Below the pieces are notes generated by a model. The model searched no databases. It had not been told where the DNA came from and worked only from the letters and a program-made list of their open reading frames with translations. The translations under genes were made by a program, and so were the position numbers. From Dyella sp. ASV24 (GTDB lineage: Bacteria > Pseudomonadota > Gammaproteobacteria > Xanthomonadales > Rhodanobacteraceae), in contig NZ_JAELTQ010000015.1 of the NCBI RefSeq assembly GCF_016428905.1, positions 1 to 63,843 on the forward strand: a stretch of 63,843 nucleotides of DNA, in the 5' to 3' direction. Positions 1 through 63,843 of this stretch are shown in pieces. The number at the start of each line of letters is the position of its first letter. The first letter of the stretch is position 1.

Positions 1-129
<129 letters not shown>

Positions 130-162
130 TCGTCGGCAGCGTCAGATGTGTATAAGAGACAG
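130..162 (+). other. Illumina Nextera (Tn5) read-1 adapter contamination
   Basis: The 33 bases start TCGTCGGCAGCGTC and end with the 19-base Tn5 mosaic end AGATGTGTATAAGAGACAG. This is the standard Nextera transposase adapter, so it is untrimmed vector sequence at the contig end. Confidence 0.97.
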
Positions 163-377
163 GCGCAGTGCCTGACTGGTGGTCAGGTCAAGCCGCAGGC
201 CATTCGCAGGGCGCTATCGGTGGCCAACCCTTTGGGCCGGGTCTGTTTGCCCGCCATCCGGCGTCATCACTCAGTCGTGTATCGACATACACTCCATCGT
301 TCTTCCTTGGCTGGCGCGCAAACAGATCCCGGCGCTGACCACGTGCAGACATTGATCAGGCTCTAAAAGAGGAAGTC
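163..377. other. Leader region upstream of the aminotransferase
   Basis: First genuine chromosomal sequence. It has a small inverted repeat (CCTGAC at 171-176 and GTCAGG at 182-187) and an ATTGATCA half-palindrome at 351-358 close to the RBS. I see no convincing gene; the promoter of the downstream aminotransferase presumably lies here but I cannot place it. Confidence 0.4.
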
Positions 378-1577
378 ATGCCCCAGCTCGCCCAGCGTGT
401 CGGTCGCGCCAAGCCCAGCGCGATCATGGTCATTGCCGAAAAGGCCAAGCAGCTCAAGGCTGCTGGTCGCGACATCATCAGCTTCTCCATTGGTGTCCCC
501 AATTTTCTTCCCGGCGAGCACGTGTATGCCGCCGCACGCGAAGCGCTTCAGCACGATTCCGGTCAGTACGGCAGCAACCGCGGCGCGGATGCGTTGCTCG
601 ATGCCTTCCTGGTGCATATCGAAAAGCTGGGCTTCAAGGGCTATGGCCGCACCAACCTTTCCATCGGCATCGGTGCCAAGCAGGTGCTGTACAACCTGGG
701 CGAAGCGCTGTTGAACGAGGGCGATGAAATCGCCTTTGCCGCGCCGTTCTGGACCACCTATCGCGATATCGCAGACATCCTTGGCGCCAAGGCCAATATC
801 CTGCATTGCGGTCCTGAGCAGAACTACAAACTCACGCCTGCGCAGCTTGACGCCGCGCTTGCGCGCAAGCCCAAGGTGTTCCTGTTCAACAACCCGTCCA
901 ACCCGACGGGCATGGTGTACACGCGCGATGAAATCGCCACGCTTGCCGAGGTGCTGGCGAAGTATCCGGACACCTGGATCATCACCGACGACATCTACAA
1001 TTCCATGGTGTTCGACGGTATCGGCTACCACAACTTTGTGCATGCGAAGCCGGAGCTGAAGGATCGCCTGATCTTCGTTGACTCCGTGTCCAAAACGTAT
1101 GGCATGCCGGGCTGGCGCGTGGGTTTGATCGCAGGTCCCGAGAACGTGGCCAAGGCGATTACAACGCTCAACTCCAACCACATCACCAGCCTGCCGGAAG
1201 TGATCACTGCCGCTGCGGTGGCGGCTTTTGCCGGCCCGCAGGACGTGCCGCAGGCCAAGTGCAAGGAATTTGCCGGGAAGCGCGATGTTGTCGTCAATGC
1301 ACTGCGCGCGATTCCTGGCGTAGTGTGCCCGACGCCGCAGGGCGCGTTCTACGCGTTCCCCGATATTTCCGTGGCCTTTGGCAAGAACCACAACGGCACG
1401 CGCATCGAAAACGATGTGGATTTCTGCGCCGCGCTGCTGGAAGCCAAGGGCGTGGCCTGTGTGCCGGGCTCGGCCTTCGGCGAGCCGCGCGCCATGCGCA
1501 TTTCCTATACCTGCCCGACCGCACAATTGCAGCCCGGGTTGGAACGTATCCAGGCGTTCTTCGCAGAACTGACCTGA
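378..1577 (+). CDS. Class I pyridoxal-phosphate aminotransferase (aspartate aminotransferase-like)
   Basis: A 399-residue cytosolic PLP enzyme of aminotransferase fold type I. The NNPSNPTG motif lies near residue 170, and the Schiff-base lysine is about residue 239 in SVSKTYGMPGWRVG, the classic SxxK...R signature of the aspartate/aromatic aminotransferase group. Length matches the family. The ATG at 378 has an AGAGGAAG ribosome site just upstream. Aspartate aminotransferases interconvert aspartate and oxaloacetate, and the next gene is malate dehydrogenase, so an oxaloacetate-node role is sensible. Exact substrate (aspartate, alanine or aromatic) cannot be settled from sequence alone. Confidence 0.85.
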   Translation: MPQLAQRVGRAKPSAIMVIAEKAKQLKAAGRDIISFSIGVPNFLPGEHVYAAAREALQHDSGQYGSNRGADALLDAFLVHIEKLGFKGYGRTNLSIGIGAKQVLYNLGEALLNEGDEIAFAAPFWTTYRDIADILGAKANILHCGPEQNYKLTPAQLDAALARKPKVFLFNNPSNPTGMVYTRDEIATLAEVLAKYPDTWIITDDIYNSMVFDGIGYHNFVHAKPELKDRLIFVDSVSKTYGMPGWRVGLIAGPENVAKAITTLNSNHITSLPEVITAAAVAAFAGPQDVPQAKCKEFAGKRDVVVNALRAIPGVVCPTPQGAFYAFPDISVAFGKNHNGTRIENDVDFCAALLEAKGVACVPGSAFGEPRAMRISYTCPTAQLQPGLERIQAFFAELT

Positions 1578-1586
1578 TGGTCTTGG

Positions 1587-1619
1587 GGCCCGTGCCGGTT
1601 GGCGCGGGCCTTGTCTTTT
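1587..1619 (+). terminator. Rho-independent terminator after the aminotransferase
   Basis: GGCCCGTGCC (1587-1596) pairs with GGCGCGGGCC (1601-1610) around a GGTT loop, with one G:T wobble, followed by TTGTCTTTT. It separates the aminotransferase from mdh, so the two are probably transcribed independently or with partial read-through. Confidence 0.75.
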
Positions 1620-1652
1620 GTAAGTCCTAGCCAAGTTGAAGGAGTTTCTCCA

Positions 1653-2639
1653 ATGAAAGCACCCGTTCGTGTTGCCGTTACCGGCGCTGCCGGCCAGATC
1701 GGTTACGCCCTGCTGTTCCGCATCGCCGCGGGCGACATGCTGGGTCCGGACCAGCCGGTGATCCTGCACCTGCTGGAAATCACCCCAGCGCTGCCCGCGC
1801 TGCAGGGCGTGGTGATGGAACTCAACGATTGCGCGTTCCCGACGCTGGCTGGCGTGGTCGCCACCGATGACGTCAACGTTGCCTTCAAGGACGTAGATTA
1901 CGCGCTGCTGGTCGGTGCGCGTCCGCGTGGCCCGGGCATGGAGCGCAAAGATCTGCTCGAAGCCAACGGCGCCATCTTCGGCCCGCAGGGCAAGGCGCTG
2001 AACGATCACGCCAAGCGCGACGTGCGCGTGCTGGTGGTTGGCAACCCGGCCAACACCAATGCGCTGATCGCCCAGCAGAACGCCCCGGACCTGGATCCGA
2101 AGTGCTTCACCGCGATGGTTCGCCTGGACCACAACCGCGCGCTGTCGCAGCTGGCTGAGAAGACCGGCAAGCACAGCACCGACATCAAGAAGATGACCAT
2201 CTGGGGCAACCACAGCTCCACGCAGTACCCGGATCTGCACCACGCCACCGTGGACGGCAAGCCGGCGCTGTCGCTGGTCGACCAGGCGTGGTACGAGAGC
2301 GACTTCATCCCGACCGTGCAGCAGCGCGGCGCCGCCATCATCAAGGCTCGCGGTGCATCGTCGGCTGCCTCGGCTGCTTCGGCCGCCATCGACCATATGC
2401 GCACCTGGGCGCTGGGCACCGCGGAAGGTGATTGGGCTTCAATGGGCATTCCGTCCGACGGTTCGTACGGCATCGAGCCGGGCGTGATCTACGGCTACCC
2501 GGTGACGGTGAAGGACGGCAAGTACGCCATCGTGCAGGGCCTGGACATCAACGCGTTCTCGCGTGCCCGCATGGACGCCACCAACAAGGAACTGCGCGAA
2601 GAGCGCGCCGGCGTCGAGCACCTGTTCGCCAAGAAGTAA
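1653..2639 (+). CDS. mdh: NAD-dependent malate dehydrogenase
   Basis: A 328-residue TCA-cycle enzyme interconverting malate and oxaloacetate. The N-terminal GAAGQIGY nucleotide-binding loop, GNPANTNA, the MVRLDHNRA substrate loop and the catalytic-histidine segment IWGNHSST are all present, typical of the type-2 (cytosolic-like) malate dehydrogenases of many proteobacteria. I chose ATG 1653 because AAGGAG lies about 8 bases upstream and the protein then begins [14 protein letters not shown]; a longer in-frame opening has no such support. Oxaloacetate made here feeds citrate and 2-methylcitrate synthesis, the latter encoded nearby. Confidence 0.95.
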
Positions 2640-2660
2640 GCGAACAGCCATCGTTGTCAC

Positions 2661-2690
2661 GACAAGGGCGGCCATGGGCCGCCCTTGTTG
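2661..2690. terminator. Terminator between convergent mdh and merR genes
   Basis: ACAAGGGCGGCC (2662-2673) pairs perfectly with GGCCGCCCTTGT (2677-2688) around a 3-base loop. Flanking A and T residues would let it act in both directions, fitting its place between converging genes. Confidence 0.75.
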
Positions 2691-2702
2691 CGTGTGGATA
2701 CC

Positions 2703-3737
2703 TCAGTGCGTGCGCGACGTGGCCTGCAACGCGGCAAGGATGGTGCGGACGTAACCGATCAGTACCTCGTCAGACCACGAGCTATCGGTGAGATCTGGCT
2801 CGTTCGCGTGGGCTTCGCGGATGCGTTCATGGGTGGCCGGATCGCTGCCAGCGTAGGAACGGAACAGTGTGGCCCACTGCTTGCCGAGTTCAAGGGCGTG
2901 CGGATTGTCTGGCGGTACACCGTCCACCATCGCCTTGCGTAGCGCAGCCAACAACGGCGGCCAGGCATGGAAGGTCGAGCCATAGTGCTGGCGCATGAAG
3001 GCGAATTCGTCTGGCTTCAGATAGCGCTGGTAGATCGCCAGCCGTCCTTCCACGAAGGCTTCCTCAATGAAACGCCGCATGGGCGCCGAAACACCCTGGG
3101 CATCCCAGGAGCCCGGCTCGTTGTCGTGCATGCGATTGAGGCGCACCAGGAAATCCGGATTGCCGCCGGTATCCCGATAGAGCGTGCGCATCCAGCGTAA
3201 CGCCAGGATCTGCGCTTCGGGTGCATCCCTTGGCACGCCGCGATCCATGGCTGCTTGCACAGTGCTGACCATGGCGCTCCATTCGGCGCGGGTGGCCGCG
3301 TCATGCAGTAGCGGCAGTTGCTTGATTTCCTCACTCGAAAAATAGTTCTCGAACATCGTCATCAGCTCCAGAGTGTCCAGCCAGTTGGCCAGATCAGGGG
3401 ACTGTCCGGATGCCAGTTGCGCATGCAGCAAACCCAGTTGCTGGCGCAACCGGGTTGCCTTGATGATGTCGTGATCGAGCTGTGCCATCTGGCGTTCGAT
3501 CACGTCGGTCAGCGGGGCTTGAGGCCCGGACAGGGCAGTTCCGATGTCGGCCAGCGACAAGCCCAGCTGGCGCAAGGCCTGAATACGATGCAGGCGTTCG
3601 ATGTTGGCCCGGTCGTACAACCGGTAGCCGGCAGCGGAGCGCAGCGAGGGCACCAGCAGGCCGATGGCGTCGTAATGGTGGAGCGTGCGGATGGTGAGTC
3701 CGCTGCGCCTTGCAAGTTCGCCTACCGTCAGTTCCAT
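2703..3737 (-). CDS. MerR-family regulator with two TipAS-like ligand domains
   Basis: A 344-residue cytosolic transcription factor. Residues 1-70 form a MerR winged helix (MELTVGELARRSGLTIRTLHHYD, then GYRLYD), followed by a dimerisation helix to about 125. The rest contains two similar segments of about 85 residues, each with an aromatic/acidic start, a GV(P)xD(A/N)P motif and an ending like (H/A)xNEP(G/D): a duplicated TipAS-type domain. TipAS domains bind thiopeptide and other drugs in Streptomyces TipA, which has only one copy. The gene starts next to a palindrome closely resembling the TipA operator, arguing for autoregulation. The ligand is unknown. Confidence 0.85.
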   Translation of the reverse strand: MELTVGELARRSGLTIRTLHHYDAIGLLVPSLRSAAGYRLYDRANIERLHRIQALRQLGLSLADIGTALSGPQAPLTDVIERQMAQLDHDIIKATRLRQQLGLLHAQLASGQSPDLANWLDTLELMTMFENYFSSEEIKQLPLLHDAATRAEWSAMVSTVQAAMDRGVPRDAPEAQILALRWMRTLYRDTGGNPDFLVRLNRMHDNEPGSWDAQGVSAPMRRFIEEAFVEGRLAIYQRYLKPDEFAFMRQHYGSTFHAWPPLLAALRKAMVDGVPPDNPHALELGKQWATLFRSYAGSDPATHERIREAHANEPDLTDSSWSDEVLIGYVRTILAALQATSRTH

Positions 3738-3770
3738 GGGGTGTCCTCGTTACGTGCCAGGCACTCTGGG

Positions 3771-3795
3771 GGCTCACGCGACGTGAGGGTCAAGC
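3771..3795 (-). promoter_or_regulatory. TipA-like MerR operator/promoter
   Basis: Read on the minus strand: a TTGACC -35-like hexamer is followed by a spacer holding the inverted repeat CTCACG-TCG-CGTGAG. MerR-type promoters characteristically have an elongated (19-20 bp) spacer containing the operator. The core CCTCACGTCGCGTGAG is nearly the same as the operator in the Streptomyces tipA promoter as I remember it (CCTCACGTCACGTGAGG). It sits about 35 bp before the regulator's start codon. Confidence 0.7.
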
Positions 3796-3853
3796 CTCTC
3801 CGTCGGGTGGCGCTTCATGGTTAAATCAGCTGATCCTCGACTGGAAGCCGGAT

Positions 3854-4195
3854 ATGAAGCAACTATTTGCGATCGCCACCTGCTGTGCCCTCCTGACTGC
3901 CTGCGGTGGCATGCATGGCCTGCGCGATACCACGCCCAAGATGAGCAGCCGTACCAACAAAGACATTCCCACCTATCTGGAATGCGTGCGCGCCAAGTGG
4001 GCCGAGACGGCCGAAGCCAGCGCATCGCACAAGGACCAGTCGGGCGAGCTGACGGGACGTGACAAGTCGGGCGCGCATGAACTGATCAGTGTGACGGCCG
4101 ATGGTACGGGCGCGCAGGTCATGATGTATGAGACCCAGAACGACAAGAAGGACTACAACCCCGCGTATCGCGATGCGGCAGTGTCCTGCCTGTAA
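3854..4195 (+). CDS. Small predicted lipoprotein
   Basis: A 113-residue protein with a lipoprotein signal: MKQLFAIATCCALLTAC, with lipobox LTAC-G placing the lipidated Cys at residue 17. The mature part is short, hydrophilic and unrecognised, with a second Cys near the C-terminus (VSCL). The ATG at 3854 is chosen because it places the signal peptide at the N-terminus and has GGAAG upstream. Divergent from the MerR gene. Function unknown. Confidence 0.7.
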   Translation: MKQLFAIATCCALLTACGGMHGLRDTTPKMSSRTNKDIPTYLECVRAKWAETAEASASHKDQSGELTGRDKSGAHELISVTADGTGAQVMMYETQNDKKDYNPAYRDAAVSCL

Positions 4196-4207
4196 GTCTT
4201 TGTAGAG

Positions 4208-4259
4208 ACGGCCGTCATACATGGCGGCCGTTCTGTGCGACTCGACCAAGGTCGCACAG
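4208..4259 (+). terminator. Two consecutive hairpins after the lipoprotein gene
   Basis: ACGGCCG (4208-4214) pairs with CGGCCGT (4225-4231), and CTGTGCGAC (4233-4241) pairs with GTCGCACAG (4251-4259). Neither has a long U-tract, so this may be a weak terminator or a transcript-stabilising structure. Confidence 0.45.
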
Positions 4260-4269
4260 CTCGCGGGGC

Positions 4270-4300
4270 ATGGCTGATCTAGGCTAGACCGATCAGCCAT
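4270..4300. promoter_or_regulatory. Perfect inverted repeat just before prpE (candidate operator)
   Basis: ATGGCTGATC (4270-4279) and GATCAGCCAT (4291-4300) are exact reverse complements with an 11-base spacer, ending about 20 bases before the prpE start. Its GATCA half-site core recurs in the repeats between the HTH-citrate synthase gene and prpB, suggesting a shared regulator. It could also form an RNA hairpin. Confidence 0.5.
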
Positions 4301-4319
4301 TGAAGTGAGGGTGATCGCG

Positions 4320-6209
4320 ATGCGCTATGAGGAGTTCTATCAGCATTCGATAGAGCAGCCGGAGTCCTTCTGGGCGGAACAGGCGCAACGCATTCACTGG
4401 CACACCCCGCCTCAGCGCATCCTTGATGTTTCCCGCCCGCCGTTTCGCCGCTGGTTTATAGGCGGCACCACCAACCTTTGCTACAACGCTGTCGACCGGC
4501 ATCTGGAAGCACGGGGCGGCCAGTTGGCGCTGGTGGCGACCTCCTCCGAAACAGGCATCACGCGCGAGTTCACCTATCGCGATCTGCATCGTGAGGTGAA
4601 CACGTTCGCGGCGGTGCTCGTTTCGCTGGGCGTGGGCAAGGGCGATCGTGTGGTGATCTACCTGCCGAATATCGCCGAAGCCGTGTTCGCCATGCTGGCA
4701 TGCGCGCGCATCGGCGCCATTCACTCCGTGGTGTTTGGAGGATTCGCGGCGCATAACCTTGCCTTGCGCATCGACGATGCCGAGCCAAAGCTGTTGATTG
4801 CTGCGGACGCAGGCATGCGTGGCGGCAAAATCATTCCCTACAAGCCACTGGTGGATGCCGCGCTGGAAGAGGCGACGCATCGGCCGCCGCACGTATTGAT
4901 CGTCGATCGCGGGCTGGATCCGCAGATGACGCGCGTGGCTGGCCGTGATCTCAACTACGCCAGTCTGCGCGCCTCGTACGAAGGTGCCGAGGTGCCGGTG
5001 GAATGGCTGGAATCAAACGAGCCCAGCTACCTGCTGTATACGTCGGGCACCACGGGCAAGCCCAAGGGCATCCAGCGCGATGTGGGTGGCTATGCCGTAG
5101 CCATGGCGATGTCCATCGCCGCGATCTTTGATGTCGCGCCAGGGCAGGTGATGTTCTCCACCTCGGACGTGGGTTGGGCCGTAGGGCATTCGTACAACGT
5201 GTACGGGCCGCTGATTGGCGGCGCCACGTCGCTGCTTTACGAAGGCCTGCCAACGCATCCTGATCCGGGCATCTGGTGGCGGCTGTGCGAGCGCTACGGC
5301 GTGCGCACCATGTTCTCCTCGCCGACCGCCATCCGTGTGTTGAAAAAACAGGATGCAAGTTGGCTGAAGAAGTACGACCTGTCGAAGTTGAAGTGGCTGT
5401 TCCTCGCTGGCGAGCCATTGGACGAGCCAACCGCGCACTGGATTACCGATGGCCTCGGCGTGCCGGTGATCGACAACTATTGGCAGACCGAAACCGGCTG
5501 GCCAGCGATCACGTTGATGCCGGGCCTCGATCTGAAGCCGGTGAAATTCGGTTCACCCGGATTGCCCGCGCCGGGTTATCGCATGAAAGTGATCGACGAA
5601 ATCACGGGCGACGAACTTCCGCCGAATCAGAAGGGTGTACTGGTGTTCGTGCCGCCGCTGCCACCAGGGTGCCTCACGACCGTATGGCGTGACGATGAGC
5701 GCTATGCCTCCAGTTATTTCGGTCATTTCAAGGAGCTGCTCTACAGCTCGCTGGATTGGGCGATACGCGACGAGAACGGTTACACCAACATCCTCGGGCG
5801 CACCGACGATGTCATCAACGTGGCCGGGCACCGGCTGGGCACACGCGAGATCGAAGAATCGGTGGCGACGCATCCGGCGTGCGCAGAGGCCGCTGTCATT
5901 GGCATGCAGGATGAATTGAAAGGGCAGGTGCCGGTGGTGTTCGCCACGCTCAGGCAGGGCGTGACAGAAGGATCGGTGGAGGTCGCGAAGGCCATGCAGC
6001 AGCGTGTGGTCGACCAGCTGGGCAAGGTGGCGCGTCCAGCACGCGTTTACGTGGTGAATGCCTTGCCCAAGACGCGCTCCGGCAAGTTGCTGCGGCGTTC
6101 GTTGCAGGCACTGGTGCAACACACCGATCCGGGTGACCTTTCCACACTGGATGATCCCAGCGCACTGGAGGAAGTGCGTCGTGCGCTGGATCGCGGTTCG
6201 GATGTCTGA
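4320..6209 (+). CDS. prpE: Propionate-CoA ligase
   Basis: A 629-residue acyl-CoA synthetase of the ANL superfamily, the length expected for PrpE. The AMP-binding P-loop TSGTTGKPKG is near residue 245, a YWQTETGWP motif follows at about 385, and the C-terminal KTRSGKLLRR holds the catalytic lysine that is commonly acetylated in this family. It activates propionate to propionyl-CoA for the methylcitrate cycle. ATG 4320 is preferred over an in-frame GTG at 4305 because the protein then begins MRYEEFYQHS, like other PrpE, with AGTGAGG about 10 bases upstream. A perfect inverted repeat precedes it. The 3' end converges with the HTH-citrate synthase gene only 9 bases away. Confidence 0.93.
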   Translation: MRYEEFYQHSIEQPESFWAEQAQRIHWHTPPQRILDVSRPPFRRWFIGGTTNLCYNAVDRHLEARGGQLALVATSSETGITREFTYRDLHREVNTFAAVLVSLGVGKGDRVVIYLPNIAEAVFAMLACARIGAIHSVVFGGFAAHNLALRIDDAEPKLLIAADAGMRGGKIIPYKPLVDAALEEATHRPPHVLIVDRGLDPQMTRVAGRDLNYASLRASYEGAEVPVEWLESNEPSYLLYTSGTTGKPKGIQRDVGGYAVAMAMSIAAIFDVAPGQVMFSTSDVGWAVGHSYNVYGPLIGGATSLLYEGLPTHPDPGIWWRLCERYGVRTMFSSPTAIRVLKKQDASWLKKYDLSKLKWLFLAGEPLDEPTAHWITDGLGVPVIDNYWQTETGWPAITLMPGLDLKPVKFGSPGLPAPGYRMKVIDEITGDELPPNQKGVLVFVPPLPPGCLTTVWRDDERYASSYFGHFKELLYSSLDWAIRDENGYTNILGRTDDVINVAGHRLGTREIEESVATHPACAEAAVIGMQDELKGQVPVVFATLRQGVTEGSVEVAKAMQQRVVDQLGKVARPARVYVVNALPKTRSGKLLRRSLQALVQHTDPGDLSTLDDPSALEEVRRALDRGSDV

Positions 6210-6218
6210 GTCGCAGCG

Positions 6219-7433
6219 TCAGTCGCGCCGTACGGGCGGTTGGCCCGCGTAGTTGGCCCGAGGCCGGATAAGGCCACCGTAATCCTGTTGCTCGAGCGCA
6301 TGCGCTAACCAACCGGCCATGCGTCCTGCTGCGAACAGCGAGATCGATGCGTCAGCGCCGAGACCGTGCAGCGTCGCGATGGCGGCCAGCGCAAAATCCA
6401 GCGCTGGCTGACGGCCTACGCTGTCGTGCACCGCATCGGCGAGCTGGCGGATGCGCGTCATACCGTTGAGGCGCGGATGCACGTCGCTGAGCATCTCCAG
6501 TAACAGTGCTGCGCGTGGATCGCCCTCTGGATAGAGCGGGTGGCCGAAGGCGGGCAGCTCGTCCCCACGACGCAGGCGTTCGCGCACGTGGTCGCCGGGG
6601 CGACGCTCACGCAATGCCTGCTGGATAAAGGCGTGCGCGCGGGCTGCTGCGCCGCCATGCTGCGGCCCGGAAAGTGCAGCCAGACCGGCGCTGACCGATG
6701 CATGTAGGCTCGCGCCGGTAGACGCAGCAACGCGCGTGGCAAACGCCGACGCGTTGAGCTCGTGGTCCGCGCACAACACCAGCGCGCTACGCACGAGTTT
6801 CTCCAGCGGTTGGTCGTCGGGTTTCCACGTCTGCGCCATCAGGCGGTGGATAGGACGCCGATCCGGACGTGTGCCGCACAACAGGGCGGCCGTTTCACGC
6901 AACAGGCGCGCGGCGCACTCGCGCCGTTGCAACGGATCGGTGCTGAGCGTGTGGGGCGAGGAGAGTGCGAGCAGGGGCAGCGCTGCTGCCGTGCGCTCCA
7001 TGGGCGGCACTTCCTCGCGGCGGCACAGCATGGCGACAACGGCGGGCCACGCGCGCGCAGGCGTAGAGGCGAACGGATCGCTGTCACTGCCCCAGAGCAG
7101 GCGTGCCACGTCTTCCAGGCTGGCGCCGTCGCGGGCGAGCGAGATCGCCGATTCGCCACGGTAGTAGTGCCCGTGCGGGCGGATCAGCGAAATCCGCGTT
7201 TCCAGGACCGGGAGTCCCCAGGTCAGGCTATGCGCCGCGCCCTTGGCAGCGCCGCGGCCGGCTTGTCGGCGCTCGATCAGCCGCTCGATATCGTCGGCGC
7301 GATACTCGCGGCTGCGCCCGTCCGCGCCAGGGCGTGAGTCGATCTTGCCGCGGCTGACATAGGCATACAGCGTGGAAGCGCTGACGCCCAGCCGTCTGGC
7401 GGCTTCCGGGGCTGAAAGATAGTCGGCATGCAT
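6219..7433 (-). CDS. DNA-binding citrate synthase-family protein (HTH + citrate synthase), putative prp regulator
   Basis: A 404-residue fusion when read from ATG 7433. Residues 1-60 are a MerR/excisionase-type helix-turn-helix (LSAPEAARRLGVSASTLYAYVSRG). The rest is a complete citrate-synthase fold with the expected active-site segments ADHELNAS, GPQHGG, AFGHPLY and an Asp in PALDFAL. A 31-codon upstream extension to 7526 is open, but it would cover the GATCA inverted repeats; the shorter start leaves a normal 140-bp divergent region. It is divergent from prpB and convergent with prpE, so it may sense 2-methylcitrate, citrate or acyl-CoA and control prp genes. That role is inference. Confidence 0.85.
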   Translation of the reverse strand: MHADYLSAPEAARRLGVSASTLYAYVSRGKIDSRPGADGRSREYRADDIERLIERRQAGRGAAKGAAHSLTWGLPVLETRISLIRPHGHYYRGESAISLARDGASLEDVARLLWGSDSDPFASTPARAWPAVVAMLCRREEVPPMERTAAALPLLALSSPHTLSTDPLQRRECAARLLRETAALLCGTRPDRRPIHRLMAQTWKPDDQPLEKLVRSALVLCADHELNASAFATRVAASTGASLHASVSAGLAALSGPQHGGAAARAHAFIQQALRERRPGDHVRERLRRGDELPAFGHPLYPEGDPRAALLLEMLSDVHPRLNGMTRIRQLADAVHDSVGRQPALDFALAAIATLHGLGADASISLFAAGRMAGWLAHALEQQDYGGLIRPRANYAGQPPVRRD

Positions 7434-7441
7434 GCGGACAT

Positions 7442-7470
7442 ATTGATCCTGTCGATCAAGATTGATCAAT
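7442..7470. promoter_or_regulatory. Cluster of TTGATC/GATCAA palindromes (candidate operator of prpBC and the HTH-citrate synthase gene)
   Basis: TTGATC (7443-7448) and GATCAA (7454-7459) form an inverted repeat with a 5-base spacer, directly followed by the perfect 10-bp palindrome ATTGATCAAT (7461-7470). The block sits just upstream of the preferred start of the HTH-citrate synthase gene, in the divergent region facing prpB. Confidence 0.6.
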
Positions 7471-7546
7471 ACATCGCGCGGTGACAGAGTGTCGTCCGTG
7501 CCGCGGCGCGTAGTGCGCCGCGACATGGCCTTGCTGACGCATCGCC

Positions 7547-7566
7547 TACAATACGAGGTTTAGGAG
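7547..7566 (+). promoter_or_regulatory. Putative -10 and ribosome-binding site of prpB
   Basis: TACAAT at 7547-7552 is a good -10 hexamer, but no clear -35 lies 16-18 bases upstream, suggesting activator dependence. AGGAG at 7562-7566 is the ribosome site of prpB. If this -10 is used, the 5' leader is very short. Confidence 0.4.
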
Positions 7567-7573
7567 AATCCCC

Positions 7574-8464
7574 ATGTCCCTCCCCGAATCCGCCGGTAGC
7601 CGCTTCCGCGCTGCCGTTGCCGCCGAAAGTCCTCTGCAGGTGATGGGCGCCATCACCGCCTATGCCGGCCTGATGGCCAAGCGCGTGGGTTACAAGGCGC
7701 TTTACCTGTCAGGTGGTGGTGTTGCTGCAAACTCCCTGGGTATTCCCGACCTGGGCATCTCGACCATGGAGGATGTGCTCACTGACGCACGCCGCATCGT
7801 CGACGCTACTCAGATGCCGCTGCTGGTGGATATCGACACGGGTTGGGGTGGTGCGTTCAATATCGCGCGCACCATCCGTTCGTTTATCAACGTTGGCGTG
7901 GCTGCCGTGCACATCGAGGATCAGGTCGGCCAGAAGCGTTGCGGCCATCGTCCCGGCAAGGAAGTGGTGCCCAAGGAAGAAATGGTTGACCGCGTGAAGG
8001 CTGCCGTCGATGCTCGCACCGATGCCGGCTTCGTGATCATGGCGCGCACCGACGCTGCCGCCGCGGAAGGTATCGATGCGGCGATCGATCGTGCTTGTGC
8101 GTACGTGGAAGCGGGCGCGGACATGATCTTCCCCGAAGCGATGAAGACGCTTGAGGACTACCGCCGTTTCAAGGCGGCGGTGAAGGTGCCGATTCTGGCG
8201 AATCTCACGGAGTTCGGTTCCACTCCGTTCTTCACCACCGACGAACTGCGCACTGCCAACGTTGACATTGCGCTGTATTGCTGCGGTGCCTACCGTGCCA
8301 TGAACAAGGCCGCGCTCAATTTCTACGAGACGGTGCGCCGCGAAGGCACGCAGAAGAACATCATCGACACGCTGCAGACCCGCGCGGATCTGTACGACTT
8401 CCTCGGCTACAACGCCTACGAGGACAAGCTCGACGCGCTGTTCGCCAGCCAGAAGAAGGCCTGA
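7574..8464 (+). CDS. prpB: 2-methylisocitrate lyase
   Basis: A 296-residue member of the isocitrate lyase/PEP mutase family. The catalytic loop [12 protein letters not shown] carries the essential Cys, and the early VDIDTGWGG and following HIEDQ segments supply Mg-binding acids. Length is right for PrpB (about 295) and too short for AceA (about 430). It cleaves 2-methylisocitrate into pyruvate and succinate, the last step of propionate oxidation. ATG 7574 has AGGAG eight bases upstream. It is followed 69 bases later by prpC, forming prpBC. Confidence 0.95.
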
Positions 8465-8533
8465 CCGGCCACCCCATTCGTCGGCCGGGGTACGCCACGG
8501 CCGGTAGAGTCGCATGTTGAGGAGACGTATCCG

Positions 8534-9679
8534 ATGAGCGAGCAAACCCTTCCCAAGCCCAAGAAATCCGTCGCGCTGTCGGGCGTGGCCGCTGGCAACA
8601 CCGCGCTGTGCACGGTGGGCCGCAGCGGCAACGACCTGCATTACCGCGGCTATGACATCCACGATCTGGCAGCCAAGGGCTGCTTCGAAGAAGTGGCCTA
8701 CCTGCTGGTGCACGGCGTGCTGCCGAACTGGGCGGAATTGAACGCCTACCGCGCCAAGCTCAAGCGCCTGCGCGGCCTGCCGGCGCCGGTCAAGAGCGCA
8801 CTGGAGCTGCTGCCCGCCGCTACGCATCCGATGGATGTCATGCGCACGGGTTGCTCGGTGCTGGGCACTGTGCTGCCGGAGAAAGACGACCACAACGTGA
8901 CCGGCGCGCGTGACATCGCCGACCGCCTGATGGCCAGCTTCGGTTCAATGCTGCTGTACTGGTTCCACTTCAGCCACAACGGCAAGCGCATTGAGACGGA
9001 GACGGACGACGAATCCATCGCCGGTCATTTCCTGCATCTGCTGCACGGCAAGAAGCCGAGCGAGCTGCACGCGCATTCGCTGGACAAGTCGCTGATCCTG
9101 TACGCCGAGCATGAGTTCAACGCGTCCACCTTCACGGCGCGCGTCATCGCCGGTACCGGCTCGGACATGTATTCGGCCATCACGGGCGCCATCGGTGCGC
9201 TGCGTGGTCCCAAGCACGGCGGTGCAAACGAAGTGGCGATGGAAATCATCGCGCGCTACCGCAATGCTGCCGAAGCGGAGGCTGATATCCGCGCCCGTGT
9301 CGAGCGCAAGGAGATCATCATCGGCTTCGGTCACCCGGTGTACACCGTGTCCGATCCGCGCAACGAGATCATCAAGGAGATCTCGCGCAAGCTCTGCGCC
9401 GAGGGTGGCAACCCAACCCTGTTCGACGTGTCGGAGAAGATCGAGAAGCTGATGTGGGAACAGAAGAAGATGTTCCCCAACCTCGACTGGTTCTCGGCCA
9501 GCGCGTATCACATGATGGGCGTGCCGACGGCCATGTTCACCCCGCTGTTCGTGATCGCCCGTACCTCCGGCTGGAGCGCGCACGTGATCGAGCAGCGCGA
9601 GGACGGCAAGATCATCCGCCCCAGCGCCAACTACACGGGCCCGGAAGACCAGGCCTACGTGCCGATCGAAAAGCGCTGA
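8534..9679 (+). CDS. prpC: 2-methylcitrate synthase
   Basis: A 381-residue citrate-synthase-fold enzyme condensing propionyl-CoA with oxaloacetate. Active-site segments are [23 protein letters not shown] and the Asp in PNLDWFSAS. The N-terminal [14 protein letters not shown] and its position after prpB identify it as PrpC rather than the larger hexameric GltA. Start ATG has GAGGAGA upstream. A strong terminator closes the prpBC operon. Confidence 0.95.
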
Positions 9680-9700
9680 TCGCTTAGCAAGGTGTTACAG

Positions 9701-9730
9701 AAGAGGGAGCCGAAAGGCTCCCTCTTTCTT
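9701..9730 (+). terminator. Rho-independent terminator of prpBC
   Basis: AAGAGGGAGCC (9701-9711) pairs with GGCTCCCTCTT (9716-9726) around a GAAA tetraloop, followed by TCTTT. A textbook terminator. Confidence 0.9.
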
Positions 9731-10127
9731 TATAAGTTTCGTTGAGGTTCAGGACCCTGTACGACATTGCTATCAATTCGTGTGTCGGGGTGTGACAGGT
9801 TTGATACAGGGTGATTCAACGCGAGGTGTTTTACGCACTTGTTGGTGCAAGGTTTTGATTGCGCAACTCATATCCATCAGTTTATGGCGAGTCGCTCGCA
9901 ACCCCATCAATTCCGGGGTGTAACAGAGATGTGCCACATGATGCGTTGATCCACTTGCGCTCAATCAGACTCACTGATCATGAGTCCACTCAAGCGACTG
10001 ATTTTGTAGACATCCCGCGTGGAGTTGTCGCTGCGGTCGTGCTGGCACGCATGTTGCGAACGATGTGCGCTGGGCCCGCAAGACGCAAACACAGGGGGTC
10101 ACCGCATCAGTTTGGGAGTAAATGACT
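9731..10127 (+). promoter_or_regulatory. Long regulatory region upstream of the Gly-rich exported protein
   Basis: About 400 bases with no convincing gene. It contains two near-identical GGGGTGT(G/A)ACAG motifs at 9787-9798 and 9915-9926; a looser GGTGTTACAG copy lies at 9691 just before the terminator. It also contains an inverted repeat GACTCA-N7-TGAGTC at 9968-9986 with a central TGATCA, and a small palindrome ATGTGCCACAT at 9929-9939. The number of repeats suggests multi-input control, as expected for matrix or fibre genes. No promoter hexamers could be assigned confidently. Confidence 0.5.
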
Positions 10128-11009
10128 ATGCGTAAGACTCTGATAGCAACTGCGATCGTGTTGGGGATGGGATTAACTCTCCCTGCGTTCGCGAACAACA
10201 ACAACAACAGCGGCAGTAGCGACTCCAGTAATACTTACAGCACCTATGCCTCCGGTCAGGATGGCTCCGCTGCAAGTTTTGGTGGCACTGCTGACTCCTT
10301 CAACACCAGTACGGCTGTTGCCAACAGCACACTCAATGGCACGGTCACGAACGTAACTGTTTATGGCATCGGCAACGTGGCTACCAATAATGGCGACGCC
10401 AGTGGTGGTGACGGCGGTCGAGGTGGTAGGGGTATCGGTGGCAAGGCTATCGGCGGCAACGGTGGCGACGGCGGCGACGGCGGCAACGCTCATTCGCGTA
10501 GTGGTCACGCTGGCGGATCCGGCAGTTCGTCGGGTGATTCGGGCGCCTTTGGTGCCTCCCTGGCTGGTGGCGGCGATGGTGGCGGTTCCGGCAACGCGAA
10601 CGATCATCAGCATGCGGGCGGCGGCAGCGGTACGAATACCGGTGGTGCTACGGGTGCTGGCGGAGCAGGTGCTGGCGGATCGTCAGGTGCATCCTCACCG
10701 AGTAGCTATAGCGGCACGTCGAGCTCGACCGGCGGTACCAGTGGGTCGTCCGATGCAACGGCAGGTCTGGGCGGCGCCGGTGGCGCAGGCATGGGCGGAA
10801 CCGGTGGCGCAGGCTCCGGCGGAGCAGGTGGTGCTGGTGGCGCAGGCGGCACGAACGATGTGAATGCTGGCACCTTCGATATGTCGAACCAGATGAACGG
10901 TTCGGCGGCAGCGGCAGCAGGCGTGTCGATCCTTGCGCAGAACAGCGGCGCGGCATCGCTGGTACAGCAGAGCGTCAACGTTCAGGCCAACCTGAATTTC
11001 GCGCACTGA
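10128..11009 (+). CDS. Exported Gly/Ser/Ala-rich protein, candidate amyloid-like fibre subunit
   Basis: A 293-residue protein with a Sec signal peptide (MRKTLIATAIV...LPAFA, about 22 residues). A short Asn/Ser segment and a TLNGTVTNVTVYG stretch follow, then about 150 residues dominated by Gly with GGDGG, GGAGGAG and Ser/Thr blocks, nearly free of charged hydrophobic structure. The C-terminus (GVSILAQNSGAASLVQQSVNVQANL) is a QN-rich motif shared in form with the next gene product. In-frame ATGs are at 10122 and 10128; the latter has better spacing from GGGAG. First gene of a locus with a C39 peptidase and a coiled-coil outer-membrane barrel, as in Fap functional-amyloid operons. Subunit role is inferred. 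Confidence 0.75.
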   Translation: MRKTLIATAIVLGMGLTLPAFANNNNNSGSSDSSNTYSTYASGQDGSAASFGGTADSFNTSTAVANSTLNGTVTNVTVYGIGNVATNNGDASGGDGGRGGRGIGGKAIGGNGGDGGDGGNAHSRSGHAGGSGSSSGDSGAFGASLAGGGDGGGSGNANDHQHAGGGSGTNTGGATGAGGAGAGGSSGASSPSSYSGTSSSTGGTSGSSDATAGLGGAGGAGMGGTGGAGSGGAGGAGGAGGTNDVNAGTFDMSNQMNGSAAAAAGVSILAQNSGAASLVQQSVNVQANLNFAH

Positions 11010-11023
11010 GTGATGGTAACCCG

Positions 11024-11053
11024 ACACGATGGAGCGCTTGCGCTCCATCGTGT
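11024..11053 (+). terminator. Strong intercistronic hairpin without U-tract (possible attenuator or mRNA stabiliser)
   Basis: ACACGATGGAGCG (11024-11036) pairs perfectly with CGCTCCATCGTGT (11041-11053) around CTTG. Without a following T-run it is more likely a partial terminator or 3'-end protector that lets the first subunit be made in excess over the downstream genes. Confidence 0.6.
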
Positions 11054-11147
11054 GCGGTAGTGCCGATCGATGCCTGACCGAGGCAGGTGAACCATTGAGC
11101 GTGTCTCGGTCACCCACGGGCGGATATGCGCCTTAGGAGACAGTGCC

Positions 11148-11567
11148 GTGCGATGCTCCAGGTGGTTGCTTGGTTCGACTGTGTTCTGTGCAGTAGCAGC
11201 GCCTTTCGCACTCGCTGCGGAAGACGCCCATGTTCCTCTTGCTTATCTCACTGACGGCTCCGATTCACCGATCGCCGTCTATGTCGCCGCGACTCGCGAT
11301 GGCGCGGAAAACAAGGCCGACGGCCTGGGTCAGGGCGTGGACAACGCCACACTGGCGGGCTTGAGCGGCGGTGCGGCGGTGACCCAAAACACCACGCTCA
11401 ACGGCACGGTTTCCAACGACTCGGCGAGCCATGTGGTCACAGGTGACAATGTGATCAACGGAGGCGCCTTCGCGAGTGAGGCTGGCATTCCAACCGTGAT
11501 CCAAAACAGCGGTAACAACGTGCTGATCCAGAGCGCGGTTGTGCTGAACGTTGAATTCAAACCATGA
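11148..11567 (+). CDS. Small exported protein with QN-rich C-terminal motif (minor fibre subunit candidate)
   Basis: A 139-residue protein beginning at GTG 11148, with AGGAG eight bases upstream and a clear signal peptide (RWLLGSTVFCAVAAPFALA). The mature part carries TQNTTLNGTVSNDSAS, resembling the TLNGTV segment of the preceding protein, and ends with GIPTVIQNSGNNVLIQSAVVLNVEF, aligning with the C-terminus of the Gly-rich protein. It could be a nucleator (FapB-like) or adaptor (FapE-like). Its stop overlaps the start of the peptidase gene by 4 bases, so the two are translationally coupled. Confidence 0.7.
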   Translation: MRCSRWLLGSTVFCAVAAPFALAAEDAHVPLAYLTDGSDSPIAVYVAATRDGAENKADGLGQGVDNATLAGLSGGAAVTQNTTLNGTVSNDSASHVVTGDNVINGGAFASEAGIPTVIQNSGNNVLIQSAVVLNVEFKP

Positions 11568-12250
11568 ACAAACGAGCAGCGCTGCTGATCCTGATAGCGG
11601 CGCTGCCGATGGGAAGCCGTGCGTCCACGCCCGTGGCGGTGGTGGGAAACGGAAGCGGCTTCTACACGGTGCATTTGACCAGCCTCAAGGAGGCTCGCTA
11701 CAAAAGCACCCTCCACCAGAAATACGATTTCAGCTGCGGGTCTGCCGCGGTGGCCACGCTATTGACGTACCAGTACGGCTATCCCGTCAATGAGCAGGTT
11801 GCATTCGAGCAGATGTACACGCACGGCGACCGCGCCAAGATCAACAAAGAAGGTTTCTCTCTGCTGGATATCAAGCGGTTTCTTGATGCCAACGGCTTCG
11901 ACGCCGATGGATTCAAGGTGCCGATCGACAAGCTTGCGGAAGAGCACCTGCCGGCCATCGTGCTGATCAACGAGCGCGGCTATCACCATTTTGTGGTGAT
12001 CAAAGGGATCGTGAATGACCGCATCCTGGTGGGCGATCCCGCGCGTGGCACGCGTGTCATCCCGCGCGACAAGTTCATGTCGGTGTGGCAGAACGGCTTG
12101 GTCTTCGTGATCCACAACCGGCGAAATCTCGCCGTCTTCAACAGCCCAAGCGATTGGAAAGTGGCGCCTCAGGCACCGCTGAGCATCGGTGTTGATCGCG
12201 GCAATCTTTTCAACACCGTGATGCCCAAGAAAGGGCCGGACGATCTTTGA
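11564..12250 (+). CDS. Exported C39-family peptidase (FapD-like)
   Basis: A 228-residue protein with a short N-terminal signal-like segment and a papain-fold C39 domain: catalytic Cys58 in DFSCGSAAVATLL, His141/His142 in GYHHFVV, and Asp158 in VGDPARG. C39 peptidases cut after Gly-Gly in leader peptides; stand-alone periplasmic versions occur in Fap amyloid operons (FapD). It overlaps the preceding gene by 4 bases and lies directly before a protein with a Gly-Gly site. Processing or quality control of fibre components is the likely role; the substrate is not proven. Confidence 0.8.
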   Translation: MNKRAALLILIAALPMGSRASTPVAVVGNGSGFYTVHLTSLKEARYKSTLHQKYDFSCGSAAVATLLTYQYGYPVNEQVAFEQMYTHGDRAKINKEGFSLLDIKRFLDANGFDADGFKVPIDKLAEEHLPAIVLINERGYHHFVVIKGIVNDRILVGDPARGTRVIPRDKFMSVWQNGLVFVIHNRRNLAVFNSPSDWKVAPQAPLSIGVDRGNLFNTVMPKKGPDDL

Positions 12251-12254
12251 GGGC

Positions 12255-12839
12255 ATGGCGATGAGACCGACCACACGCATCATCTGTCTCAGCGTCGCTT
12301 TTCTTATAAGCGGTCCTGGGGCCTATCAGGCTGACGCACAGGAAGGGGTGTCTGCTGCGGCGAGCTCAGTGCCACCGGCATCAACTGCGATAACGTCTGG
12401 CGCCGCCTCGGCTGACGCGATGGCCGACTGGACCCCGGTGAGCGCCGAAACGCTCGATGAAACGCGCGGTGGCTTCGATATGGGTAACGGTCTGGTGGCT
12501 TCGTTCGGCATCGATCGGGCGGTGTACGTGAACGGCAATCTGGTGACCCAGACCAGCTTCAATGTTCCGGACATTGCGCACATGACCACGGCACAGGCGA
12601 CCGCGATGTCGACGGCGCTCAACTCGGTAGCCGTGACCCAGGTAGGCGGGAGCAACACGTTCGACCCAACGTCGCTGGGCGGCGTGTCGGCAGGCACGGT
12701 CATTCAGAACACGCTGAACAACCAGACCATCAAGAGCATCACCACCGTCAATGCGACGGTCAACTCGCTCAATGCATTCCAGCAAATGAATCTCCAGCAA
12801 TCGTTGCAACAGACACAGCTGCAGTCACTAGGGCACTAA
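12255..12839 (+). CDS. Exported protein with double-Gly site and QN-rich tail (putative C39 substrate)
   Basis: A 194-residue protein with an N-terminal signal peptide (RIICLSVAFLISG...YQADA), a low-complexity Ala/Ser linker, then SAETLDETRGGF in which Gly72-Gly73 resembles a C39 cleavage site. The following segment (GNGLVASFGIDRAVYVNGNLV) is predicted beta-rich. The C-terminal part contains GTVIQNTLNNQTIKSI and a Gln/Asn-rich amphipathic end with many QQ pairs. Gene lies 4 bases after the C39 peptidase gene. Possibly FapE/FapA-like; I do not recognise a named family with certainty. Confidence 0.65.
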   Translation: MAMRPTTRIICLSVAFLISGPGAYQADAQEGVSAAASSVPPASTAITSGAASADAMADWTPVSAETLDETRGGFDMGNGLVASFGIDRAVYVNGNLVTQTSFNVPDIAHMTTAQATAMSTALNSVAVTQVGGSNTFDPTSLGGVSAGTVIQNTLNNQTIKSITTVNATVNSLNAFQQMNLQQSLQQTQLQSLGH

Positions 12840-12949
12840 CCGGAAATGGGGGAGCACTGCCAGGCGTTTCTGCATAGCGCGAATACACCGCGGCTCTTTA
12901 CCGCGGCGCATCCGTATGTGCTGGTCAAACAAGAAAGTCATGGGGAAGC

Positions 12950-14425
12950 ATGATGCGACACTCAGCATGGCAGTTCGTATGTTCGGCAGGATGTGCTGGC
13001 CTGGTGATGCTAGGCGTCCCAGTCGCGGCTCAGCAGGCAACACAGGCGCAAGGTGCCGCGTCCACATCTTCAACAACACCCGCGTCCACTAATGCTCAGA
13101 CGGCGGCTGACGCAGCCACGCCGGCTTCCTCGGACGACATCAAGAAGAAGGTGCTGGAGCAGGGCGAGCGCATCGATGCCATGCGCAGCCAGATCAGTGC
13201 CCAGATCGAGCAGCTCGACGCGATGAAGCGCGCTCTGGCTGCACAGGAAGCCGACTATCAGTCGCTACGACACGCGGTCGGCATGGATGAGCTGGACAAG
13301 CAGCGCGCAGGCAGCATTGCCGCAGGCGGCCCTGGCGCGTCTGCGCTGCCGATGCCGGCGGGTGATGCGATGGCCGCCAACGCGCCGTCGACCGACCAGG
13401 CGCAAGGTCAGCAGCCCGTGGGGCAGGCACCCAAGCAGGACACACGCCCGCCCGAAGTGGCGCAGATCTTCCAGCAGCCCGGCGTGTTGACGCCCAAAGG
13501 CAAGCTGATCATCGAGCCGGCTTATCAGTTTGGTTATTCCTCGGTCGATCGTGTCGCACTGGTCGGCTACACGGTGATTCCGGCAATCCTGATTGGCCTG
13601 ATCGATGCGCGTCAGGTGAAAGACACAACGCAGATCGGTTGGCTGACCACGCGCTATGGCATCACTAACCGCATGGAAGTCGAGGTGCGCATTCCTTATG
13701 TCTATGCGCACCAGGACACGATCAGTCGTGAAATATTCACCGGCACAGCAACCGACAACGCCTTCGGCGCCAGCGGCCATGGCCTTGGTGATATCGAGGC
13801 GACGTTGCGTTATCAGCTCAACGTCGGTGGTCCGGACAAGGCGTTCTACGTCGGCTGGTTGCGCGTAAAATCGCGCACAGGTACCGATCCGTTCCAGGTG
13901 ACCACGGATTGCATCCAGCGTTGTGTGGAGAACGTGATCAACGAGGTGGATCTGTCTGCCACCGGGACAGGTCTACCGTTGCAGGAGCCCACGGGATCGG
14001 GCTTCTGGTCCATCCAGCCAGGCGTGACGTGGCTGTACCCGACGGATCCGGTGGTCTTCTTCGGCAACGTGAGCTACCTCTACAACGTTGCGCGCGACAA
14101 CGTGTCCCGCAAGATACTGCTGGGCGGCACGGAACAGCTGGGCAGGGTGAAGGAGGGCAACGTCGCCGATGTCAGCATCGGCATGGGCCTGTCGCTTAAC
14201 GAAAAGGCGTCCATGAGCATCGGTTATGACCAGAGCTTCGTCGGCATTACGAAGCAGAACAACCAGACCGTGCCGGGTTCGGTGAAGACCGTACTCGGCA
14301 CGCTGCTGATCGGTGGCTCATGGCGCTTCAACGACAAGCGCACGCTCAACTTCACGCTGGGTGTGGGTGTTACGCGCGATACGCCGGACCTGACGGTGAC
14401 CGTGCGCATGCCGATGATGTTCTGA
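12950..14425 (+). CDS. Outer-membrane beta-barrel with periplasmic coiled coil (FapF-like exporter)
   Basis: A 491-residue exported protein with a signal peptide ending near AAQQA. An Ala/Thr-rich linker precedes a heptad-like helix at residues 63-109 (DIKKKVLEQGERIDAM...) and a Pro/Gln linker. From about 175 a series of amphipathic beta strands runs to the C-terminus, which ends in RMPMMF, a terminal Phe typical of outer-membrane barrels. Coiled coil plus barrel is the architecture of FapF, the trimeric amyloid-subunit channel. Start is ATG 12950 or 12953, after GGGGAAGC. The large size compared with FapF (about 400) comes mainly from the N-terminal linker. Confidence 0.75.
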   Translation: MMRHSAWQFVCSAGCAGLVMLGVPVAAQQATQAQGAASTSSTTPASTNAQTAADAATPASSDDIKKKVLEQGERIDAMRSQISAQIEQLDAMKRALAAQEADYQSLRHAVGMDELDKQRAGSIAAGGPGASALPMPAGDAMAANAPSTDQAQGQQPVGQAPKQDTRPPEVAQIFQQPGVLTPKGKLIIEPAYQFGYSSVDRVALVGYTVIPAILIGLIDARQVKDTTQIGWLTTRYGITNRMEVEVRIPYVYAHQDTISREIFTGTATDNAFGASGHGLGDIEATLRYQLNVGGPDKAFYVGWLRVKSRTGTDPFQVTTDCIQRCVENVINEVDLSATGTGLPLQEPTGSGFWSIQPGVTWLYPTDPVVFFGNVSYLYNVARDNVSRKILLGGTEQLGRVKEGNVADVSIGMGLSLNEKASMSIGYDQSFVGITKQNNQTVPGSVKTVLGTLLIGGSWRFNDKRTLNFTLGVGVTRDTPDLTVTVRMPMMF

Positions 14426-14437
14426 TGCATGGAACCT

Positions 14438-14463
14438 GCACGCCAACCGTGGTGTTGGCGTGC
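14438..14463 (+). terminator. Hairpin closing the Fap-like locus
   Basis: GCACGCCAAC (14438-14447) pairs perfectly with GTTGGCGTGC (14454-14463). There is no strong T-run, but it lies between convergent genes and is the only candidate terminator. Confidence 0.55.
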
Positions 14464-14475
14464 CTGGCGTGAGGG

Positions 14476-15084
14476 TTAGAGCCCCTCTTGCTGCATCGCC
14501 GCCTTGACGCCGGCGTCTTCCATCATGCGTTGGTGGAAGCGGGGGAGGTTGTCGAGGCCGGACAGGTCCACACCTTTGCCCATGGCCCAACGCAGTACGA
14601 CGAACAGATAGGGATCGGCGAACGAGCGCGTGCCGGTCAGCCAATCACGGCCGTGCAATTGCGTATCGATGCGCTCGTAGTAGGCGCGCAGGCGTTGGAC
14701 GGACTTAGTGCGGAGTGCTTCCTGCGCCGCTGTGTCGTCAATGAAGCGCTCCGGACGGAACACCGGCTTGAATAGCGGATGGAGGTCCGAGTTGAGATAG
14801 GCGAGCCAGCGGTTTACTTCAGCACGGCCACGCGCACCTTCACCGCCGAGCCCGGCGAGCGGGAACTTGTCGGCAAGGTAATTGAGGATGGCCACGTTCT
14901 CCGTCAGCACCCAGCCGTCTGGCTCCTGCAGGGCAGGGACCATGCCGGATGGATTGAGCTGCAGGTACGCTGGCGAACCCAATTCCTCGCGCGCGACGCG
15001 ATGGCTTTCGTAGGGCTGGCCGATCCACTCGAGAACGATATGGTCGGACAGCGAACAGGCGCCCGGCAGGTAGTACAGCTTCAT
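14476..15084 (-). CDS. Glutathione S-transferase family protein
   Basis: A 202-residue cytosolic protein: N-terminal thioredoxin-fold domain (MKLYYLPGACSLSDHI) with the cis-Pro region SGMVPALQ and the glutathione-contact pair TENVAI, then an all-helical C-terminal domain. It resembles bacterial beta-class GstA, in which the SLxxHI segment carries the catalytic Ser/Cys. Conjugates glutathione to electrophiles. Start 15084 gives the canonical N-terminus and has AAGGAAAT upstream. The gene stands alone, downstream of the TerC-family gene on the same strand. Confidence 0.88.
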   Translation of the reverse strand: MKLYYLPGACSLSDHIVLEWIGQPYESHRVAREELGSPAYLQLNPSGMVPALQEPDGWVLTENVAILNYLADKFPLAGLGGEGARGRAEVNRWLAYLNSDLHPLFKPVFRPERFIDDTAAQEALRTKSVQRLRAYYERIDTQLHGRDWLTGTRSFADPYLFVVLRWAMGKGVDLSGLDNLPRFHQRMMEDAGVKAAMQQEGL

Positions 15085-15140
15085 GGGGATTTCCTTGTTA
15101 GGTCTTATCCACGAAGTGTCGCCTGCCAGGCGCACTACCC

Positions 15141-15821
15141 TCAAGCGGCGGCTTGTGCGCGAAGGCGACGGCGCTGCATCAGCCAGCCGCCAAGGCATAC
15201 GCTGATGACCAGCACGGCATCGAGCACGTACTTGGCCCATGCGTTTGCCTCGAACCAGGGCGATAGCCAATGGTCGTGCGCGATCATGCGTGCGGCCGTC
15301 CAGGCGATGGCGCCTGCGCCAATGTAGACGATTGCCGGGAACCGCTCGATCAGGCGCAGGATCAGGGACGAGCCCCACACGACCAGCGGCACGCTAATCG
15401 CCAGGCCAATGATCACCAACACCATATGGCCCTTGGCGGCACCGGCGATGGCCAGCACGTTGTCCAGGCCCATCAACGCATCGGCGACGATGATCGTGCG
15501 CATGGCCACCCAAAAACTGCCGGCCGCGCCGACCGCATGCGCGGGCTTGTCCTCCGGCTGCAGTAGTTTCCAGGCGATAGGCAGGAGCAGCAGGCCGCCC
15601 ACCAGCATCAGGCCGGGCAGTTCCAGCAGGAAGACCACGACACCGGTAAGCCCCAGGCGGACGGCCACGGCGCCCACCGTGCCCCACAGCACGGCTTTCT
15701 TCTGGATCTGGCGGGGAAGGTTGCGTGCGGCCAGCGCGATCACGATAGCGTTGTCGCCTGCGAGTACCAGGTCGAGCAGCACGATGGCCAGCAGGCCGGA
15801 GAGAAATTCGGTGAGTTCCAT
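15141..15821 (-). CDS. TerC/YjbE-family integral membrane protein (probable Mn2+ exporter)
   Basis: A 226-residue inner-membrane protein of about seven helices. The conserved acidic signatures LDLVLAGDNAIVIALA (helix 1) and ADALMGLDNVLAIAGAAKGH are hallmarks of TerC-family transporters (YjbE/YkoY/Alx). Members such as Alx and MeeF/MeeY have been linked to manganese efflux. A probable manganese riboswitch lies in the leader, strongly supporting metal export. It ends with a basic, Arg/Ala-rich tail. Formerly annotated as tellurium resistance, for which there is no evidence here. Confidence 0.88.
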   Translation of the reverse strand: MELTEFLSGLLAIVLLDLVLAGDNAIVIALAARNLPRQIQKKAVLWGTVGAVAVRLGLTGVVVFLLELPGLMLVGGLLLLPIAWKLLQPEDKPAHAVGAAGSFWVAMRTIIVADALMGLDNVLAIAGAAKGHMVLVIIGLAISVPLVVWGSSLILRLIERFPAIVYIGAGAIAWTAARMIAHDHWLSPWFEANAWAKYVLDAVLVISVCLGGWLMQRRRLRAQAAA

Positions 15822-15848
15822 GGGTCAGTCTCTGCGCGTAAGACAAAT

Positions 15849-15885
15849 GCAGCAATGACAGGCACGCGCGGCCTGTCATTACTGC
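15849..15885 (-). terminator. Expression-platform hairpin between riboswitch and TerC gene
   Basis: A 15-bp stem (15849-15863 with 15871-15885, one G:U wobble, 7-base loop) immediately downstream of the riboswitch aptamer in the transcript, followed on the minus strand by AUUUGUCUU. This looks like the switchable terminator controlled by the aptamer. Confidence 0.65.
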
Positions 15886-16000
15886 AAAAGTCTCGTTCGC
15901 GGCAGAACCGCCGCAGTGACCGGAGCGGGTTTCCGCTCGTGATGACGACCACTGCAAGAGCACCGATGAAGCCGATGCCCGGAACTACTCCCTTTTGGGA
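15883..16000 (-). ncRNA. Probable yybP-ykoY (manganese) riboswitch
   Basis: Minus-strand transcript begins AAAAGGGAGUAGUUCC, contains paired arms around GCGGAAACCCGC, and ends with CGAACGAGACUUUUGCAGU. The GGGAGUAG loop near the 5' end and the GAGAC(U)UUUGC closing segment match my memory of the yybP-ykoY consensus, and TerC-family genes are its best-known partners. Mn2+ binding normally switches the exporter gene on. Not checked against a covariance model. Confidence 0.7.
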
Positions 16001-16039
16001 TCAGTATTTACGTATTGTCGATGTCGCTGTGTGCCTGCG

Positions 16040-17224
16040 TCAAGCGACGGGGACGTGCACCCAGCCTTCCATCAGCACGCGCGCGCTGCGGCTCATGATG
16101 GCCTTGGTGACGGCCCAGGTGCCGTCCACCAGCGCCGCCTCGGCGCCCACCCGCAACGTTCCCGACGGGTGGCCAAAGCGCACCGCCTGACGTTCACCAC
16201 CACCAGAGGCAAGGTTCACCAGGGTGCCTGGAATGGCCGCAGCGGTGCCGATAGCCACCGCTGCGGTGCCCATCATGGCGTGATGCAGCTTGCCCATGGA
16301 CATGGCGCGCACGAGCAGGTCGATATCACCCGCCGCCACCGGCTTGCCGCTGGACGCGACGTAATCGGTGGGCTTGGCGACGAAGGCCACCTTCGGCGTG
16401 TGCTGGCGCGTGGCGATCTCGTCGAGCGAGGTGATCAGGCCCATACGCAGCGCGCCATGCGCGCGAATGGTTTCGAACATGGCCAGCGCCTTGGCATCAC
16501 TATTGATCGCGTCCTGCTGCTCCGTGCCGGTGTAACCGATGGCGGAGGCTTCGACGAAGATCGTGGGAATGCCGGCGTTGATCATGGTTGCCTTGAGCGT
16601 GCCGACGCCCGGCACCTCCAGGTCGTCGACCACATGTCCGGTGGGGAACATCGCGCCGCCGGCGCCGTCTTCGTCGGCCGCAGGGTCCATGAATTCCAAC
16701 TGCACTTCGGCGGCAGGGAAGGTCACACCATCCAGCTCAAAATCACCGGTTTCCTGCACTGCGCCGTCGGTCATCGGCACGTGCGCGATGATCGTCTTGC
16801 CGATGTTGGCCTGCCAGATGCGCACGGTAGCAATGCCGTCGCGCGGCACGCGCGCGGGATCGACCAAGCCACCAGTGATCGCGAATGGGCCGACGGCTGC
16901 CGACAGGTTGCCGCAATTGCCACTCCAGTCGACGAACGCCTTGTCGATCGCCACCTGGCCGAACAGGTAATCCACGTCGTGGTCCGGGCGGCTGCTCTTG
17001 GACACGATCACCGTCTTGCTGGTGCTGGACGTGGCGCCGCCCATGCCGTCGATCTGCTTCCCATAGGGATCAGGGCTGCCGATCACGCGCATCAGTAGCG
17101 CGTCACGTGCAGCGCCCGGCACCTGCGCTGCGTCGGGCAGATCCTGCAGGCGGAAGAAAACGCCCTTGCTGGTGCCGCCGCGCAAGTAGGTGGCCGGAAT
17201 GCGGATCTGCGGTTTATGGCTCAT
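16040..17224 (-). CDS. prpF: 2-methyl-cis-aconitate isomerase PrpF
   Basis: A 394-residue enzyme of the diaminopimelate-epimerase-like fold. Early YLRGGTSKGVFF and GNCGNLSAAVGPFA (with a likely catalytic Cys) are characteristic PrpF segments, as is the SMGKLHHAMMGTAAVA region. It isomerises the trans/cis double bond of 2-methylaconitate made by AcnD, so AcnD+PrpF together replace PrpD. Start is taken at ATG 17224; a longer opening to 17245 adds seven unsupported residues. It follows acnD on the same strand with about 76 bases between, containing a strong hairpin. Confidence 0.93.
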   Translation of the reverse strand: MSHKPQIRIPATYLRGGTSKGVFFRLQDLPDAAQVPGAARDALLMRVIGSPDPYGKQIDGMGGATSSTSKTVIVSKSSRPDHDVDYLFGQVAIDKAFVDWSGNCGNLSAAVGPFAITGGLVDPARVPRDGIATVRIWQANIGKTIIAHVPMTDGAVQETGDFELDGVTFPAAEVQLEFMDPAADEDGAGGAMFPTGHVVDDLEVPGVGTLKATMINAGIPTIFVEASAIGYTGTEQQDAINSDAKALAMFETIRAHGALRMGLITSLDEIATRQHTPKVAFVAKPTDYVASSGKPVAAGDIDLLVRAMSMGKLHHAMMGTAAVAIGTAAAIPGTLVNLASGGGERQAVRFGHPSGTLRVGAEAALVDGTWAVTKAIMSRSARVLMEGWVHVPVA

Positions 17225-17256
17225 GGAAATCCCGTGTCGATGCAATCGTTGTTACT

Positions 17257-17281
17257 CCCCTCTCCCCCAAGGGGAGAGGGG
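17257..17281. repeat. GC-rich perfect hairpin between acnD and prpF
   Basis: CCCCTCTCCCC (17257-17267) pairs with GGGGAGAGGGG (17271-17281) around a 3-base loop. As it separates two co-directional genes of one pathway, it may be a REP-like element or a partial terminator/processing site lowering prpF relative to acnD. Confidence 0.6.
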
Positions 17282-17300
17282 CTTTCGCGAAGTCAGGTGA

Positions 17301-19895
17301 TTACGCGGCTTGGGAGGCTTCGAGGAAGTCCTGCGCAAAGCGCTGCAGCACGCCGCCGGCTTCATAGATCGACACTTCTTCAGCAGTGTCCAGGCGACAG
17401 GTGACGGGTACGTCGACGCGTTCGCCGTTCTTGCGGTGGATGACCAATGTAAGGTCTGCGCGCGGCGTGCGTTGGCCGATCACATCGAACGTCTCGGTGC
17501 CGTCGATGTCGAACGTCTTGCGGGTTGCGCCCGACTTGAACTCCAGCGGCAGCACGCCCATGCCGATCAGGTTGGTGCGATGAATGCGCTCGAAGCCTTC
17601 GGCCACGATCGCTTCCACGCCCGCCAGACGCACACCCTTGGCGGCCCAGTCACGTGACGAGCCTTGGCCATAGTCCGCGCCGGCGATGATGATCAACGGC
17701 TGCTTGCGATGCATATAGGTTTCGATGGCTTCCCACATGCGCATCACATGGCCTTCCGGTTCCACGCGGGCAAGCGAGCCTTTCTTCACTTCGCCATCGA
17801 CTACGGCCATCTCGTTGAGCAAGGTCGGGTTGGCGAAGGTGGCGCGCTGTGCGGTCAGGTGATCGCCACGATGGGTCGCGTACGAATTGAAGTCCTCTTC
17901 CGGCAGGCCCATCTTGGCGAGGTACTCACCCGCTGCGCTATCGAGCAGGATCGCATTCGACGGCGACAGATGGTCGGTGGTGATGTTGTCACCGAGCACA
18001 GCCAGCGGACGCATACCGGTGAGCGTCCGCTCGCCTGCGAGCGCACCTTCCCAGTACGGCGGACGGCGGATGTAGGTGCTTTGCGCGCGCCAGTCGTATA
18101 GCGGCGCGGCGCTGGTGCCGGTGCTGCCGGAGCGTGCAAACATCGGGTCGTAGACCTTGCGGAACTGCTCAGGTTTTACGCTGGACGATACGATGGCATC
18201 GATCTCTTCGTCCGATGGCCAGATATCCTTGAGCGTCACCGGCTGGCCGTTGGCGTCGACGCCGAGCACGTCCTTCTCGATATCGAAACGGATGGTGCCT
18301 GCGATGGCATAAGCCACCACCAACGGCGGTGAGGCGAGGAACGCTTGCTTTGCATAGGGGTGAATGCGGCCATCGAAATTGCGGTTGCCCGAAAGCACAG
18401 CAGTGGCATACAAGTCGCGATCAATGATTTCCTGCTGAATCTTCGGATCCAATGCACCCGACATGCCGTTGCACGTGGTGCACGCAAAGGCGACGATGCC
18501 GAAGCCGAGCTTCTCCAGGTCAGGTAGCAGGTTCGCTTCCTTGAGATACAGCTCCACCGCTTTGGAGCCGGGGGCGAGCGAACTCTTCACCCACGGCTTG
18601 CGCGTCAGGCCGCGCGCATTGGCGTTGCGTGCAAGCAAGGCGGCGGCAATCACGTTGCGCGGATTGCTGGTGTTGGTGCAGCTGGTGATGGCCGCAATGA
18701 TCACGGCGCCATCGGGCATCTGACCCGGTTGTTCCTCCCACTGGCCGGCAATGCCACGTGCAGCAAGATCAGCCGTGGGCAGGCGCTTGTGCGGGTTGGA
18801 CGGGCCAGCCATGTTGCGCACCACGGAGGACAGATCGAACGTCAGCGTGCGCTCGTAGTGTGCAGCCGCAAGCGTATCGGCCCACAGGCCAGCAGCCTTG
18901 GCATAGGTTTCGACCAGCTTCACCTGTTCATCGCTGCGGCCGGTGAGGCGCAGGTAGTCGATGGTCTGGTTGTCGATGAAGAACATCGCCGCAGTGGCGC
19001 CGTATTCGGGCGCCATGTTGGAGATGGTCGCGCGATCGCCCAGCGTCAGGCTGGATGCACCTTCGCCGCGGAACTCCAGGTACGCGCCGACCACTTTCTC
19101 CTTGCGCAGGAATTCAGTGAGTGCGAGCACGATGTCCGTAGCGGTGATGCCCGGCTGACGCTTGCCGGTGAGCTCGACGCCAATGATGTCGGGCAGGCGC
19201 ATCCACGATGCGCGGCCGAGCATCACGTTCTCCGCCTCCAGGCCACCCACGCCGATGGCGATGACGCCCAGCGCATCCACATGCGGCGTATGACTGTCGG
19301 TGCCCACACAGGTATCTGGATAGGCCACGCCATCCTGCACCTGGATCACCGGCGACATCTTCTCCAGGTTGATCTGGTGCATGATGCCGTTGCCCGGCGG
19401 GATGACGTCGACGTTCTCGAACGCCTTCTTGGTCCAGTTGATGAAGTCGAAGCGGTCTTCGTTGCGGCGATCCTCGATGGCGCGGTTCTTGGCGAACGCG
19501 TTGGGGTCAAAGCCACCGCATTCCACTGCGAGCGAGTGATCGACGATCAGCTGCACCGGCACCACCGGGTTCACCTTGGCCGGGTCGCCACCGCGTTCGG
19601 CGATTGCGTCACGCAGGCCGGCCAGATCCACCAGTGCTGTCTGGCCGAGAATGTCATGGCATACCACGCGCGCCGGGAACCACGGGAAATCGCGCTCACG
19701 CTTGCGCTCGATGATTTGCTTGAGCGACTCGGTGAGGATCGCCGGGTCGCATCGGCGCACCAGGTTCTCGGCGAGTACGCGTGAGGTATAGGGCAGCGCG
19801 TCATAGGCGCCCGGCTGGATCGCCTCCACGGCGGCACGTGCATCGAAGTAATCCAGCGACGTGCCGGGGAGGGATTGGCGGTAGGCAGTATTCAT
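17301..19895 (-). CDS. acnD: 2-methylcitrate dehydratase, Fe-S dependent (AcnD)
   Basis: An 864-residue aconitase-family enzyme, the length expected for AcnD. The [4Fe-4S] ligand segments SCTNTSNP and ACTTCNGMSGALDP are intact, and GSSRDWAAKG in the swivelling C-terminal domain supplies the substrate-binding Arg/Ser. It dehydrates 2-methylcitrate to a 2-methylaconitate isomer that needs PrpF; the downstream prpF distinguishes it from AcnA. ATG 19895 gives MNTAYRQSLPGT, the usual start; a longer opening to 20057 is not supported. Divergent from prpD. Confidence 0.93.
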   Translation of the reverse strand: MNTAYRQSLPGTSLDYFDARAAVEAIQPGAYDALPYTSRVLAENLVRRCDPAILTESLKQIIERKRERDFPWFPARVVCHDILGQTALVDLAGLRDAIAERGGDPAKVNPVVPVQLIVDHSLAVECGGFDPNAFAKNRAIEDRRNEDRFDFINWTKKAFENVDVIPPGNGIMHQINLEKMSPVIQVQDGVAYPDTCVGTDSHTPHVDALGVIAIGVGGLEAENVMLGRASWMRLPDIIGVELTGKRQPGITATDIVLALTEFLRKEKVVGAYLEFRGEGASSLTLGDRATISNMAPEYGATAAMFFIDNQTIDYLRLTGRSDEQVKLVETYAKAAGLWADTLAAAHYERTLTFDLSSVVRNMAGPSNPHKRLPTADLAARGIAGQWEEQPGQMPDGAVIIAAITSCTNTSNPRNVIAAALLARNANARGLTRKPWVKSSLAPGSKAVELYLKEANLLPDLEKLGFGIVAFACTTCNGMSGALDPKIQQEIIDRDLYATAVLSGNRNFDGRIHPYAKQAFLASPPLVVAYAIAGTIRFDIEKDVLGVDANGQPVTLKDIWPSDEEIDAIVSSSVKPEQFRKVYDPMFARSGSTGTSAAPLYDWRAQSTYIRRPPYWEGALAGERTLTGMRPLAVLGDNITTDHLSPSNAILLDSAAGEYLAKMGLPEEDFNSYATHRGDHLTAQRATFANPTLLNEMAVVDGEVKKGSLARVEPEGHVMRMWEAIETYMHRKQPLIIIAGADYGQGSSRDWAAKGVRLAGVEAIVAEGFERIHRTNLIGMGVLPLEFKSGATRKTFDIDGTETFDVIGQRTPRADLTLVIHRKNGERVDVPVTCRLDTAEEVSIYEAGGVLQRFAQDFLEASQAA

Positions 19896-20293
19896 ATGTA
19901 TCAAGAACCCTAGGGATGCTCTGGATAAACGCCCGAGTGACCTCAGGCCGACACCGGGCGCGGGTGCGCCGTGGTCGGATCGGCATGTGCAGACAGTCTC
20001 GTGGACCATGGCTGTGCACGCACGAGCGGATGGAGGTGGCCGCCGCGCGCATTCCAACAGCCGAAGTCCGGTGTGCCGTTGACCAAGATGAACGTGTCAC
20101 CCATGGCAACTGCACGATCGAGAAATCGCACTATTAAGCCGCTCATTGTAACGCCCTCCCTGGTGCGACCCAACCGGAGCCGCTCATTCGTTGCGCCGTC
20201 CATTAGTCGCGATGTGCGGCTGGGGGAGAGCGTGGCGCACAGTTGACAGCGGCGGCGCTAATGTTGGGCTCCCGTGTAGTCGCGAGATATTCC
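19896..20293. other. Divergent acnD-prpD intergenic region
   Basis: About 400 bases. It must hold promoters for both acnD and prpD. A TTGACA at 20243-20248 could be a -35 for prpD, but no well-spaced -10 follows. No copy of the GATCA palindrome found near prpB is visible. A short minus-strand reading frame with a good ribosome site is listed separately. Confidence 0.4.
19943..20146 (-). CDS. Possible small protein of unknown function
   Basis: A 67-codon frame starting ATG 20146 (MSGLIVRFLDRAVAMGDTF) with GGGAGG about 8 bases upstream, better than most start sites in this window. The N-terminal half looks like plausible protein, but the C-terminal half is Arg/Pro/His-rich and looks like translated non-coding GC-rich DNA. 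It lies 47 bases upstream of acnD on the same strand, so it could also be a leader peptide. Low confidence. Confidence 0.25.
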   Translation of the reverse strand: MSGLIVRFLDRAVAMGDTFILVNGTPDFGCWNARGGHLHPLVRAQPWSTRLSAHADPTTAHPRPVSA

Positions 20294-21745
20294 ATGAGTG
20301 CACCTGATATCCGCTCCGCCAAGCGTCCCGAGCCTGACCAGCCGATGGTCGACGTTGCGAACTACGTCGTTGATGACGAGATCGACTCCCCAGAGGCATA
20401 TGACACCGCGCGCTACATGCTGCTGGACTCGCTGGCTACGGCGATGATGGCCATGAAGTTTCCCGAATGCGTCAAGCACCTTGGCCCCGTTGTGCCGGGG
20501 GCGAATCTGCCGGGCGGGGCTCGCGTGCCAGGCACCAGCCATGAGCTGGATCCCGTGCAGGCTGCGTTCGCGATCGGCACCCAGATCCGTTGGCTGGACT
20601 TCAACGACACCTGGCTGGCCGCGGAGTGGGGCCACCCGTCAGACAACCTGGGCGCCATCCTGGCGGTGGCTGACTACCTCAGCCGCAAGGCGGGGCGCGA
20701 GGGTGGTCAGCCGCTGACGGTGCGGGACGTGCTGACCTATGCCATCAAAGCCCACGAGATTCAGGGCTGCTATGCCCTCAAGAACAGCTTCAACCGTGTC
20801 GGCCAGGATCACGTGATCCTGGTCCGTCTGGCCTCCACGGCCGTCGCTACGGCCATGCTGGGTGGTACCAAGGAGCAAATCACCACGGCCGTGTCGCATA
20901 GCTGGATCGACAATGGCGCGTTGCGCACCTATCGCCACGCCCCGAACACCGGGCCGCGCAAGAGCTGGGCGGCCGGAGATGCCTGCCGTCGCGCCGTCAT
21001 CCACGCTATTAATGCGGTGCACCGCGGCGTGGTCGGTTACCCATCGGCATTAAGCGCCAAGAACTGGGGTTATTACGACGTCGCCTTCAAGGGCAACGCG
21101 TTTCAGTTCGAACGCCCGTTTGGCAGCTATGTCATGGAGAACGTGCTGTTCAAGATCAGCTTCCCGGCGGAATTCCACGCCCAGACAGCGGTGGAGTGCG
21201 CGATGAAGCTGCACGGTGCCGTAGCGGGCAACATCGGTCAGATCGAGAAGGTGGTGATCGAGACCCAGGAGGCGGGCATGCGGATCATCGACAAGACCGG
21301 CCCGCTGGCCAACTACGCCGACCGTGACCACTGCATTCAATATATGGTCGCCGTGCCCCTGATCTTCGGCCGTCTCACCGCCGATGATTACAGCGACGAG
21401 GTGGCCGCCGACCCGCGGATCGACGTCTTGCGGGACAAGACTGTGGTCAGCGAGAACCCGCAGTTCACCCGGGACTACTTTGATCCTGACAAACGATATA
21501 TCGGAAACTCGGTGCAGGTGTTCTTCAAGGACGGCACCCATACAGATAAGGTGTCCATCGATTACCCCATTGGTCATCGCAGGCGCCGGGCCGAAGGTAT
21601 CCCCGTCCTGCTCAGGAAGTTCGAGGCAGCCCTGCGCGGCCACTTGCCGTCCCATCAGGTCAAGGCCATCCTGAACGCCACGGCGGACCCGGCCAGACTG
21701 GACGCGATGCCTGTTCAGGTATTTATGGGTCTCTTCACGCTGTAA
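20294..21745 (+). CDS. prpD: 2-methylcitrate dehydratase PrpD
   Basis: A 483-residue MmgE/PrpD-family enzyme, the same length as the well-studied enterobacterial PrpD, which needs no iron-sulfur cluster. Conserved family segments include LDFNDTWLAAEWGHPSDN, AIKAHEIQGCYALKNSFN, SHSWIDNGALRTYRHAPN and SWAAGDACRRAV. It converts 2-methylcitrate directly to cis-2-methylaconitate. The ATG at 20294 is chosen over an upstream opening at 20243 because MSAPDIRSAKRPEPDQ matches the family start. It duplicates the function of the divergent acnD-prpF pair. Confidence 0.92.
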   Translation: MSAPDIRSAKRPEPDQPMVDVANYVVDDEIDSPEAYDTARYMLLDSLATAMMAMKFPECVKHLGPVVPGANLPGGARVPGTSHELDPVQAAFAIGTQIRWLDFNDTWLAAEWGHPSDNLGAILAVADYLSRKAGREGGQPLTVRDVLTYAIKAHEIQGCYALKNSFNRVGQDHVILVRLASTAVATAMLGGTKEQITTAVSHSWIDNGALRTYRHAPNTGPRKSWAAGDACRRAVIHAINAVHRGVVGYPSALSAKNWGYYDVAFKGNAFQFERPFGSYVMENVLFKISFPAEFHAQTAVECAMKLHGAVAGNIGQIEKVVIETQEAGMRIIDKTGPLANYADRDHCIQYMVAVPLIFGRLTADDYSDEVAADPRIDVLRDKTVVSENPQFTRDYFDPDKRYIGNSVQVFFKDGTHTDKVSIDYPIGHRRRRAEGIPVLLRKFEAALRGHLPSHQVKAILNATADPARLDAMPVQVFMGLFTL

Positions 21746-21954
21746 AGACGGCGTGAGCAGAAAATGAACGGGCGTTTGGGGTCGATTTGCAATTGTTTAA
21801 CTTTTGCTAAACTACTCCGCGCCCGTTTCGGGTAAAACAAGCACCACTAGGTTCAAAGTCAGGTCGCGGTTCACCGGGATTAGGAATCCTCGGCCTGATG
21901 CTTTTCCCGTCTGGGGTGAACGGACGCGTACACCAATAAACGAGGAGACACCTG
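21746..21954 (+). promoter_or_regulatory. Promoter and long 5' UTR of the first OmpA-family gene
   Basis: An extended -10 (TGCTAAACT, 21805-21813) is conserved before the second OmpA gene as well (TGCTACACT, 23271-23279). A transcript from here would have a leader of roughly 135 bases. Its 3' part, including a CCGT...ACGG hairpin with a CTGGGGTGA loop (21907-21923) and CGAGGAGACACCTG before the start codon, is nearly identical in both genes. Confidence 0.55.
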
Positions 21955-23070
21955 ATGAAACGTAAGGGCTTGTACATCCTGATTGCCCTAGCGCTGGGCG
22001 GCGCAGGCGCCGTTCACGCACAGGACAATACTGCCGCTGGCAGCAGCTCCGCTCCGACCACAACGCCGACCTACGACGATCGCTGGTACATCGCGCCGAC
22101 CGTGGGTGGTTATTACAACGACTCCGATCGCAACACGAATAGCCGTCAGTTCTACTACGGCATCGGTTTCGGCCGCTTCTTCTCGCCCAACTTCTCGTTG
22201 GATTTCTTCGGTGACCGCACCAAGCGCACCGTCGACGCAGCTGCGGGTGGTGGTCGTTGGTCGAACAACACCTACGGCGTGGCCGCTCGTTATTACTTCC
22301 TCGACTGGACGGCATGGCGTCCGTACCTGTTGGGTGGCGTGATGGGCAGCCAGCACATCAACAACTTCGACCACGGCTTCGACCCGGCCGCGGAAGTGGG
22401 CGTGGGTGTGTCCAAGACCATCACCGACAGTTCCGACTTCCGCGTGGAAGGCGGTTACCGTTACGACTGGGACGACAAGACCCAGCCGAACAAGAACGGT
22501 TACGGCGACTGGTTCCTGGGCTTCAGCATCGTGTCGCGCATCGGTGCACCGCCGGCTCCGCCGGCACCGCCGCCGCCGCCGCCGGCTCCGGACTGCTCCA
22601 AGCAGTTCCGCAACGGCGTGAACCTGTGCGACAACAAGTGCCCGGATCTGCCGGAAGGCACGATCGTTGGTCCGGACGGCTGCCCGCAGAAGGTCGTGAT
22701 CGACCTGCGCGGCGTCAACTTCAAGTTCGATCGTCCGAAGAAGGGCGAGAAGGACATCGCGAAGTCGTTGGCCGAACCGACCAAGGATTCGCTGGCAGTG
22801 CTCGACCAGGCGGTCGATACCCTGCAGCGTTATCCGAACGTGCACGTGACTGTTGCCGGTTACACCGACTCGGTCGGCAAGGACGCGTACAACCAGAGCC
22901 TGTCGGAGCGTCGTGCGAAGATCGTGTACGACTACCTGACCTCGCACGGTATCGACGCCAGTCGCTTGGAAGGTCCGATCGGTCACGGCAAGAACGATCC
23001 GATCGATACCAACGACACGGATGCTGGTCGCGCACGCAATCGTCGTACGGAGTTGCAGGTACAGCAGTAA
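21955..23070 (+). CDS. OmpA-family outer-membrane protein (first of tandem pair)
   Basis: A 371-residue protein. Signal peptide ends in AVHA-Q. Residues about 35-200 form an 8-strand OmpA-type barrel (RWYIAPTVGGYYND ... DWFLGFSIVSRIG). A Pro/Ala-rich hinge and a Cys-containing DCSKQFRNGVNLC...DNKCPD calcium-type repeat precede the peptidoglycan-binding OmpA domain, with the diaminopimelate-contact motif TVAGYTDSVGKDAYNQSLSERRA and final RNRRTELQVQQ. It anchors the outer membrane to peptidoglycan. Probably very highly expressed given its strong terminator and clear RBS (GAGGAG). The adjacent paralogue shares leader and domains. Confidence 0.95.
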   Translation: MKRKGLYILIALALGGAGAVHAQDNTAAGSSSAPTTTPTYDDRWYIAPTVGGYYNDSDRNTNSRQFYYGIGFGRFFSPNFSLDFFGDRTKRTVDAAAGGGRWSNNTYGVAARYYFLDWTAWRPYLLGGVMGSQHINNFDHGFDPAAEVGVGVSKTITDSSDFRVEGGYRYDWDDKTQPNKNGYGDWFLGFSIVSRIGAPPAPPAPPPPPPAPDCSKQFRNGVNLCDNKCPDLPEGTIVGPDGCPQKVVIDLRGVNFKFDRPKKGEKDIAKSLAEPTKDSLAVLDQAVDTLQRYPNVHVTVAGYTDSVGKDAYNQSLSERRAKIVYDYLTSHGIDASRLEGPIGHGKNDPIDTNDTDAGRARNRRTELQVQQ

Positions 23071-23093
23071 TCCGACAATTCTCGGAAACCCAG

Positions 23094-23128
23094 AAAAGCC
23101 CGGCGAAAGCCGGGCTTTTCTTTTTTTA
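23094..23128 (+). terminator. Rho-independent terminator of first OmpA gene
   Basis: AAAAGCCCGGC (23094-23104) pairs with GCCGGGCTTTT (23109-23119) with a GAAA loop and a run of T's. The second OmpA gene has the same stem with a GCAA loop, so the terminators were duplicated with the genes. Confidence 0.93.
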
Positions 23129-23427
23129 CAAGCGCAGCTTGCGAAGTAACGCATTGTTTCGTGGTGACAGATTGTCGCAGATGAGTGGTTTTGTGCTGCA
23201 CCTTCAATAGCTGCCTGAACAGGGGTTCACCATGTGCGTCTATTTACCCGTGCGATGCTCTTAACGGTTTTGCTACACTCCGCGGCGCTTTGATCTTGTG
23301 ACACTTCCTTCGATCGGGACGCAAAGCACGGGATAGGAAAAGTCCCGGAGTAGAAGTCAGTTTTGACGCGCGTTTTCCGTCTGGGGTGGAACGGACGCGA
23401 AATACCAATAAAACGAGGAGACACCTG
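23129..23427 (+). promoter_or_regulatory. Promoter and long 5' UTR of the second OmpA-family gene
   Basis: Contains the extended -10 TGCTACACT (23271-23279) and a leader whose last 55 bases nearly match that of the first gene, including hairpin TCCGT (23376-23380)/ACGGA (23391-23395) with loop CTGGGGTGGA. No gene is seen in this stretch. Confidence 0.55.
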
Positions 23428-24525
23428 ATGAATCGTAAGGGCTTGTATTTCCTGATCGCCCTGGCCCTGGGCGGCGTGGGTGCCGCGCATGCGCAAGACA
23501 GCACCTCTGGTGCTACCACGCCGAGCTATGATGACCGCTGGTACATCGCTCCGACCGTGGGCGGCTACTACAACGACACCGATCGCAACACCAACAGCCG
23601 TCAGGTTTACTACGGTCTGGGCTTTGGTCGCTTCATTAACTCGTACACCTCGCTCGATCTGTTCTTCGATCGCACCAAGCGTACGGTTGATGGCGGCAAC
23701 AGCCAGCGTTGGGCGAACAACAACGTCGGCGTCGCGGCTCGCTTCTACTACGGCGACTGGAACGCATGGCGTCCGTACGCTCTCGTGGGCGTGATGGGCA
23801 GCTACCACATGAACCCGGGTGACAAGGGTTGGGCGCCGGCTGCCGAACTCGGCGGCGGTATCTCGAAGACCATCACCGACAGCACCGACTTCCGTGTTGA
23901 GGGTGGCTACCGTTACGACTGGGACGACAAGAGCCAGCCGTCGAAGAACGGCTACGGCGACTGGTTCCTGGGCTTCAGCATCGTGTCTCGCTTCGGCGAG
24001 CCGGCTGCTGCTCCGGCCCCGGCTCCGGTGGCTACGGTTGCTCCGGACTGCTCCAAGCAGTTCCGCAACGGCGTGAACCTGTGCGACAACAAGTGCCCGG
24101 ATCTGCCGGAAGGCACGATCGTTGGTCCGGACGGCTGCCCGCAGAAGGTCGTGATCGACCTGCGCGGCGTCAACTTCAAGTTCGACCGCCCGAAGAAGGG
24201 TGAGACGGACATCAAGAAGGCGCTGGCTGAGCCGACCGCTGACTCGGTTGCTATCCTCGACCAGGCTGTCGACACCCTGCAGCGTTACCCGCAGGTCAAG
24301 GTCACGGTTGCCGGCTACACCGACTCGGTCGGTAAGGACGCCTACAACCAGGATCTGTCCGAGCGTCGCGCTGCGATCGTCTTCAAGTACCTGACTGCGC
24401 ACGGCATCACGGCTGACCGTCTGGTTGGTCCGATCGGTCACGGCAAGAACGACCCGATCGGCTCCAACGACACGGATGCTGGCCGCGCCCAGAACCGTCG
24501 TACGGAACTCCAGGTCCAGCAGTAA
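23428..24525 (+). CDS. OmpA-family outer-membrane protein (second of tandem pair)
   Basis: A 365-residue paralogue of the preceding gene with the same architecture: signal peptide ending AAHA-Q, barrel to about residue 195, a shorter Ala/Pro hinge (PAAAPAPAPVATVAP), Cys-containing linker and OmpA peptidoglycan-binding domain ending RTELQVQQ. DNA for the linker (24040-24185) is identical to the first gene although flanking codons differ widely, a sign of gene conversion. The ATG at 23428 has GAGGAG upstream; an upstream in-frame opening is within the leader. Confidence 0.95.
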   Translation: MNRKGLYFLIALALGGVGAAHAQDSTSGATTPSYDDRWYIAPTVGGYYNDTDRNTNSRQVYYGLGFGRFINSYTSLDLFFDRTKRTVDGGNSQRWANNNVGVAARFYYGDWNAWRPYALVGVMGSYHMNPGDKGWAPAAELGGGISKTITDSTDFRVEGGYRYDWDDKSQPSKNGYGDWFLGFSIVSRFGEPAAAPAPAPVATVAPDCSKQFRNGVNLCDNKCPDLPEGTIVGPDGCPQKVVIDLRGVNFKFDRPKKGETDIKKALAEPTADSVAILDQAVDTLQRYPQVKVTVAGYTDSVGKDAYNQDLSERRAAIVFKYLTAHGITADRLVGPIGHGKNDPIGSNDTDAGRAQNRRTELQVQQ

Positions 24526-24548
24526 TCGGATCTGTTCCAGTAGTACTG

Positions 24549-24580
24549 AAAAGCCCGGCGCAAGCCGGGCTTTTCTTTTT
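24549..24580 (+). terminator. Rho-independent terminator of second OmpA gene
   Basis: AAAAGCCCGGC (24549-24559) pairs with GCCGGGCTTTT (24564-24574) with a GCAA loop, followed by CTTTTT. Confidence 0.92.
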
Positions 24581-24644
24581 GTAGGAATGCGGGGGCGGGA
24601 TCGCCTACCATGTGTGATGTTGTTCTTCGTTGCCCGAGTTTCCC

Positions 24645-25409
24645 ATGCGTTCGACCCGACCTTCATCGCGAGCTTCTGCACCATCGGCACCGCGCCATGG
24701 TCTGGCGCGGGTGCTCAGCAAGATGGGCGTGTGTTCGCGCAGTCAGGCGGAGAAGGCCATACGCGAGGGAAGAGTGCGGGTCGATGGCAAGCCGGTGCTT
24801 GATCCCGAACGTCCCACTGATCCGGAGCGGCAGCGAATTTTGCTCGATGACGAACCGGTGGCCGTGAGCAAGCGCGTCTATATCGCGCTGAACAAGCCTC
24901 GCGGCCTCGTGGTGAGCGCCGCCGATGAACGTGGGCGCGACACGGTCTATGACTTGTTGAAGGACGCCGGTTTGCCGTGGTTAGGGCCGGTGGGGAGGCT
25001 CGACAAGGCCAGCGAGGGTTTGCTGCTGTTGAGCAATGACAGCGTATGGGCTGCGCGCCTTACCGAGCCAAAGCATCACGTAGACAAAACGTACCACGTG
25101 CAGGTCAATGCCGTTCCTGACCAGGCGTTGCTCGATCGTCTGATCGAAGGCGTGGTGGAAGAGGGTGAGCGCTTGGTCGCCCGGCGTGCCACGTTGCTAC
25201 GCCAGGGCGAAAAGAATGCGTGGCTGGAGATCGTGCTGGACGAGGGGCGCAACCGACATATCCGGCGACTGCTGGCCGCGCACGGCATCGACGTACTGCG
25301 CCTTGTGCGTGTGGCGATCGGTACGTTGATGCTGGGGGAGTTGCCCAAGGGGCAATGGCGTCATTTGTTGCCTGAGGAGATTCGCTTGCTCGGTGGCACT
25401 GCGCTGTAA
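24645..25409 (+). CDS. RsuA/RluB-family rRNA pseudouridine synthase
   Basis: A 254-residue RNA-modifying enzyme. An S4 RNA-binding domain spans about residues 15-65 (LARVLSKMGVCSRSQAEKAI), then the catalytic domain contains GPVGRLDKASEGLLLLSNDS with the essential Asp, and the late RNRHIRRLLAAHGI motif. It isomerises a specific uridine in 16S or 23S rRNA. Which position (RsuA, RluB, RluE or RluF type) cannot be decided here; the short length and S4 domain fit RsuA/RluB. ATG 24645 is preferred over a TTG at 24630. Confidence 0.88.
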   Translation: MRSTRPSSRASAPSAPRHGLARVLSKMGVCSRSQAEKAIREGRVRVDGKPVLDPERPTDPERQRILLDDEPVAVSKRVYIALNKPRGLVVSAADERGRDTVYDLLKDAGLPWLGPVGRLDKASEGLLLLSNDSVWAARLTEPKHHVDKTYHVQVNAVPDQALLDRLIEGVVEEGERLVARRATLLRQGEKNAWLEIVLDEGRNRHIRRLLAAHGIDVLRLVRVAIGTLMLGELPKGQWRHLLPEEIRLLGGTAL

Positions 25410-25483
25410 CGCGAACTCTCGGCCGTGCAAATCGGTTTTCAGAAGGGCGGTATCTGTGCGTGACCGTGAGGCTAGCGGTGTCG

Positions 25484-25505
25484 CTCGTGCGCGATCGCGC
25501 ACGAG
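25484..25505. repeat. 22-base perfect palindrome
   Basis: CTCGTGCGCGA and its exact reverse complement TCGCGCACGAG abut. Lying between convergent genes, it is probably a transcription-termination hairpin for the pseudouridine synthase, though no T-run follows. Confidence 0.5.
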
Positions 25506-25524
25506 TACCTTCTGCAAACTGATG

Positions 25525-25554
25525 CATCGCCCTGCCCACAAGGGCAAGGCGATG
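25525..25554 (-). terminator. Hairpin downstream of kbl
   Basis: Arms CATCGCC and GGCGATG bracket a second internal pairing of GCCC with GGGC, immediately past the kbl stop codon on the minus strand. Likely terminator or 3' stabiliser; no long U-tract. Confidence 0.5.
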
Positions 25555-25563
25555 ATTTGAGGC

Positions 25564-26757
25564 TTAGATCACGCCCAGCTTCTTGCCCACCTTAGTGAAG
25601 GCGGCAATCGCTTGGTCGAGGTGCTCACGCGTGTGCGCTGCACTCATCTGCGTGCGGATGCGAGCCTGACCCTGCGGCACGACGGGGTAGAAGAAGCCGG
25701 TGACGTAGATGCCTTCGTCAAGCAGTTCGGTCGCCATGGCCTGCGCCTTCTTGGCGTCGTAGATCATGACGGGCACGATGGGATGCACGCCCGGCTTGAT
25801 ATCGAAGCCCGCCTTGGTCATCTGCTCGCGGAAGTAGCGCGTGTTCTCCTTGACCTGATCGCGCAGGTCACCCGCGGTGGACAGCATGTCGAACACCTTG
25901 ATGCCTGCGGCGACCACGTGCGGCGGCAGCGAGTTGGAGAACAGGTACGGGCGTGAACGCTGGCGCAGCATTTCGATCACTTCGCGAGGACCGGTGGTGA
26001 AGCCGCCCAGCGCACCACCCAGTGCCTTGCCCAGCGTACCGGTGATGATGTTGATCTTGTTCAGTACGCCGTTGACTTCGGCCGAGCCGCGGCCGGTGTC
26101 GCCGAGGAAGCCGGTGCAATGGCACTCATCGATGTGCACGAGCGCGTTGTATTTCTCGGCCAATGCCGTGATCTGGTCGAGCGGGGCGATGAAACCGTCC
26201 ATCGAGAACGCGCCGTCCGTCGTGATTAGCTTGGTGCGCGCGCCAGCGGCGTCAGCGGCCTGCAGCTGCTTTTCCAGGTCCGCCATGTCGCAGTTGGCGT
26301 AGCGAAAGCGCTTGGCCTTGCACAGGCGGATGCCATCGATGATGGACGCGTGGTTGAGCGCATCGGAAATGACGGCGTCTTCTTCGCCGAGCAGTGGCTC
26401 GAACAGGCCGCCGTTGGCGTCGAAGCAGGCGGCGTAGAGGATGGTGTCCTCGGTGCCGAAGAAATCGGCGATCTTTTTCTCCAGCTCCTTGTGCAGATCC
26501 TGGGTGCCGCAGATGAAGCGTACCGAAGCCATGCCGAAGCCGTGGGTGTCCAACGCGTCCTTCGCGGCCTGAATCACCTCAGGGTGATCGGCCAGCCCCA
26601 GGTAGTTGTTGGCGCAGAAGTTGAGCACTTCCTTACCGCTGTCGAGGCGAATCTTCGCGGACTGCGGCGAGGTGATGATGCGCTCGGCCTTGAACAGGCC
26701 CTGCTCACGGATCGATTCGAGTTCGCTGGTGAAGCGCGACTGGCCGGGGTAGCTCAT
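25564..26757 (-). CDS. kbl: Glycine C-acetyltransferase (2-amino-3-ketobutyrate CoA ligase)
   Basis: A 397-residue PLP enzyme of the alpha-oxoamine synthase family. Landmarks are [43 protein letters not shown] and the PLP-lysine segment [15 protein letters not shown]. It splits 2-amino-3-ketobutyrate with CoA into glycine and acetyl-CoA. In many bacteria it is in an operon with tdh, the enzyme making its unstable substrate; here tdh lies 4 kb upstream on the same strand with a large membrane protein between. Length and start match the family. Confidence 0.95.
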
Positions 26758-26942
26758 GGGGAAATTCCAGCTGGGTCAAAAGGCTATTTTGACCCCTCGA
26801 GGGCTGGGTGGGAAGGAAGGGGTGTGGCCATGCCTCCATGAGCGTGACTCTCGCTTCGTTGCCACCATTACCGCCCTATGCCGGAATGGTGGCATTGAGG
26901 TGCTCCGGGGCGTGTGCGGTTTTTGCCAGCACACGAGGGGCA

Positions 26943-29900
26943 TCACCCCTGATGCAGCCCAAACTCCACACGGGTCGTCTTGCCCTTGTCGTCGATGTCC
27001 TTGGTGTCGAGCTTGGGATCCTTGATCGACATGCGCTTGTCGTCGAGCTTGCCTTTCAGCCAGGCCTGCACCGCGGCAGCGCGCCGCTGTGCAAGGTCGC
27101 GCATGGCTGCATCATCAACGGAAATATTGGTTTCCATCAGGCTGCGCATGTCGTCGGGTTCGAGCGACTTCTTCAGGCCAATGAAGTTCTTCGGCTTGCC
27201 TTTGAAGTCATCGTCCTTGTACGCGCGCTTGAGGTACTTGTCGTACTCGTCCGGCGTCACGTTGACTGCGGCGAGCGCGGCGTCCGAGGTATCGGCGTTC
27301 TTGCCGTCCTGGTCGAGCACCTTCTGGCGACGAACCATGTTGTCCACGGTCACCTTGCGCAGGCCGTCCTGGTCTTTCGCCGGATCGACGCGGCCAATGA
27401 TATCCAGGTTCAGTGCGGGCTTCTGGGTGAGCATGGTGACAATCTTGCCCAGTCGCTCCTGCGCATTCTTGTCGAGCACAGCCGAGCCCGGGTCGAACTC
27501 CACGTAACCCAGGTCTTCATGATTGCCGCCACCGAATGCGGCGCCGAGCAGGCGGAAGGGGGCGGTGGCCGCCTTGGCGATCAAGTTGCCAAGGGCGTGC
27601 CAGATCAGGCTGCCCATGCTGAATTGCGGGTCGTCCAGCGAACCGGAGACTGGCACGTTCACGTCGATGTTGCCCTGCGTGTCCTTCAGCAGCGCCACGG
27701 CAAGCTTCACGGGGAGATGTTTGACGCCTGGACTTTCGTCGCGATCACCGAAGGTCAGCTGGGTAATGAAGATGTGGTTGTCGGCGTTGAGCTTGCGCTG
27801 GTCCAGCATGTAGTGCACGTCCACCGTCAGCTTGCCCGCGGTGATGGGGTAGCCGGTGTACTTGGTGGAGTACGCGCTCATCCCAGTCAGCTCTACCTCG
27901 TTCGCCTTGCCCTTGATGTCGAGGAAGGCCACGGGCTGCAACGGGTTGACGGTGCCGTCGATATCGATCGGCGAGTCATCGTTCAGCGCTGCCTGCACGG
28001 ATAGGTCAGCCGGCGGGTCACCGGGCTTGGTGCCAAAGGCGCCGATCTTGCCGGTCACCTTGGTCATGTTCGCGGTGTAGTTGGGCTTGATGAAATTGTC
28101 GGTGTAGTTGAGCTGTCCGTTGACCAGGGTGAGGCCACCGATGCGAATGTCGGCAGCCGGTGTCTCGGGCGTGGAAGAGGCGGGTGCCGGTGTTGCCGTG
28201 GCGACTTCCGATTTCGCCTTCGATGCGGCCGCTGGCGCCGGCGGTGGCGTAGGGGCTGAAGCTGCCGGTGCTGCTCCGGCGACGGGCTGTTCGTTCTCGC
28301 CGCGAGTCACCGACACCGGTGCGGCTTCAGGGTTGGCCACGACTTCGGACAGGTTCAGCGTGCCGTTCGAGTTGACGATCATGCGCGCGTAGAACGAACT
28401 GAGCACCAGACTGCCCACATGCATGCGCGGCGCACCATAGCCGTAGGATACGTCGAGCTGATTGCCGCTCAGCGCGCGCCAGCGCAGGAAGTCGTCACCG
28501 GTGAGCTTGTCCTGGACGCGGACTTGCTCCAGCGCGGCATCGCCCTTGTAGGTGAGCTTGGGATCTGCACTGCGCCCGTCGTAGTGCACCTTACCGTTGC
28601 TGCTGATGCGCGCACTGGAAATCGTCACGTTCAGCGGCACGCTGATGTACGGCTGGAAGGTGGAGATATCCAGGCGCTTGGTGTCGAGCTGGATATCCGC
28701 CAGCGTAGGCAGGGGCTGTACCTTACCGCTGGCCGTGAAGCTGCCCTTGTCGACGTTGCCAGCCAACTTCATTTCGCGCGGTTCGTTGAGCTTGTCGCTC
28801 AGGTTGTCCATGCCGCCGCTGAGCGAGTCGATCTTGATCTTCACCGGCTTGCCGCCAGCGGCCAGGTCGGTGAACACGACCGCGGCGTTGTCGAACGCCA
28901 GGTGCTCGATGCTCCAATGCCACGGCGGGCTGTTGTCCGCAGCCTTCTTCTTGGGTGCGTCCTTGGCGGCGAACAGGTCGACGAGGCTGATGTACTTGTT
29001 GCTGTTGCGCTGAACGTCCAGCGCCAGCCCAGTGGCCTTGACCGTGCCAAGCTGTGCCTGCTGCGAAGCCAGGTCGATCTGTTTGATCTCCGACTCCAGC
29101 GTCTTCCAGGCCACCGGCGAACCATGGCCCTTGAACTGCGGCTCCATCGCGAAATCGGTAACGGTGGTGTGTGCGTCGGACAGGTGTACGTTGAACGGCT
29201 TGCCCCAGTCCACCTGAAGCTGACCGGTGGCATCAAGCTTGCCGCTGGTCAGGCGAGCCGCGAGCCCCTGATACGTGGCAGCCTGCAGCGGCGCCAGGTC
29301 GACCTGCTTGGTGCCCAATGCAGCAACGAGCTTGTCTTTGGCGAGATCCACCGTGCCCTTCATGGAGAGCTCGCCACCGAAGAATTGCGCCGCCACGTCC
29401 AGCTTCGCTGGCGGGGCAGGGAGCATGCTCAGTCCCTGGATGCCGCCATGCAGGCTGCCCAGGTCGATCTTGCCGGTGGCATTGGCGTAGTGGATGGCGC
29501 TGTTGGCGAGCGTTATCGAGGCGATACGCAAGTCGGTGGGTTGGGCCTTGGTGTCGGCGGCTGGCTGAGCTGCGGGCGCTGTCAGTGTGTCGAAGTTGCT
29601 GTGACCATCCGCCGTGGATGTGTAGTAGAGCTGTGCCTGATCGAGCGCCAGCACGCCCAATGCATAGCGCGACTGCAGCGGCTGCACGTCGGACAGATCC
29701 GCCGTGCCCTTGCCGAGTGTCAGGATCGCTTGCCCATCGCTGCTGTTGAGCGCGAACTCGTCCAGCTCTACCTTGCCGGTGACCTGCAGTTGCGGCGTGG
29801 GCTTGGCTTGCACGAAGTGCAGGGTGAGGTCACCGCTGAGCAGGCCCTTGGGTATCGCCACCGGCAGCTTCGTGGGCACGTAGCTCATATAGCGCGCGAG

Positions 29901-30641
29901 ATCGAAGCGGTCGAGCCGGAAATCGATGGTCGATTCGCGGCTGTCGGCAAAGGGCTTGGTATGGCCTTCCATGCGTAACGGACTGCCATCCACCTTCATC
30001 GACAGCAGCGGCTGCACGAACACGTCGGTGTCGCTGGGCAGGTTGGCGATGAAAGGAATGCCCAGTTCCAGGTTCTCGACGCGATGTTCGGTCTTGAGCG
30101 TTTCATCGTTGAACTGGATGTTGCCGTTGTGCACGCTGATATTGGAGATGGCGAACCGCGTGGGCGCTGCGTTCGGATCTGACGGCGTGGCGTTGATGCG
30201 GTCGATGATGTCGCTGAAGTTGAATCGCTGGTCGCCCGTGCGCACGATGCGGATGCGCGGACCTTGCAGCGACAGTTCGTCCAGCACGGGTTTCAGGCGA
30301 AACACCGACGACCACGACGCATTGACGACGGCCTGGTCGATACTGACGAAAGGTGATTTGCCGTCCTGGTCGGCAATGTGCAGTTGATCCAGTTCCAGCC
30401 GTAGCGTGTACGGGTTCAGGTGCACGGCGCCCAGGGTAACCGGGCGTTGCAGTGCTGCCGTGGCGTGCTTCTCGATCTGGCTGCGGATGATGGAGGGCGC
30501 GGCGAGGAAGCCGAGCAAGCCAAACACCACCACCACGATGGCAAGGATCAGGGCGATCTTGCGCGTGCGGTGTGACTTATAGATGGTGAGGGCGCGGTCG
30601 CGTCCTGCGGCCAGACGAGGGTTGCTGAAAAGGCCTGCCAT
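26943..30641 (-). CDS. Large DUF748/AsmA-like envelope protein with C-terminal OmpA-like segment
   Basis: A 1232-residue protein. An N-terminal transmembrane helix (KIALILAIVVVVFGLLGFLAAP) is followed by AsmA/DUF748-type repeats (HLNPYTLRLELDQLHIAD, LNLSEVVANP, WHWSIEHLAFDNAAVVF) across the periplasm. A Pro/Ala/Ser-rich linker sits near residue 790-830, then more DUF748 sequence and a C-terminal part (LDKNAQERLGKIVTML...LDIIGRVDP) resembling OmpA. AsmA-like bridge proteins are implicated in lipid transport between membranes. Start ATG 30641 has GGGAGC upstream. It lies between tdh and kbl, all on the same strand. Confidence 0.85.
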   Translation of the reverse strand: MAGLFSNPRLAAGRDRALTIYKSHRTRKIALILAIVVVVFGLLGFLAAPSIIRSQIEKHATAALQRPVTLGAVHLNPYTLRLELDQLHIADQDGKSPFVSIDQAVVNASWSSVFRLKPVLDELSLQGPRIRIVRTGDQRFNFSDIIDRINATPSDPNAAPTRFAISNISVHNGNIQFNDETLKTEHRVENLELGIPFIANLPSDTDVFVQPLLSMKVDGSPLRMEGHTKPFADSRESTIDFRLDRFDLARYMSYVPTKLPVAIPKGLLSGDLTLHFVQAKPTPQLQVTGKVELDEFALNSSDGQAILTLGKGTADLSDVQPLQSRYALGVLALDQAQLYYTSTADGHSNFDTLTAPAAQPAADTKAQPTDLRIASITLANSAIHYANATGKIDLGSLHGGIQGLSMLPAPPAKLDVAAQFFGGELSMKGTVDLAKDKLVAALGTKQVDLAPLQAATYQGLAARLTSGKLDATGQLQVDWGKPFNVHLSDAHTTVTDFAMEPQFKGHGSPVAWKTLESEIKQIDLASQQAQLGTVKATGLALDVQRNSNKYISLVDLFAAKDAPKKKAADNSPPWHWSIEHLAFDNAAVVFTDLAAGGKPVKIKIDSLSGGMDNLSDKLNEPREMKLAGNVDKGSFTASGKVQPLPTLADIQLDTKRLDISTFQPYISVPLNVTISSARISSNGKVHYDGRSADPKLTYKGDAALEQVRVQDKLTGDDFLRWRALSGNQLDVSYGYGAPRMHVGSLVLSSFYARMIVNSNGTLNLSEVVANPEAAPVSVTRGENEQPVAGAAPAASAPTPPPAPAAASKAKSEVATATPAPASSTPETPAADIRIGGLTLVNGQLNYTDNFIKPNYTANMTKVTGKIGAFGTKPGDPPADLSVQAALNDDSPIDIDGTVNPLQPVAFLDIKGKANEVELTGMSAYSTKYTGYPITAGKLTVDVHYMLDQRKLNADNHIFITQLTFGDRDESPGVKHLPVKLAVALLKDTQGNIDVNVPVSGSLDDPQFSMGSLIWHALGNLIAKAATAPFRLLGAAFGGGNHEDLGYVEFDPGSAVLDKNAQERLGKIVTMLTQKPALNLDIIGRVDPAKDQDGLRKVTVDNMVRRQKVLDQDGKNADTSDAALAAVNVTPDEYDKYLKRAYKDDDFKGKPKNFIGLKKSLEPDDMRSLMETNISVDDAAMRDLAQRRAAAVQAWLKGKLDDKRMSIKDPKLDTKDIDDKGKTTRVEFGLHQG

Positions 30642-30718
30642 CACGATGCTCCCATGACATCGCGCACCGACCGTGCATGGCCTGTGGGCCACACACCTTC
30701 ACAATCCCAGCGATTCTG

Positions 30719-30755
30719 TCGGCCGCCCTGAGCCGGAGTGTACTAGGGCGGCCGA
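30719..30755. terminator. Inverted repeat downstream of tdh
   Basis: Arms reading CGGCCGCCCT and AGGGCGGCCG are separated by about 15 bases between tdh and the DUF748 gene. On the plus strand the second arm is followed by GTTTTC. Probably a transcript boundary, meaning the large gene has its own promoter. Confidence 0.4.
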
Positions 30756-30806
30756 GTTTTCAGGACGGCATTTTCTGCAGAAACGCCAAGGTGTGACAGG
30801 TTACGC

Positions 30807-31841
30807 TCAGCTCCAGGAGCAGACGACCTTGCCGCACTTGCCGGCATCCATCAGGTCGAAGCCCTTCTGGAAGTCGTCGATGTGGATCTGGTGGGTGAGC
30901 ACCTTCTGCAGCGGGAAGCCGGTCAGCACCATCTGGGTCATCTTGTACCAGGTCTCGTACATGCGGCGGCCGTAGATGCCCTGCATAGTGAGGCCCTTGA
31001 AGATCACCTTGTCCCAGTCAATGCCAGCGCCCTTGGGCAGAATGCCGAGCAGGGCGATCTTGCCACCGTGGTACATGCAGTCGAGCATGTCGTTGAACGC
31101 GCGCGGGTTGCCGCTCATCTCCAGGCCCACGTCGAAGCCTTCCATGTGAAGATCCTTCATCACGTCCTTCAGCGACTGGTTGGCCACGTTCACTACGCGG
31201 GTGGCACCCATGTCCGCCGCCAGCTTCAGGCGGTAGTCGTTGATGTCGGTGACCACCACGTTGCGCGCGCCCACGTGCTTGGCAATGCCGGCGGCGATGA
31301 CGCCGATGGGGCCGGCGCCGGTAATCAGCACGTCTTCGCCGATCAGGTCGAACTCCAGCGCACAATGCGCGGCGTTGCCATAGGGGTCGAAGAAGGCGGC
31401 CAGCTCGGACGGGATCTGGTCCGGGATCGGCCACAGGTTCGAGGCCGGCATGGTCATGTACTCAGCGAACGCGCCGTTGCGGTTCACGCCGATACCGATG
31501 GTGTTGGGGCACAGGTGCTGGCGGCCGGCACGGCAGTTACGGCAGTGGCCGCACACGATGTGGCCTTCGGCCGACACGCGGTCGCCGATCTTGTAGCCAG
31601 TCACGCCCGGGCCGATCTCCACGATACGGCCAACGAACTCGTGGCCAATGGTCAGGCCCGGCTTGATGGTGCGCTGGGACCAGTCGTCCCACTTATAGAT
31701 GTGCAGGTCGGTACCGCAGATCGCGGTTTTCTCCATCTTGATCAGCACCTCGTTGGGGCCGACCTCGGGAACAGGCACTTCTTCCATCCAGATGCCCTGT
31801 TCGGGGTTGCGCTTGACCAGGGCTTTCATCATCTGAGGCAT
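30807..31841 (-). CDS. tdh: L-threonine 3-dehydrogenase
   Basis: A 344-residue zinc medium-chain dehydrogenase. Catalytic zinc motif [11 protein letters not shown] and GHEFVG, the structural-zinc Cys cluster [15 protein letters not shown], and NAD-binding [15 protein letters not shown] are all present. It oxidises threonine to 2-amino-3-ketobutyrate, the Kbl substrate; with gcvP at 53 kb the cell can go from threonine through glycine to C1 units. Start ATG 31841 has GGAAAT upstream and is close to family length; a longer opening to 31916 is unsupported. Confidence 0.95.
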
Positions 31842-31944
31842 GGGATTTCCGTGGGGAAGGGCGGGGGAAACGGACATTATAGGAGCCGGGTGGGGCTGGG
31901 GCTTCGTGCACTGCAACGTTGCCGATCCGGCCCCCAGCTTTTAC

Positions 31945-31964
31945 TGTCGCAATTTTATGCGTCA
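31945..31964. promoter_or_regulatory. Imperfect operator-like inverted repeat before the glycosidase-like gene
   Basis: TGTCGCAA (31945-31952), a 4-base spacer TTTT, and ATGCGTCA (31957-31964): an 8+4+8 inverted repeat with two mismatches. The same first half-site and spacing occur, perfectly paired, before the S46 peptidase gene (34212-34231). It lies 19 bases before the start codon. Confidence 0.45.
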
Positions 31965-31982
31965 CTGAACGGAGCGGGGAGC

Positions 31983-34118
31983 ATGCGTTTGGACACGATG
32001 AGCGGACGGGGCGGAAAGACGGGGCGGACAAGTCGGTGGCGTTCGGTCACATCGTCGCTGGTGTTGGTCGCCGGCCTGATGGTATGGCCCGCCGCATGGG
32101 CCGTTCAGCCCCAGCCGCCGGCTGCCGGGGCACCGCTACAGTTCCGTATTACCGAGGGGAATATCGAGAACGCGTTCTTCCAGCAAGGTGATGTCGCAGC
32201 CCATCTGTTGCTCAACTCCGGCGACAAGCCACGCGTGCTGGTGGCGTTCCCGGCCGGAAATAGCGGGGCAGGCATCTGGTTCGAGCCGACCATCGCACCA
32301 GTGCGGTGGACCCTCGGGCCGGTGACGGGCCAGAGCCACTCCGTGGATGGTCACACCTGGAACGGTATCGTTGCCCGGGCTACCGTCACAGGTGACACCT
32401 TGGTGATCAAGGATGCCGTGCTGGGCAGCGTTCGGGTGTTGCGTGATTACCAGCTTGGGCAAGGCTATGCCCAGCAGGCAGCTGCTACACCGCAGATCGT
32501 GGCGACGCCTGAGCTGGCAGAGCGTTCCGTGCGTTGGCAGCGTCAGCGTATAGATGGTGCGGCGGGATACGCCATTGCGTTGACTGCGGACAACGGCCGC
32601 TTCGTTCGCGAGGGCGAGCACATCGTGTTGCATCCTGACCATGTCGGCGAGGCGATGCATCTGCGCATCGAAGCCAGTACCAGCGAGGCGCCGCTGACGC
32701 CATTTACCGATCTGCTCAACGACAAGGCGCAGCCGGACGCACGCAGCCGTGAGGCGCTGCAATTCCTGAGCTATCGCGAGAAATTCCTCGCCGGGTCCTG
32801 GCGTTTCGATACCTATTTCGGACGTGACACCTTGATGTCCCTGCGTCTGCTGATGCCGGTGCTGCAGCCCGCAGCCGTGGATGCTGGCATCGCCTCGGTA
32901 CTCGCGCGGCTCGCACCTGACGGGCAAGTTGCGCACGAGGAAAGCATCGGTGAGTTCGCGGTGCTCCAGCACCTCAAGGAGCAAGGCAAGGCCTCGGCTG
33001 CACCGATCTACGACTACGTCATGGTTGATGACGACTACATGTTGCCGCCGGTCGCCGCTGCCTGGCTGCTGGAAGACCCGCGCGGTCGCGCGGGTGCGCG
33101 GGCGTTCCTGGCCAGCAAGGTCGACGCACAGCGGCAGGGTGATGCGCTGGTGCGCAATCTGCTGTTCGTTGCGGCCAGCAGTGAGGCCTTCGCGCGGCAG
33201 CCGGTCTATAGCAATCTCATCTCGCTCAAGCCCAACAGTTCAGTCGGCCAGTGGCGTGACAGCAACGAGGGCATTGGCCGGGGGCGTTACCCTTACGACG
33301 TCAACGCGGTGTGGATGCCCGCTGCGCTGCGCGCGATCGGTCAGTTCCTCGATGCGGGCCTGCTGGATGACTACACCACGAAGGCACAGCGCGAGCGGCT
33401 ACGGGCTGCCGCCACAAGCGCAGGCGATTGGGAGCGCCACGCCAGCGCACTGTTCACGGTGAACCTGTCCAGCGAGCGCGCTGCGCAGCAGGTGAGCGAT
33501 TACGCCAAGCAGGTCGGTGTGGCCGACGCACCGGCGCTGAAGGCACTGGGCAGCAACGCGCTGCAGTTTCCGGCGATCTCGTTGGACGCTCAGGGCCATC
33601 CAGTTCCTGTGCTCAACTCCGATGAAGGCTTTGGCTTGCTGTTCGGCCAGCCGGATGCGGCCACGCTGGATCGTGACGTCGGCACCCTGATGCGCCCTTT
33701 CCCAGCAGGCCTGATGACCGGCGCGGGCATGGTGGTGGCCAATCCCGCCTACGCAGATCGTGATGTGTGGTCGCGCTTTGGCAACAATGCCTATCACGGC
33801 ACTGTGATCTGGGCTTGGCAGCAGGCCATCATGGCCGCCGGGCTGCAGCGCCAGCTGGCGCGCACCGATCTGCCCGCCACTACCCGTGCCCATCTAACCA
33901 CTGCACAGGCCGAGCTGTGGCGTGGAATTTGTGCGGCTGGCGCCATGCGTACGTCGGAGCTGTGGTCCTGGTCGTATGGCAGTGGCCGCTACCGCATCGA
34001 GCCGTTCGGCGCAGAGGGTGCGCACGAAGATGAGTCCAACGCCGCGCAGCTATGGAGTACGGTGTTCCTTGCCTTGCCGCCACCGGCGACGGCGGGTGGG
34101 GCGTCCTCCTGCGGGTGA
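31983..34118 (+). CDS. Exported (alpha/alpha)6-barrel glycosidase-like protein
   Basis: A 711-residue protein with a signal peptide ending at AAWA-V (about residue 40 from ATG 31983). After a beta-rich N-terminal domain, the C-terminal 450 residues contain FLSYREKFLAGSWRFDTYFGRDTLMSLRLL, LAPDGQVAHEESIGE, YDYVMVDDDYMLPPVAAAWLL and GRGRYPYDVNAVWMP, a helical pattern of six-hairpin glycosidases. GRD and E/D-rich loops would hold catalytic acids. I cannot name the GH family or substrate. GAGCGGGGAG is a good RBS. Shares an operator-like motif with the following S46 peptidase gene. Confidence 0.65.
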   Translation: MRLDTMSGRGGKTGRTSRWRSVTSSLVLVAGLMVWPAAWAVQPQPPAAGAPLQFRITEGNIENAFFQQGDVAAHLLLNSGDKPRVLVAFPAGNSGAGIWFEPTIAPVRWTLGPVTGQSHSVDGHTWNGIVARATVTGDTLVIKDAVLGSVRVLRDYQLGQGYAQQAAATPQIVATPELAERSVRWQRQRIDGAAGYAIALTADNGRFVREGEHIVLHPDHVGEAMHLRIEASTSEAPLTPFTDLLNDKAQPDARSREALQFLSYREKFLAGSWRFDTYFGRDTLMSLRLLMPVLQPAAVDAGIASVLARLAPDGQVAHEESIGEFAVLQHLKEQGKASAAPIYDYVMVDDDYMLPPVAAAWLLEDPRGRAGARAFLASKVDAQRQGDALVRNLLFVAASSEAFARQPVYSNLISLKPNSSVGQWRDSNEGIGRGRYPYDVNAVWMPAALRAIGQFLDAGLLDDYTTKAQRERLRAAATSAGDWERHASALFTVNLSSERAAQQVSDYAKQVGVADAPALKALGSNALQFPAISLDAQGHPVPVLNSDEGFGLLFGQPDAATLDRDVGTLMRPFPAGLMTGAGMVVANPAYADRDVWSRFGNNAYHGTVIWAWQQAIMAAGLQRQLARTDLPATTRAHLTTAQAELWRGICAAGAMRTSELWSWSYGSGRYRIEPFGAEGAHEDESNAAQLWSTVFLALPPPATAGGASSCG

Positions 34119-34211
34119 TTGTTGGACGATGCCCGTCGCAGCGAGGCGGGCATCGGTTTTGGCGGGATTGTTTGCGGTGCAGCGTTGCCGGACTCAGCCG
34201 CTTCGTTCTAA

Positions 34212-34231
34212 TGTCGCAAGTTATTGCGACA
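34212..34231. promoter_or_regulatory. Perfect inverted repeat before the S46 peptidase gene
   Basis: TGTCGCAA-GTTA-TTGCGACA, a perfect 8+4+8 repeat immediately followed by an AT-rich AATATTAG -10-like stretch and the start codon at 34249. The location, overlapping the core promoter, fits a repressor site. A degenerate copy precedes the upstream glycosidase-like gene. Confidence 0.55.
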
Positions 34232-34248
34232 ATATTAGAGAGATATCC

Positions 34249-36402
34249 ATGCGTTTGAGGAAGTTGGGTCTGGCGATGGCCATGGTGTTGGCCCCGGCTG
34301 CGCAGGCCGATGAGGGTATGTGGATGCCCTCGCAGTTGCCTGCTATCGGCAAGTCGCTTCGCGCTGCCGGGTTCCAGGGTAATCCGTCGGATCTGGCTGA
34401 CCTCACCAAGGCACCGCTCAGTGCGGTAGTGAAGGTCGGTGGCGCGACCGGCTCCTTCGTCAGCGATGATGGTCTGGTGCTGACCAACCACCACGTGGCG
34501 TTCGGCGTCATCCAGTACAACAGCAACGCACAACGTGACCTGATCCAGAACGGCTTCGTTTCGCATGCACGCGCGGAAGAACTGCCGGCGAATCCCGATT
34601 TCCGTTTGCGCGTTACCACCGGTTTCGACAAGGTCAGCGACAAGGTGCTCGCCGCGGCGAAGGGCAAGACCGGTCGCGCCTACTTCGACGCGGTGGACGC
34701 CATCAGCAAGACGTTGGTGGCTGAGTGCGAACGTGAGCCTGGCATGCGCTGCAGCGTAGTCAACATGTTCTACGGCCGCGACTTCTACCTAGTGAAGCAA
34801 CTCGAGTTGCGCGATGTTCGCTTGGTGTACGCGCCCCCGCGCGCCATCGGCAACTATGGCGACGAGGTGGACAACTTCGTATGGCCCCGTCACGCCGGCG
34901 ACTTCACCTTGCTGCGAGCCTATGTGGGCCCAGACGGAAAGCCCGCCGACTACGCCAAGGACAACGTTCCCTATCATCCGCCGGCACACTTGCAGGTGGC
35001 CCAAGAGGGCGTGCGCGAAGGGGATTTCGTGATGCTGGCCGGTTATCCAGGCATTACCTATCGCCACCGCACGGCGGCAGAATTTGCCGATCAGGTGCAG
35101 TGGCGCCTGCCGACCACGGTGCAGGTGATGCAGCAACTGCAGCACATCATCGAGGACACGGGGCGTGATGATCGGCAGGCAGCCATTCGCTACGCTTCGC
35201 AGCTGCAATCGCTCAAGAATGGCATCAAACGCTTCGAAGGCGAGCTGGACGGCCTCAAGCGCAGCGATGCTGTCGCTGTGCGGCACAAGGATGAGGATGC
35301 GATGCTGGCGTGGCTTGCAACCCAGCCGCAGGCGGCCACGCTGCGGCCGCAGATCGATGAGGTCAATCAACTGGTCGCCTCTGCCAATGCCACGCGCGAG
35401 CGCGACCTGCTGCTGTCCCTGATGCAGTCGCAGACGCAGTTGATGCGCTCAGCCATCATGCTGCAGCGTCTGGCTCACGAGCGTGGAAACCCCGATGCGC
35501 ATCGCGAAGCGGGCTATCAGGTGCGTGATGAAGACCTGATGGCCGGCACGTTGAGGCAAGTGCAGCGCCGTTACGATCCCCCGATCGAGAAGCGACTGCT
35601 TACTGCGCTGCTCACGCGTTACCAGAAGCTGCCCGATGCGCAACGTTTGCCGGAGTTCGACGCCGCTTTTGGGCGCACGCCGGAGGCGTTGTCGCAGAAG
35701 CTCGATCAGGTCTATGGCGCTACGCAACTCGGCGATGAAACCCAGCGGTTGGCTTGGCTGAAAGCCGATCCGGCCGCCGTGAGCAAGTCCAGTGACGCGC
35801 TGTTGTCGCTCGCCGCTCAGTTGCAACCGGCCTTGCTGCGCGCCGAGAACGAGCGCAAGTCACGTGAGGGTGATCTGTTGCGCCTGCGTCCCGCTTACAT
35901 GGATGCGTTGATTGCCTACCGCGAGAAACAAGGCAGGGCGGTGTACCCCGATGCGAACTCCACCTTACGCGTGAGCTACGGCAAGGTCACACCACTGAAG
36001 GCGCGCGATGCCGTCTCGTACGAACCGCTGACCACGACGGCAGGCATCGTCGAGAAGAACACTGGAGCTGCCCCGTTCGATGCGCCCAAGCCCTTGCTCG
36101 ATGCGATTGCCAAGGGCGACTACGAGGGATACGCGGATGCGAAGACGGGCACCATGCCGGTGGATTTCCTGAGTAATCTGGACACCACTGGCGGCAACTC
36201 GGGCTCGCCGGTGCTCAATGCCAAGGGTGAGCTGGTCGGCCTCAACTTTGACAGTAATTGGGAAGCGGTAAGCGCGAGTTGGATGTTTGACCCCCGCTAC
36301 AAGCGAGCCATTCACGTGGACCTGCGCTACATGCGTTGGCTGATGGATAAGGTTTATCCGGCGCCGCAGCTGTTGAAGGAAATGGGCGTGCCCGCGCACT
36401 GA
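34249..36402 (+). CDS. S46-family dipeptidyl-peptidase (DPP7/DPP11-like)
   Basis: A 717-residue exported serine peptidase; signal peptide MRLRKLGLAMAMVLAPAAQA, mature N-terminus DEGMWMPSQLP as in all S46 members. The chymotrypsin-like triad is His in LTNHHVA, Asp in EVDNFVWPRHAGDF and Ser in GGNSGSPVLN. The residue thought to set P1 preference (Gly in DPP7, Arg in DPP11) appears as Ser in FDSNWE, closer to DPP7, which removes dipeptides after hydrophobic residues. Together with the M1 aminopeptidase at 47 kb it points to peptide scavenging in the periplasm. Start is preceded by a perfect inverted repeat. Confidence 0.92.
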   Translation: MRLRKLGLAMAMVLAPAAQADEGMWMPSQLPAIGKSLRAAGFQGNPSDLADLTKAPLSAVVKVGGATGSFVSDDGLVLTNHHVAFGVIQYNSNAQRDLIQNGFVSHARAEELPANPDFRLRVTTGFDKVSDKVLAAAKGKTGRAYFDAVDAISKTLVAECEREPGMRCSVVNMFYGRDFYLVKQLELRDVRLVYAPPRAIGNYGDEVDNFVWPRHAGDFTLLRAYVGPDGKPADYAKDNVPYHPPAHLQVAQEGVREGDFVMLAGYPGITYRHRTAAEFADQVQWRLPTTVQVMQQLQHIIEDTGRDDRQAAIRYASQLQSLKNGIKRFEGELDGLKRSDAVAVRHKDEDAMLAWLATQPQAATLRPQIDEVNQLVASANATRERDLLLSLMQSQTQLMRSAIMLQRLAHERGNPDAHREAGYQVRDEDLMAGTLRQVQRRYDPPIEKRLLTALLTRYQKLPDAQRLPEFDAAFGRTPEALSQKLDQVYGATQLGDETQRLAWLKADPAAVSKSSDALLSLAAQLQPALLRAENERKSREGDLLRLRPAYMDALIAYREKQGRAVYPDANSTLRVSYGKVTPLKARDAVSYEPLTTTAGIVEKNTGAAPFDAPKPLLDAIAKGDYEGYADAKTGTMPVDFLSNLDTTGGNSGSPVLNAKGELVGLNFDSNWEAVSASWMFDPRYKRAIHVDLRYMRWLMDKVYPAPQLLKEMGVPAH

Positions 36403-36420
36403 TTAGCCTTCTTTCACCTC

Positions 36421-36458
36421 TGCAGGAGCGCACATATGAGCTCCTGCAGGGGGGGGGG
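36421..36458 (+). terminator. Hairpin followed by a ten-G run
   Basis: TGCAGGAGC (36421-36429) pairs with GCTCCTGCA (36440-36448) downstream of the S46 peptidase gene, then ten consecutive G's (36449-36458). The hairpin is a plausible 3' end; the G-run is unusual and may be length-variable or a sequencing weak spot. Confidence 0.5.
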
Positions 36459-36524
36459 ATGGCTTCACACGGGTTTCATGACGCCCAGCGCGAACTAAGC
36501 AACTCATGTCGCTTCGGGGGCGTT

Positions 36525-37280
36525 ATGAATCATCAAGACGAGAGCTGTTGCGCGGGTGCGGTGGACACCTCGCGCCGTACCATGCTGGCATCGACTCTCG
36601 GTGCCGCTGCTTTTACTGCCATCGGCGGTGCGTCGTGGCTGCTGCCTGGACTCGCGCAGGCTGCCGTGCTCACCAAGGATCAGCGCGATGCGATGACGCC
36701 GGACCAGGTCATCGGCATGCTCAAGGAAGGCAATGAGCGATTCCGTGCCGGCAAGATGCAGGGCCACGACTATCTGGCGCAGAAGCGGGCCAGTGCCGCC
36801 GGGCAATATCCCGCGGCTGTGATCCTTGGGTGCATCGACTCGCGTGCACCCACGGAGATCATCCTGGATACCGGCATTGGCGAGACATTCACCGGGCGAG
36901 TCGCCGGCAACATTGCCAACGACGACCTGCTGGGAAGTCTGGAGTTCGCCTGTGCTCTCGCTGGGGCCAAGGTTGTGCTGGTGATGGGGCATACCGCGTG
37001 CGGCGCCATCAAAGGGGCGATCGATGGCGCCAAGCTGGGCAACCTGACGGGCCTGCTCGACAAGATCAAGCCCGCAGTGGACGCCACGCAGTTCAGTGGC
37101 GAGCGATCGAGCAAGAACGATGCCTTCGTGGATGCCGTGGCGGCGACCAATGTCCGCCACACCGTTGACGAGATACGCCGCCGCAGCGATGTACTCGCTG
37201 GGCTGGAAAAGGACGGCAAGATCAAGATCGTCGGGTCGATGTATCACTTGGTGGGTGGTCGGGTGGAGTTCTACACCTGA
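36525..37280 (+). CDS. Tat-exported beta-class carbonic anhydrase
   Basis: A 251-residue protein. The N-terminus has a twin-arginine signal (TSRRTMLAST, then a hydrophobic stretch ending GLAQA), preceded by a Cys-containing CC pair. The beta-carbonic-anhydrase zinc site is complete: Cys-Xaa-Asp-Xaa-Arg in LGCIDSRAPTE, and His-x-x-Cys in GHTACGAIKGA. It hydrates CO2 in the periplasm, presumably folded with zinc before export. ATG 36525 is preferred over an upstream opening at 36459 because GGGGGC precedes it and the signal is then near the N-terminus. Confidence 0.88.
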   Translation: MNHQDESCCAGAVDTSRRTMLASTLGAAAFTAIGGASWLLPGLAQAAVLTKDQRDAMTPDQVIGMLKEGNERFRAGKMQGHDYLAQKRASAAGQYPAAVILGCIDSRAPTEIILDTGIGETFTGRVAGNIANDDLLGSLEFACALAGAKVVLVMGHTACGAIKGAIDGAKLGNLTGLLDKIKPAVDATQFSGERSSKNDAFVDAVAATNVRHTVDEIRRRSDVLAGLEKDGKIKIVGSMYHLVGGRVEFYT

Positions 37281-37327
37281 GGCTGCGCTCCTTCAGGCCG
37301 TCGCCGATTCACCGTTAGAATGGGCGG

Positions 37328-38272
37328 ATGCCGATCGACCAGCGCCCGCTCGCGGTATTTCTTATGGGCCCGACCGCGTCGGGCAAGACAGCGCTCGCCT
37401 GTACGTTGAGCGACCATTTCCCCGTTGATCTGGTGAGCGTCGATTCCGCGTTGGTCTATCGTGGCCTGGATATCGGCTCCGCCAAGCCCGACGCGGCAAC
37501 GCTCGCGCGCTATCCGCACCGGCTGATCGATATCCGCGATCCGGCAGAGCCCTATTCGGCGGCTGACTTCCGCGGCGATGCGATGACTGCCATGCAGGAC
37601 ATCACGGCAAAGGGCCGCGTGCCTTTGCTGGTCGGTGGTACGGGGCTGTACTTCCGGGCTCTCCAGCAGGGACTGTCCCAGTTGCCGGAGGCCGACCCGG
37701 CCATCCGGGAGCGCCTCACCGCGGAAGCCGCAGTCGAGGGGTGGCCCGCGTTGCATGCGCGGCTGCGACGGCTGGACCCCACCGCGGCGGAACGCATCGG
37801 CCCCAATGACGCGCAGCGCATCCAGCGCGCGCTGGAAGTGATCGAACTCACCGGGCGTCCGTTGACCGAGCAGCAGCGCGGCGGAAGCGGCGAGCGCTTC
37901 CCGTGGCGAGTGCTCAAGCTGGCTCTGGTGCCGACCGACAGGGCGCCGTTGCACGCGCGGATTGCCCAACGCTTCGATGCCATGCTCAAGGATGGCTTCC
38001 TTGATGAGGTCCGTGCGCTACGTGCGCGGGGCGACCTGCATGCGGACCTGCCCGCCATCCGTGCCGTGGGGTATCGCCAGGCCTGGGAATGCCTGGACGG
38101 CCAAATGGACACCGCGGAATGTCGCGATCGCGGTATTTTCGCCACGCGTCAGCTGGCGAAGCGGCAGATCACCTGGTTGCGCAGCGAACTCGACGCTCGG
38201 GTGATCGACCCGGAAAGGCTGGATACGCTGCGTATCGCCACCGATGCGATGGCGCTATTCGTAGGTAATTAG
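37328..38272 (+). CDS. miaA: tRNA dimethylallyltransferase
   Basis: A 314-residue enzyme adding a dimethylallyl group to A37 of tRNAs reading UNN codons. P-loop [26 protein letters not shown], and [10 protein letters not shown] are diagnostic, and a late GYRQAW motif is in place. miaA followed by hfq, hflX, hflK and hflC is a widely conserved gammaproteobacterial order. ATG 37328 gives [20 protein letters not shown], with GGGCGG upstream. Confidence 0.95.
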
Positions 38273-38315
38273 TGCATAGTGCCACGCAGCATTTTCTAAA
38301 CGTCTTTTTCACACA

Positions 38316-38345
38316 TGATGAAAGCGCGCATTTGCCCTTTCATCA
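38316..38345 (+). promoter_or_regulatory. Hairpin in the hfq leader
   Basis: TGATGAAAG (38316-38324) pairs with CTTTCATCA (38337-38345) upstream of hfq. It could be the end of miaA mRNA or a leader structure for hfq, whose own mRNA is autoregulated in some bacteria; no direct evidence for the latter. Confidence 0.35.
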
Positions 38346-38439
38346 ACGATTTAAAAGTGGTTAATATTCCTCGGCCTTGGACCGGGGCGCGTCATGCGTC
38401 TTTTATCCCGGTCTGTCCGTTGCGAGGGGAGAACAAGAA

Positions 38440-38706
38440 ATGTCCAAAGGGCAATCGTTGCAAGATCCATTTCTCAATGCACTGCGCCGCGAGCGCGTTC
38501 CGGTCGCCATCTACCTGGTGAATGGCATCAAGCTGCAGGGCACGATCGAGTCGTTCGATCAGTTTGTCGTGCTGCTGCGTAACCAGGTGAGCCAGATGGT
38601 CTACAAGCATGCCATCTCCACCGTGGTGCCCAGCCGCAATGTCCGCATGGGCAATGGCCACGAGGGGCAGGGCGAAGGCTCGGCTACGGTTGAGCCGGAA
38701 GCTTGA
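38440..38706 (+). CDS. hfq: RNA chaperone Hfq
   Basis: An 88-residue Sm-like hexameric RNA chaperone that pairs small RNAs with mRNAs. [30 protein letters not shown] is the Sm1 region and the [11 protein letters not shown] stretch is the hallmark Sm2 motif. The C-terminal tail is short (about 20 residues, acidic/Gly) compared with the enterobacterial one. ATG 38440 has GAGGGGAG upstream. The preceding in-frame opening is leader sequence. Confidence 0.96.
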
Positions 38707-38855
38707 TTCAACGGGGTGGTCGACCCATCTGAGTAGGGAGGGCGCCTCGGTGTTATCCGCCGACGGCGTATCCACATACACTTCCCGCTTCGATTCGCGC
38801 CGTGGGCCTGCAAGGGCTCACGGCGCGGTATCTCCATACAGGTCTTCCCGCCCAC

Positions 38856-40172
38856 GTGTTTGATCGTCAAAAGAAAGGCGAACGCGCCCTGCTGGTTCTC
38901 CCGCATTCTCGTGGTGAGGGCGATGCGGCCAGGCGCGCCGAAGAATTCGCTGAGCTGGTCCGTTCGGCCGGCGCCGAGATCCTTGGCAGCATTCCGGCAC
39001 GTATCGACGTGCCCAATCCCCGTTACTACATCGGTACCGGCAAGGCCGATGAGGTGGCCGAGGCGGCTCGTGCCATGGGCGCTGACCTGGTCCTGATCGA
39101 CCACCTGTTGTCGCCGGTGCAGGAGCGCAACCTCGAAAAGCACCTCGGTATCCGCGTGGTGGATCGTGCCGGCCTGATTCTGGACATCTTTGCGCAGCGC
39201 GCGCGTTCGCACGAAGGCAAGCTCGAAGTGGAGCTGGCCCAACTCAAGCATTTGGCCACACGACTGGTCCGCGGCTGGACCCACCTTGATGCTCAGCGCG
39301 GCGGTGCCATCGGCAACCGCGGCCCTGGTGAAACCCAGCTGGAAACCGACCGCCGCCTGCTAGCCGAGCGCGTGAAGATGCTGAGCAAGCGTCTGCAGAA
39401 GGTGCAGACCCAGCGCGTGCAGCAGCGTCGTGCGCGCCTGCGCAACACGGTGCCAAGGGTGGCGCTGGTGGGCTACACCAATGCTGGCAAATCGACCCTG
39501 TTCAACGTGTTGACAGAAGGTGAGGTGTTTGCCGCCAACCTGCTGTTTGCCACGCTGGATCCGACGGTGCGCAAGCTGGATGGCCTTTCCTGTGGCCCGG
39601 CTGTGCTGGCAGATACCGTGGGGTTCATCCGCGAGCTGCCGCACGACCTGGTGGCGGCATTCCGCGGCACACTGGCCGAGGCGCGTGACGCCGATCTGCT
39701 GCTCCACGTGAGTGACGCGGCCGATGAGGAGCGCGAGCGCCTGGCTCATGTGGTCGACAGCGTGCTGGAGGAAATCGATGCGGGCGATTTGCCGCAGCTG
39801 CGGGTGATGAACAAGATCGACCTGGCGGGCACCGAGCCGCGCATCGATCGTGATAGCGAAGGCCGCCCCACCACGGTGTGGCTGTCAGCCGCCACCGGGC
39901 TGGGACTCGATCTGCTACGGCAGGCGCTTGGCGAATTACTTGGTGGTGACCGCGTTCAATCCGAGCTGCGCCTGCCGCACTCGGCGGGTCGCCTGCATGC
40001 CCGCCTCAAGGCAGCCGGCGCCATCGTCGGCGAAGAGGTGGATGAAGAAGGCTGGCGCCTGACCATCGACGCGCCGCGCAGTGTCATTGCCCCGCTTAGC
40101 GGCGGGGGCGCGACCGAGGCGGCGTTGTTGAAAGACCTGCTGGGCACCGTAGAAGAGTCAGAAGCCCTGTAG
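38856..40172 (+). CDS. hflX: Ribosome-associated GTPase HflX
   Basis: A 438-residue protein that splits or rescues ribosomes under stress. N-terminal HflX domain with GTGKADEVAEAARAMGADLV and GPGETQLETDRRLL, then a G domain: G1 GYTNAGKSTLFN, G3 DTVGFI, G4 NKID. I chose GTG 38856 (VFDRQKKGERALLVL), matching the usual MFDR start; a GTG at 38802 would add 18 residues and cannot be excluded because no strong RBS precedes either. Confidence 0.93.
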   Translation: MFDRQKKGERALLVLPHSRGEGDAARRAEEFAELVRSAGAEILGSIPARIDVPNPRYYIGTGKADEVAEAARAMGADLVLIDHLLSPVQERNLEKHLGIRVVDRAGLILDIFAQRARSHEGKLEVELAQLKHLATRLVRGWTHLDAQRGGAIGNRGPGETQLETDRRLLAERVKMLSKRLQKVQTQRVQQRRARLRNTVPRVALVGYTNAGKSTLFNVLTEGEVFAANLLFATLDPTVRKLDGLSCGPAVLADTVGFIRELPHDLVAAFRGTLAEARDADLLLHVSDAADEERERLAHVVDSVLEEIDAGDLPQLRVMNKIDLAGTEPRIDRDSEGRPTTVWLSAATGLGLDLLRQALGELLGGDRVQSELRLPHSAGRLHARLKAAGAIVGEEVDEEGWRLTIDAPRSVIAPLSGGGATEAALLKDLLGTVEESEAL

Positions 40173-40412
40173 GCGCGCCCCTCTGAGGGCACTTTCACGG
40201 AGTGGTCGTGCCCACGGGTACTTCCATCAGCGGAAGGTGCCGGCGAGTGAGGAATCGTCGTCCGGGTCTGGTAGAATGGACGGCGTTTGTGCGGCCATCA
40301 GGGCCTGGACGGCACACTTGCGACGACAAGCACCCGAGACCATGTCCCAACCCGTTCAAAGCGTTTTCCGGCCAATGCTGCCGGCCTCCCAGCGGCCTCA
40401 AGGAGACTGACC
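40173..40412 (+). promoter_or_regulatory. hflX-hflK intergenic region
   Basis: 240 bases without a gene. A TAGAAT -10-like hexamer at 40272-40277 may drive hflKC separately from hflX. AAGGAGA (40400-40406) is the hflK ribosome site. Confidence 0.35.
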
Positions 40413-41624
40413 ATGGCCTGGAACGAACCCGGCAACAACGGGCAACGCGATCCGTGGAACAGGAATCGCCAGACCGGCAACAAGCCGGGGCTGGAGGACA
40501 TGCTCAAGCAGCTGCGTAACCGCTTCGGCAAGCTGGGCGGCGGCGCTGGCGGTATCTTCACCATCCTGCTGGCCTTCGTGATCGTATGGGTCGGCATGAG
40601 CAGCTTCACCATTGTCGATGCCCGCCAGGCCGGCGTGGTGCTGCGCTTCGGCAAGTACGCCCGTACGCTGCAGCCGGGCTTCCACCTCAAGGCGCCCAGC
40701 CCCATCGAAACCGTTACCAAGGTCGGCACCACGGAGATCCGCTCGGTGTCGGACAAGGTGCGCATGCTGACCAGCGACGAGAACATCATCTCGGTCGACT
40801 TCAACGTGCAATACCAGGTATCGGATGCACGCAAGTTTCTTTTCTCGCTGAGCGGTCCACCGGAAGATACGTTGCGCCAGGCCGCTGAGGCCGCCGTGCG
40901 CACGGTGGTGGGCGCCAACATCATGGACAACATCCTTACCAGCCAGGGCACGGAGACGGTATCGGCCGCGCCGACGCCTGCGCCGGCAAGCAGCGTGGCT
41001 GCAGCATCCTCGGCACCGTCGGTCGTGACTGATGCACTCGCCGCTGCACCTGCCGCCATCCCGGCATCCCCCAAGGCGCAGACCCGCGACACGCTGCAGC
41101 AGCAGACTCGCGAGATCCTGCAGGCCACGCTGGACGAATACGACGCCGGCCTCGTGGTGACCGACGTGAGCTTCCAGAACGTGGCGCCGCCGCAGGAAGT
41201 GAAGGACGCCTTTGACGACGTCAACGCCGCTCGCGAAGACAAGCAGGGCACCGAAAACAACGCTCGCGCGTACTCCAGCCAGGTCGTGCCGGTGGCGCGT
41301 GGTGACGCCTCGCGCATCGCCGCCGAAGCCCAGGGTTACGCCGCTGCGCGCGTAGCCACCGCCACGGGTGATGCCTCGCGCTTCAACCTCATCCTCAAGG
41401 AATACAAGGCTGCGCCGGACGTTACCCGCCGCCGCCTGTGGCTGGAAACCGTCGAGGACGTGATGTCCAACAATCCCAAGGTGCTGGATGGTTCCGGCGG
41501 CCGCAACATGATCTATCTCCCGCTGGATCGGGCGACCGGCAAGGAAATGCAGGGCGTGGGTTCGGTCATGCAATCGGCGGGTAGCGACAGCAGCCTCGGT
41601 GGCGGCAAGGAGAAGCAGCCATGA
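40413..41624 (+). CDS. hflK: FtsH-protease modulator HflK
   Basis: A 403-residue inner-membrane SPFH protein forming the HflKC cage around FtsH. N-terminal hydrophilic Asn/Arg/Gly region, one transmembrane helix (GIFTILLAFVIVWVGMSSF), then SPFH domain (ARQAGVVLRFGKYARTLQPGFHLKAP). An Ala/Pro/Ser-rich insert of about 40 residues (181-221) interrupts the SPFH domain between NILTSQGTE and RDTLQQQTREIL; the E. coli protein lacks it. ATG 40413 follows GGAGACTGACC. Last codons overlap hflC. Confidence 0.93.
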   Translation: MAWNEPGNNGQRDPWNRNRQTGNKPGLEDMLKQLRNRFGKLGGGAGGIFTILLAFVIVWVGMSSFTIVDARQAGVVLRFGKYARTLQPGFHLKAPSPIETVTKVGTTEIRSVSDKVRMLTSDENIISVDFNVQYQVSDARKFLFSLSGPPEDTLRQAAEAAVRTVVGANIMDNILTSQGTETVSAAPTPAPASSVAAASSAPSVVTDALAAAPAAIPASPKAQTRDTLQQQTREILQATLDEYDAGLVVTDVSFQNVAPPQEVKDAFDDVNAAREDKQGTENNARAYSSQVVPVARGDASRIAAEAQGYAAARVATATGDASRFNLILKEYKAAPDVTRRRLWLETVEDVMSNNPKVLDGSGGRNMIYLPLDRATGKEMQGVGSVMQSAGSDSSLGGGKEKQP

Positions 41625-42490
41625 AGTTCGGCTCCGCCATCATCGCCGTGCTCATCGTGTTGCTCGGCTTCAACAGCTTGTTCGTGGTGCACGAAGGCCA
41701 GACCGCGCTTGTGCTGCAGTTCGGCCGCATCGTGCGTACCGGTGACCAGCCAGGCCTGCACGCCAAGCTTCCGTTCATCCAGCAAGTGATGACGTTCGAC
41801 AACCGCATCCTTACCCTGGAAGCGCAGCCCGAGCGTTACTTCACCTCTGAAAAGAAGAGCGTCAATGTCGACTTCTACGTGAAGTGGCGCATTGCCGATA
41901 ACGCCGCCTACTACCGCGCCACCGCGGGCGACGAATTGCAGGCCGCCAACCGCCTCACGCCCATCGTGAAGGATGCGCTGCGCTTCGAGTTCAATGGCCG
42001 CACCCTGCAGGAGCTGGTCTCCGCCGGCCGCAAGGACGTCACTGAGCGCGTGCGCAAGCAGACCGACGCTGCCGCTCGCAAGAACCTGGGTATTGCCGTC
42101 GTCGACGTGCGCATCAAGCGCATCGACCTGCCGGACGAAGTGAGCGAATCGGTTTACAAGCGCATGCGCGCCGAGCGTGCACAGCTCGCCAACGAGCTGC
42201 GTTACACCGGTCAGCAGGCCGCCGAAACCATCAAGGCTGATGCCGACCGTCAGGCCCAGGTGATCAAGGCCGATGCTGATCGCGACGCCGCCAAGGTGAA
42301 GGGTGAGGGCGATGCACAGGCCGCGGCGATCTACGCGCAGGCCTACGGACAGGATCCGGAGTTCTTCGCGTTTTATCGAAGCCTGGCTGCGTACCGTACT
42401 TCCTTCAAGGACGGCAAGGGCGTGCTGGTGCTTAAGCCGGATTCGGAGTTCCTGAAGTATTTCAACGACGGCGCGTCGCCTCGTCACTGA
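41621..42490 (+). CDS. hflC: FtsH-protease modulator HflC
   Basis: A 289-residue partner of HflK with an N-terminal signal anchor (FGSAIIAVLIVLLGFNSLFVVHEGQTALVLQFG), SPFH domain and a C-terminal helical region rich in Ala/Glu/Gln/Arg (AETIKADADRQAQVIKADADRDA). Its start overlaps the hflK stop by 4 bases (ATGA), giving translational coupling and equal stoichiometry. Confidence 0.95.
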   Translation: MKFGSAIIAVLIVLLGFNSLFVVHEGQTALVLQFGRIVRTGDQPGLHAKLPFIQQVMTFDNRILTLEAQPERYFTSEKKSVNVDFYVKWRIADNAAYYRATAGDELQAANRLTPIVKDALRFEFNGRTLQELVSAGRKDVTERVRKQTDAAARKNLGIAVVDVRIKRIDLPDEVSESVYKRMRAERAQLANELRYTGQQAAETIKADADRQAQVIKADADRDAAKVKGEGDAQAAAIYAQAYGQDPEFFAFYRSLAAYRTSFKDGKGVLVLKPDSEFLKYFNDGASPRH

Positions 42491-42503
42491 GTGGTGACGA
42501 GCG

Positions 42504-42689
42504 ATGTGGCGTGAACTGCTGGGCGCGTTGTGTCTGGTGCTGGTGATTGAAGGGCTGGTGCTGTTTGCTGCGCCGCGTGGCTGGCAAGCCACCATGCGTG
42601 AGGCGGTGAAGCTCAGTCCGCGTGCGCTGCGCCTGTTTGGCGCCGTCGCCATCATCATCGGCCTGGTGACATTGCAACTGGTGCATTGA
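42504..42689 (+). CDS. DUF2065 small inner-membrane protein (YjeT-like)
   Basis: A 61-residue protein with two transmembrane helices (LLGALCLVLVIEGLVLFAAP and LFGAVAIIIGLVTLQLV) separated by a short amphipathic loop with a SPRALRLFG motif typical of DUF2065. It lies 13 bases after hflC and before purA, the same position as yjeT in E. coli. Function unknown. Confidence 0.85.
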   Translation: MWRELLGALCLVLVIEGLVLFAAPRGWQATMREAVKLSPRALRLFGAVAIIIGLVTLQLVH

Positions 42690-42694
42690 GTTAA

Positions 42695-44164
<1,470 letters not shown>

Positions 44165-44187
44165 TCGCTGATCTGCATGAGCAAAGA

Positions 44188-44212
44188 ACCCCGGCCTGTC
44201 CGGGGTTTTTTG
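44188..44212 (+). terminator. Rho-independent terminator of purA
   Basis: ACCCCGG (44188-44194) pairs with CCGGGGT (44200-44206) followed by a run of T's. Confidence 0.92.
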
Positions 44213-44225
44213 TGACTTCGGTGAG

Positions 44226-44299
44226 AAATCAACCTAGAGGTTGATTTTTACTAATTAAACCTATAAGTTGATTTCGTCACTTTCAACCCACAGGTTGAA
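44226..44299. promoter_or_regulatory. Three evenly spaced HipB operators
   Basis: Site 1, 44226-44247: AAATCAACC and GGTTGATTT around TAGA (perfect). Site 2, 44255-44273: degenerate AAACC-TATA-AGTT. Site 3, 44282-44299: TTCAACC and GGTTGAA around CACA (perfect). Site centres are 27 bases apart in both intervals. The last site ends two bases before the hipB start codon, so binding would block transcription; this is classic toxin-antitoxin autoregulation. Confidence 0.75.
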
Positions 44300-44301
44300 T
44301 C

Positions 44302-44559
44302 ATGGAAATCATCCGCATACCCGACCAACTGGGGACTGTTCTGCGCGCCGCACGAGTCCGCCAAGGGCTCACCCAAGCGGATGTGGCCAGTCAGCTGGGC
44401 ATTTCCGTACAGGCCATGTCCAAGCTGGAGAACCATGCCGGCCGCGCCTCATTCGACCGCATCCATCGGCTGTGCCTGTTGTTGGGGCTGGATATTGCAC
44501 TCCAGCCACGAGTAGCCGAGACACCGAAGAAGACAGCTTCGCCCGCGGTGGAGTGGTAA
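44302..44559 (+). CDS. hipB: HipB-like antitoxin (XRE family)
   Basis: An 85-residue DNA-binding protein with a helix-turn-helix (LTQADVASQLGISVQAMSKLENHAG) at residues 22-50. In HipBA modules the dimer binds operators and wraps HipA kinase. Four bases before hipA. The AT-rich leader contrasts with neighbouring genes, suggesting horizontal gain. The start ATG has only a weak ribosome site because operator 3 occupies that position. Confidence 0.9.
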   Translation: MEIIRIPDQLGTVLRAARVRQGLTQADVASQLGISVQAMSKLENHAGRASFDRIHRLCLLLGLDIALQPRVAETPKKTASPAVEW

Positions 44560-44562
44560 CGC

Positions 44563-45909
44563 GTGCCACGCCGTATGACTGCACTCGATCTGTGGATGAA
44601 TGGCCTTCACGTGGGCCGGTGGGAGCGCGGACGCGCCGGGAATGATCGCTTGATCTACGACGCCCAATGGATGCAAGCCCCGGAAGGGCGACCGTTGTCG
44701 CTCTCTCTGCCGTTTGCTCCCGGCAACAACAGCAACAGCATTCCGCTGTCCTCAGCGGCGGTCGCGGCCTATTTCGAAAACCTTATCCCCGATAACGATC
44801 GCATCCTGCGCCGTCTTCGTGATCGTTATCGCGCAGCGTCCACATCGGCATTCGATTTGCTCGCAGCCATCGGTCGCGATTGCGCCGGCGCTCTTCAACT
44901 GACCCCCGCAGGCGAGCCGCCGGGTGATTCCCACATCATCGAAGCCCGCTCACTAAGCGAGGCGGGAGTCGCCCAATTGCTGCGAGACACCACCAGCAAC
45001 GGCCCGCTGTCGGACGATGAAAGGGAAGCCTTCCGCCTTTCCATCGCCGGTGCCCAGGAGAAAACCGCGTTGCTCAAACATCGTGGCCGTTGGTGCATTC
45101 CCGAAGGCGCTACGCCCAGCACACATATCTTCAAGCTGCCCCTTGGCCTTGTGGGCAACATGCAGGCCGACATGCGCCATTCCGTGGAAAACGAATGGCT
45201 GTGCCTGGAGATCGTGCGGGCCTTCGGGCTTCCTGTCACCAACGCGGAGATCGGCCGGTTCGAAGATCAAAAGGCGCTCATCGTCGAGCGTTTCGATCGT
45301 TCGTTATCCAAGGACCGGCGATGGTGGCAGCGCATCCCACAGGAAGATTTCTGCCAAGCCCTGGGCCTGCCGCCAACGCTCAAATACGAAAGCGATGGCG
45401 GCCCCGGTATGCGTCACATCATGGACGTCCTACGTGGCTCCCAGAACGCCACGGAAGATCGCACCACGTTCTTCAAGGCACAGTTGCTGTTCTGGCTGAT
45501 GGCCGCCACCGACGGCCACGCCAAGAACTTCAGCCTTCGCTTGTTGCCCGGCGGTGCTTACCGCATGACGCCGCTCTACGACATTCTTTCCGCCTATCCC
45601 ATCATGGGGCGCGGCGCCAACAAGCTCGATCCGCACAAGGCGCGCATGGCCATGGCCGTGGCATCGCGCAATCGCCACTACGACCTCAATGGCATTCATC
45701 GCTGGCACTGGGTCACCATGGCCGAGAAGTTGGGCTTGCCGGAGGCGCGGCAGATCATCGAGCAAGTCATCCAACAGACGCCTGTAGTTCTGGATCAGCT
45801 GGCTCGGCGCCTGCCGAATGACCTGCCGGAAGGAGTTTTCGGGGCGATCAACGAAGGTATGCGTCAGGCGGTCGGGCGACTAGGGGCTGAGCCGGATCAA
45901 CTACGGTGA
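44563..45909 (+). CDS. hipA: HipA-like serine/threonine kinase toxin
   Basis: A 448-residue PI3/4-kinase-like toxin. N-terminal barrel (LWMNGLHVGRW), the LSIAGAQEKTALL ATP-binding/autophosphorylation loop with the conserved Ser, and the catalytic ATDGHAKNFS (Asp, His, Asn) followed by the metal-binding YDILSAYP. HipA phosphorylates glutamyl-tRNA synthetase in E. coli and induces dormancy. Start GTG 44563 follows GGAGTGG; ATG 44575 is an alternative. All active-site residues are present, so the toxin looks functional. Confidence 0.92.
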   Translation: MPRRMTALDLWMNGLHVGRWERGRAGNDRLIYDAQWMQAPEGRPLSLSLPFAPGNNSNSIPLSSAAVAAYFENLIPDNDRILRRLRDRYRAASTSAFDLLAAIGRDCAGALQLTPAGEPPGDSHIIEARSLSEAGVAQLLRDTTSNGPLSDDEREAFRLSIAGAQEKTALLKHRGRWCIPEGATPSTHIFKLPLGLVGNMQADMRHSVENEWLCLEIVRAFGLPVTNAEIGRFEDQKALIVERFDRSLSKDRRWWQRIPQEDFCQALGLPPTLKYESDGGPGMRHIMDVLRGSQNATEDRTTFFKAQLLFWLMAATDGHAKNFSLRLLPGGAYRMTPLYDILSAYPIMGRGANKLDPHKARMAMAVASRNRHYDLNGIHRWHWVTMAEKLGLPEARQIIEQVIQQTPVVLDQLARRLPNDLPEGVFGAINEGMRQAVGRLGAEPDQLR

Positions 45910-45977
45910 GCGCCGCCCGCTGCGACGGGCGATTGGTACTATTTCAAGTTACGCGACAGATAGGACGGGAGGTCCTT

Positions 45978-46979
45978 ATGGGCAAGATGTGGATGATTCG
46001 CGGTGATGGCGGCAGTTTGTACGAGGAGTTTCGCGAGCGCAGCATTGCCGCTATCGGATGGGTGGATATCGCAGCCGATGCCAAGCCGGGCATGACTCGC
46101 GAGGCGCTGACCCAGCTCTACCAGGCCGCTCATCCCCACGCCAAAAAGGGCAGGGCTATATCGGGCGCGTCTCAGGTCTGGCGTTTTCTCAACGAAATCG
46201 CCCCGGATGACGACGTCGTTACCTATTCGCCGGAAAATCGAACCTATTTACTGGGCAAGGTGACGGGCCCAGCTAGGTATCAACCCGACACAGCGGAAGA
46301 GGGTATGGCACTGGTTCGCCCCGTCGAATGGAGAGAGGGCGAAATTAGCCGCGACGATTTGACCATTGCAACCAAGAACAGCCTGGGAGCGACCCTCACC
46401 ATTTTTGTCGTCCCTTCCGACGCCGCGCAAGACATCCTTGCCGTAGCTGCGGGCAGGCCAGCCACGGTTGATCGGGATGAAGATGTTGCAGCCGAAGACG
46501 TTTCCGATCCGTATGCCGATATCCACGTTCGCGCCCTTGAACGTATCAAGGACAAAGTCAACGAACTCAGCTGGGATGAGATGCAGGAGCTGGTCGCGGG
46601 CATCCTCCGTGCGATGAATTACAAGACACAGGTATCCGCCAGAGGCTCAGATCGCGGTAAGGACATCCTGGCATCCCCGGATGGCTTCGGTTTTGAACAC
46701 CCTCGTATTCTCGTGGAGGTGAGGCACCGCCGCGAACGCATGGGTAGTGCGGATATTCGCAGCTTTCTAGGCGGACGACGGCACGAGGGTGATCGCGGCC
46801 TTTATGTCAGCACAGGCGGCTTCACCAAAGAGGCTCTGTACGAAGCAGAACGTGCCTCCATACCGCTCGTGTTGTGGACCCTGGATCAAATGGTGCGTGC
46901 CCTGATGGACTGCTACGACCGAGTCGATCTCGAAACCCGGCGCCTGGTACCGCTCAAACCTTTGTACTGGCCTGCATAA
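45978..46979 (+). CDS. Mrr-type restriction endonuclease-like protein
   Basis: A 333-residue protein. The N-terminal 180 residues (MIRGDGGSLYEEFRERSIAAIGW ... DVVTYSPENRTYLLGKV) are a sensor-like domain common in restriction system proteins. The C-terminal Mrr domain contains SARGSDRGKDIL and ILVEVRHRRERMGSADIRSFLGG. The expected PD-(D/E)xK signature is D...(Q/E)xK; here the final Lys is Arg (EVRH), so cleavage may be impaired or altered. Start at ATG 45978 has GGGAGG upstream. Directly downstream of hipBA; the two may form a defence pair, but no evidence ties their function. Confidence 0.8.
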   Translation: MGKMWMIRGDGGSLYEEFRERSIAAIGWVDIAADAKPGMTREALTQLYQAAHPHAKKGRAISGASQVWRFLNEIAPDDDVVTYSPENRTYLLGKVTGPARYQPDTAEEGMALVRPVEWREGEISRDDLTIATKNSLGATLTIFVVPSDAAQDILAVAAGRPATVDRDEDVAAEDVSDPYADIHVRALERIKDKVNELSWDEMQELVAGILRAMNYKTQVSARGSDRGKDILASPDGFGFEHPRILVEVRHRRERMGSADIRSFLGGRRHEGDRGLYVSTGGFTKEALYEAERASIPLVLWTLDQMVRALMDCYDRVDLETRRLVPLKPLYWPA

Positions 46980-47132
46980 GCCGGTTGTTTCCAATGCAGC
47001 CACCCATCAGGCACATTGGCCGGCGATCGTGACTAACGGCGCTGCCCGGTGGGCGGTACTTGTCGCATCATCCTGAGCTTTTGCCCTTGTGCCCCGGGGG
47101 ATGGGGCCGAACCCACTTCGCAAGGACCCGAT

Positions 47133-49787
47133 ATGCGACTTCGACTGGTTTCCGCCATCGCGCTGGCTCTGGCTGGCTTTTCGTCTGCTGGTGCTGTTCT
47201 GGCACAGGATGCGGCGGCATCGACACAGGTCACCACGCAGCTGCCGCGTGACGTGCGCCCGACCCACTATGACGTCTCGGTTGTGCCGCATGCTTCTACG
47301 CTGAGTTTCGATGGCAAGGTCACGATCGATGTCGACGTGCTGACGCCAACGACTAGCATTACGCTCAATGCGTTGGATATGCGCTTTTCGTCGGTGTCGT
47401 TGACGCCAGCGTCGGGCAAGGGTTCGTTCAAGGCGCCGAAGGTCGTGGTGGATGACAAGGCGCAGACCGCTACGTTTACCTTCGACAAGCCAGTTCCCGC
47501 GGGTAGCTACAAGCTGGCCATGAGCTATACCGGCAAGATCGGTACGCAGGCCAACGGCCTGTTCGCTATCGACTACGACACCAAGGCCGGCAAGCAGCGC
47601 GCGCTCTACACGCAGTTCGAGAACTCCGATGCGCGCCGCTTCATTCCGTCGTGGGATGAGCCGAACTACAAGGCCACCTTCAACCTCACCGCGACCGTGC
47701 CGTCCGATCAGATGGCGGTGAGCAATATGCCGGTCGCGTCGAAGAAGGATGCCGGTCATGGCTTGAGCTTGGTGACGTTCCAGCCTTCGCCGAAAATGTC
47801 CACCTACCTGCTGTTCTTCGGCACGGGTGATTTCGATCGCGTTACCACCAGCGAGGACGGAACCGAGATCGGTGTGATCACGCAGAAGGGGCTGTCGTCG
47901 CAGGGCGCCTTCACGCTGGAATCGGGCAAGGCGGTGCTGAAGGAGTACAACGATTATTTCGGCGTGAAGTACCCGCTGCCCAAGCTGGACAACATTGCTT
48001 CGCCGGGTAGCAGCCAGTTTTTCTCCGCCATGGAGAACTGGGGCGCCATCTACACCTTCGAGTACGCGCTGCTGCTCGATCCCTCGTTTTCCACGCTGCA
48101 GGACAAGCAGAACGTGTTCGGCACGGCTGCGCACGAAATGGCGCACCAGTGGTTCGGTGACCTGGTGACCATGCGCTGGTGGGACGATCTGTGGCTCAAC
48201 GAAGGCTTTGCCTCGTGGATGGCTTCGCGCACCACGGCGCGTCTGCATCCGGAATGGAACACCAAGCTGAGCGATACCGTTGGCGCTCGTGAGTCGGCGA
48301 TGTCGCGTGACGCGGTCGTCACCACGCACCCGGTGGTGCAGCATGTGGAAACCGTGGACCAGGCCAGCCAGGCGTTCGACGCCATCACCTATTCCAAGGG
48401 CGAGTCGGTCATCGGCATGCTCGAAGCGTATGTGGGTGAGGAAAACTGGCGCACTGGCGTGCGGAATTACATCAAGGCACATGCCTACGGCAACGCGGTG
48501 TCCGACGACCTGTGGCGCGCGATGGATGAGGCCGCACCGGGTAAGCAGATCACTACCATTGCACACGACTTCACGTTGCAGCCGGGCATTCCTCTTATCC
48601 GTGTGGAGGCGGGTGCATGCACCAAGCACGCTACTACGCTCAAGCTGACGCAGGGTGAATTCACCCGTGATCGCCCGGACAAGCAGCCGCTGCGTTGGCA
48701 CGTGCCTGTCATTGCGCGCGCGGCGGGTGGCAAGGCCGTGAGCACCGTGGTCGATGGCGAGGCCACGCTGACCGTACCGGGCTGCGGCACGCTGCTGGTG
48801 AACGCAGGGCAGAGCGGCTACTACCGCACGCTTTACGCACCGGCACAGTTTGCGGCGATCAAGAAGGACTTCGCCAAGATCGCCCCGGTCGACCAGCTCG
48901 GCCTGATGGGTGACACCTGGGCGCTGGGCATGGCGGGCTTGCAGCCGGCGTCTGACATTCTCGATCTTGCCAAGGCCACTCCGCTGGATGCCGATCCCCA
49001 GATCTGGGACGAGATTGCCGGTGACCTTTCGGGGCTGGATGAATACTACGACGGCGATGCGAAGCGCCAGGCCGCGTTCCGCGCCCTCGCAGTCAAGCTA
49101 CTGGCCCCCAAGTTCCAGCGCGTGGGCTGGGAAGCCAAGCCGGATGAAAGCGGGCCGACCACCATCCTGCGCACCCACCTGATCAGTGTGCTGGCCGGCC
49201 TTAATGACACCGCGGTGGTGGCCGAGGCGCAGCGTCGTTATGCAGCGCAGGCAACAGATCCCAAGGCGGTGCCCGTTGCGTTGCGCAAGACCATCCTTTC
49301 CGTGGTCGCGCATCATGCTGACGCCGCCACGTGGGACAAGCTGCACGAGGAAGCCAAGGCCGAAAAGACGCCGCAGGTGAAGGACCGCCTGTACGTGCTT
49401 CTCGCCGTCGCCGAAGACAAGGCACTCGCACAGCGCGCGCTTGACCTCGCCCTCACGGACGAGCCGGGCGCCACCAACAGCGCGGGCATGATTACAGTTG
49501 TCTCGCGCAAGTATCCGGAGCTTGCTTTTGACTTCGCGCTCGCGCACCGCGCGCAGGTCGAGAAGGTCGTGGATGGCAGCTCGCTTAGTCGTTACTTCCC
49601 TGCGCTTGGCCGCAGCTCGTTCGACCCAGCGATGATCGACAAGATCAACGCTTATGCGAACCAGTACCTGGAGTCCGGTTCGCGTCGCGACGCCGAAACG
49701 GCGGTGGCGAACATCAAGTACCGCATCAAGGTGCGCAACGATCGCCTGCCGGACGTGGATGCATGGCTGGCGAAAAACGGCGGTTGA
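47133..49787 (+). CDS. M1-family zinc aminopeptidase (exported)
   Basis: An 884-residue peptidase with a signal peptide (MRLRLVSAIALALAGFSSAGAVLAQ). The exopeptidase motif SAMENWGAIYT (GAMEN-like) is followed by HEMAHQWFGDLVTMRWWDDLWLNEGFAS, a complete HExxH-x18-E zinc site. The catalytic Tyr is probably in TYSKGESVIGML. The C-terminal helical ERAP-like domain covers the last 350 residues. It removes N-terminal amino acids from periplasmic peptides. ATG 47133 gives the signal; it ends with a strong terminator. Confidence 0.94.
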   Translation: MRLRLVSAIALALAGFSSAGAVLAQDAAASTQVTTQLPRDVRPTHYDVSVVPHASTLSFDGKVTIDVDVLTPTTSITLNALDMRFSSVSLTPASGKGSFKAPKVVVDDKAQTATFTFDKPVPAGSYKLAMSYTGKIGTQANGLFAIDYDTKAGKQRALYTQFENSDARRFIPSWDEPNYKATFNLTATVPSDQMAVSNMPVASKKDAGHGLSLVTFQPSPKMSTYLLFFGTGDFDRVTTSEDGTEIGVITQKGLSSQGAFTLESGKAVLKEYNDYFGVKYPLPKLDNIASPGSSQFFSAMENWGAIYTFEYALLLDPSFSTLQDKQNVFGTAAHEMAHQWFGDLVTMRWWDDLWLNEGFASWMASRTTARLHPEWNTKLSDTVGARESAMSRDAVVTTHPVVQHVETVDQASQAFDAITYSKGESVIGMLEAYVGEENWRTGVRNYIKAHAYGNAVSDDLWRAMDEAAPGKQITTIAHDFTLQPGIPLIRVEAGACTKHATTLKLTQGEFTRDRPDKQPLRWHVPVIARAAGGKAVSTVVDGEATLTVPGCGTLLVNAGQSGYYRTLYAPAQFAAIKKDFAKIAPVDQLGLMGDTWALGMAGLQPASDILDLAKATPLDADPQIWDEIAGDLSGLDEYYDGDAKRQAAFRALAVKLLAPKFQRVGWEAKPDESGPTTILRTHLISVLAGLNDTAVVAEAQRRYAAQATDPKAVPVALRKTILSVVAHHADAATWDKLHEEAKAEKTPQVKDRLYVLLAVAEDKALAQRALDLALTDEPGATNSAGMITVVSRKYPELAFDFALAHRAQVEKVVDGSSLSRYFPALGRSSFDPAMIDKINAYANQYLESGSRRDAETAVANIKYRIKVRNDRLPDVDAWLAKNGG

Positions 49788-49821
49788 TCCATGTTCGTCG
49801 AATGACGAGCGGGTTGTAAGT

Positions 49822-49855
49822 AAAAAGGGCCTCGCTTCGCGAGGCCCTTTTTGTT
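49822..49855 (+). terminator. Bidirectional terminator after the M1 aminopeptidase gene
   Basis: AAAAAGGGCCTCGC (49822-49835) pairs with GCGAGGCCCTTTTT (49839-49852) around TTC. A-rich and T-rich arms allow use by both converging genes. Confidence 0.92.
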
Positions 49856-49946
49856 TGGGATATCTAGGGTTTAGCTGGGCCGAGCGGAACGCGATAAAAC
49901 GTTGATCAGGCCGTCACCGCAGCCATCAAGCATGGCGGCCAAGTAC

Positions 49947-50429
49947 TCAGGGGCAGCTTTGATCCAGGGCGTCGTCGTCATCGCTATCGGGGTCGAGCGA
50001 CACGGTCTTGCCGTTCTCCATATGCAATTCACCGCCGTCGATCTGTTCGTGGTCGGCATCTGTCGTAGTGAACACGGCATCCACGAGGCCGGAGCCGCGC
50101 GAGCCACGTACACGAAAGGCGAAGCCGTCCTCGCGCGAATCGTTGCCGGTAGCCACCATGTCGAACGAGACGTTATCGATCTTGCCGATACAGCGCTGGA
50201 TGACGGGGTGTTCGGTCATGGCTGTGGTGGCCTGTCCGATGAAGAGGTTTATTCCCCACCAGGCGAGGCCAGCGACCAGCAGCACTACGGCCAGTACTGC
50301 GCCCAACAGAATGCCTACCCAAAGGGGCATGGCGCGACGTGGTTTGGGCGATGGCGTGGGCGGCGGAGTAGGCGGTGCGGCGCGGCTAGGAATGGGCGGC
50401 GGAGCGGGAAAGGGTGCAGGTCCTTGCAT
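49947..50429 (-). CDS. Single-pass membrane protein with Pro-rich N-terminus
   Basis: A 160-residue protein. The first 35 residues are almost all Pro, Ala, Ser and Lys/Arg (cytoplasmic). One transmembrane helix (LWVGILLGAVLAVVLLVAGLAWW) follows, then an 80-residue periplasmic domain with a GSRGSGLVDAVFTT segment and acidic end. The general design resembles small COX-assembly (Coa1-like) membrane proteins, but that is only a resemblance. Function unknown. Confidence 0.65.
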   Translation of the reverse strand: MQGPAPFPAPPPIPSRAAPPTPPPTPSPKPRRAMPLWVGILLGAVLAVVLLVAGLAWWGINLFIGQATTAMTEHPVIQRCIGKIDNVSFDMVATGNDSREDGFAFRVRGSRGSGLVDAVFTTTDADHEQIDGGELHMENGKTVSLDPDSDDDDALDQSCP

Positions 50430-50564
50430 GGCGATACGTCACTGGCTGTGGCATAGGGGAGGAGCCGGGTCCGTGGTTGCCAGGGCTCCATGCACTAGTT
50501 TGCAACAGTCTTGCGGCTGATGGGTCGAAAACGTTCACGGAGACGAAAGTGTCACCTAAAGAAA

Positions 50565-50629
50565 CGGGCGCCGCGTACCTGCGGCGCCCGTGGATGGGTA
50601 ACGGTGATACTGGCCCGCAGCGCGGGCCA
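50565..50629 (-). terminator. Two stable hairpins downstream of the chitinase-like gene
   Basis: CGGGCGCCGC (50565-50574) pairs with GCGGCGCCCG (50581-50590); TGGCCCGC (50611-50618) pairs with GCGGGCCA (50622-50629). On the minus strand these follow the gene's stop codon and probably terminate or protect the transcript. U-tracts are poor. Confidence 0.55.
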
Positions 50630-50643
50630 AGGACCGGTGTTCC

Positions 50644-51978
50644 TTATCGACCCAGGTCGCTCAGGAACCGCTTCGTGTACTGCAGCGGCGTGCTGGTAGA
50701 TACCGAGTTGCAGGTCGGCGAGGCCGTGCTCTGGTTGCACGGCGTGTCGCGGTCGAGCGACCAGAAGTGAATGCCCGCCAGACCGTTGGATACGGCGTAA
50801 CTGGTGATGGCGTCAGCGTTGGCGACGCTGAAGTTTTCACTCGATACGTCGTTGACGCCGATCATCGGGGTCAGCTCGATCTTGTTCGGCGAGATGCCGT
50901 AGGTGTGTTCCAGATTCACCGCGGCCTGGATGGCGCTCTGGCCCATGTCGCACACGCCGCCCGACACCACGCAGACGCTGGCGCTGGGGCCGCCGTAATC
51001 CATCGTCATCAGGTTGATGGTGTAGTTGGTGAGCGAAGAGGCTTTCACCGCCTTCACTACGGAGTCACCCAGGCTGTTTACGCCGCCGTAGCTGCCGTCC
51101 GACGCGCCGAGCGTGGCCACGGTGAACGAGAAGCGCAGGTTGGGATACAGGGACTGGCCGTACACGGCGGCGGCGACGAGGTTGGTGATGTCGGCCTGCG
51201 ATTGACCGCCTTCGATGTCGAAGTCCACGCCCACCATTTGAGGCGACATGTAGCGCGACAGGAAGGTAGCGAAGTTCGCGGTGCTGCCGCAGGTAAAGGT
51301 GCCCGCCTGGCCACCGGTGGACACCACATAGGGCAGGCCGGCGTTGGAGAGTGCAGTGATGTTGGCGCTGGCAAAGGTCGCGCCCGGTACGCCGCCCCAG
51401 TTTTCGCTGCCGCATTCGCCAGTGGCGAAGGCGAGGGTGATCGCACTGAGGTTAGTGACGTAATTGGAGTACAGGCTGCCGCTGCCAACGACAGGGATCG
51501 ACGAGCCCGTCGCCGCCGCCGTCTGCATGACATTGGTGTTCCAGTTGAGGTTGATCGTCACGTCCTTGTAGGGACTGAACAACAGCTTGGAGCCCGTGCC
51601 GGGCGGATTGGCCGGACCGCCACCACCGGTGCCACCGCCGCCCGTGCCGCCACCACCAGTACCACCGCCACCGGACGAACCGCCCGTACACGACCCTTGC
51701 GATGTCCACGGTTGGCCAGAGCCGGAGCTGCCGTTGTTGGTGGCCGGGTCATTGCCTTGCGTCCACCAGTTGGCGACGTAGTTGATGCCGTTCTCGCTGG
51801 CGGTCATGCCACCGGTATAAACAGCGCTGGAGCTCCACGCCGCAGCGCAGGTGGTCTGCGCGTGCGCAGCTTGCACCGGAGCCAGCGTCATCAGGCTCAT
51901 GGCCATGACGCCACCGGTAGCGGTGCCGATGGCGTTGAGTGCGGTGCGAAACCAAACAACCGACTTCTTCAAATGCAT
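50644..51978 (-). CDS. Secreted GH18 chitinase-like protein with chitin-binding module
   Basis: A 444-residue protein. Signal peptide ending VQAAHA-Q; CBM5/12-type chitin-binding module with typical aromatic residues (WSSSAVYTGGMTASENG, YVANWWTQGNDP); a Gly/Thr linker of four GGGGT repeats; then a TIM-barrel GH18-like domain. The catalytic motif reads MVGVDFDIEGG, preserving the DxDxE acids. Family members hydrolyse chitin or related GlcNAc polymers. ATG 51978 has GGAGAC upstream; upstream in-frame Met codons lack support. The promoter region contains two LacI-type palindromes, so substrate-inducible expression is likely. Confidence 0.88.
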   Translation of the reverse strand: MHLKKSVVWFRTALNAIGTATGGVMAMSLMTLAPVQAAHAQTTCAAAWSSSAVYTGGMTASENGINYVANWWTQGNDPATNNGSSGSGQPWTSQGSCTGGSSGGGGTGGGGTGGGGTGGGGPANPPGTGSKLLFSPYKDVTINLNWNTNVMQTAAATGSSIPVVGSGSLYSNYVTNLSAITLAFATGECGSENWGGVPGATFASANITALSNAGLPYVVSTGGQAGTFTCGSTANFATFLSRYMSPQMVGVDFDIEGGQSQADITNLVAAAVYGQSLYPNLRFSFTVATLGASDGSYGGVNSLGDSVVKAVKASSLTNYTINLMTMDYGGPSASVCVVSGGVCDMGQSAIQAAVNLEHTYGISPNKIELTPMIGVNDVSSENFSVANADAITSYAVSNGLAGIHFWSLDRDTPCNQSTASPTCNSVSTSTPLQYTKRFLSDLGR

Positions 51979-52133
51979 GGAAGCGTCTCCTGGTTGTGTT
52001 GCGTCACTGAGGCGAAAGGTGTGTCCCTGGCAAACGGCCAGCATCCCTTGGTGGAGGTCCCCCTGATTCCCCTGCATCCCTGCGCGCCGCGGCGTGCCAA
52101 TGCCGGGCAATGTCGTTGAGGCTGTCCTTAAAT

Positions 52134-52145
52134 GACAACGTTGTC
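52134..52145. promoter_or_regulatory. LacI-family operator-like palindrome, site 1
   Basis: Perfect 12-bp palindrome GACAACGTTGTC (with a preceding T), 156 bp upstream of the chitinase-like gene's start. CG-centred palindromes of this form are typical of LacI-family sugar regulators. An identical copy lies 230 bp away. Confidence 0.7.
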
Positions 52146-52363
52146 CTCAATGGAAAAGGCAAACTGTGACGCCCGTTGTGAATCTGAAACACGATTGTCA
52201 TTGGCTCTGCGCTGCCAAAAAGCAGGCATTTTTCGCGCATTTCTTCTGCATTGCAGCGAGATGGCTTGGTTGAAAGCGTTGCTTGCAGGGTTGGCGCCTT
52301 GATGCGGTGCAACCGGATTGGGTCATTGTTTGGCCGCCCATTGGTTCTACGTAGGAATTGCCT

Positions 52364-52375
52364 GACAACGTTGTC
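52364..52375. promoter_or_regulatory. LacI-family operator-like palindrome, site 2
   Basis: Second copy of GACAACGTTGTC, again preceded by T, exactly 230 bp from site 1. The paired arrangement suggests looping or two promoters; the rest of 51979-52479 holds no gene I recognise. Confidence 0.7.
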
Positions 52376-52479
52376 TTTCTGTGAAGATGGGCTATGCGGC
52401 CGGTTGGAATGCACCATGGGCAGGTCGTAGCATCACCGGGCCGGCATGCCTCGCCGTCCATGGAAGGTCAAAGGGAAAT

Positions 52480-52887
52480 ATGGCTACTCGTTACAAGCAG
52501 GAGCGCTGGTATTGGCCGTCATTCGGGAATATCTCGGATGCCGAGCGTGCAGCGAACAAGGGGTTCTGGGCTGCTGTATTCGTCGCGGCAGTGACAGCGC
52601 TGTTTGCCACCATCAGTGCGCTCTCCAGCCAAGAGGTGGTGGGTGTCGATCCGTTTGCCTATGTCGATGCCGTTGCGTTCGCGGTCATTGCATGGCGGAT
52701 TCGTCGGCGCTCACGGGTCTTCGCGATCGCCGGGCTGGCCTTGTTCACGGTGGAAAAGATTTTCCAGTTCACCACGCAACCGCTGGCGCTGGTTGGTGTC
52801 CTCATGGCGATTGTGTTGTTGGCGTGCTTCATCAATGCGGTGCGTGGCACGTTTGCCTACCATCGCATGCGAGTCGCGAGCACGTAG
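52480..52887 (+). CDS. Small integral membrane protein of unknown function
   Basis: A 135-residue protein with a hydrophilic start (MATRYKQERWYWPSFGNISDAERAANKG) and four hydrophobic segments (VFVAAVTALFATISAL, VDAVAFAVIAW, RVFAIAGLALFTV, LVGVLMAIVLLACFINAV). Start ATG 52480 follows AAAGGGAA. It is divergent from the chitinase-like gene across the paired palindromes and convergent with gcvP. I do not recognise the family. Confidence 0.7.
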   Translation: MATRYKQERWYWPSFGNISDAERAANKGFWAAVFVAAVTALFATISALSSQEVVGVDPFAYVDAVAFAVIAWRIRRRSRVFAIAGLALFTVEKIFQFTTQPLALVGVLMAIVLLACFINAVRGTFAYHRMRVAST

Positions 52888-52924
52888 GCGTCAGTGAACA
52901 CCTGAGGCAGGGCGATCGCATCAA

Positions 52925-52954
52925 AAAAAGGCCCCCGCATGCGGGGGCCTTTTT
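52925..52954. terminator. Bidirectional terminator between the membrane protein gene and gcvP
   Basis: AAAAAGGCCCCCGC (52925-52938) pairs with GCGGGGGCC plus TTTTT (52941-52954): near-perfect palindrome serving both converging genes. Confidence 0.93.
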
Positions 52955-52973
52955 CGTTCTACCTGAAGAATGC

Positions 52974-55865
52974 TCAGGCCACGTTCGGTTCGCTGAACGC
53001 TTCGATCTCACCCTTGAACGCTTCCACCGGAACGCAGCTGCAGAACACGTTCTTGTCGCCGTAGACGTTGTCCACGCGTGCTACCGGCGACCAGTACTTC
53101 TGGAACTTCAGGCTGGGCAGCGGGAAGGCGGCCAATTCGCGCGTGTAGGCGTGGGTCCACTCAGAAGCCGACACCATCACAGCGGTGTGCGGGGCGTGCT
53201 TGAGCGGGTTGTCCTCGCGGTCGAGCTTGCCTTCGTCCACGGCGCGGATTTCATCGCGGATCTGGATCATGGCGTCGATGAAGCGATCCAGCTCGTTCTG
53301 CGATTCGCTTTCCGTCGGCTCGACCATCAGCGTGCCAGCGACCGGGAAGCTCAGGGTAGGGGCGTGGAAGCCAAAGTCGATAAGGCGCTTGGCCACGTCT
53401 TCCGCACCGATGCCGGTGGCGTCCTTGAGCGGGCGCAGGTCGAGGATGCACTCATGCGCCACCAGGCCGTTGCGGCCGGTGTAGAGCGTCTCGTAGTGCG
53501 GCGCCAGGCGCTTGGCGATGTAGTTGGCGTTGAGCAGGGCCACCTGGGTGGCGCGGCGCAGGCCGGAAGCGCCCATCATGGTGATGTACATCCAGCTGAT
53601 CGGCAGGATCGAGGCCGAGCCGAAGCTGGCCGCCGACACCATGCCCACGTCGCCTTCGCCGCCGAACGTGCGCGGCAGGAACGGAGCCAGGTGCGACTTC
53701 ACTGCGCAGGGGCCCACGCCCGGGCCGCCACCGCCGTGGGGGATGCAGAAGGTCTTGTGCAGGTTGAGGTGCGAGACGTCCGAACCCCACTTGCCCGGCT
53801 TGGCGACGCCGACCAGCGCATTCATGTTGGCGCCGTCGGTGTACACCTGACCGCCATGCTCATGGACGATCTCGCAGATCTTGACGATGTCTTCCTCGAA
53901 CACGCCGTGCGTGGACGGGTAGGTGATCATCAGCGCGGCGAGGCGCTCGCTGAACTTCTCGGCGGCGCGCTGGATGTCGGCCACGTCGACGTTGCCGTTC
54001 GCGTCGCACTTGGTCACCACCACCTGCATGCCGCACATCTGCGCGGAAGCCGGGTTGGTGCCGTGGGCCGATTCCGGGATCAGGCAGATGTCGCGATGGC
54101 CTTCGCCGCGCGAACGGTGGTACGCGCGAATGGCGAGCAGACCGGCGTATTCGCCCTGTGCGCCGGAGTTCGGCTGCAGGCTGACGGCGTCGTAACCGGT
54201 GCACTCCACCAGCATTGCTTCCAGCTCGTCGATGAGCTGCTTATAGCCCGTGGCCTGGTCGGCTGGGGCCAGCGGGTGAATGTTGGCGAATTCCGGCCAC
54301 GTCACCGGGATCATCTCCGCGGTGGCATTGAGCTTCATGGTGCAGCTGCCCAGCGGGATCATGGTGCGATCCATCGCCAAGTCCTTGTCGGCCAGCGAAC
54401 GCATGTAGCGCAGCAGTTCGTGCTCGCTGTGGTGCGTGTTGAACGCCGGGTGCGTCATGAACTTGCTGGTGCGGGTGAGACCGGCTGGCAGAGCGTCGTT
54501 GGTCTTCGCGTCGAGTGCATCGATGTCCGCGATGGTGGCGCCGAATACTGAGGCCAGCGTGATGACGTCGGCGCGCGTGGTGGTTTCGTCCAGGCTGATG
54601 CCGACGCTCTTGGCGTCGATCTGGCGCAGGTTGATGCCGACGGCGCGGGCCTTCGCGTGAAGGGTGGCCGCATCGACATTGACCACGTGCAACGTGTCGA
54701 AGAAATCCGGACCCATGGTGACGCCGGCATCACGCAGCGAACCAGCGAGGATCGCCGCCAGGCGATGGGTGCGGCGGGCGATGCGCACCAGGCCTTCCGG
54801 CCCGTGGTACACGGCGTACATGCTCGCCATCACGGCCAGCAGCACCTGCGCGGTACAGATGTTGGACGTGGCCTTCTCACGGCGGATGTGCTGTTCGCGC
54901 GTCTGCAGCGTGAGGCGGTAGGCCGGCTTGCCTTCGGCGTCAATGGACACGCCGATCAGGCGGCCCGGCATGGAGCGCTTGTAGCTGTCGCGGCAGGCCA
55001 TGAACGCGGCGTGCGGACCGCCGAAACCGAACGGCACACCGAAGCGCTGGGTGTTGCCGACCACGATGTCCGCGCCCCATTCACCCGGTGCGGCGATCAG
55101 GGTCAGGGCGAGCAGGTCGGTGGCCACGCAGACCACGCCATGGCGAGCATGCACGGTGTCGGCCAGCGCCTTGTAGTCGTTGATCTGACCGAAGGTGTTG
55201 GGATACTGCAGCAGCACGCCGTAGCTGTCGACGCTGGTGGCTTCGCTGTCGTCACCGATGTGCAGGTCGATGCCCATCGCTTCGGCGCGGGTCTTGAGCA
55301 CTTCCAGCGTCTGCGGGTGCACGGCGCTGGAAACGAAGAAGGTGTTGGACTTGGACTTGGCCGAGCGCTTGGCCAGGGTCATGGCTTCGGCGGCGGCGGT
55401 GCCTTCATCGAGGAGGGACGCGTTGGCGATCTCCATGCCGGTGAGGTCGGCGCACATGGTCTGGAAGTTGATCAGCGCTTCCATGCGGCCCTGCGAGATC
55501 TCCGCCTGATACGGCGTATAGGCCGTGTACCAAGCCGGGTTCTCCAGGATGTTGCGCAGGATGACGTTGGGGGTCAGCGTGCCGTAGTAGCCCTGGCCGA
55601 TAAAGCTCTTGAGCACCTGGTTCTTGTCGGCGATGGCGCGGATCTTGGCGATCGCTTTCACTTCGGTGATCGGCGACGGCAAAGCGAGCGGGGCCGGCGA
55701 CTTGATCTTGCCCGGCACGATGGCGTCGGTCATCGCTTCCAGCGAGTCGTAGCCCAGCAGCGCCAGCATGGTGGCGACTTCTGCGTCGTTGGGGCCGATG
55801 TGACGCTCGATAAAGGCGTCGTGGTGCTCGAGGTCGCGCAGGGAAGGATTGGCGTTCTGACTCAT
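52974..55865 (-). CDS. gcvP: Glycine dehydrogenase (decarboxylating), P protein
   Basis: A 963-residue fused P protein of the glycine cleavage system. It decarboxylates glycine and passes the aminomethyl group to lipoyl-GcvH. Landmarks: [17 protein letters not shown] at the start, the PLP lysine in [20 protein letters not shown], and the [10 protein letters not shown] region. Length is normal. gcvT and gcvH are not in view, so this is a separate gcvP transcription unit. The leader holds a tandem glycine riboswitch. It consumes the glycine that Tdh/Kbl can produce. Confidence 0.97.
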
Positions 55866-55907
55866 GGCAGGGGCGTCCGTAAGAAACGTGCAAGCCGCAC
55901 GCGAAGC

Positions 55908-56087
55908 GCCCCTCTGTCCTTTTGCCTGAGAGTTTGGAAGACCGGGCTCAATGGACCCAGGCTTCGTGCCCCTTCGGCGCCGGATTCAACCGGTCTCTCC
56001 AGAGTGTTGATGCGGATGATGGTATGGGGCCTGAGCGATTACGGGCGTTGCGCCTTCGGCAGCGGTTCGCACCGCTTCTCCCACCAC
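55908..56087 (-). ncRNA. Tandem glycine riboswitch
   Basis: Minus-strand leader contains two aptamers in series. The first (about 56003-56087) has GGGAGAAGCGG, GCCGAAGGCGCAA and a UCAGGCCCC closing segment. The second (about 55908-56002) has CUGGAGAGACCGG, CGCCGAAGGGGCA and the diagnostic CUCUCAGGCAAAAGGACAG end. This two-aptamer design is the classic glycine sensor and normally activates glycine cleavage genes when glycine is high. Confidence 0.93.
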
Positions 56088-56210
56088 ACGCTAAACGACG
56101 ATTATAGGGTGCCTTGGCCGCGATTGCCTCCCTGGTGGGCCATGGCTTCAGCCACGGTGTGGCCCGGGTCTCAGCCGACATAAGATGGAAGGCCCATCTG
56201 GAGTCCCATC

Positions 56211-56630
56211 ATGCCCACGCCCCCCTTCCAACTCGCCCGGATCGATCATGTGGTGTTGCGTGTAGCCGATGTGGCCGCGATGCAGCGTTTCTACTGCGAA
56301 GTGCTGGGGTGCCAGGAGGAGCGGAGGCAGGACGAGATCGGGCTGGTGCAACTTCGGGCCGGCGATTCCCTGATCGACCTGGTCGCGCTGGAGAGCAAGC
56401 TGGGTCGCCTTGGCGGGGCAGGTCCGGGCCAGGAAGGACACAACATGGACCATCTCTGCCTGCAGGTAGAGGGCTACGACGAGGCCGCCATCGTGGCCCA
56501 CCTCACGGCGCACGGGGTGCGAGTGGGCGAGATCGGCTCGCGCTACGGGGCGAAGGGCGAGGGTCCGTCCATCTACTTGTACGACCCGCAGGGCAACATG
56601 GTCGAGCTGAAGGGACCGCCGCGCGACTGA
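56211..56630 (+). CDS. VOC-superfamily (glyoxalase/dioxygenase-like) protein
   Basis: A 139-residue single-domain protein of paired beta-alpha-beta-beta-beta modules. Metal-ligand segments are RIDHVVLRVADV, MDHLCLQVEG and LYDPQGNMVELKGP with the terminal Glu, so a His/Glu metal site is likely. VOC members include glyoxalase I, fosfomycin-resistance enzymes and dioxygenases; the exact reaction is not deducible. ATG 56211 fits well and the gene is not in an obvious operon. Confidence 0.88.
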   Translation: MPTPPFQLARIDHVVLRVADVAAMQRFYCEVLGCQEERRQDEIGLVQLRAGDSLIDLVALESKLGRLGGAGPGQEGHNMDHLCLQVEGYDEAAIVAHLTAHGVRVGEIGSRYGAKGEGPSIYLYDPQGNMVELKGPPRD

Positions 56631-56808
56631 GTGACGTCGGCAGCCCAGTCCCATCCTTTTCACCTGCTGGTCGCAAAATCTTGCCTATAGTCGACGGCCG
56701 TTGGTGCCTCGTCCCTGGCGAGCCGTCGTTCGGCGTCTAGGGACAAGCGCAGTGCCTGATATCGCCCACCGTTCCACCCTCGCGTTGAATCCAGACAGGA
56801 GAACGAGC

Positions 56809-57102
56809 ATGGCGACCTACATCACGCTGACGCACCTGACCGAGCAAGGCATGCGGTCCATCAAAGACACCACCAAGCGGGCAGAGGCCCTGCAAGCGGT
56901 TGCGGGGAAATTTGGCGCCAAGATCAAAGACGTCTATTGGACGTTTGGGCAGTACGACATCGTGACCATCATTGAGGCGTCGGATGAGCAATCCGCTATA
57001 GCCTTTGGCCTGACCATCAGTGCCGCCGGGAATACGCGTTCCGAGCTGTTGCGTGCATTCACCGGAGCAGAGATGCAGGCGGTATTGAGCAAGATGGGGT
57101 AG
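56809..57102 (+). CDS. GYD-domain protein
   Basis: A 97-residue protein of the GYD family (TYITLTHLTEQGMRSIKDT; QYDIVTIIEASDEQSAIAFGL). These small ferredoxin-fold proteins resemble dimeric alpha/beta-barrel proteins; their function is poorly defined. ATG 56809 with CAGGAGAA upstream; upstream in-frame codons lack support. Confidence 0.85.
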   Translation: MATYITLTHLTEQGMRSIKDTTKRAEALQAVAGKFGAKIKDVYWTFGQYDIVTIIEASDEQSAIAFGLTISAAGNTRSELLRAFTGAEMQAVLSKMG

Positions 57103-57116
57103 CACGCGTCATCCGG

Positions 57117-57152
57117 GAGGGGCCAAACCCTTCACCGCGGGTTTGGTCCCTC
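57117..57152. terminator. Terminator between convergent GYD and napC genes
   Basis: GAGGGGCCAAACCC (57117-57130) pairs with GGGTTTGGTCCCTC (57139-57152), an almost perfect 14-bp stem with one G:T wobble. Confidence 0.7.
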
Positions 57153-57173
57153 TCGCTGGGAGCCTGCGGGCGA

Positions 57174-57773
57174 TCAGCCTTGCGGAATTCCCGTCATATC
57201 GGGCAGATGGTGCGCGATGCCTTTGTGGCAGTCGATGCAGGTCTTTTCGCCTGTGCCTAGCCAGCGCTTGTGGATTTCAGCAGCGCGCGTTGATTGCCGC
57301 GTGAGATCCATCGACGTGTAGTTGTGGCAGTTGCGGCACTCCAGCGAATCGTTTGCTTTCAAACGCGCCCATTCATGCTCGGCCAGTTCCAGGCGGTGGT
57401 CGAGGAATTTCTCGCGCGTATCGACGGTGCCGAAGAGCTTGCCCCAGACCTCTTTCGAGGCCTGCATCTTGCGCGCGATCTTGTCTGTCCACTTGTGCGG
57501 CACGTGGCAATCGGGGCAGGTCGCACGCACGCCGGAGCGATTGGTGTAGTGGATGGTCGTCTTCAATTCCTGGAAGACGTTGTCGCGCATTTCATGGCAA
57601 CCCGTGCAGAACGCTTCAGTGTTGGTCGTTTCCAGTCCCGTGTTGAACGCACCCCAGAACAGCACGCCGGCAATGAAGCCACCCAGCGTGAGGAATCCGA
57701 GGCTGTAGTGAATGCTGGGACGGCGGACCGTTCGCCATAGGGTGACGAGCCATCCCTTGAGTCGCTGCCACAT
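57174..57773 (-). CDS. napC: NapC/NirT-family tetraheme cytochrome c
   Basis: A 199-residue membrane-anchored quinol dehydrogenase. One N-terminal transmembrane helix ([20 protein letters not shown]) is followed by four CxxCH heme sites (CTGCH, CPDCH, CRNCH, CIDCH). It passes electrons from the quinol pool to NapAB. ATG 57773 lies 2 bases after the napB stop, so the genes are translationally coupled. Last gene of the nap operon. Confidence 0.95.
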
Positions 57774-57775
57774 GG

Positions 57776-58339
57776 TCAGTTCGCCTTCTTGTCTTGTTCT
57801 TCGGACAGGATGGTGTCGATGTCCTTGAAGGTATTGGCGACGAGCGGCTTTGCGTCGGTCTGCACGACATGACACTGGTTGCAGAAGTAGCGACGCGGCG
57901 AAATGGTGGCGAGGAACTGGTCGTTACGATCCATGTAGTGGGTCACGCTGACCGGCGGTGCCTGGAACCTGTCCGCATTGGCTCGCGAGTGGCAAAGCAG
58001 GCAGCGATTGGAGTTCTTGTCGATCTGGTAGTTGTCGATCGAATGGGGAATGGTCGGCGGCTGCATCGGATAGGCGCGGTTGCGCTTTACGTCCGTGTTC
58101 TCGACGCGTGCCATCAGTGGCGGGTTGATCTCCTGGTTGACGGGCGCGCCGCGGCGGATGCCGTCAAGCTGGTCGCCGGCCGCCACGGGCTCCGTTGTGC
58201 TCGCAACAGCCGGATGGGATGCCGACTCTGTCGTAACCACCTGTGGTTCGGGTGCGGATTTTCTACCAACGGCAAAACCGATGGCGGCCGCCACCAGAAT
58301 CACCAGCGCAAGGATGAGGGTTAAAGGCTTGCTTCGCAT
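57776..58339 (-). CDS. napB: Periplasmic nitrate reductase diheme subunit NapB
   Basis: A 187-residue protein with an N-terminal signal/anchor ([20 protein letters not shown]) and two heme motifs (CLLCH, CNQCH) plus additional axial His residues. Landmarks include [24 protein letters not shown] and [11 protein letters not shown]. It receives electrons from NapC and reduces NapA. Start ATG 58339 follows GGAGATACGACA. Confidence 0.95.
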
Positions 58340-58350
58340 TGTCGTATCTC

Positions 58351-60852
58351 CTAGACCGCCACAACCTTGACCGCACACTTCTTGTAGTCAGTCTGTTTGG
58401 AGATCGGGTCGGTCGCGTCCAGCGTCACTTTGTTGATCAACTGGCCAGCGTCGAACCACGGAACGAACACAAGGCCTTGCGGTGGACGGTTACGGCCGCG
58501 CGTTTCCACACGCGAACGCATTTCGCCGCGGCGCGAGATCACTTTCACTTCGTCGCCGCGCTTGAGTCCTCGCGAGCGGGCATCGTCCGGATTCATGAAC
58601 ACCACGGCTTCCGGGAACGCGCGATAAAGCTCTGGCACACGCATGGTCATCGAGCCCGAATGCCAGTGTTCCAGTACGCGGCCCGTCGATAGCCAGAGGT
58701 CGTACTCCTTGTCGGGCATCTCCGCGGGTGGTTCGTAGGGCAGGGCCCAGATCACCGCGCGGCCATCGGGGTTGCCGTAGAACTGGAACTCCGTGCCAGC
58801 CTTCACATACGGGTCAGAGCCCTCGCGATAACGCCAACGCGTTTCCTTGCCGTCGACCACCGGCCAGCGCAGGCCGCGCGCCTTGTGGTAGTCGTCGAAG
58901 GGAGCGAGGTCATGACCATGCCCGCGGCCGAACGCGGCGTATTCCTCGAACAGCCCCTTTTGCACGTAGAAACCGAAAGCAGCGGCTTCGTCGTTGTCGT
59001 AGCCTGCTTCCATCTCCGACGTGGGAAACTTGTCGACGTTGCCGTTCTTGAACAGCACCTCGAACAGGGTCTTGCCTTTGAATTGCGGATTAGCGGCAAG
59101 GATCTCCGCTGGCCAGCATTCGTCGGTGGTGAAGCGCTTGGAGAACTCCATGAGCTGCCACAGATCCGAGCGAGCCTGTCCCGGTGCCTTCACCAGCTGA
59201 TGCCAGAACTGTGTGCGGCGCTCGGCGTTGCCATAAGCGCCTTCCTTTTCTACCCACATCGCAGCGGGAAGGATCAGGTCGGCCGATTGCGCCGTGACGG
59301 TGGGATAGGCATCCGAGACAACGACAAAGTTGCGTGGATCGCGATACCCCAGATACGTCTCCTGCATCAGGTTCGCGCCGGCCTGCACGTTGTTATTGCA
59401 CAGCACCCAGTAAGCGTTGATCTTGCCGTCGCGCAGCATGCGATTCTGCTGCACGGCATGGTACCCAGGCTTGGGCTGGATGATGCCGTGCGGGATCTTC
59501 CAGATTTCTTCAGCGTGTTTGCGATGTTCCGGATTGGTCACCACCATGTCGGCGGGCAGGCGATGACTGAATACACCCACCTCTCGCGCAGTGCCGCAGG
59601 CGGAGGGTTGTCCCGTCAGTGAAAATGGGCTGTTGCCCGGCGTGGAAATCTTGCCGGTGAGCAGGTGCAGGTTGTAGACCATGTTGTTGGCCCACACGCC
59701 ACGCGTGTGCTGGTTGAAGCCCATGGTCCAGAACGACACGACTTTGGTGTTCGGGTCGGCGTAAAGCTCGGCGACTTTCTCCAGCCAGCCTTTTTCCACG
59801 CCGGTCATCTCGACCGCTTTTTTCAGGGTGTACGGCTTGACGAATGCGGCGAATTGCTCGAAGTCGATGGGTTCGCTCGCAGTCGGGTCCTTGGCGTTTT
59901 TGGCTTTTTCTTCCAGCGGATTATCTGGACGCAGGCCATAGCCGATGTCGGTGACGCCGCGCTTGAACGTGGTGTGCTTGTTGACGAAATCCTTGTTGAC
60001 CCGCCCAGTCTGGATGATGTGATTGGCGATGTAGTTCAGGATCACCAGGTCCGTCTGTGGCGTAAATACAATGGGGATGTCCGCCAACTCGAAGCTGCGA
60101 TGCTCGAACGTCGACAGTACAGCCACTTTCACGTTGGGATTGGACAGGCGGCGATCGGTAACGCGCGTCCACAGGATCGGATGCATCTCCGCCATGTTCG
60201 AGCCCCACAGCACAAAGGCATCGGTGGCTTCGATGTCGTCGTAGCATCCCATGGGTTCGTCCATGCCAAAGGAGCGCATGAAGCCCATCACCGCCGAGGC
60301 CATGCAATGGCGTGCGTTCGGGTCGAGTGTGTTGCTGCGGAAGCCACCCTTGAGCAGTTTGTTGGCGGCGTAGCCCTCCCACACCGTCCACTGGCCGGAG
60401 CCAAACATACCGACGTACTCGGGGCCTTTTTCCTTTAGCACGCGTTTGAACTGCGCAGCCATCACGTCGAAGGCCTCGTCCCACGAGACTTCGGTGAAGG
60501 TGCCGTCTTTTGCGTAGACGCCGTCCTTCTTGCGTAGCAGTGGCGCGGTAAGGCGATCCGCGCCATACATGATCTTGGAAAGGAAGTAGCCCTTCACGCA
60601 GTTGATGCCGCGATTGACCTCGGCGAGCTGATCGCCATGCGTGGCCACCACGCGACCGTCCTTTACCGCCACGTTCACGCCACAGCCGGTGCCACAGAAG
60701 CGGCAGGGGGCCTTGCTCCATTTGAGCTGGGTCATGTCCCCCTCAAGCAGCACATTAGTGGCGCTTGCGGGTAGGGCCAGTCCGGCCACGTTCGCGGCCA
60801 CCGCAACAGCCGAGTTGCGGATGAATTCCCGTCGCGTGAGGGTCATGGTCAT
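58351..60852 (-). CDS. napA: Periplasmic nitrate reductase catalytic subunit NapA
   Basis: An 833-residue molybdopterin enzyme reducing nitrate to nitrite. Twin-arginine signal [10 protein letters not shown]; [4Fe-4S] cysteines [10 protein letters not shown]...INCVKG; the Mo-ligating Cys in [12 protein letters not shown]; and the dicluster motif [17 protein letters not shown] 60852 ([10 protein letters not shown]) has AAGGAA upstream; its start overlaps the napD stop. Requires molybdenum cofactor, matching moeA nearby. Confidence 0.97.
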
Positions 60853-61145
60853 GGGGCGGTTCCTTGGGACGTTGTAGCGATTTGCACCACGTCGTCCATG
60901 ACGGCGCGGGGTTCGACATGGTGGTAGATCAGCGATACGTTGATGACGCCAGGCAGGGCTTCCAGGGCGTCGATGTGGTCCATCACGGCGCGTTGGCTGG
61001 CGGTTTCGCACACCATGACGCAGCGGCACTCGCCCTGCACGGCGATGTCCAGCGCGGCGTGAAGATCGACGAAGGCCTTCAGCGTGTTTGTTGCGTCAGG
61101 GCGATGCAGCACTACCAGACTCGAGATGTGGTATTCGTCCTTCAT
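60849..61145 (-). CDS. napD: NapD chaperone for NapA maturation
   Basis: A 98-residue cytosolic protein ([30 protein letters not shown]) that binds the NapA Tat signal until cofactor insertion is complete. ATG 61145 has AAGGGGAA upstream; stop overlaps the napA start by 4 bases. An upstream ATG at 61181 is less well placed. Confidence 0.93.
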
Positions 61146-61173
61146 GGCGTTCCCCTTGGGGGAGGCATGGACG

Positions 61174-61332
61174 TCAGACATGGGGCGGCCCACTCACGAA
61201 CATCTGCCAGAACCACACGGTGAAGCCAAAGGCAGCGATGAACATGACGGACAGCACGGGAAACAGCACGAGCAGCAACAGGAAAGCGGTGCGTTCCTGC
61301 TTGCGCGTGCTTATGTTGGTTGACGGTTCCAC
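61174..61332 (-). CDS. napE: NapE small membrane protein
   Basis: A 52-residue protein from GTG 61332, preceded by GAGGAGG at ideal spacing. Sequence VEPSTNISTRKQERTAFLLL then a single transmembrane stretch with LFPVLSVMFIAAFGFTVWFWQ and final SGPPHV, the pattern of NapE (FPVL...GFxVW...GPP). First gene of napEDABC. It falls below usual size cut-offs and starts with GTG, so it is easily missed. Role in nitrate reduction is poorly defined. Confidence 0.85.
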   Translation of the reverse strand: MEPSTNISTRKQERTAFLLLLVLFPVLSVMFIAAFGFTVWFWQMFVSGPPHV

Positions 61333-61403
61333 GCGCACCTCCTCTCAGCAGGACGGTTCTACCCACAGCTGCGCTTAAACTAGAACGACGTTTCCCGTAG
61401 GTT

Positions 61404-61419
61404 GCTGACCTGGATCAGC
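61404..61419. promoter_or_regulatory. FNR/CRP-type site upstream of the nap operon
   Basis: GCTGACCTGGATCAGC contains TGA-N6-TCA, the core of CRP/FNR-family sites, about 72 bases upstream of napE. Oxygen- or redox-responsive control of nap would be expected. The flanks deviate from the FNR consensus (TTGAT-N4-ATCAA), so this is tentative. Confidence 0.4.
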
Positions 61420-61555
61420 CAGACCATCGATGTTGGCGATGGCTTACAAAGCATGCTTGGATGCGAACAACGCGAGTTTACGCACCCCCGATTTCGGGCG
61501 CGGTCAAAACGATGTGAATTCCTGAAACAATTAAAACAACTTTAGGGAGTAGTGC

Positions 61556-62092
61556 ATGGCAACGAGGCTATCGGCTAAGTATTTTTTCGGAAGCTTGATG
61601 CTTGCTGCATGTCTGGTATTCACGGCAAACGCCGCGGACGCACCCGCGATGACGGCGGCGACCGGTGTGAAAGTATTGGTAGATGGGAAGCCTCCGTTGA
61701 ACCTGGATGCCAGTGCCCTGGCCGCCATGCCACACGAGGATCTGACTGCGTCGGCTCATGACGAGCCCGCTAGCCAATGGCGTGGCGTGAAGCTGGAGGA
61801 CGTCTTGGCTAAGGCCGGTGTGTCATTGGACAAGCCGTTACGCGGCAAGGCACTGGCTTCTTTTGTGCGAGTCACCGCAGCGGATCAGTATCAAGTGGTG
61901 TTCGGGCTTTCCGATCTCGATCCGACCTTGGGGCATACGCAGGTCTTGCTGGTGGACACCCGCGATGGCAAGGCGCTGGACAAGGATGGACCGTTCCGCC
62001 TGCTTGTTCCTGGCGACAAGCGGCCCACGCGCTGGGTGCGCAATGTCACGACAATCGAAGTGGTGGACGGTGGTACAACCAGCCGCCCATGA
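61556..62092 (+). CDS. Exported SUOX-like (oxidoreductase molybdopterin-binding fold) protein
   Basis: A 178-residue protein with a signal peptide ending TANA-A. The mature part (WRGVKLEDVLAKAGVSL, FVRVTAADQYQVVFGLSDLD, GPFRLLVPGDKRPTRWVRNV) is the sulfite-oxidase-type molybdopterin domain in compact form. No Cys is present at the usual Mo-ligand position, so it may not bind cofactor. It is divergent from the nap operon and converges with fdhD with only 5 bases between. ATG 61556 follows TAGGGAG. Confidence 0.75.
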   Translation: MATRLSAKYFFGSLMLAACLVFTANAADAPAMTAATGVKVLVDGKPPLNLDASALAAMPHEDLTASAHDEPASQWRGVKLEDVLAKAGVSLDKPLRGKALASFVRVTAADQYQVVFGLSDLDPTLGHTQVLLVDTRDGKALDKDGPFRLLVPGDKRPTRWVRNVTTIEVVDGGTTSRP

Positions 62093-62097
62093 GTGCC

Positions 62098-63003
62098 CTA
62101 GGCAGCGGCTGAAGGTAGCAGTCGCTCGGGATGCGTATAGACGTTATGGCTACCGGGGCGTGCAAAGCCGACCAGTGTGACGCCTGCGCTGCGGGCAAGC
62201 TCCACGGCCAGAGCGGTTGGCGCGGAAATGGCGACGAGCATGCTGATGCCTGCGCTCGCGGCCTTGGTCACCATCTCATAGCTCGCCCGGCTGGTGACCA
62301 AGGCAAAGCCGGACTCTAGGTCGACGCTGGCGAGCTGGATGGCGCCGATCAGCTTGTCCAGCGCGTTATGGCGGCCAACGTCTTCGCGGACATGAAGAAT
62401 CCGGCCTGAGGCATCCGCCCAGGCCGCCGCGTGTACGGCACCGGTAGCGAGGTTCATCGGCTGACGTGCCTTGAGTTCGCGCAATGCCAGTTCCAGCGCA
62501 TCACGGGATACCGTGGGGCCGTTGCCCACCGCACCATCGTGGCGCACGGCGTTCTCCAGGTCGCGCGTGCCGCAGATCCCGCAGCCGCTGCGGCCCGGCA
62601 ATAGGCGTTCCCGTTCCTTGTCCAGGTGAGCGCCCGGTGCGTTGTCGGTGACCCGCATGGCCAGTTCGATGCCTTCGAGCAGGGCATGCACGTCCAACTG
62701 CAGCAACTGCGAGGTATCGGTGATCAGGCGCTCGGTCAGCGAGAAACCCAGGGCAAAGTCATCCAGGTCGTGGGGCGAGGCCATCATCACGGCGAAGGTC
62801 GCACCGTTGTAGACCATCGCAATGGGGACCTCCTCGGCGATCAGGTCTTCCTCGTGCGATGACACACCATTCCGCCAACGGTCTACGGTGCGGACGGCAA
62901 CGCCCGGAGATGTCTCTTCGCGCTCGGGCACGGGCGGGTCTCCTGCGGTGGCAAATGGTCGCGTAGTGGCCTGGCTCGGACAGGCCCGGTCGACGCCGCT
63001 CAT
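62098..63003 (-). CDS. fdhD: Formate dehydrogenase accessory sulfurtransferase FdhD
   Basis: About 301 residues from ATG 63003. FdhD moves sulfur from IscS to the Mo cofactor of formate dehydrogenases. Landmarks: EVPIAMVYNGATFAVMMASPHDLDDFALGF, the sulfur-carrying GCGICGTRDLE (CxxC), TGAVHAAAW, and EDVGRHNALDKLIG. A longer open frame reaches 63348 but overlaps divergent moeA and is not supported. No formate dehydrogenase is in the window. Confidence 0.9.
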   Translation of the reverse strand: MSGVDRACPSQATTRPFATAGDPPVPEREETSPGVAVRTVDRWRNGVSSHEEDLIAEEVPIAMVYNGATFAVMMASPHDLDDFALGFSLTERLITDTSQLLQLDVHALLEGIELAMRVTDNAPGAHLDKERERLLPGRSGCGICGTRDLENAVRHDGAVGNGPTVSRDALELALRELKARQPMNLATGAVHAAAWADASGRILHVREDVGRHNALDKLIGAIQLASVDLESGFALVTSRASYEMVTKAASAGISMLVAISAPTALAVELARSAGVTLVGFARPGSHNVYTHPERLLPSAAA

Positions 63004-63101
63004 CGTATCAATGTAGGTTGGCACCTTGCATACCGCTGCCCTCACGCAGAGCATGTCGGGACGGGCCGCCTCCCGCGCCACGACACAGGCCACGACTCCG
63101 G

Positions 63102-63843
63102 ATGATTGCTTACGACGACGCCCTCCATCAGCTGCTGCTACATGCCCGGCGGCTCGAGGCCGTTTCGTGTCGGGTCGGCGAGGCGCCAGGGGAGGTGTTG
63201 GCGCGCGATGTGGTGAGCCCCATCGATTTGCCGCCCTTCGATCATTCGGCGATGGATGGGTATGCGCTGTATGCGCCACAACCGCTTGCGGCGGGTTCCG
63301 AGCATCTGGTCCAAGGCTCGCAGGCTGCAGGCGATGCGCGGAACGCATCGGCAGGTATGGCCTGGGAGATTATGACCGGAGCGTGTCTTCCGGTCGGGCT
63401 GGACACGGTGGTCCCGGTGGAGCGCGTGGAATTGTTGGAGCGCAGGAATGATGGCTCGCCCGCCCGCATACGCCTCCTTGATGAGGTGACGCCAGCGGCC
63501 AACGTCCGTTACGCCGGCAGTGACGTGGCGAAAGGGGCGGTCATTGCTCGGGCAGGCACCCGTATCGCGGCCAGTCACGTGATGCTGTTCGCGGCGCTGG
63601 GTATCGCCAGTGTCGAAGTGGTGCGTACACCACGGATAGCCATCATCTGCACCGGCAAGGAACTGCAGGTGGATCCCACGCAATCACTCGGTGATGGAGA
63701 GATCTACGCGTCCAACGGTCCTTACCTTGCCGCCGCCTGTGCCTCCTTGGGGGCCAACGTGTTGTCGTGTGAAACCGTTGATGACACGGGGCAGACCTTC
63801 ATCGATGCAGTGCAGCGCGCGCGTCGAATGGGCGCGGACCTGA
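63102..63843 (+). CDS. moeA: Molybdopterin molybdenumtransferase MoeA (partial, runs off the end)
   Basis: The first 247 residues of MoeA, from ATG 63102 to the window end, no stop. It inserts molybdate into adenylylated molybdopterin. Conserved segments visible: PPFDHSAMDGYAL, GACLPVGLDTVVPVE, RYAGSDVAKG, TPRIAIICTGKEL and EIYASNGPYLAAAC. Divergent from fdhD with 98 bases between. It supplies cofactor to NapA and other molybdoenzymes. Confidence 0.93.
   Translation, partial: MIAYDDALHQLLLHARRLEAVSCRVGEAPGEVLARDVVSPIDLPPFDHSAMDGYALYAPQPLAAGSEHLVQGSQAAGDARNASAGMAWEIMTGACLPVGLDTVVPVERVELLERRNDGSPARIRLLDEVTPAANVRYAGSDVAKGAVIARAGTRIAASHVMLFAALGIASVEVVRTPRIAIICTGKELQVDPTQSLGDGEIYASNGPYLAAACASLGANVLSCETVDDTGQTFIDAVQRARRMGADL

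What the first reader, a model, noticed from the sequence alone, without database searches (positions are those of the whole stretch)
10128..14425. Fap-like amyloid/fibre export locus with a Gly-rich subunit, lying inside the prp cluster
Five co-directional genes encode a Gly/Ser-rich exported protein, a small exported protein, a C39 peptidase, another exported protein and a coiled-coil outer-membrane barrel. Peptidase plus coiled-coil barrel plus low-complexity subunits is the logic of the Pseudomonas Fap system (FapD, FapF, FapB/C). Here the subunit is a Gly-rich protein unlike the usual FapC repeats, no FapA is obvious, and the locus splits the methylcitrate cluster, so it may be a distinct or divergent lineage.
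Basis: partly seen in the sequence, partly recalled or inferred. Interest (0 to 1): 0.8.

Follow-up and report, generated by a model that had tools for sequence, protein, structure and literature searches.

The report
Fap-related fibre export operon in Dyella
A soil bacterium carries a five-gene operon that most likely builds a surface fibre in the way Pseudomonas builds its Fap amyloid, but with a different, glycine-rich main subunit and with readable cut sites that suggest what the system's protease cuts, a question left open in the Pseudomonas system.

Summary
In detail: five co-directional genes (10128-14425) encode P1, a Gly-rich exported protein; P2, small and exported; P3, a C39 peptidase; P4, exported; and P5, a coiled-coil plus outer-membrane barrel. 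P5 is a FapF homologue (NCBIfam 2e-42; the best 18 solved-structure matches are all FapF). P3's best family is FapD (3e-40), Gln-Cys-His-Asp intact. Both score far below the FapD/FapF equivalog cut-offs. In trees they form a separate, supported lineage, and six genomes hold barrels of both types. P4 is a remote FapE homologue. P1 and P2 lack Fap repeats (none in 195 lineage entries); no FapA was found.

New here: P4 (66 of 68 unique) and P2 (54 of 64) carry a double-glycine leader (V/L-S-x-x-x-L-x-x-V/I/M-x-G-G), the C39 substrate signature. Classical FapE carries the same motif ending G-R/K. The FapD substrate was reported undetermined in 2017-2018, so this makes it testable. P1 and P2, and P2 and P4, share C-terminal tails. 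A conserved hairpin follows P1 (43 of 45 loci), as one often follows FapC. A sigma-54 promoter lies 85 nt upstream of P1 (37 of 45 loci).

Verdict: a Fap-related but distinct fibre-export family; new variant of a known kind. Fibres and cleavage are inferred, not shown.

The parts
9700..9733 (+). terminator-like hairpin with T-tract after prpC; separates prpBC from this operon
   Evidence: RNA fold of 9676-9745: -27.1 kcal/mol, z -4.0, 0 of 200 shuffles as good. The consensus scan of 9650-14600 did not list it
10043..10057 (+). sigma-54 (-24/-12) promoter TGGCACG-N4-TTGC, 85 nt before the P1 start
   Evidence: only exact match in the window, though three matches with up to 1 mismatch are what chance gives; at most 1 mismatch in 37 of 45 orthologous loci, 58-118 nt upstream of P1, against 26 of 1260 random 400-nt stretches
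10128..11009 (+). P1: proposed major subunit; signal peptide, short N-terminal cap, Gly-rich middle, conserved C-terminal cap
10395..10862 (+). P1 variable low-complexity middle, GGX-like (glycine period 3, z 4.2)
   Evidence: length and composition vary widely among relatives; borders by eye
10864..11003 (+). P1 C-terminal cap shared with P2 (AAG...AQNSG..SL[IV]QQ.V.VQANL)
   Evidence: profile comparison with P2 tails: probability 95.8, 0 of 100 column shuffles as good
11021..11057 (+). long stem-loop directly after the P1 stop codon, no T-tract; proposed mRNA stabiliser/attenuator that sets the subunit ratio
   Evidence: -28.9 kcal/mol, z -5.6; 43 of 45 loci z < -2.5, against 6, 3, 2 and 4 of 45 after P2, P3, P4, P5; 11 of 12 pairs with two-sided changes
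11148..11567 (+). P2: small exported subunit with double-glycine leader, counterpart by position of FapB/FapC
11367..11372 (+). P2 Gly74-Gly75, predicted C39 cleavage site (V-D-N-A-T-L-A-G-L-S-G-G)
   Evidence: GG leader in 54 of 64 unique P2 proteins; strict LxxxxGG 52 of 64 against 5.8 expected
11564..12250 (+). P3: periplasmic C39 peptidase, FapD-like; Gln52, Cys58, His142, Asp158
   Evidence: Pfam C39 1e-21; NCBIfam FapD 3e-40, below the equivalog cut-off; the four residues invariant in 15 aligned relatives
12255..12839 (+). P4: FapE-like exported protein with double-glycine leader
   Evidence: profile comparison with classical FapE core: probability 91.3, 0 of 100 column shuffles as good
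12468..12473 (+). P4 Gly72-Gly73, predicted C39 cleavage site (V-S-A-E-T-L-D-E-T-R-G-G-F)
   Evidence: GG leader in 66 of 68 unique P4 proteins; strict LxxxxGG 64 of 68 against 7.0 expected
12950..14425 (+). P5: outer-membrane export barrel, FapF-like; coiled coil about residues 61-110, barrel about 186-490
   Evidence: NCBIfam FapF 2.3e-42, below cut-off; phmmer to FapF structures 6e-23 to 7e-22; model and fold search

Best explanation
The operon is a Fap-related extracellular fibre system of its own lineage. All five proteins cross the inner membrane by Sec. In the periplasm the C39 peptidase P3 cuts P2 and P4 after a double-glycine leader (P2 Gly75, P4 Gly73), removing an N-terminal propeptide and releasing a mature P2 of 64 residues and a mature P4 of 121. 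P5, a coiled-coil/barrel protein like FapF, then exports P1, P2 and P4. P4 acts like FapE (initiator or anchor), P2 as a minor or nucleating subunit, and P1 is the main subunit: a low-complexity Gly-rich stretch between conserved caps, whose C-terminal cap is shared with P2. A sigma-54 promoter switches the operon on, and a stem-loop after P1 raises the amount of P1 over the other products. Shown by sequence: homology of P3, P5 and (remotely) P4, the leaders, the shared tails, the promoter and the hairpin. Inferred: cleavage, export, assembly into a fibre, amyloid nature, and the division of labour between subunits.
For: P5: FapF profile 2.3e-42, FapF structures 6e-23 to 7e-22, the best 18 Foldseek matches all FapF. 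P3: FapD is the best NCBIfam match; catalytic residues invariant in 15. P4-FapE core: profile probability 91.3, 0 of 100 shuffles as good; a FapE HMM from classical loci reaches P4s of L060, L118, L122, L145 and L148 at 6.6e-6 to 4e-4. Leaders: P4 66 of 68 and P2 54 of 64; strict pattern 64 of 68 and 52 of 64 against 7.0 and 5.8 expected, P1 2 of 53 against 7.6. P1/P2 and P2/P4 tails related (95.8 and 93.9). Hairpin after P1 in 43 of 45 loci; in classical operons after the FapC position in 11 of 17 but after FapB 1, FapD 0, FapE 0 and FapF 4 of 17. Sigma-54 promoter in 37 of 45, and before several classical fap operons too.
Against: Nothing here shows export, cleavage or fibres. P1 and P2 have no detectable Fap repeat (P2 tail against Fap repeats only 17.9, though 0 of 100 shuffles reach it), so amyloid nature does not follow by homology. 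P1 and P4 tails are not directly related by profile (6.1; 1 of 100 shuffles as good). The window's own P4 is not hit by the FapE HMM. That HMM also hits FapB/FapC-type proteins at similar E-values, and after rebuilding it only L118, L122 and L148 stay below 1e-3, matched over the N-terminal core, while L060 falls to 0.89 and L145 is lost. Two of 68 P4 lack the leader as searched (L106 is cut by a contig end, L120 has Met at -7) and 10 of 64 P2 lack it, 7 of these with G-S/K/R/Q at the place (by eye). In Pseudomonas FapE, mass spectrometry found no peptides in the first ~70 residues (PMC5557850, section 8), which reaches past the motif, so the cut could lie elsewhere. Both models are weak (P5 mean pLDDT 53; P4 49).
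Confidence: 0.7

Rival explanations
1. It is simply a divergent classical Fap operon (fapBCDEF without fapA), with P1/P2 as FapC/FapB.
For: Same slots for peptidase, FapE-like protein and barrel; FapA is often missing in Fap (PMC3792158, passages); similar sigma-54 promoter and post-subunit hairpin.
Against: Separate supported clades for peptidase and barrel; barrels of both types in the same genome in six cases, with both operons seen in the four cases fetched; no Fap repeats in 195 P1/P2/P4 entries of the lineage; 138 bits of 330 and 145 of 700 needed for FapD and FapF; P2 carries a GG leader, while PMC5557850 says that Fap proteins lack canonical C39 sites.
Confidence: 0.15
2. A peptide export (bacteriocin-like) system: P2, with its GG leader and ~64-residue mature part, is an exported antimicrobial or signal peptide.
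For: C39 peptidases and GG leaders are the hallmark of bacteriocin export; mature P2 is 63-69 residues in 53 of 54.
Against: P3 has a signal peptide and no ABC transporter domain in the Pfam scan; no ABC transporter or immunity gene is seen by eye in 6000-19000. P1/P2 and P2/P4 tails are related, which fits subunits of one structure. P5 and, remotely, P4 are Fap homologues.
Confidence: 0.07
3. A non-fibrous surface coat or adhesin: the barrel displays Gly-rich P1 as a loose polyglycine-type layer rather than an ordered amyloid fibre.
For: P1 is GGX-like with glycine period 3 and few aromatics; its middle varies from Gly-rich to Ser/Asn-rich among relatives, which fits a spacer more than a cross-beta core.
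Against: Conserved caps rich in Q/N are shared by P1 and P2, and by P2 and P4; the FapC-like placement of the hairpin suggests a mass-produced polymer subunit.
Confidence: 0.25
4. A member of the Acinetobacter-type Fil system (FilB/FilC).
For: P3 and P5 match FilB (4e-34) and FilC (4e-10) profiles.
Against: FapD and FapF match better. The two Fil-like loci (L137, L142; my label, from gene content) fall outside this lineage in both trees.
Confidence: 0.03

Closest known systems
Fap system (fapABCDEF) of Pseudomonas and relatives
   Same: Periplasmic C39 peptidase (FapD), coiled-coil export barrel (FapF), FapE-like protein, exported low-complexity subunits; sigma-54-type promoter in several operons and a hairpin after the FapC position in 11 of 17
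   Different: No FapA; no Fap repeats in P1/P2; canonical GG leaders in P4 and P2 (classical FapE ends G-R/K); own clades; Gly-rich main subunit with capped architecture
Fil system (FilB/FilC; NF050078/NF050079)
   Same: C39 peptidase and barrel profiles match
   Different: Weaker matches than to Fap; two Fil-like loci lie outside this lineage in the trees
Five-protein 'Fap' complex of 'Fervidacidithiobacillus caldus' (PMC10853474, passages)
   Same: C39 protein and barrel both reported in membrane vesicles; a five-protein complex; an Acidithiobacillus MAG (L060) holds P2-P3-P4 with P5 on the other strand
   Different: Published as Fap; I did not compare its sequences, so identity with this lineage is a lead only
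COG4313 outer-membrane channels (PDB 4rl8)
   Same: Next-best fold after FapF
   Different: Described as uptake channels with no C39 peptidase reported in their operons (PMC6173800, passages)

Membership tests
Fap system | FapF-type coiled-coil export barrel | tested here: met
   homology and fold, but 145 bits against an equivalog cut-off of 700
Fap system | FapD periplasmic C39 peptidase with catalytic Cys | tested here: met
   137.8 bits against an equivalog cut-off of 330
Fap system | FapE | tested here: inconclusive
   remote homology by profile-profile comparison of cores; weak and partly unstable HMM hits to relatives' P4; the window P4 itself is not hit
Fap system | FapB/FapC with (nearly always three) imperfect Fap repeats | tested here: not met
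   repeat HMM from 55 classical repeats: no hit in 195 P1/P2/P4 entries of the lineage (some identical) nor in the window, while 45 ORFs of the loci set are positive; 'three repeats almost universal' from PMC12822426 passages
Fap system | FapA (often absent in true Fap) | tested here: not met
   FapA HMM finds nothing in the window; one of its five seeds was a wrong sequence
Fap system | falls inside the Fap clade of peptidase and barrel trees | tested here: not met
   separate branches: peptidase SH-aLRT 96 for 44 rows of this lineage, 100 for 17 fap rows; barrel 100/98 and 100/100
Fap system | amyloid fibres on the cell surface | not testable with these tools
   needs dye binding, fibre purification, microscopy
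Fil system | groups with FilB/FilC-type loci | tested here: not met
   (two Fil-like loci only)
C39 double-glycine processing | substrate leader L-S-x-x-E-L-x-x-I-x-G-G (consensus recalled; PMC5557850 gives the GG motif) | tested here: met
   for P4 and P2; no NCBIfam leader model hit any of 17 P4 proteins
C39 double-glycine processing | actual cleavage after GG | not testable with these tools
   needs N-terminal mass spectrometry
Curli (CsgA/CsgG) | CsgG secretion channel, CsgA repeats | not tested
   considered only; no curli family among the Pfam or NCBIfam matches of the five proteins

The most novel reading that the evidence does not exclude
This is a separate class of extracellular fibre machine, sister to Fap. 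Sec-delivered subunits carry a double-glycine leader that a periplasmic C39 peptidase removes, and the main polymer is a freely varying low-complexity chain (Gly-rich GGX in Dyella, Ser/Asn-rich elsewhere) held between conserved assembly caps. The same leader, degenerated to G-R/K, is the FapD site in FapE, so one rule (Sec signal, then GG-type leader, then FapD-like cut, then FapF-like barrel) covers Fap, this lineage and probably Fil.
Probability: 0.45. Interest if true: 0.78.

Novelty: new variant of a known kind. Interest (0 to 1): 0.62.

Why it matters
FapD's proteolytic activity is needed for Fap secretion, yet two papers I read in part call its substrate unclear (PMC5557850, 2017, section 8) or undetermined (PMC6173800, 2018, passages), and the first states that Fap proteins lack canonical C39 sites, with FapE the likeliest target. 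A 2025 review (PMC12822426, passages) says FapD is thought to process the FapE N-terminus and the periplasmic region of FapF. This lineage shows the missing signature in canonical form in two of its three candidate substrates, and the same signature in a G-R/K form in classical FapE, which turns the question into a few mutants and a mass-spectrometry run. It also suggests that FapF-type barrels serve subunits without Fap repeats, so repeat-based searches will miss such systems.

Tried and rejected
Fap repeats and FapA in the window: none. Pfam/NCBIfam names for P1, P2 and P4: none; NCBIfam at E up to 10 on 17 P4 proteins gave six families with one member each, none of them a leader model. Rfam over 9500-15000: nothing. 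Sigma-70 scan of 9650-14600: one weak match inside P1, no more than chance gives. P1 tail against P4 tail directly: not significant. P1 N-terminal flank against P2 N-terminal flank: 58.6, 0 of 60 shuffles as good, on 19 and 36 sequences picked by motif and so only suggestive. P4 structure: too poor to use (pLDDT 49). Nine literature searches listed no paper that by its title or the start of its abstract describes this lineage, the hairpin or the FapE leader; several lists were capped (one search showed 20 of 131), and I read only passages or sections of seven papers, so absence from print is not established.

Rows dropped or thinned: 25 loci (22 from L023-L052, mostly Dyella and Luteibacter, plus L105, L107, L109) were left out of the trees; peptidases without the trimming motif and barrels at or under 90 bits were lost (64 peptidase rows, 72 barrel rows). 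Three classical labels (L097, L100, L153) were set by hand; Fap repeats were found in all three. Of 19 classical loci tried for the hairpin, L097 and L100 dropped out; Fap genes there are named by position only. Gene calls in relatives are mechanical and some starts are wrong (L033, L056, L058), which costs the promoter count. Relatives are not independent, so k of n counts overstate the evidence. Shuffle counts for leaders are composition controls only, and the leader patterns were chosen after the motif had been seen; one search took a wrong match in a too-long ORF in at least L058 and L110, where the right motif is also present.


Full report
WHAT IS THERE. The window holds five co-directional ORFs at 10128-14425, here called P1 to P5. 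P2 and P3 overlap by 4 nt, P3 and P4 are 4 nt apart, and P5 follows P4 after 110 nt. The window belongs to a genome whose nearest named relatives are Dyella: a Dyella contig encodes an 88% identical P3, and 18 of 19 other genomes of its genus hold P5 at 79-90% identity (the one miss is 86% complete). The neighbourhood is old: in all 31 loci L023-L053 (Dyella, Luteibacter and two MAGs) prpB and prpC hits lie upstream. A terminator-like hairpin after prpC (9700-9733) suggests that the operon is a unit of its own.

HOMOLOGY. P5 matches the FapF model of NCBIfam (2.3e-42, 145 bits; cut-off 700) and FapF crystal structures (6e-23 to 7e-22). Its predicted model, though weak (mean pLDDT 53), shows a coiled-coil-like helix at 61-110 and a strand-rich barrel, and its first 18 structure matches are all FapF, followed by the COG4313 channel 4rl8. 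P3 is a C39 peptidase (Pfam 1e-21) with FapD as best NCBIfam family (3e-40, 137.8 bits; cut-off 330). Gln52, Cys58, His142 and Asp158 are invariant in 15 aligned relatives. P1, P2 and P4 match no Pfam or NCBIfam family at E up to 1.

A SEPARATE LINEAGE. In 97 genomes of the family searched with the FapF model, 56 have a match. Read off its table, 20 genomes hold a high-scoring type (365-408 bits) and 40 the window's type (133-170 bits), 5 of them both; one genome has only a short coiled-coil match. G037 of the same order also holds both. Loci fetched from four of these six genomes show a P1-P5 operon and, elsewhere in the genome, a peptidase-barrel locus with Fap repeats (L096/L101, L097/L102, L098/L105, L100/L103). 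In the peptidase tree the window's lineage (44 rows) is one side of a branch at SH-aLRT 96 and Fap (17 rows) at 100 (quick method). In the barrel tree the lineage plus one lone barrel copy (L126) has 100/98, and Fap plus one row that I had left unlabelled (L151) has 100/100. Two Fil-like loci lie outside both; L065, from a Nitrospirae MAG and with Fap-like repeats, sits near Fap in one tree and apart in the other. Across wider samples, 69 of 369 genomes of the class match the FapF model and 38 of 398 of the phylum match P5, counting both types and short matches. Members of the lineage occur in Paucimonas, Propionivibrio, Zeimonas and an Acidithiobacillus MAG, there with P5 on the other strand. 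PMC6173800 (passages) had noted FapD-FapF pairs in five further phyla, and PMC3792158 (section 5) that FapD and FapF likely belong to two larger families, so the existence of unnamed relatives was foreseen.

SUBUNITS. An HMM of 55 classical Fap repeats finds no P1, P2 or P4 among 195 lineage entries (some identical) and nothing in the window, while 45 ORFs of the loci set are positive, all but one of them in loci labelled Fap or in L151. P4's core aligns with that of classical FapE (probability 91.3; 0 of 100 column shuffles as good). The FapE HMM built from classical loci reaches five P4s, though not the window's own; it also hits FapB/FapC-type proteins, and in its rebuilt form only three of the five P4s stay below 1e-3, matched over the N-terminal core. 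The C-terminal tails of P1 and P2, and of P2 and P4, are related (95.8 and 93.9; 0 of 100 shuffles each); P1 against P4 directly is not (6.1; 1 of 100). P1 has a middle that differs from relative to relative: the window's P1 is 28% glycine with glycine period 3 (z 4.2), others are Ser/Asn-rich, and ORF lengths run from 193 (L131) to 789 (L147). P1 therefore looks like capped modules around a variable spacer.

LEADERS. P4 and P2 carry a double-glycine leader between signal peptide and mature part. In 66 P4 proteins position -7 is Leu in all (by the pattern), -12 is Val, Leu or Ile in 57, -11 is Ser in 34, -3 is Arg in 65, then Gly-Gly; in 54 P2 proteins -7 is Leu in 52, then Gly-Gly. These are 66 of 68 and 54 of 64 unique proteins. 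A recount gives 63 of 68 P4 with L-x-x-x-[RC]-G-G-[FY] and three more with Leu or Ile after G-G; of the two misses one is cut by a contig end and one has Met at -7. Of the ten P2 misses, seven have Gly followed by Ser, Lys, Arg or Gln at the place and three show nothing similar (by eye). The stricter LxxxxGG test gives 64 of 68 and 52 of 64 against 7.0 and 5.8 in shuffled sequences, and 2 of 53 against 7.6 for P1. The pattern agrees with the C39 leader consensus L-S-x-x-E-L-x-x-I-x-G-G (recalled). Of 31 proteins listed as hit by the rebuilt FapE HMM above 70 bits (or below that in the same loci), 22 carry the motif in the form [LMV]-x-x-x-[RHT]-G-[RK]-[FYW]; the other nine look mostly like FapB by eye. 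In the 22, positions not fixed by the pattern also fit: Leu/Val/Ile at -12 in 22, Asp at -10 in 17, Glu at -8 in 17. They come from loci that likely include Pseudomonas (judged from genome size and number, not by name). FapD's Cys is needed for FapC secretion and its target was unclear (PMC5557850, section 8 read). That paper reports no FapE peptides in the first ~70 residues, which agrees with processing of FapE but reaches past this motif, so the exact cut in FapE is open.

EXPRESSION. A perfect sigma-54 promoter (TGGCACG-N4-TTGC) lies at 10043-10057, 85 nt before P1. In the whole window three matches with up to one mismatch are what chance gives, so the case rests on conservation: at most one mismatch in 37 of 45 orthologous loci at 58-118 nt from P1, against 26 of 1260 random 400-nt stretches from the same loci, which can include the true sites. 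Similar sites lie shortly before the first gene of several classical fap operons (L096, L098, L121, L133, L141). In P. [quoted passage not shown] Right after the P1 stop lies a long hairpin without T-tract (11021-11057; z -5.6). It is there in 43 of 45 loci (z < -2.5), against 6, 3, 2 and 4 of 45 after P2 to P5; in classical operons it follows the FapC position in 11 of 17 but FapB in 1, FapD 0, FapE 0 and FapF 4 of 17. Of 12 consensus pairs in 20 sequences of the family, 11 show kept pairs with both sides changed. This marks P1, like FapC, as the product needed in excess.

READING. The system works like Fap, with P3 and P5 homologous to FapD and FapF and P4 remotely to FapE, but it is not a member of Fap by the tests made (repeats, tree position). 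It is best filed as a sister family. What is new, as far as I could find, is the leader pair, the capped variable subunit, the hairpin and the promoter. Fibre formation, amyloid nature and cleavage are inferred.

Noticed in passing
L137:7195-7632 (- strand), with C39 gene 6352-7110 and barrel 5303-6313: A Fil-like locus encodes a 145-aa exported protein with L-D-D-S-A-L-A-D-V-T-G-Q just after the signal peptide: the same leader with G-Q instead of G-G, so Fil substrates may be cut by the same rule.
   Followed up: no
L118 (458 aa) and L120 (451 and 468 aa): AAA-type regulators that look by eye like sigma-54 enhancer-binding proteins lie close upstream of P5 in these relatives, candidates for the direct activator of such operons.
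   Followed up: no
L121: Two FapD-like and two FapE-like genes in one stretch: what looks like a tandem duplication of a classical fap operon.
   Followed up: no
L126 (G771), barrel of 398 aa: A P5-type barrel with no peptidase or subunit hit beside it, inside the window's lineage in the tree, in a genome that also has a locus with P2, P3 and P5 (L125).
   Followed up: partly
G000:C111:14544-14765: The window's genome has a 533-aa open frame whose N-terminal part matches the FapF coiled coil (E 5e-6); many other genomes have a similar weak match, probably another porin family with a coiled-coil start.
   Followed up: no
L042:2052-4506: In this Luteibacter about 2.4 kb lie between prpC and the P1 start, filled by a mechanically called ORF on the other strand, instead of about 0.45 kb in the window.
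   Followed up: no
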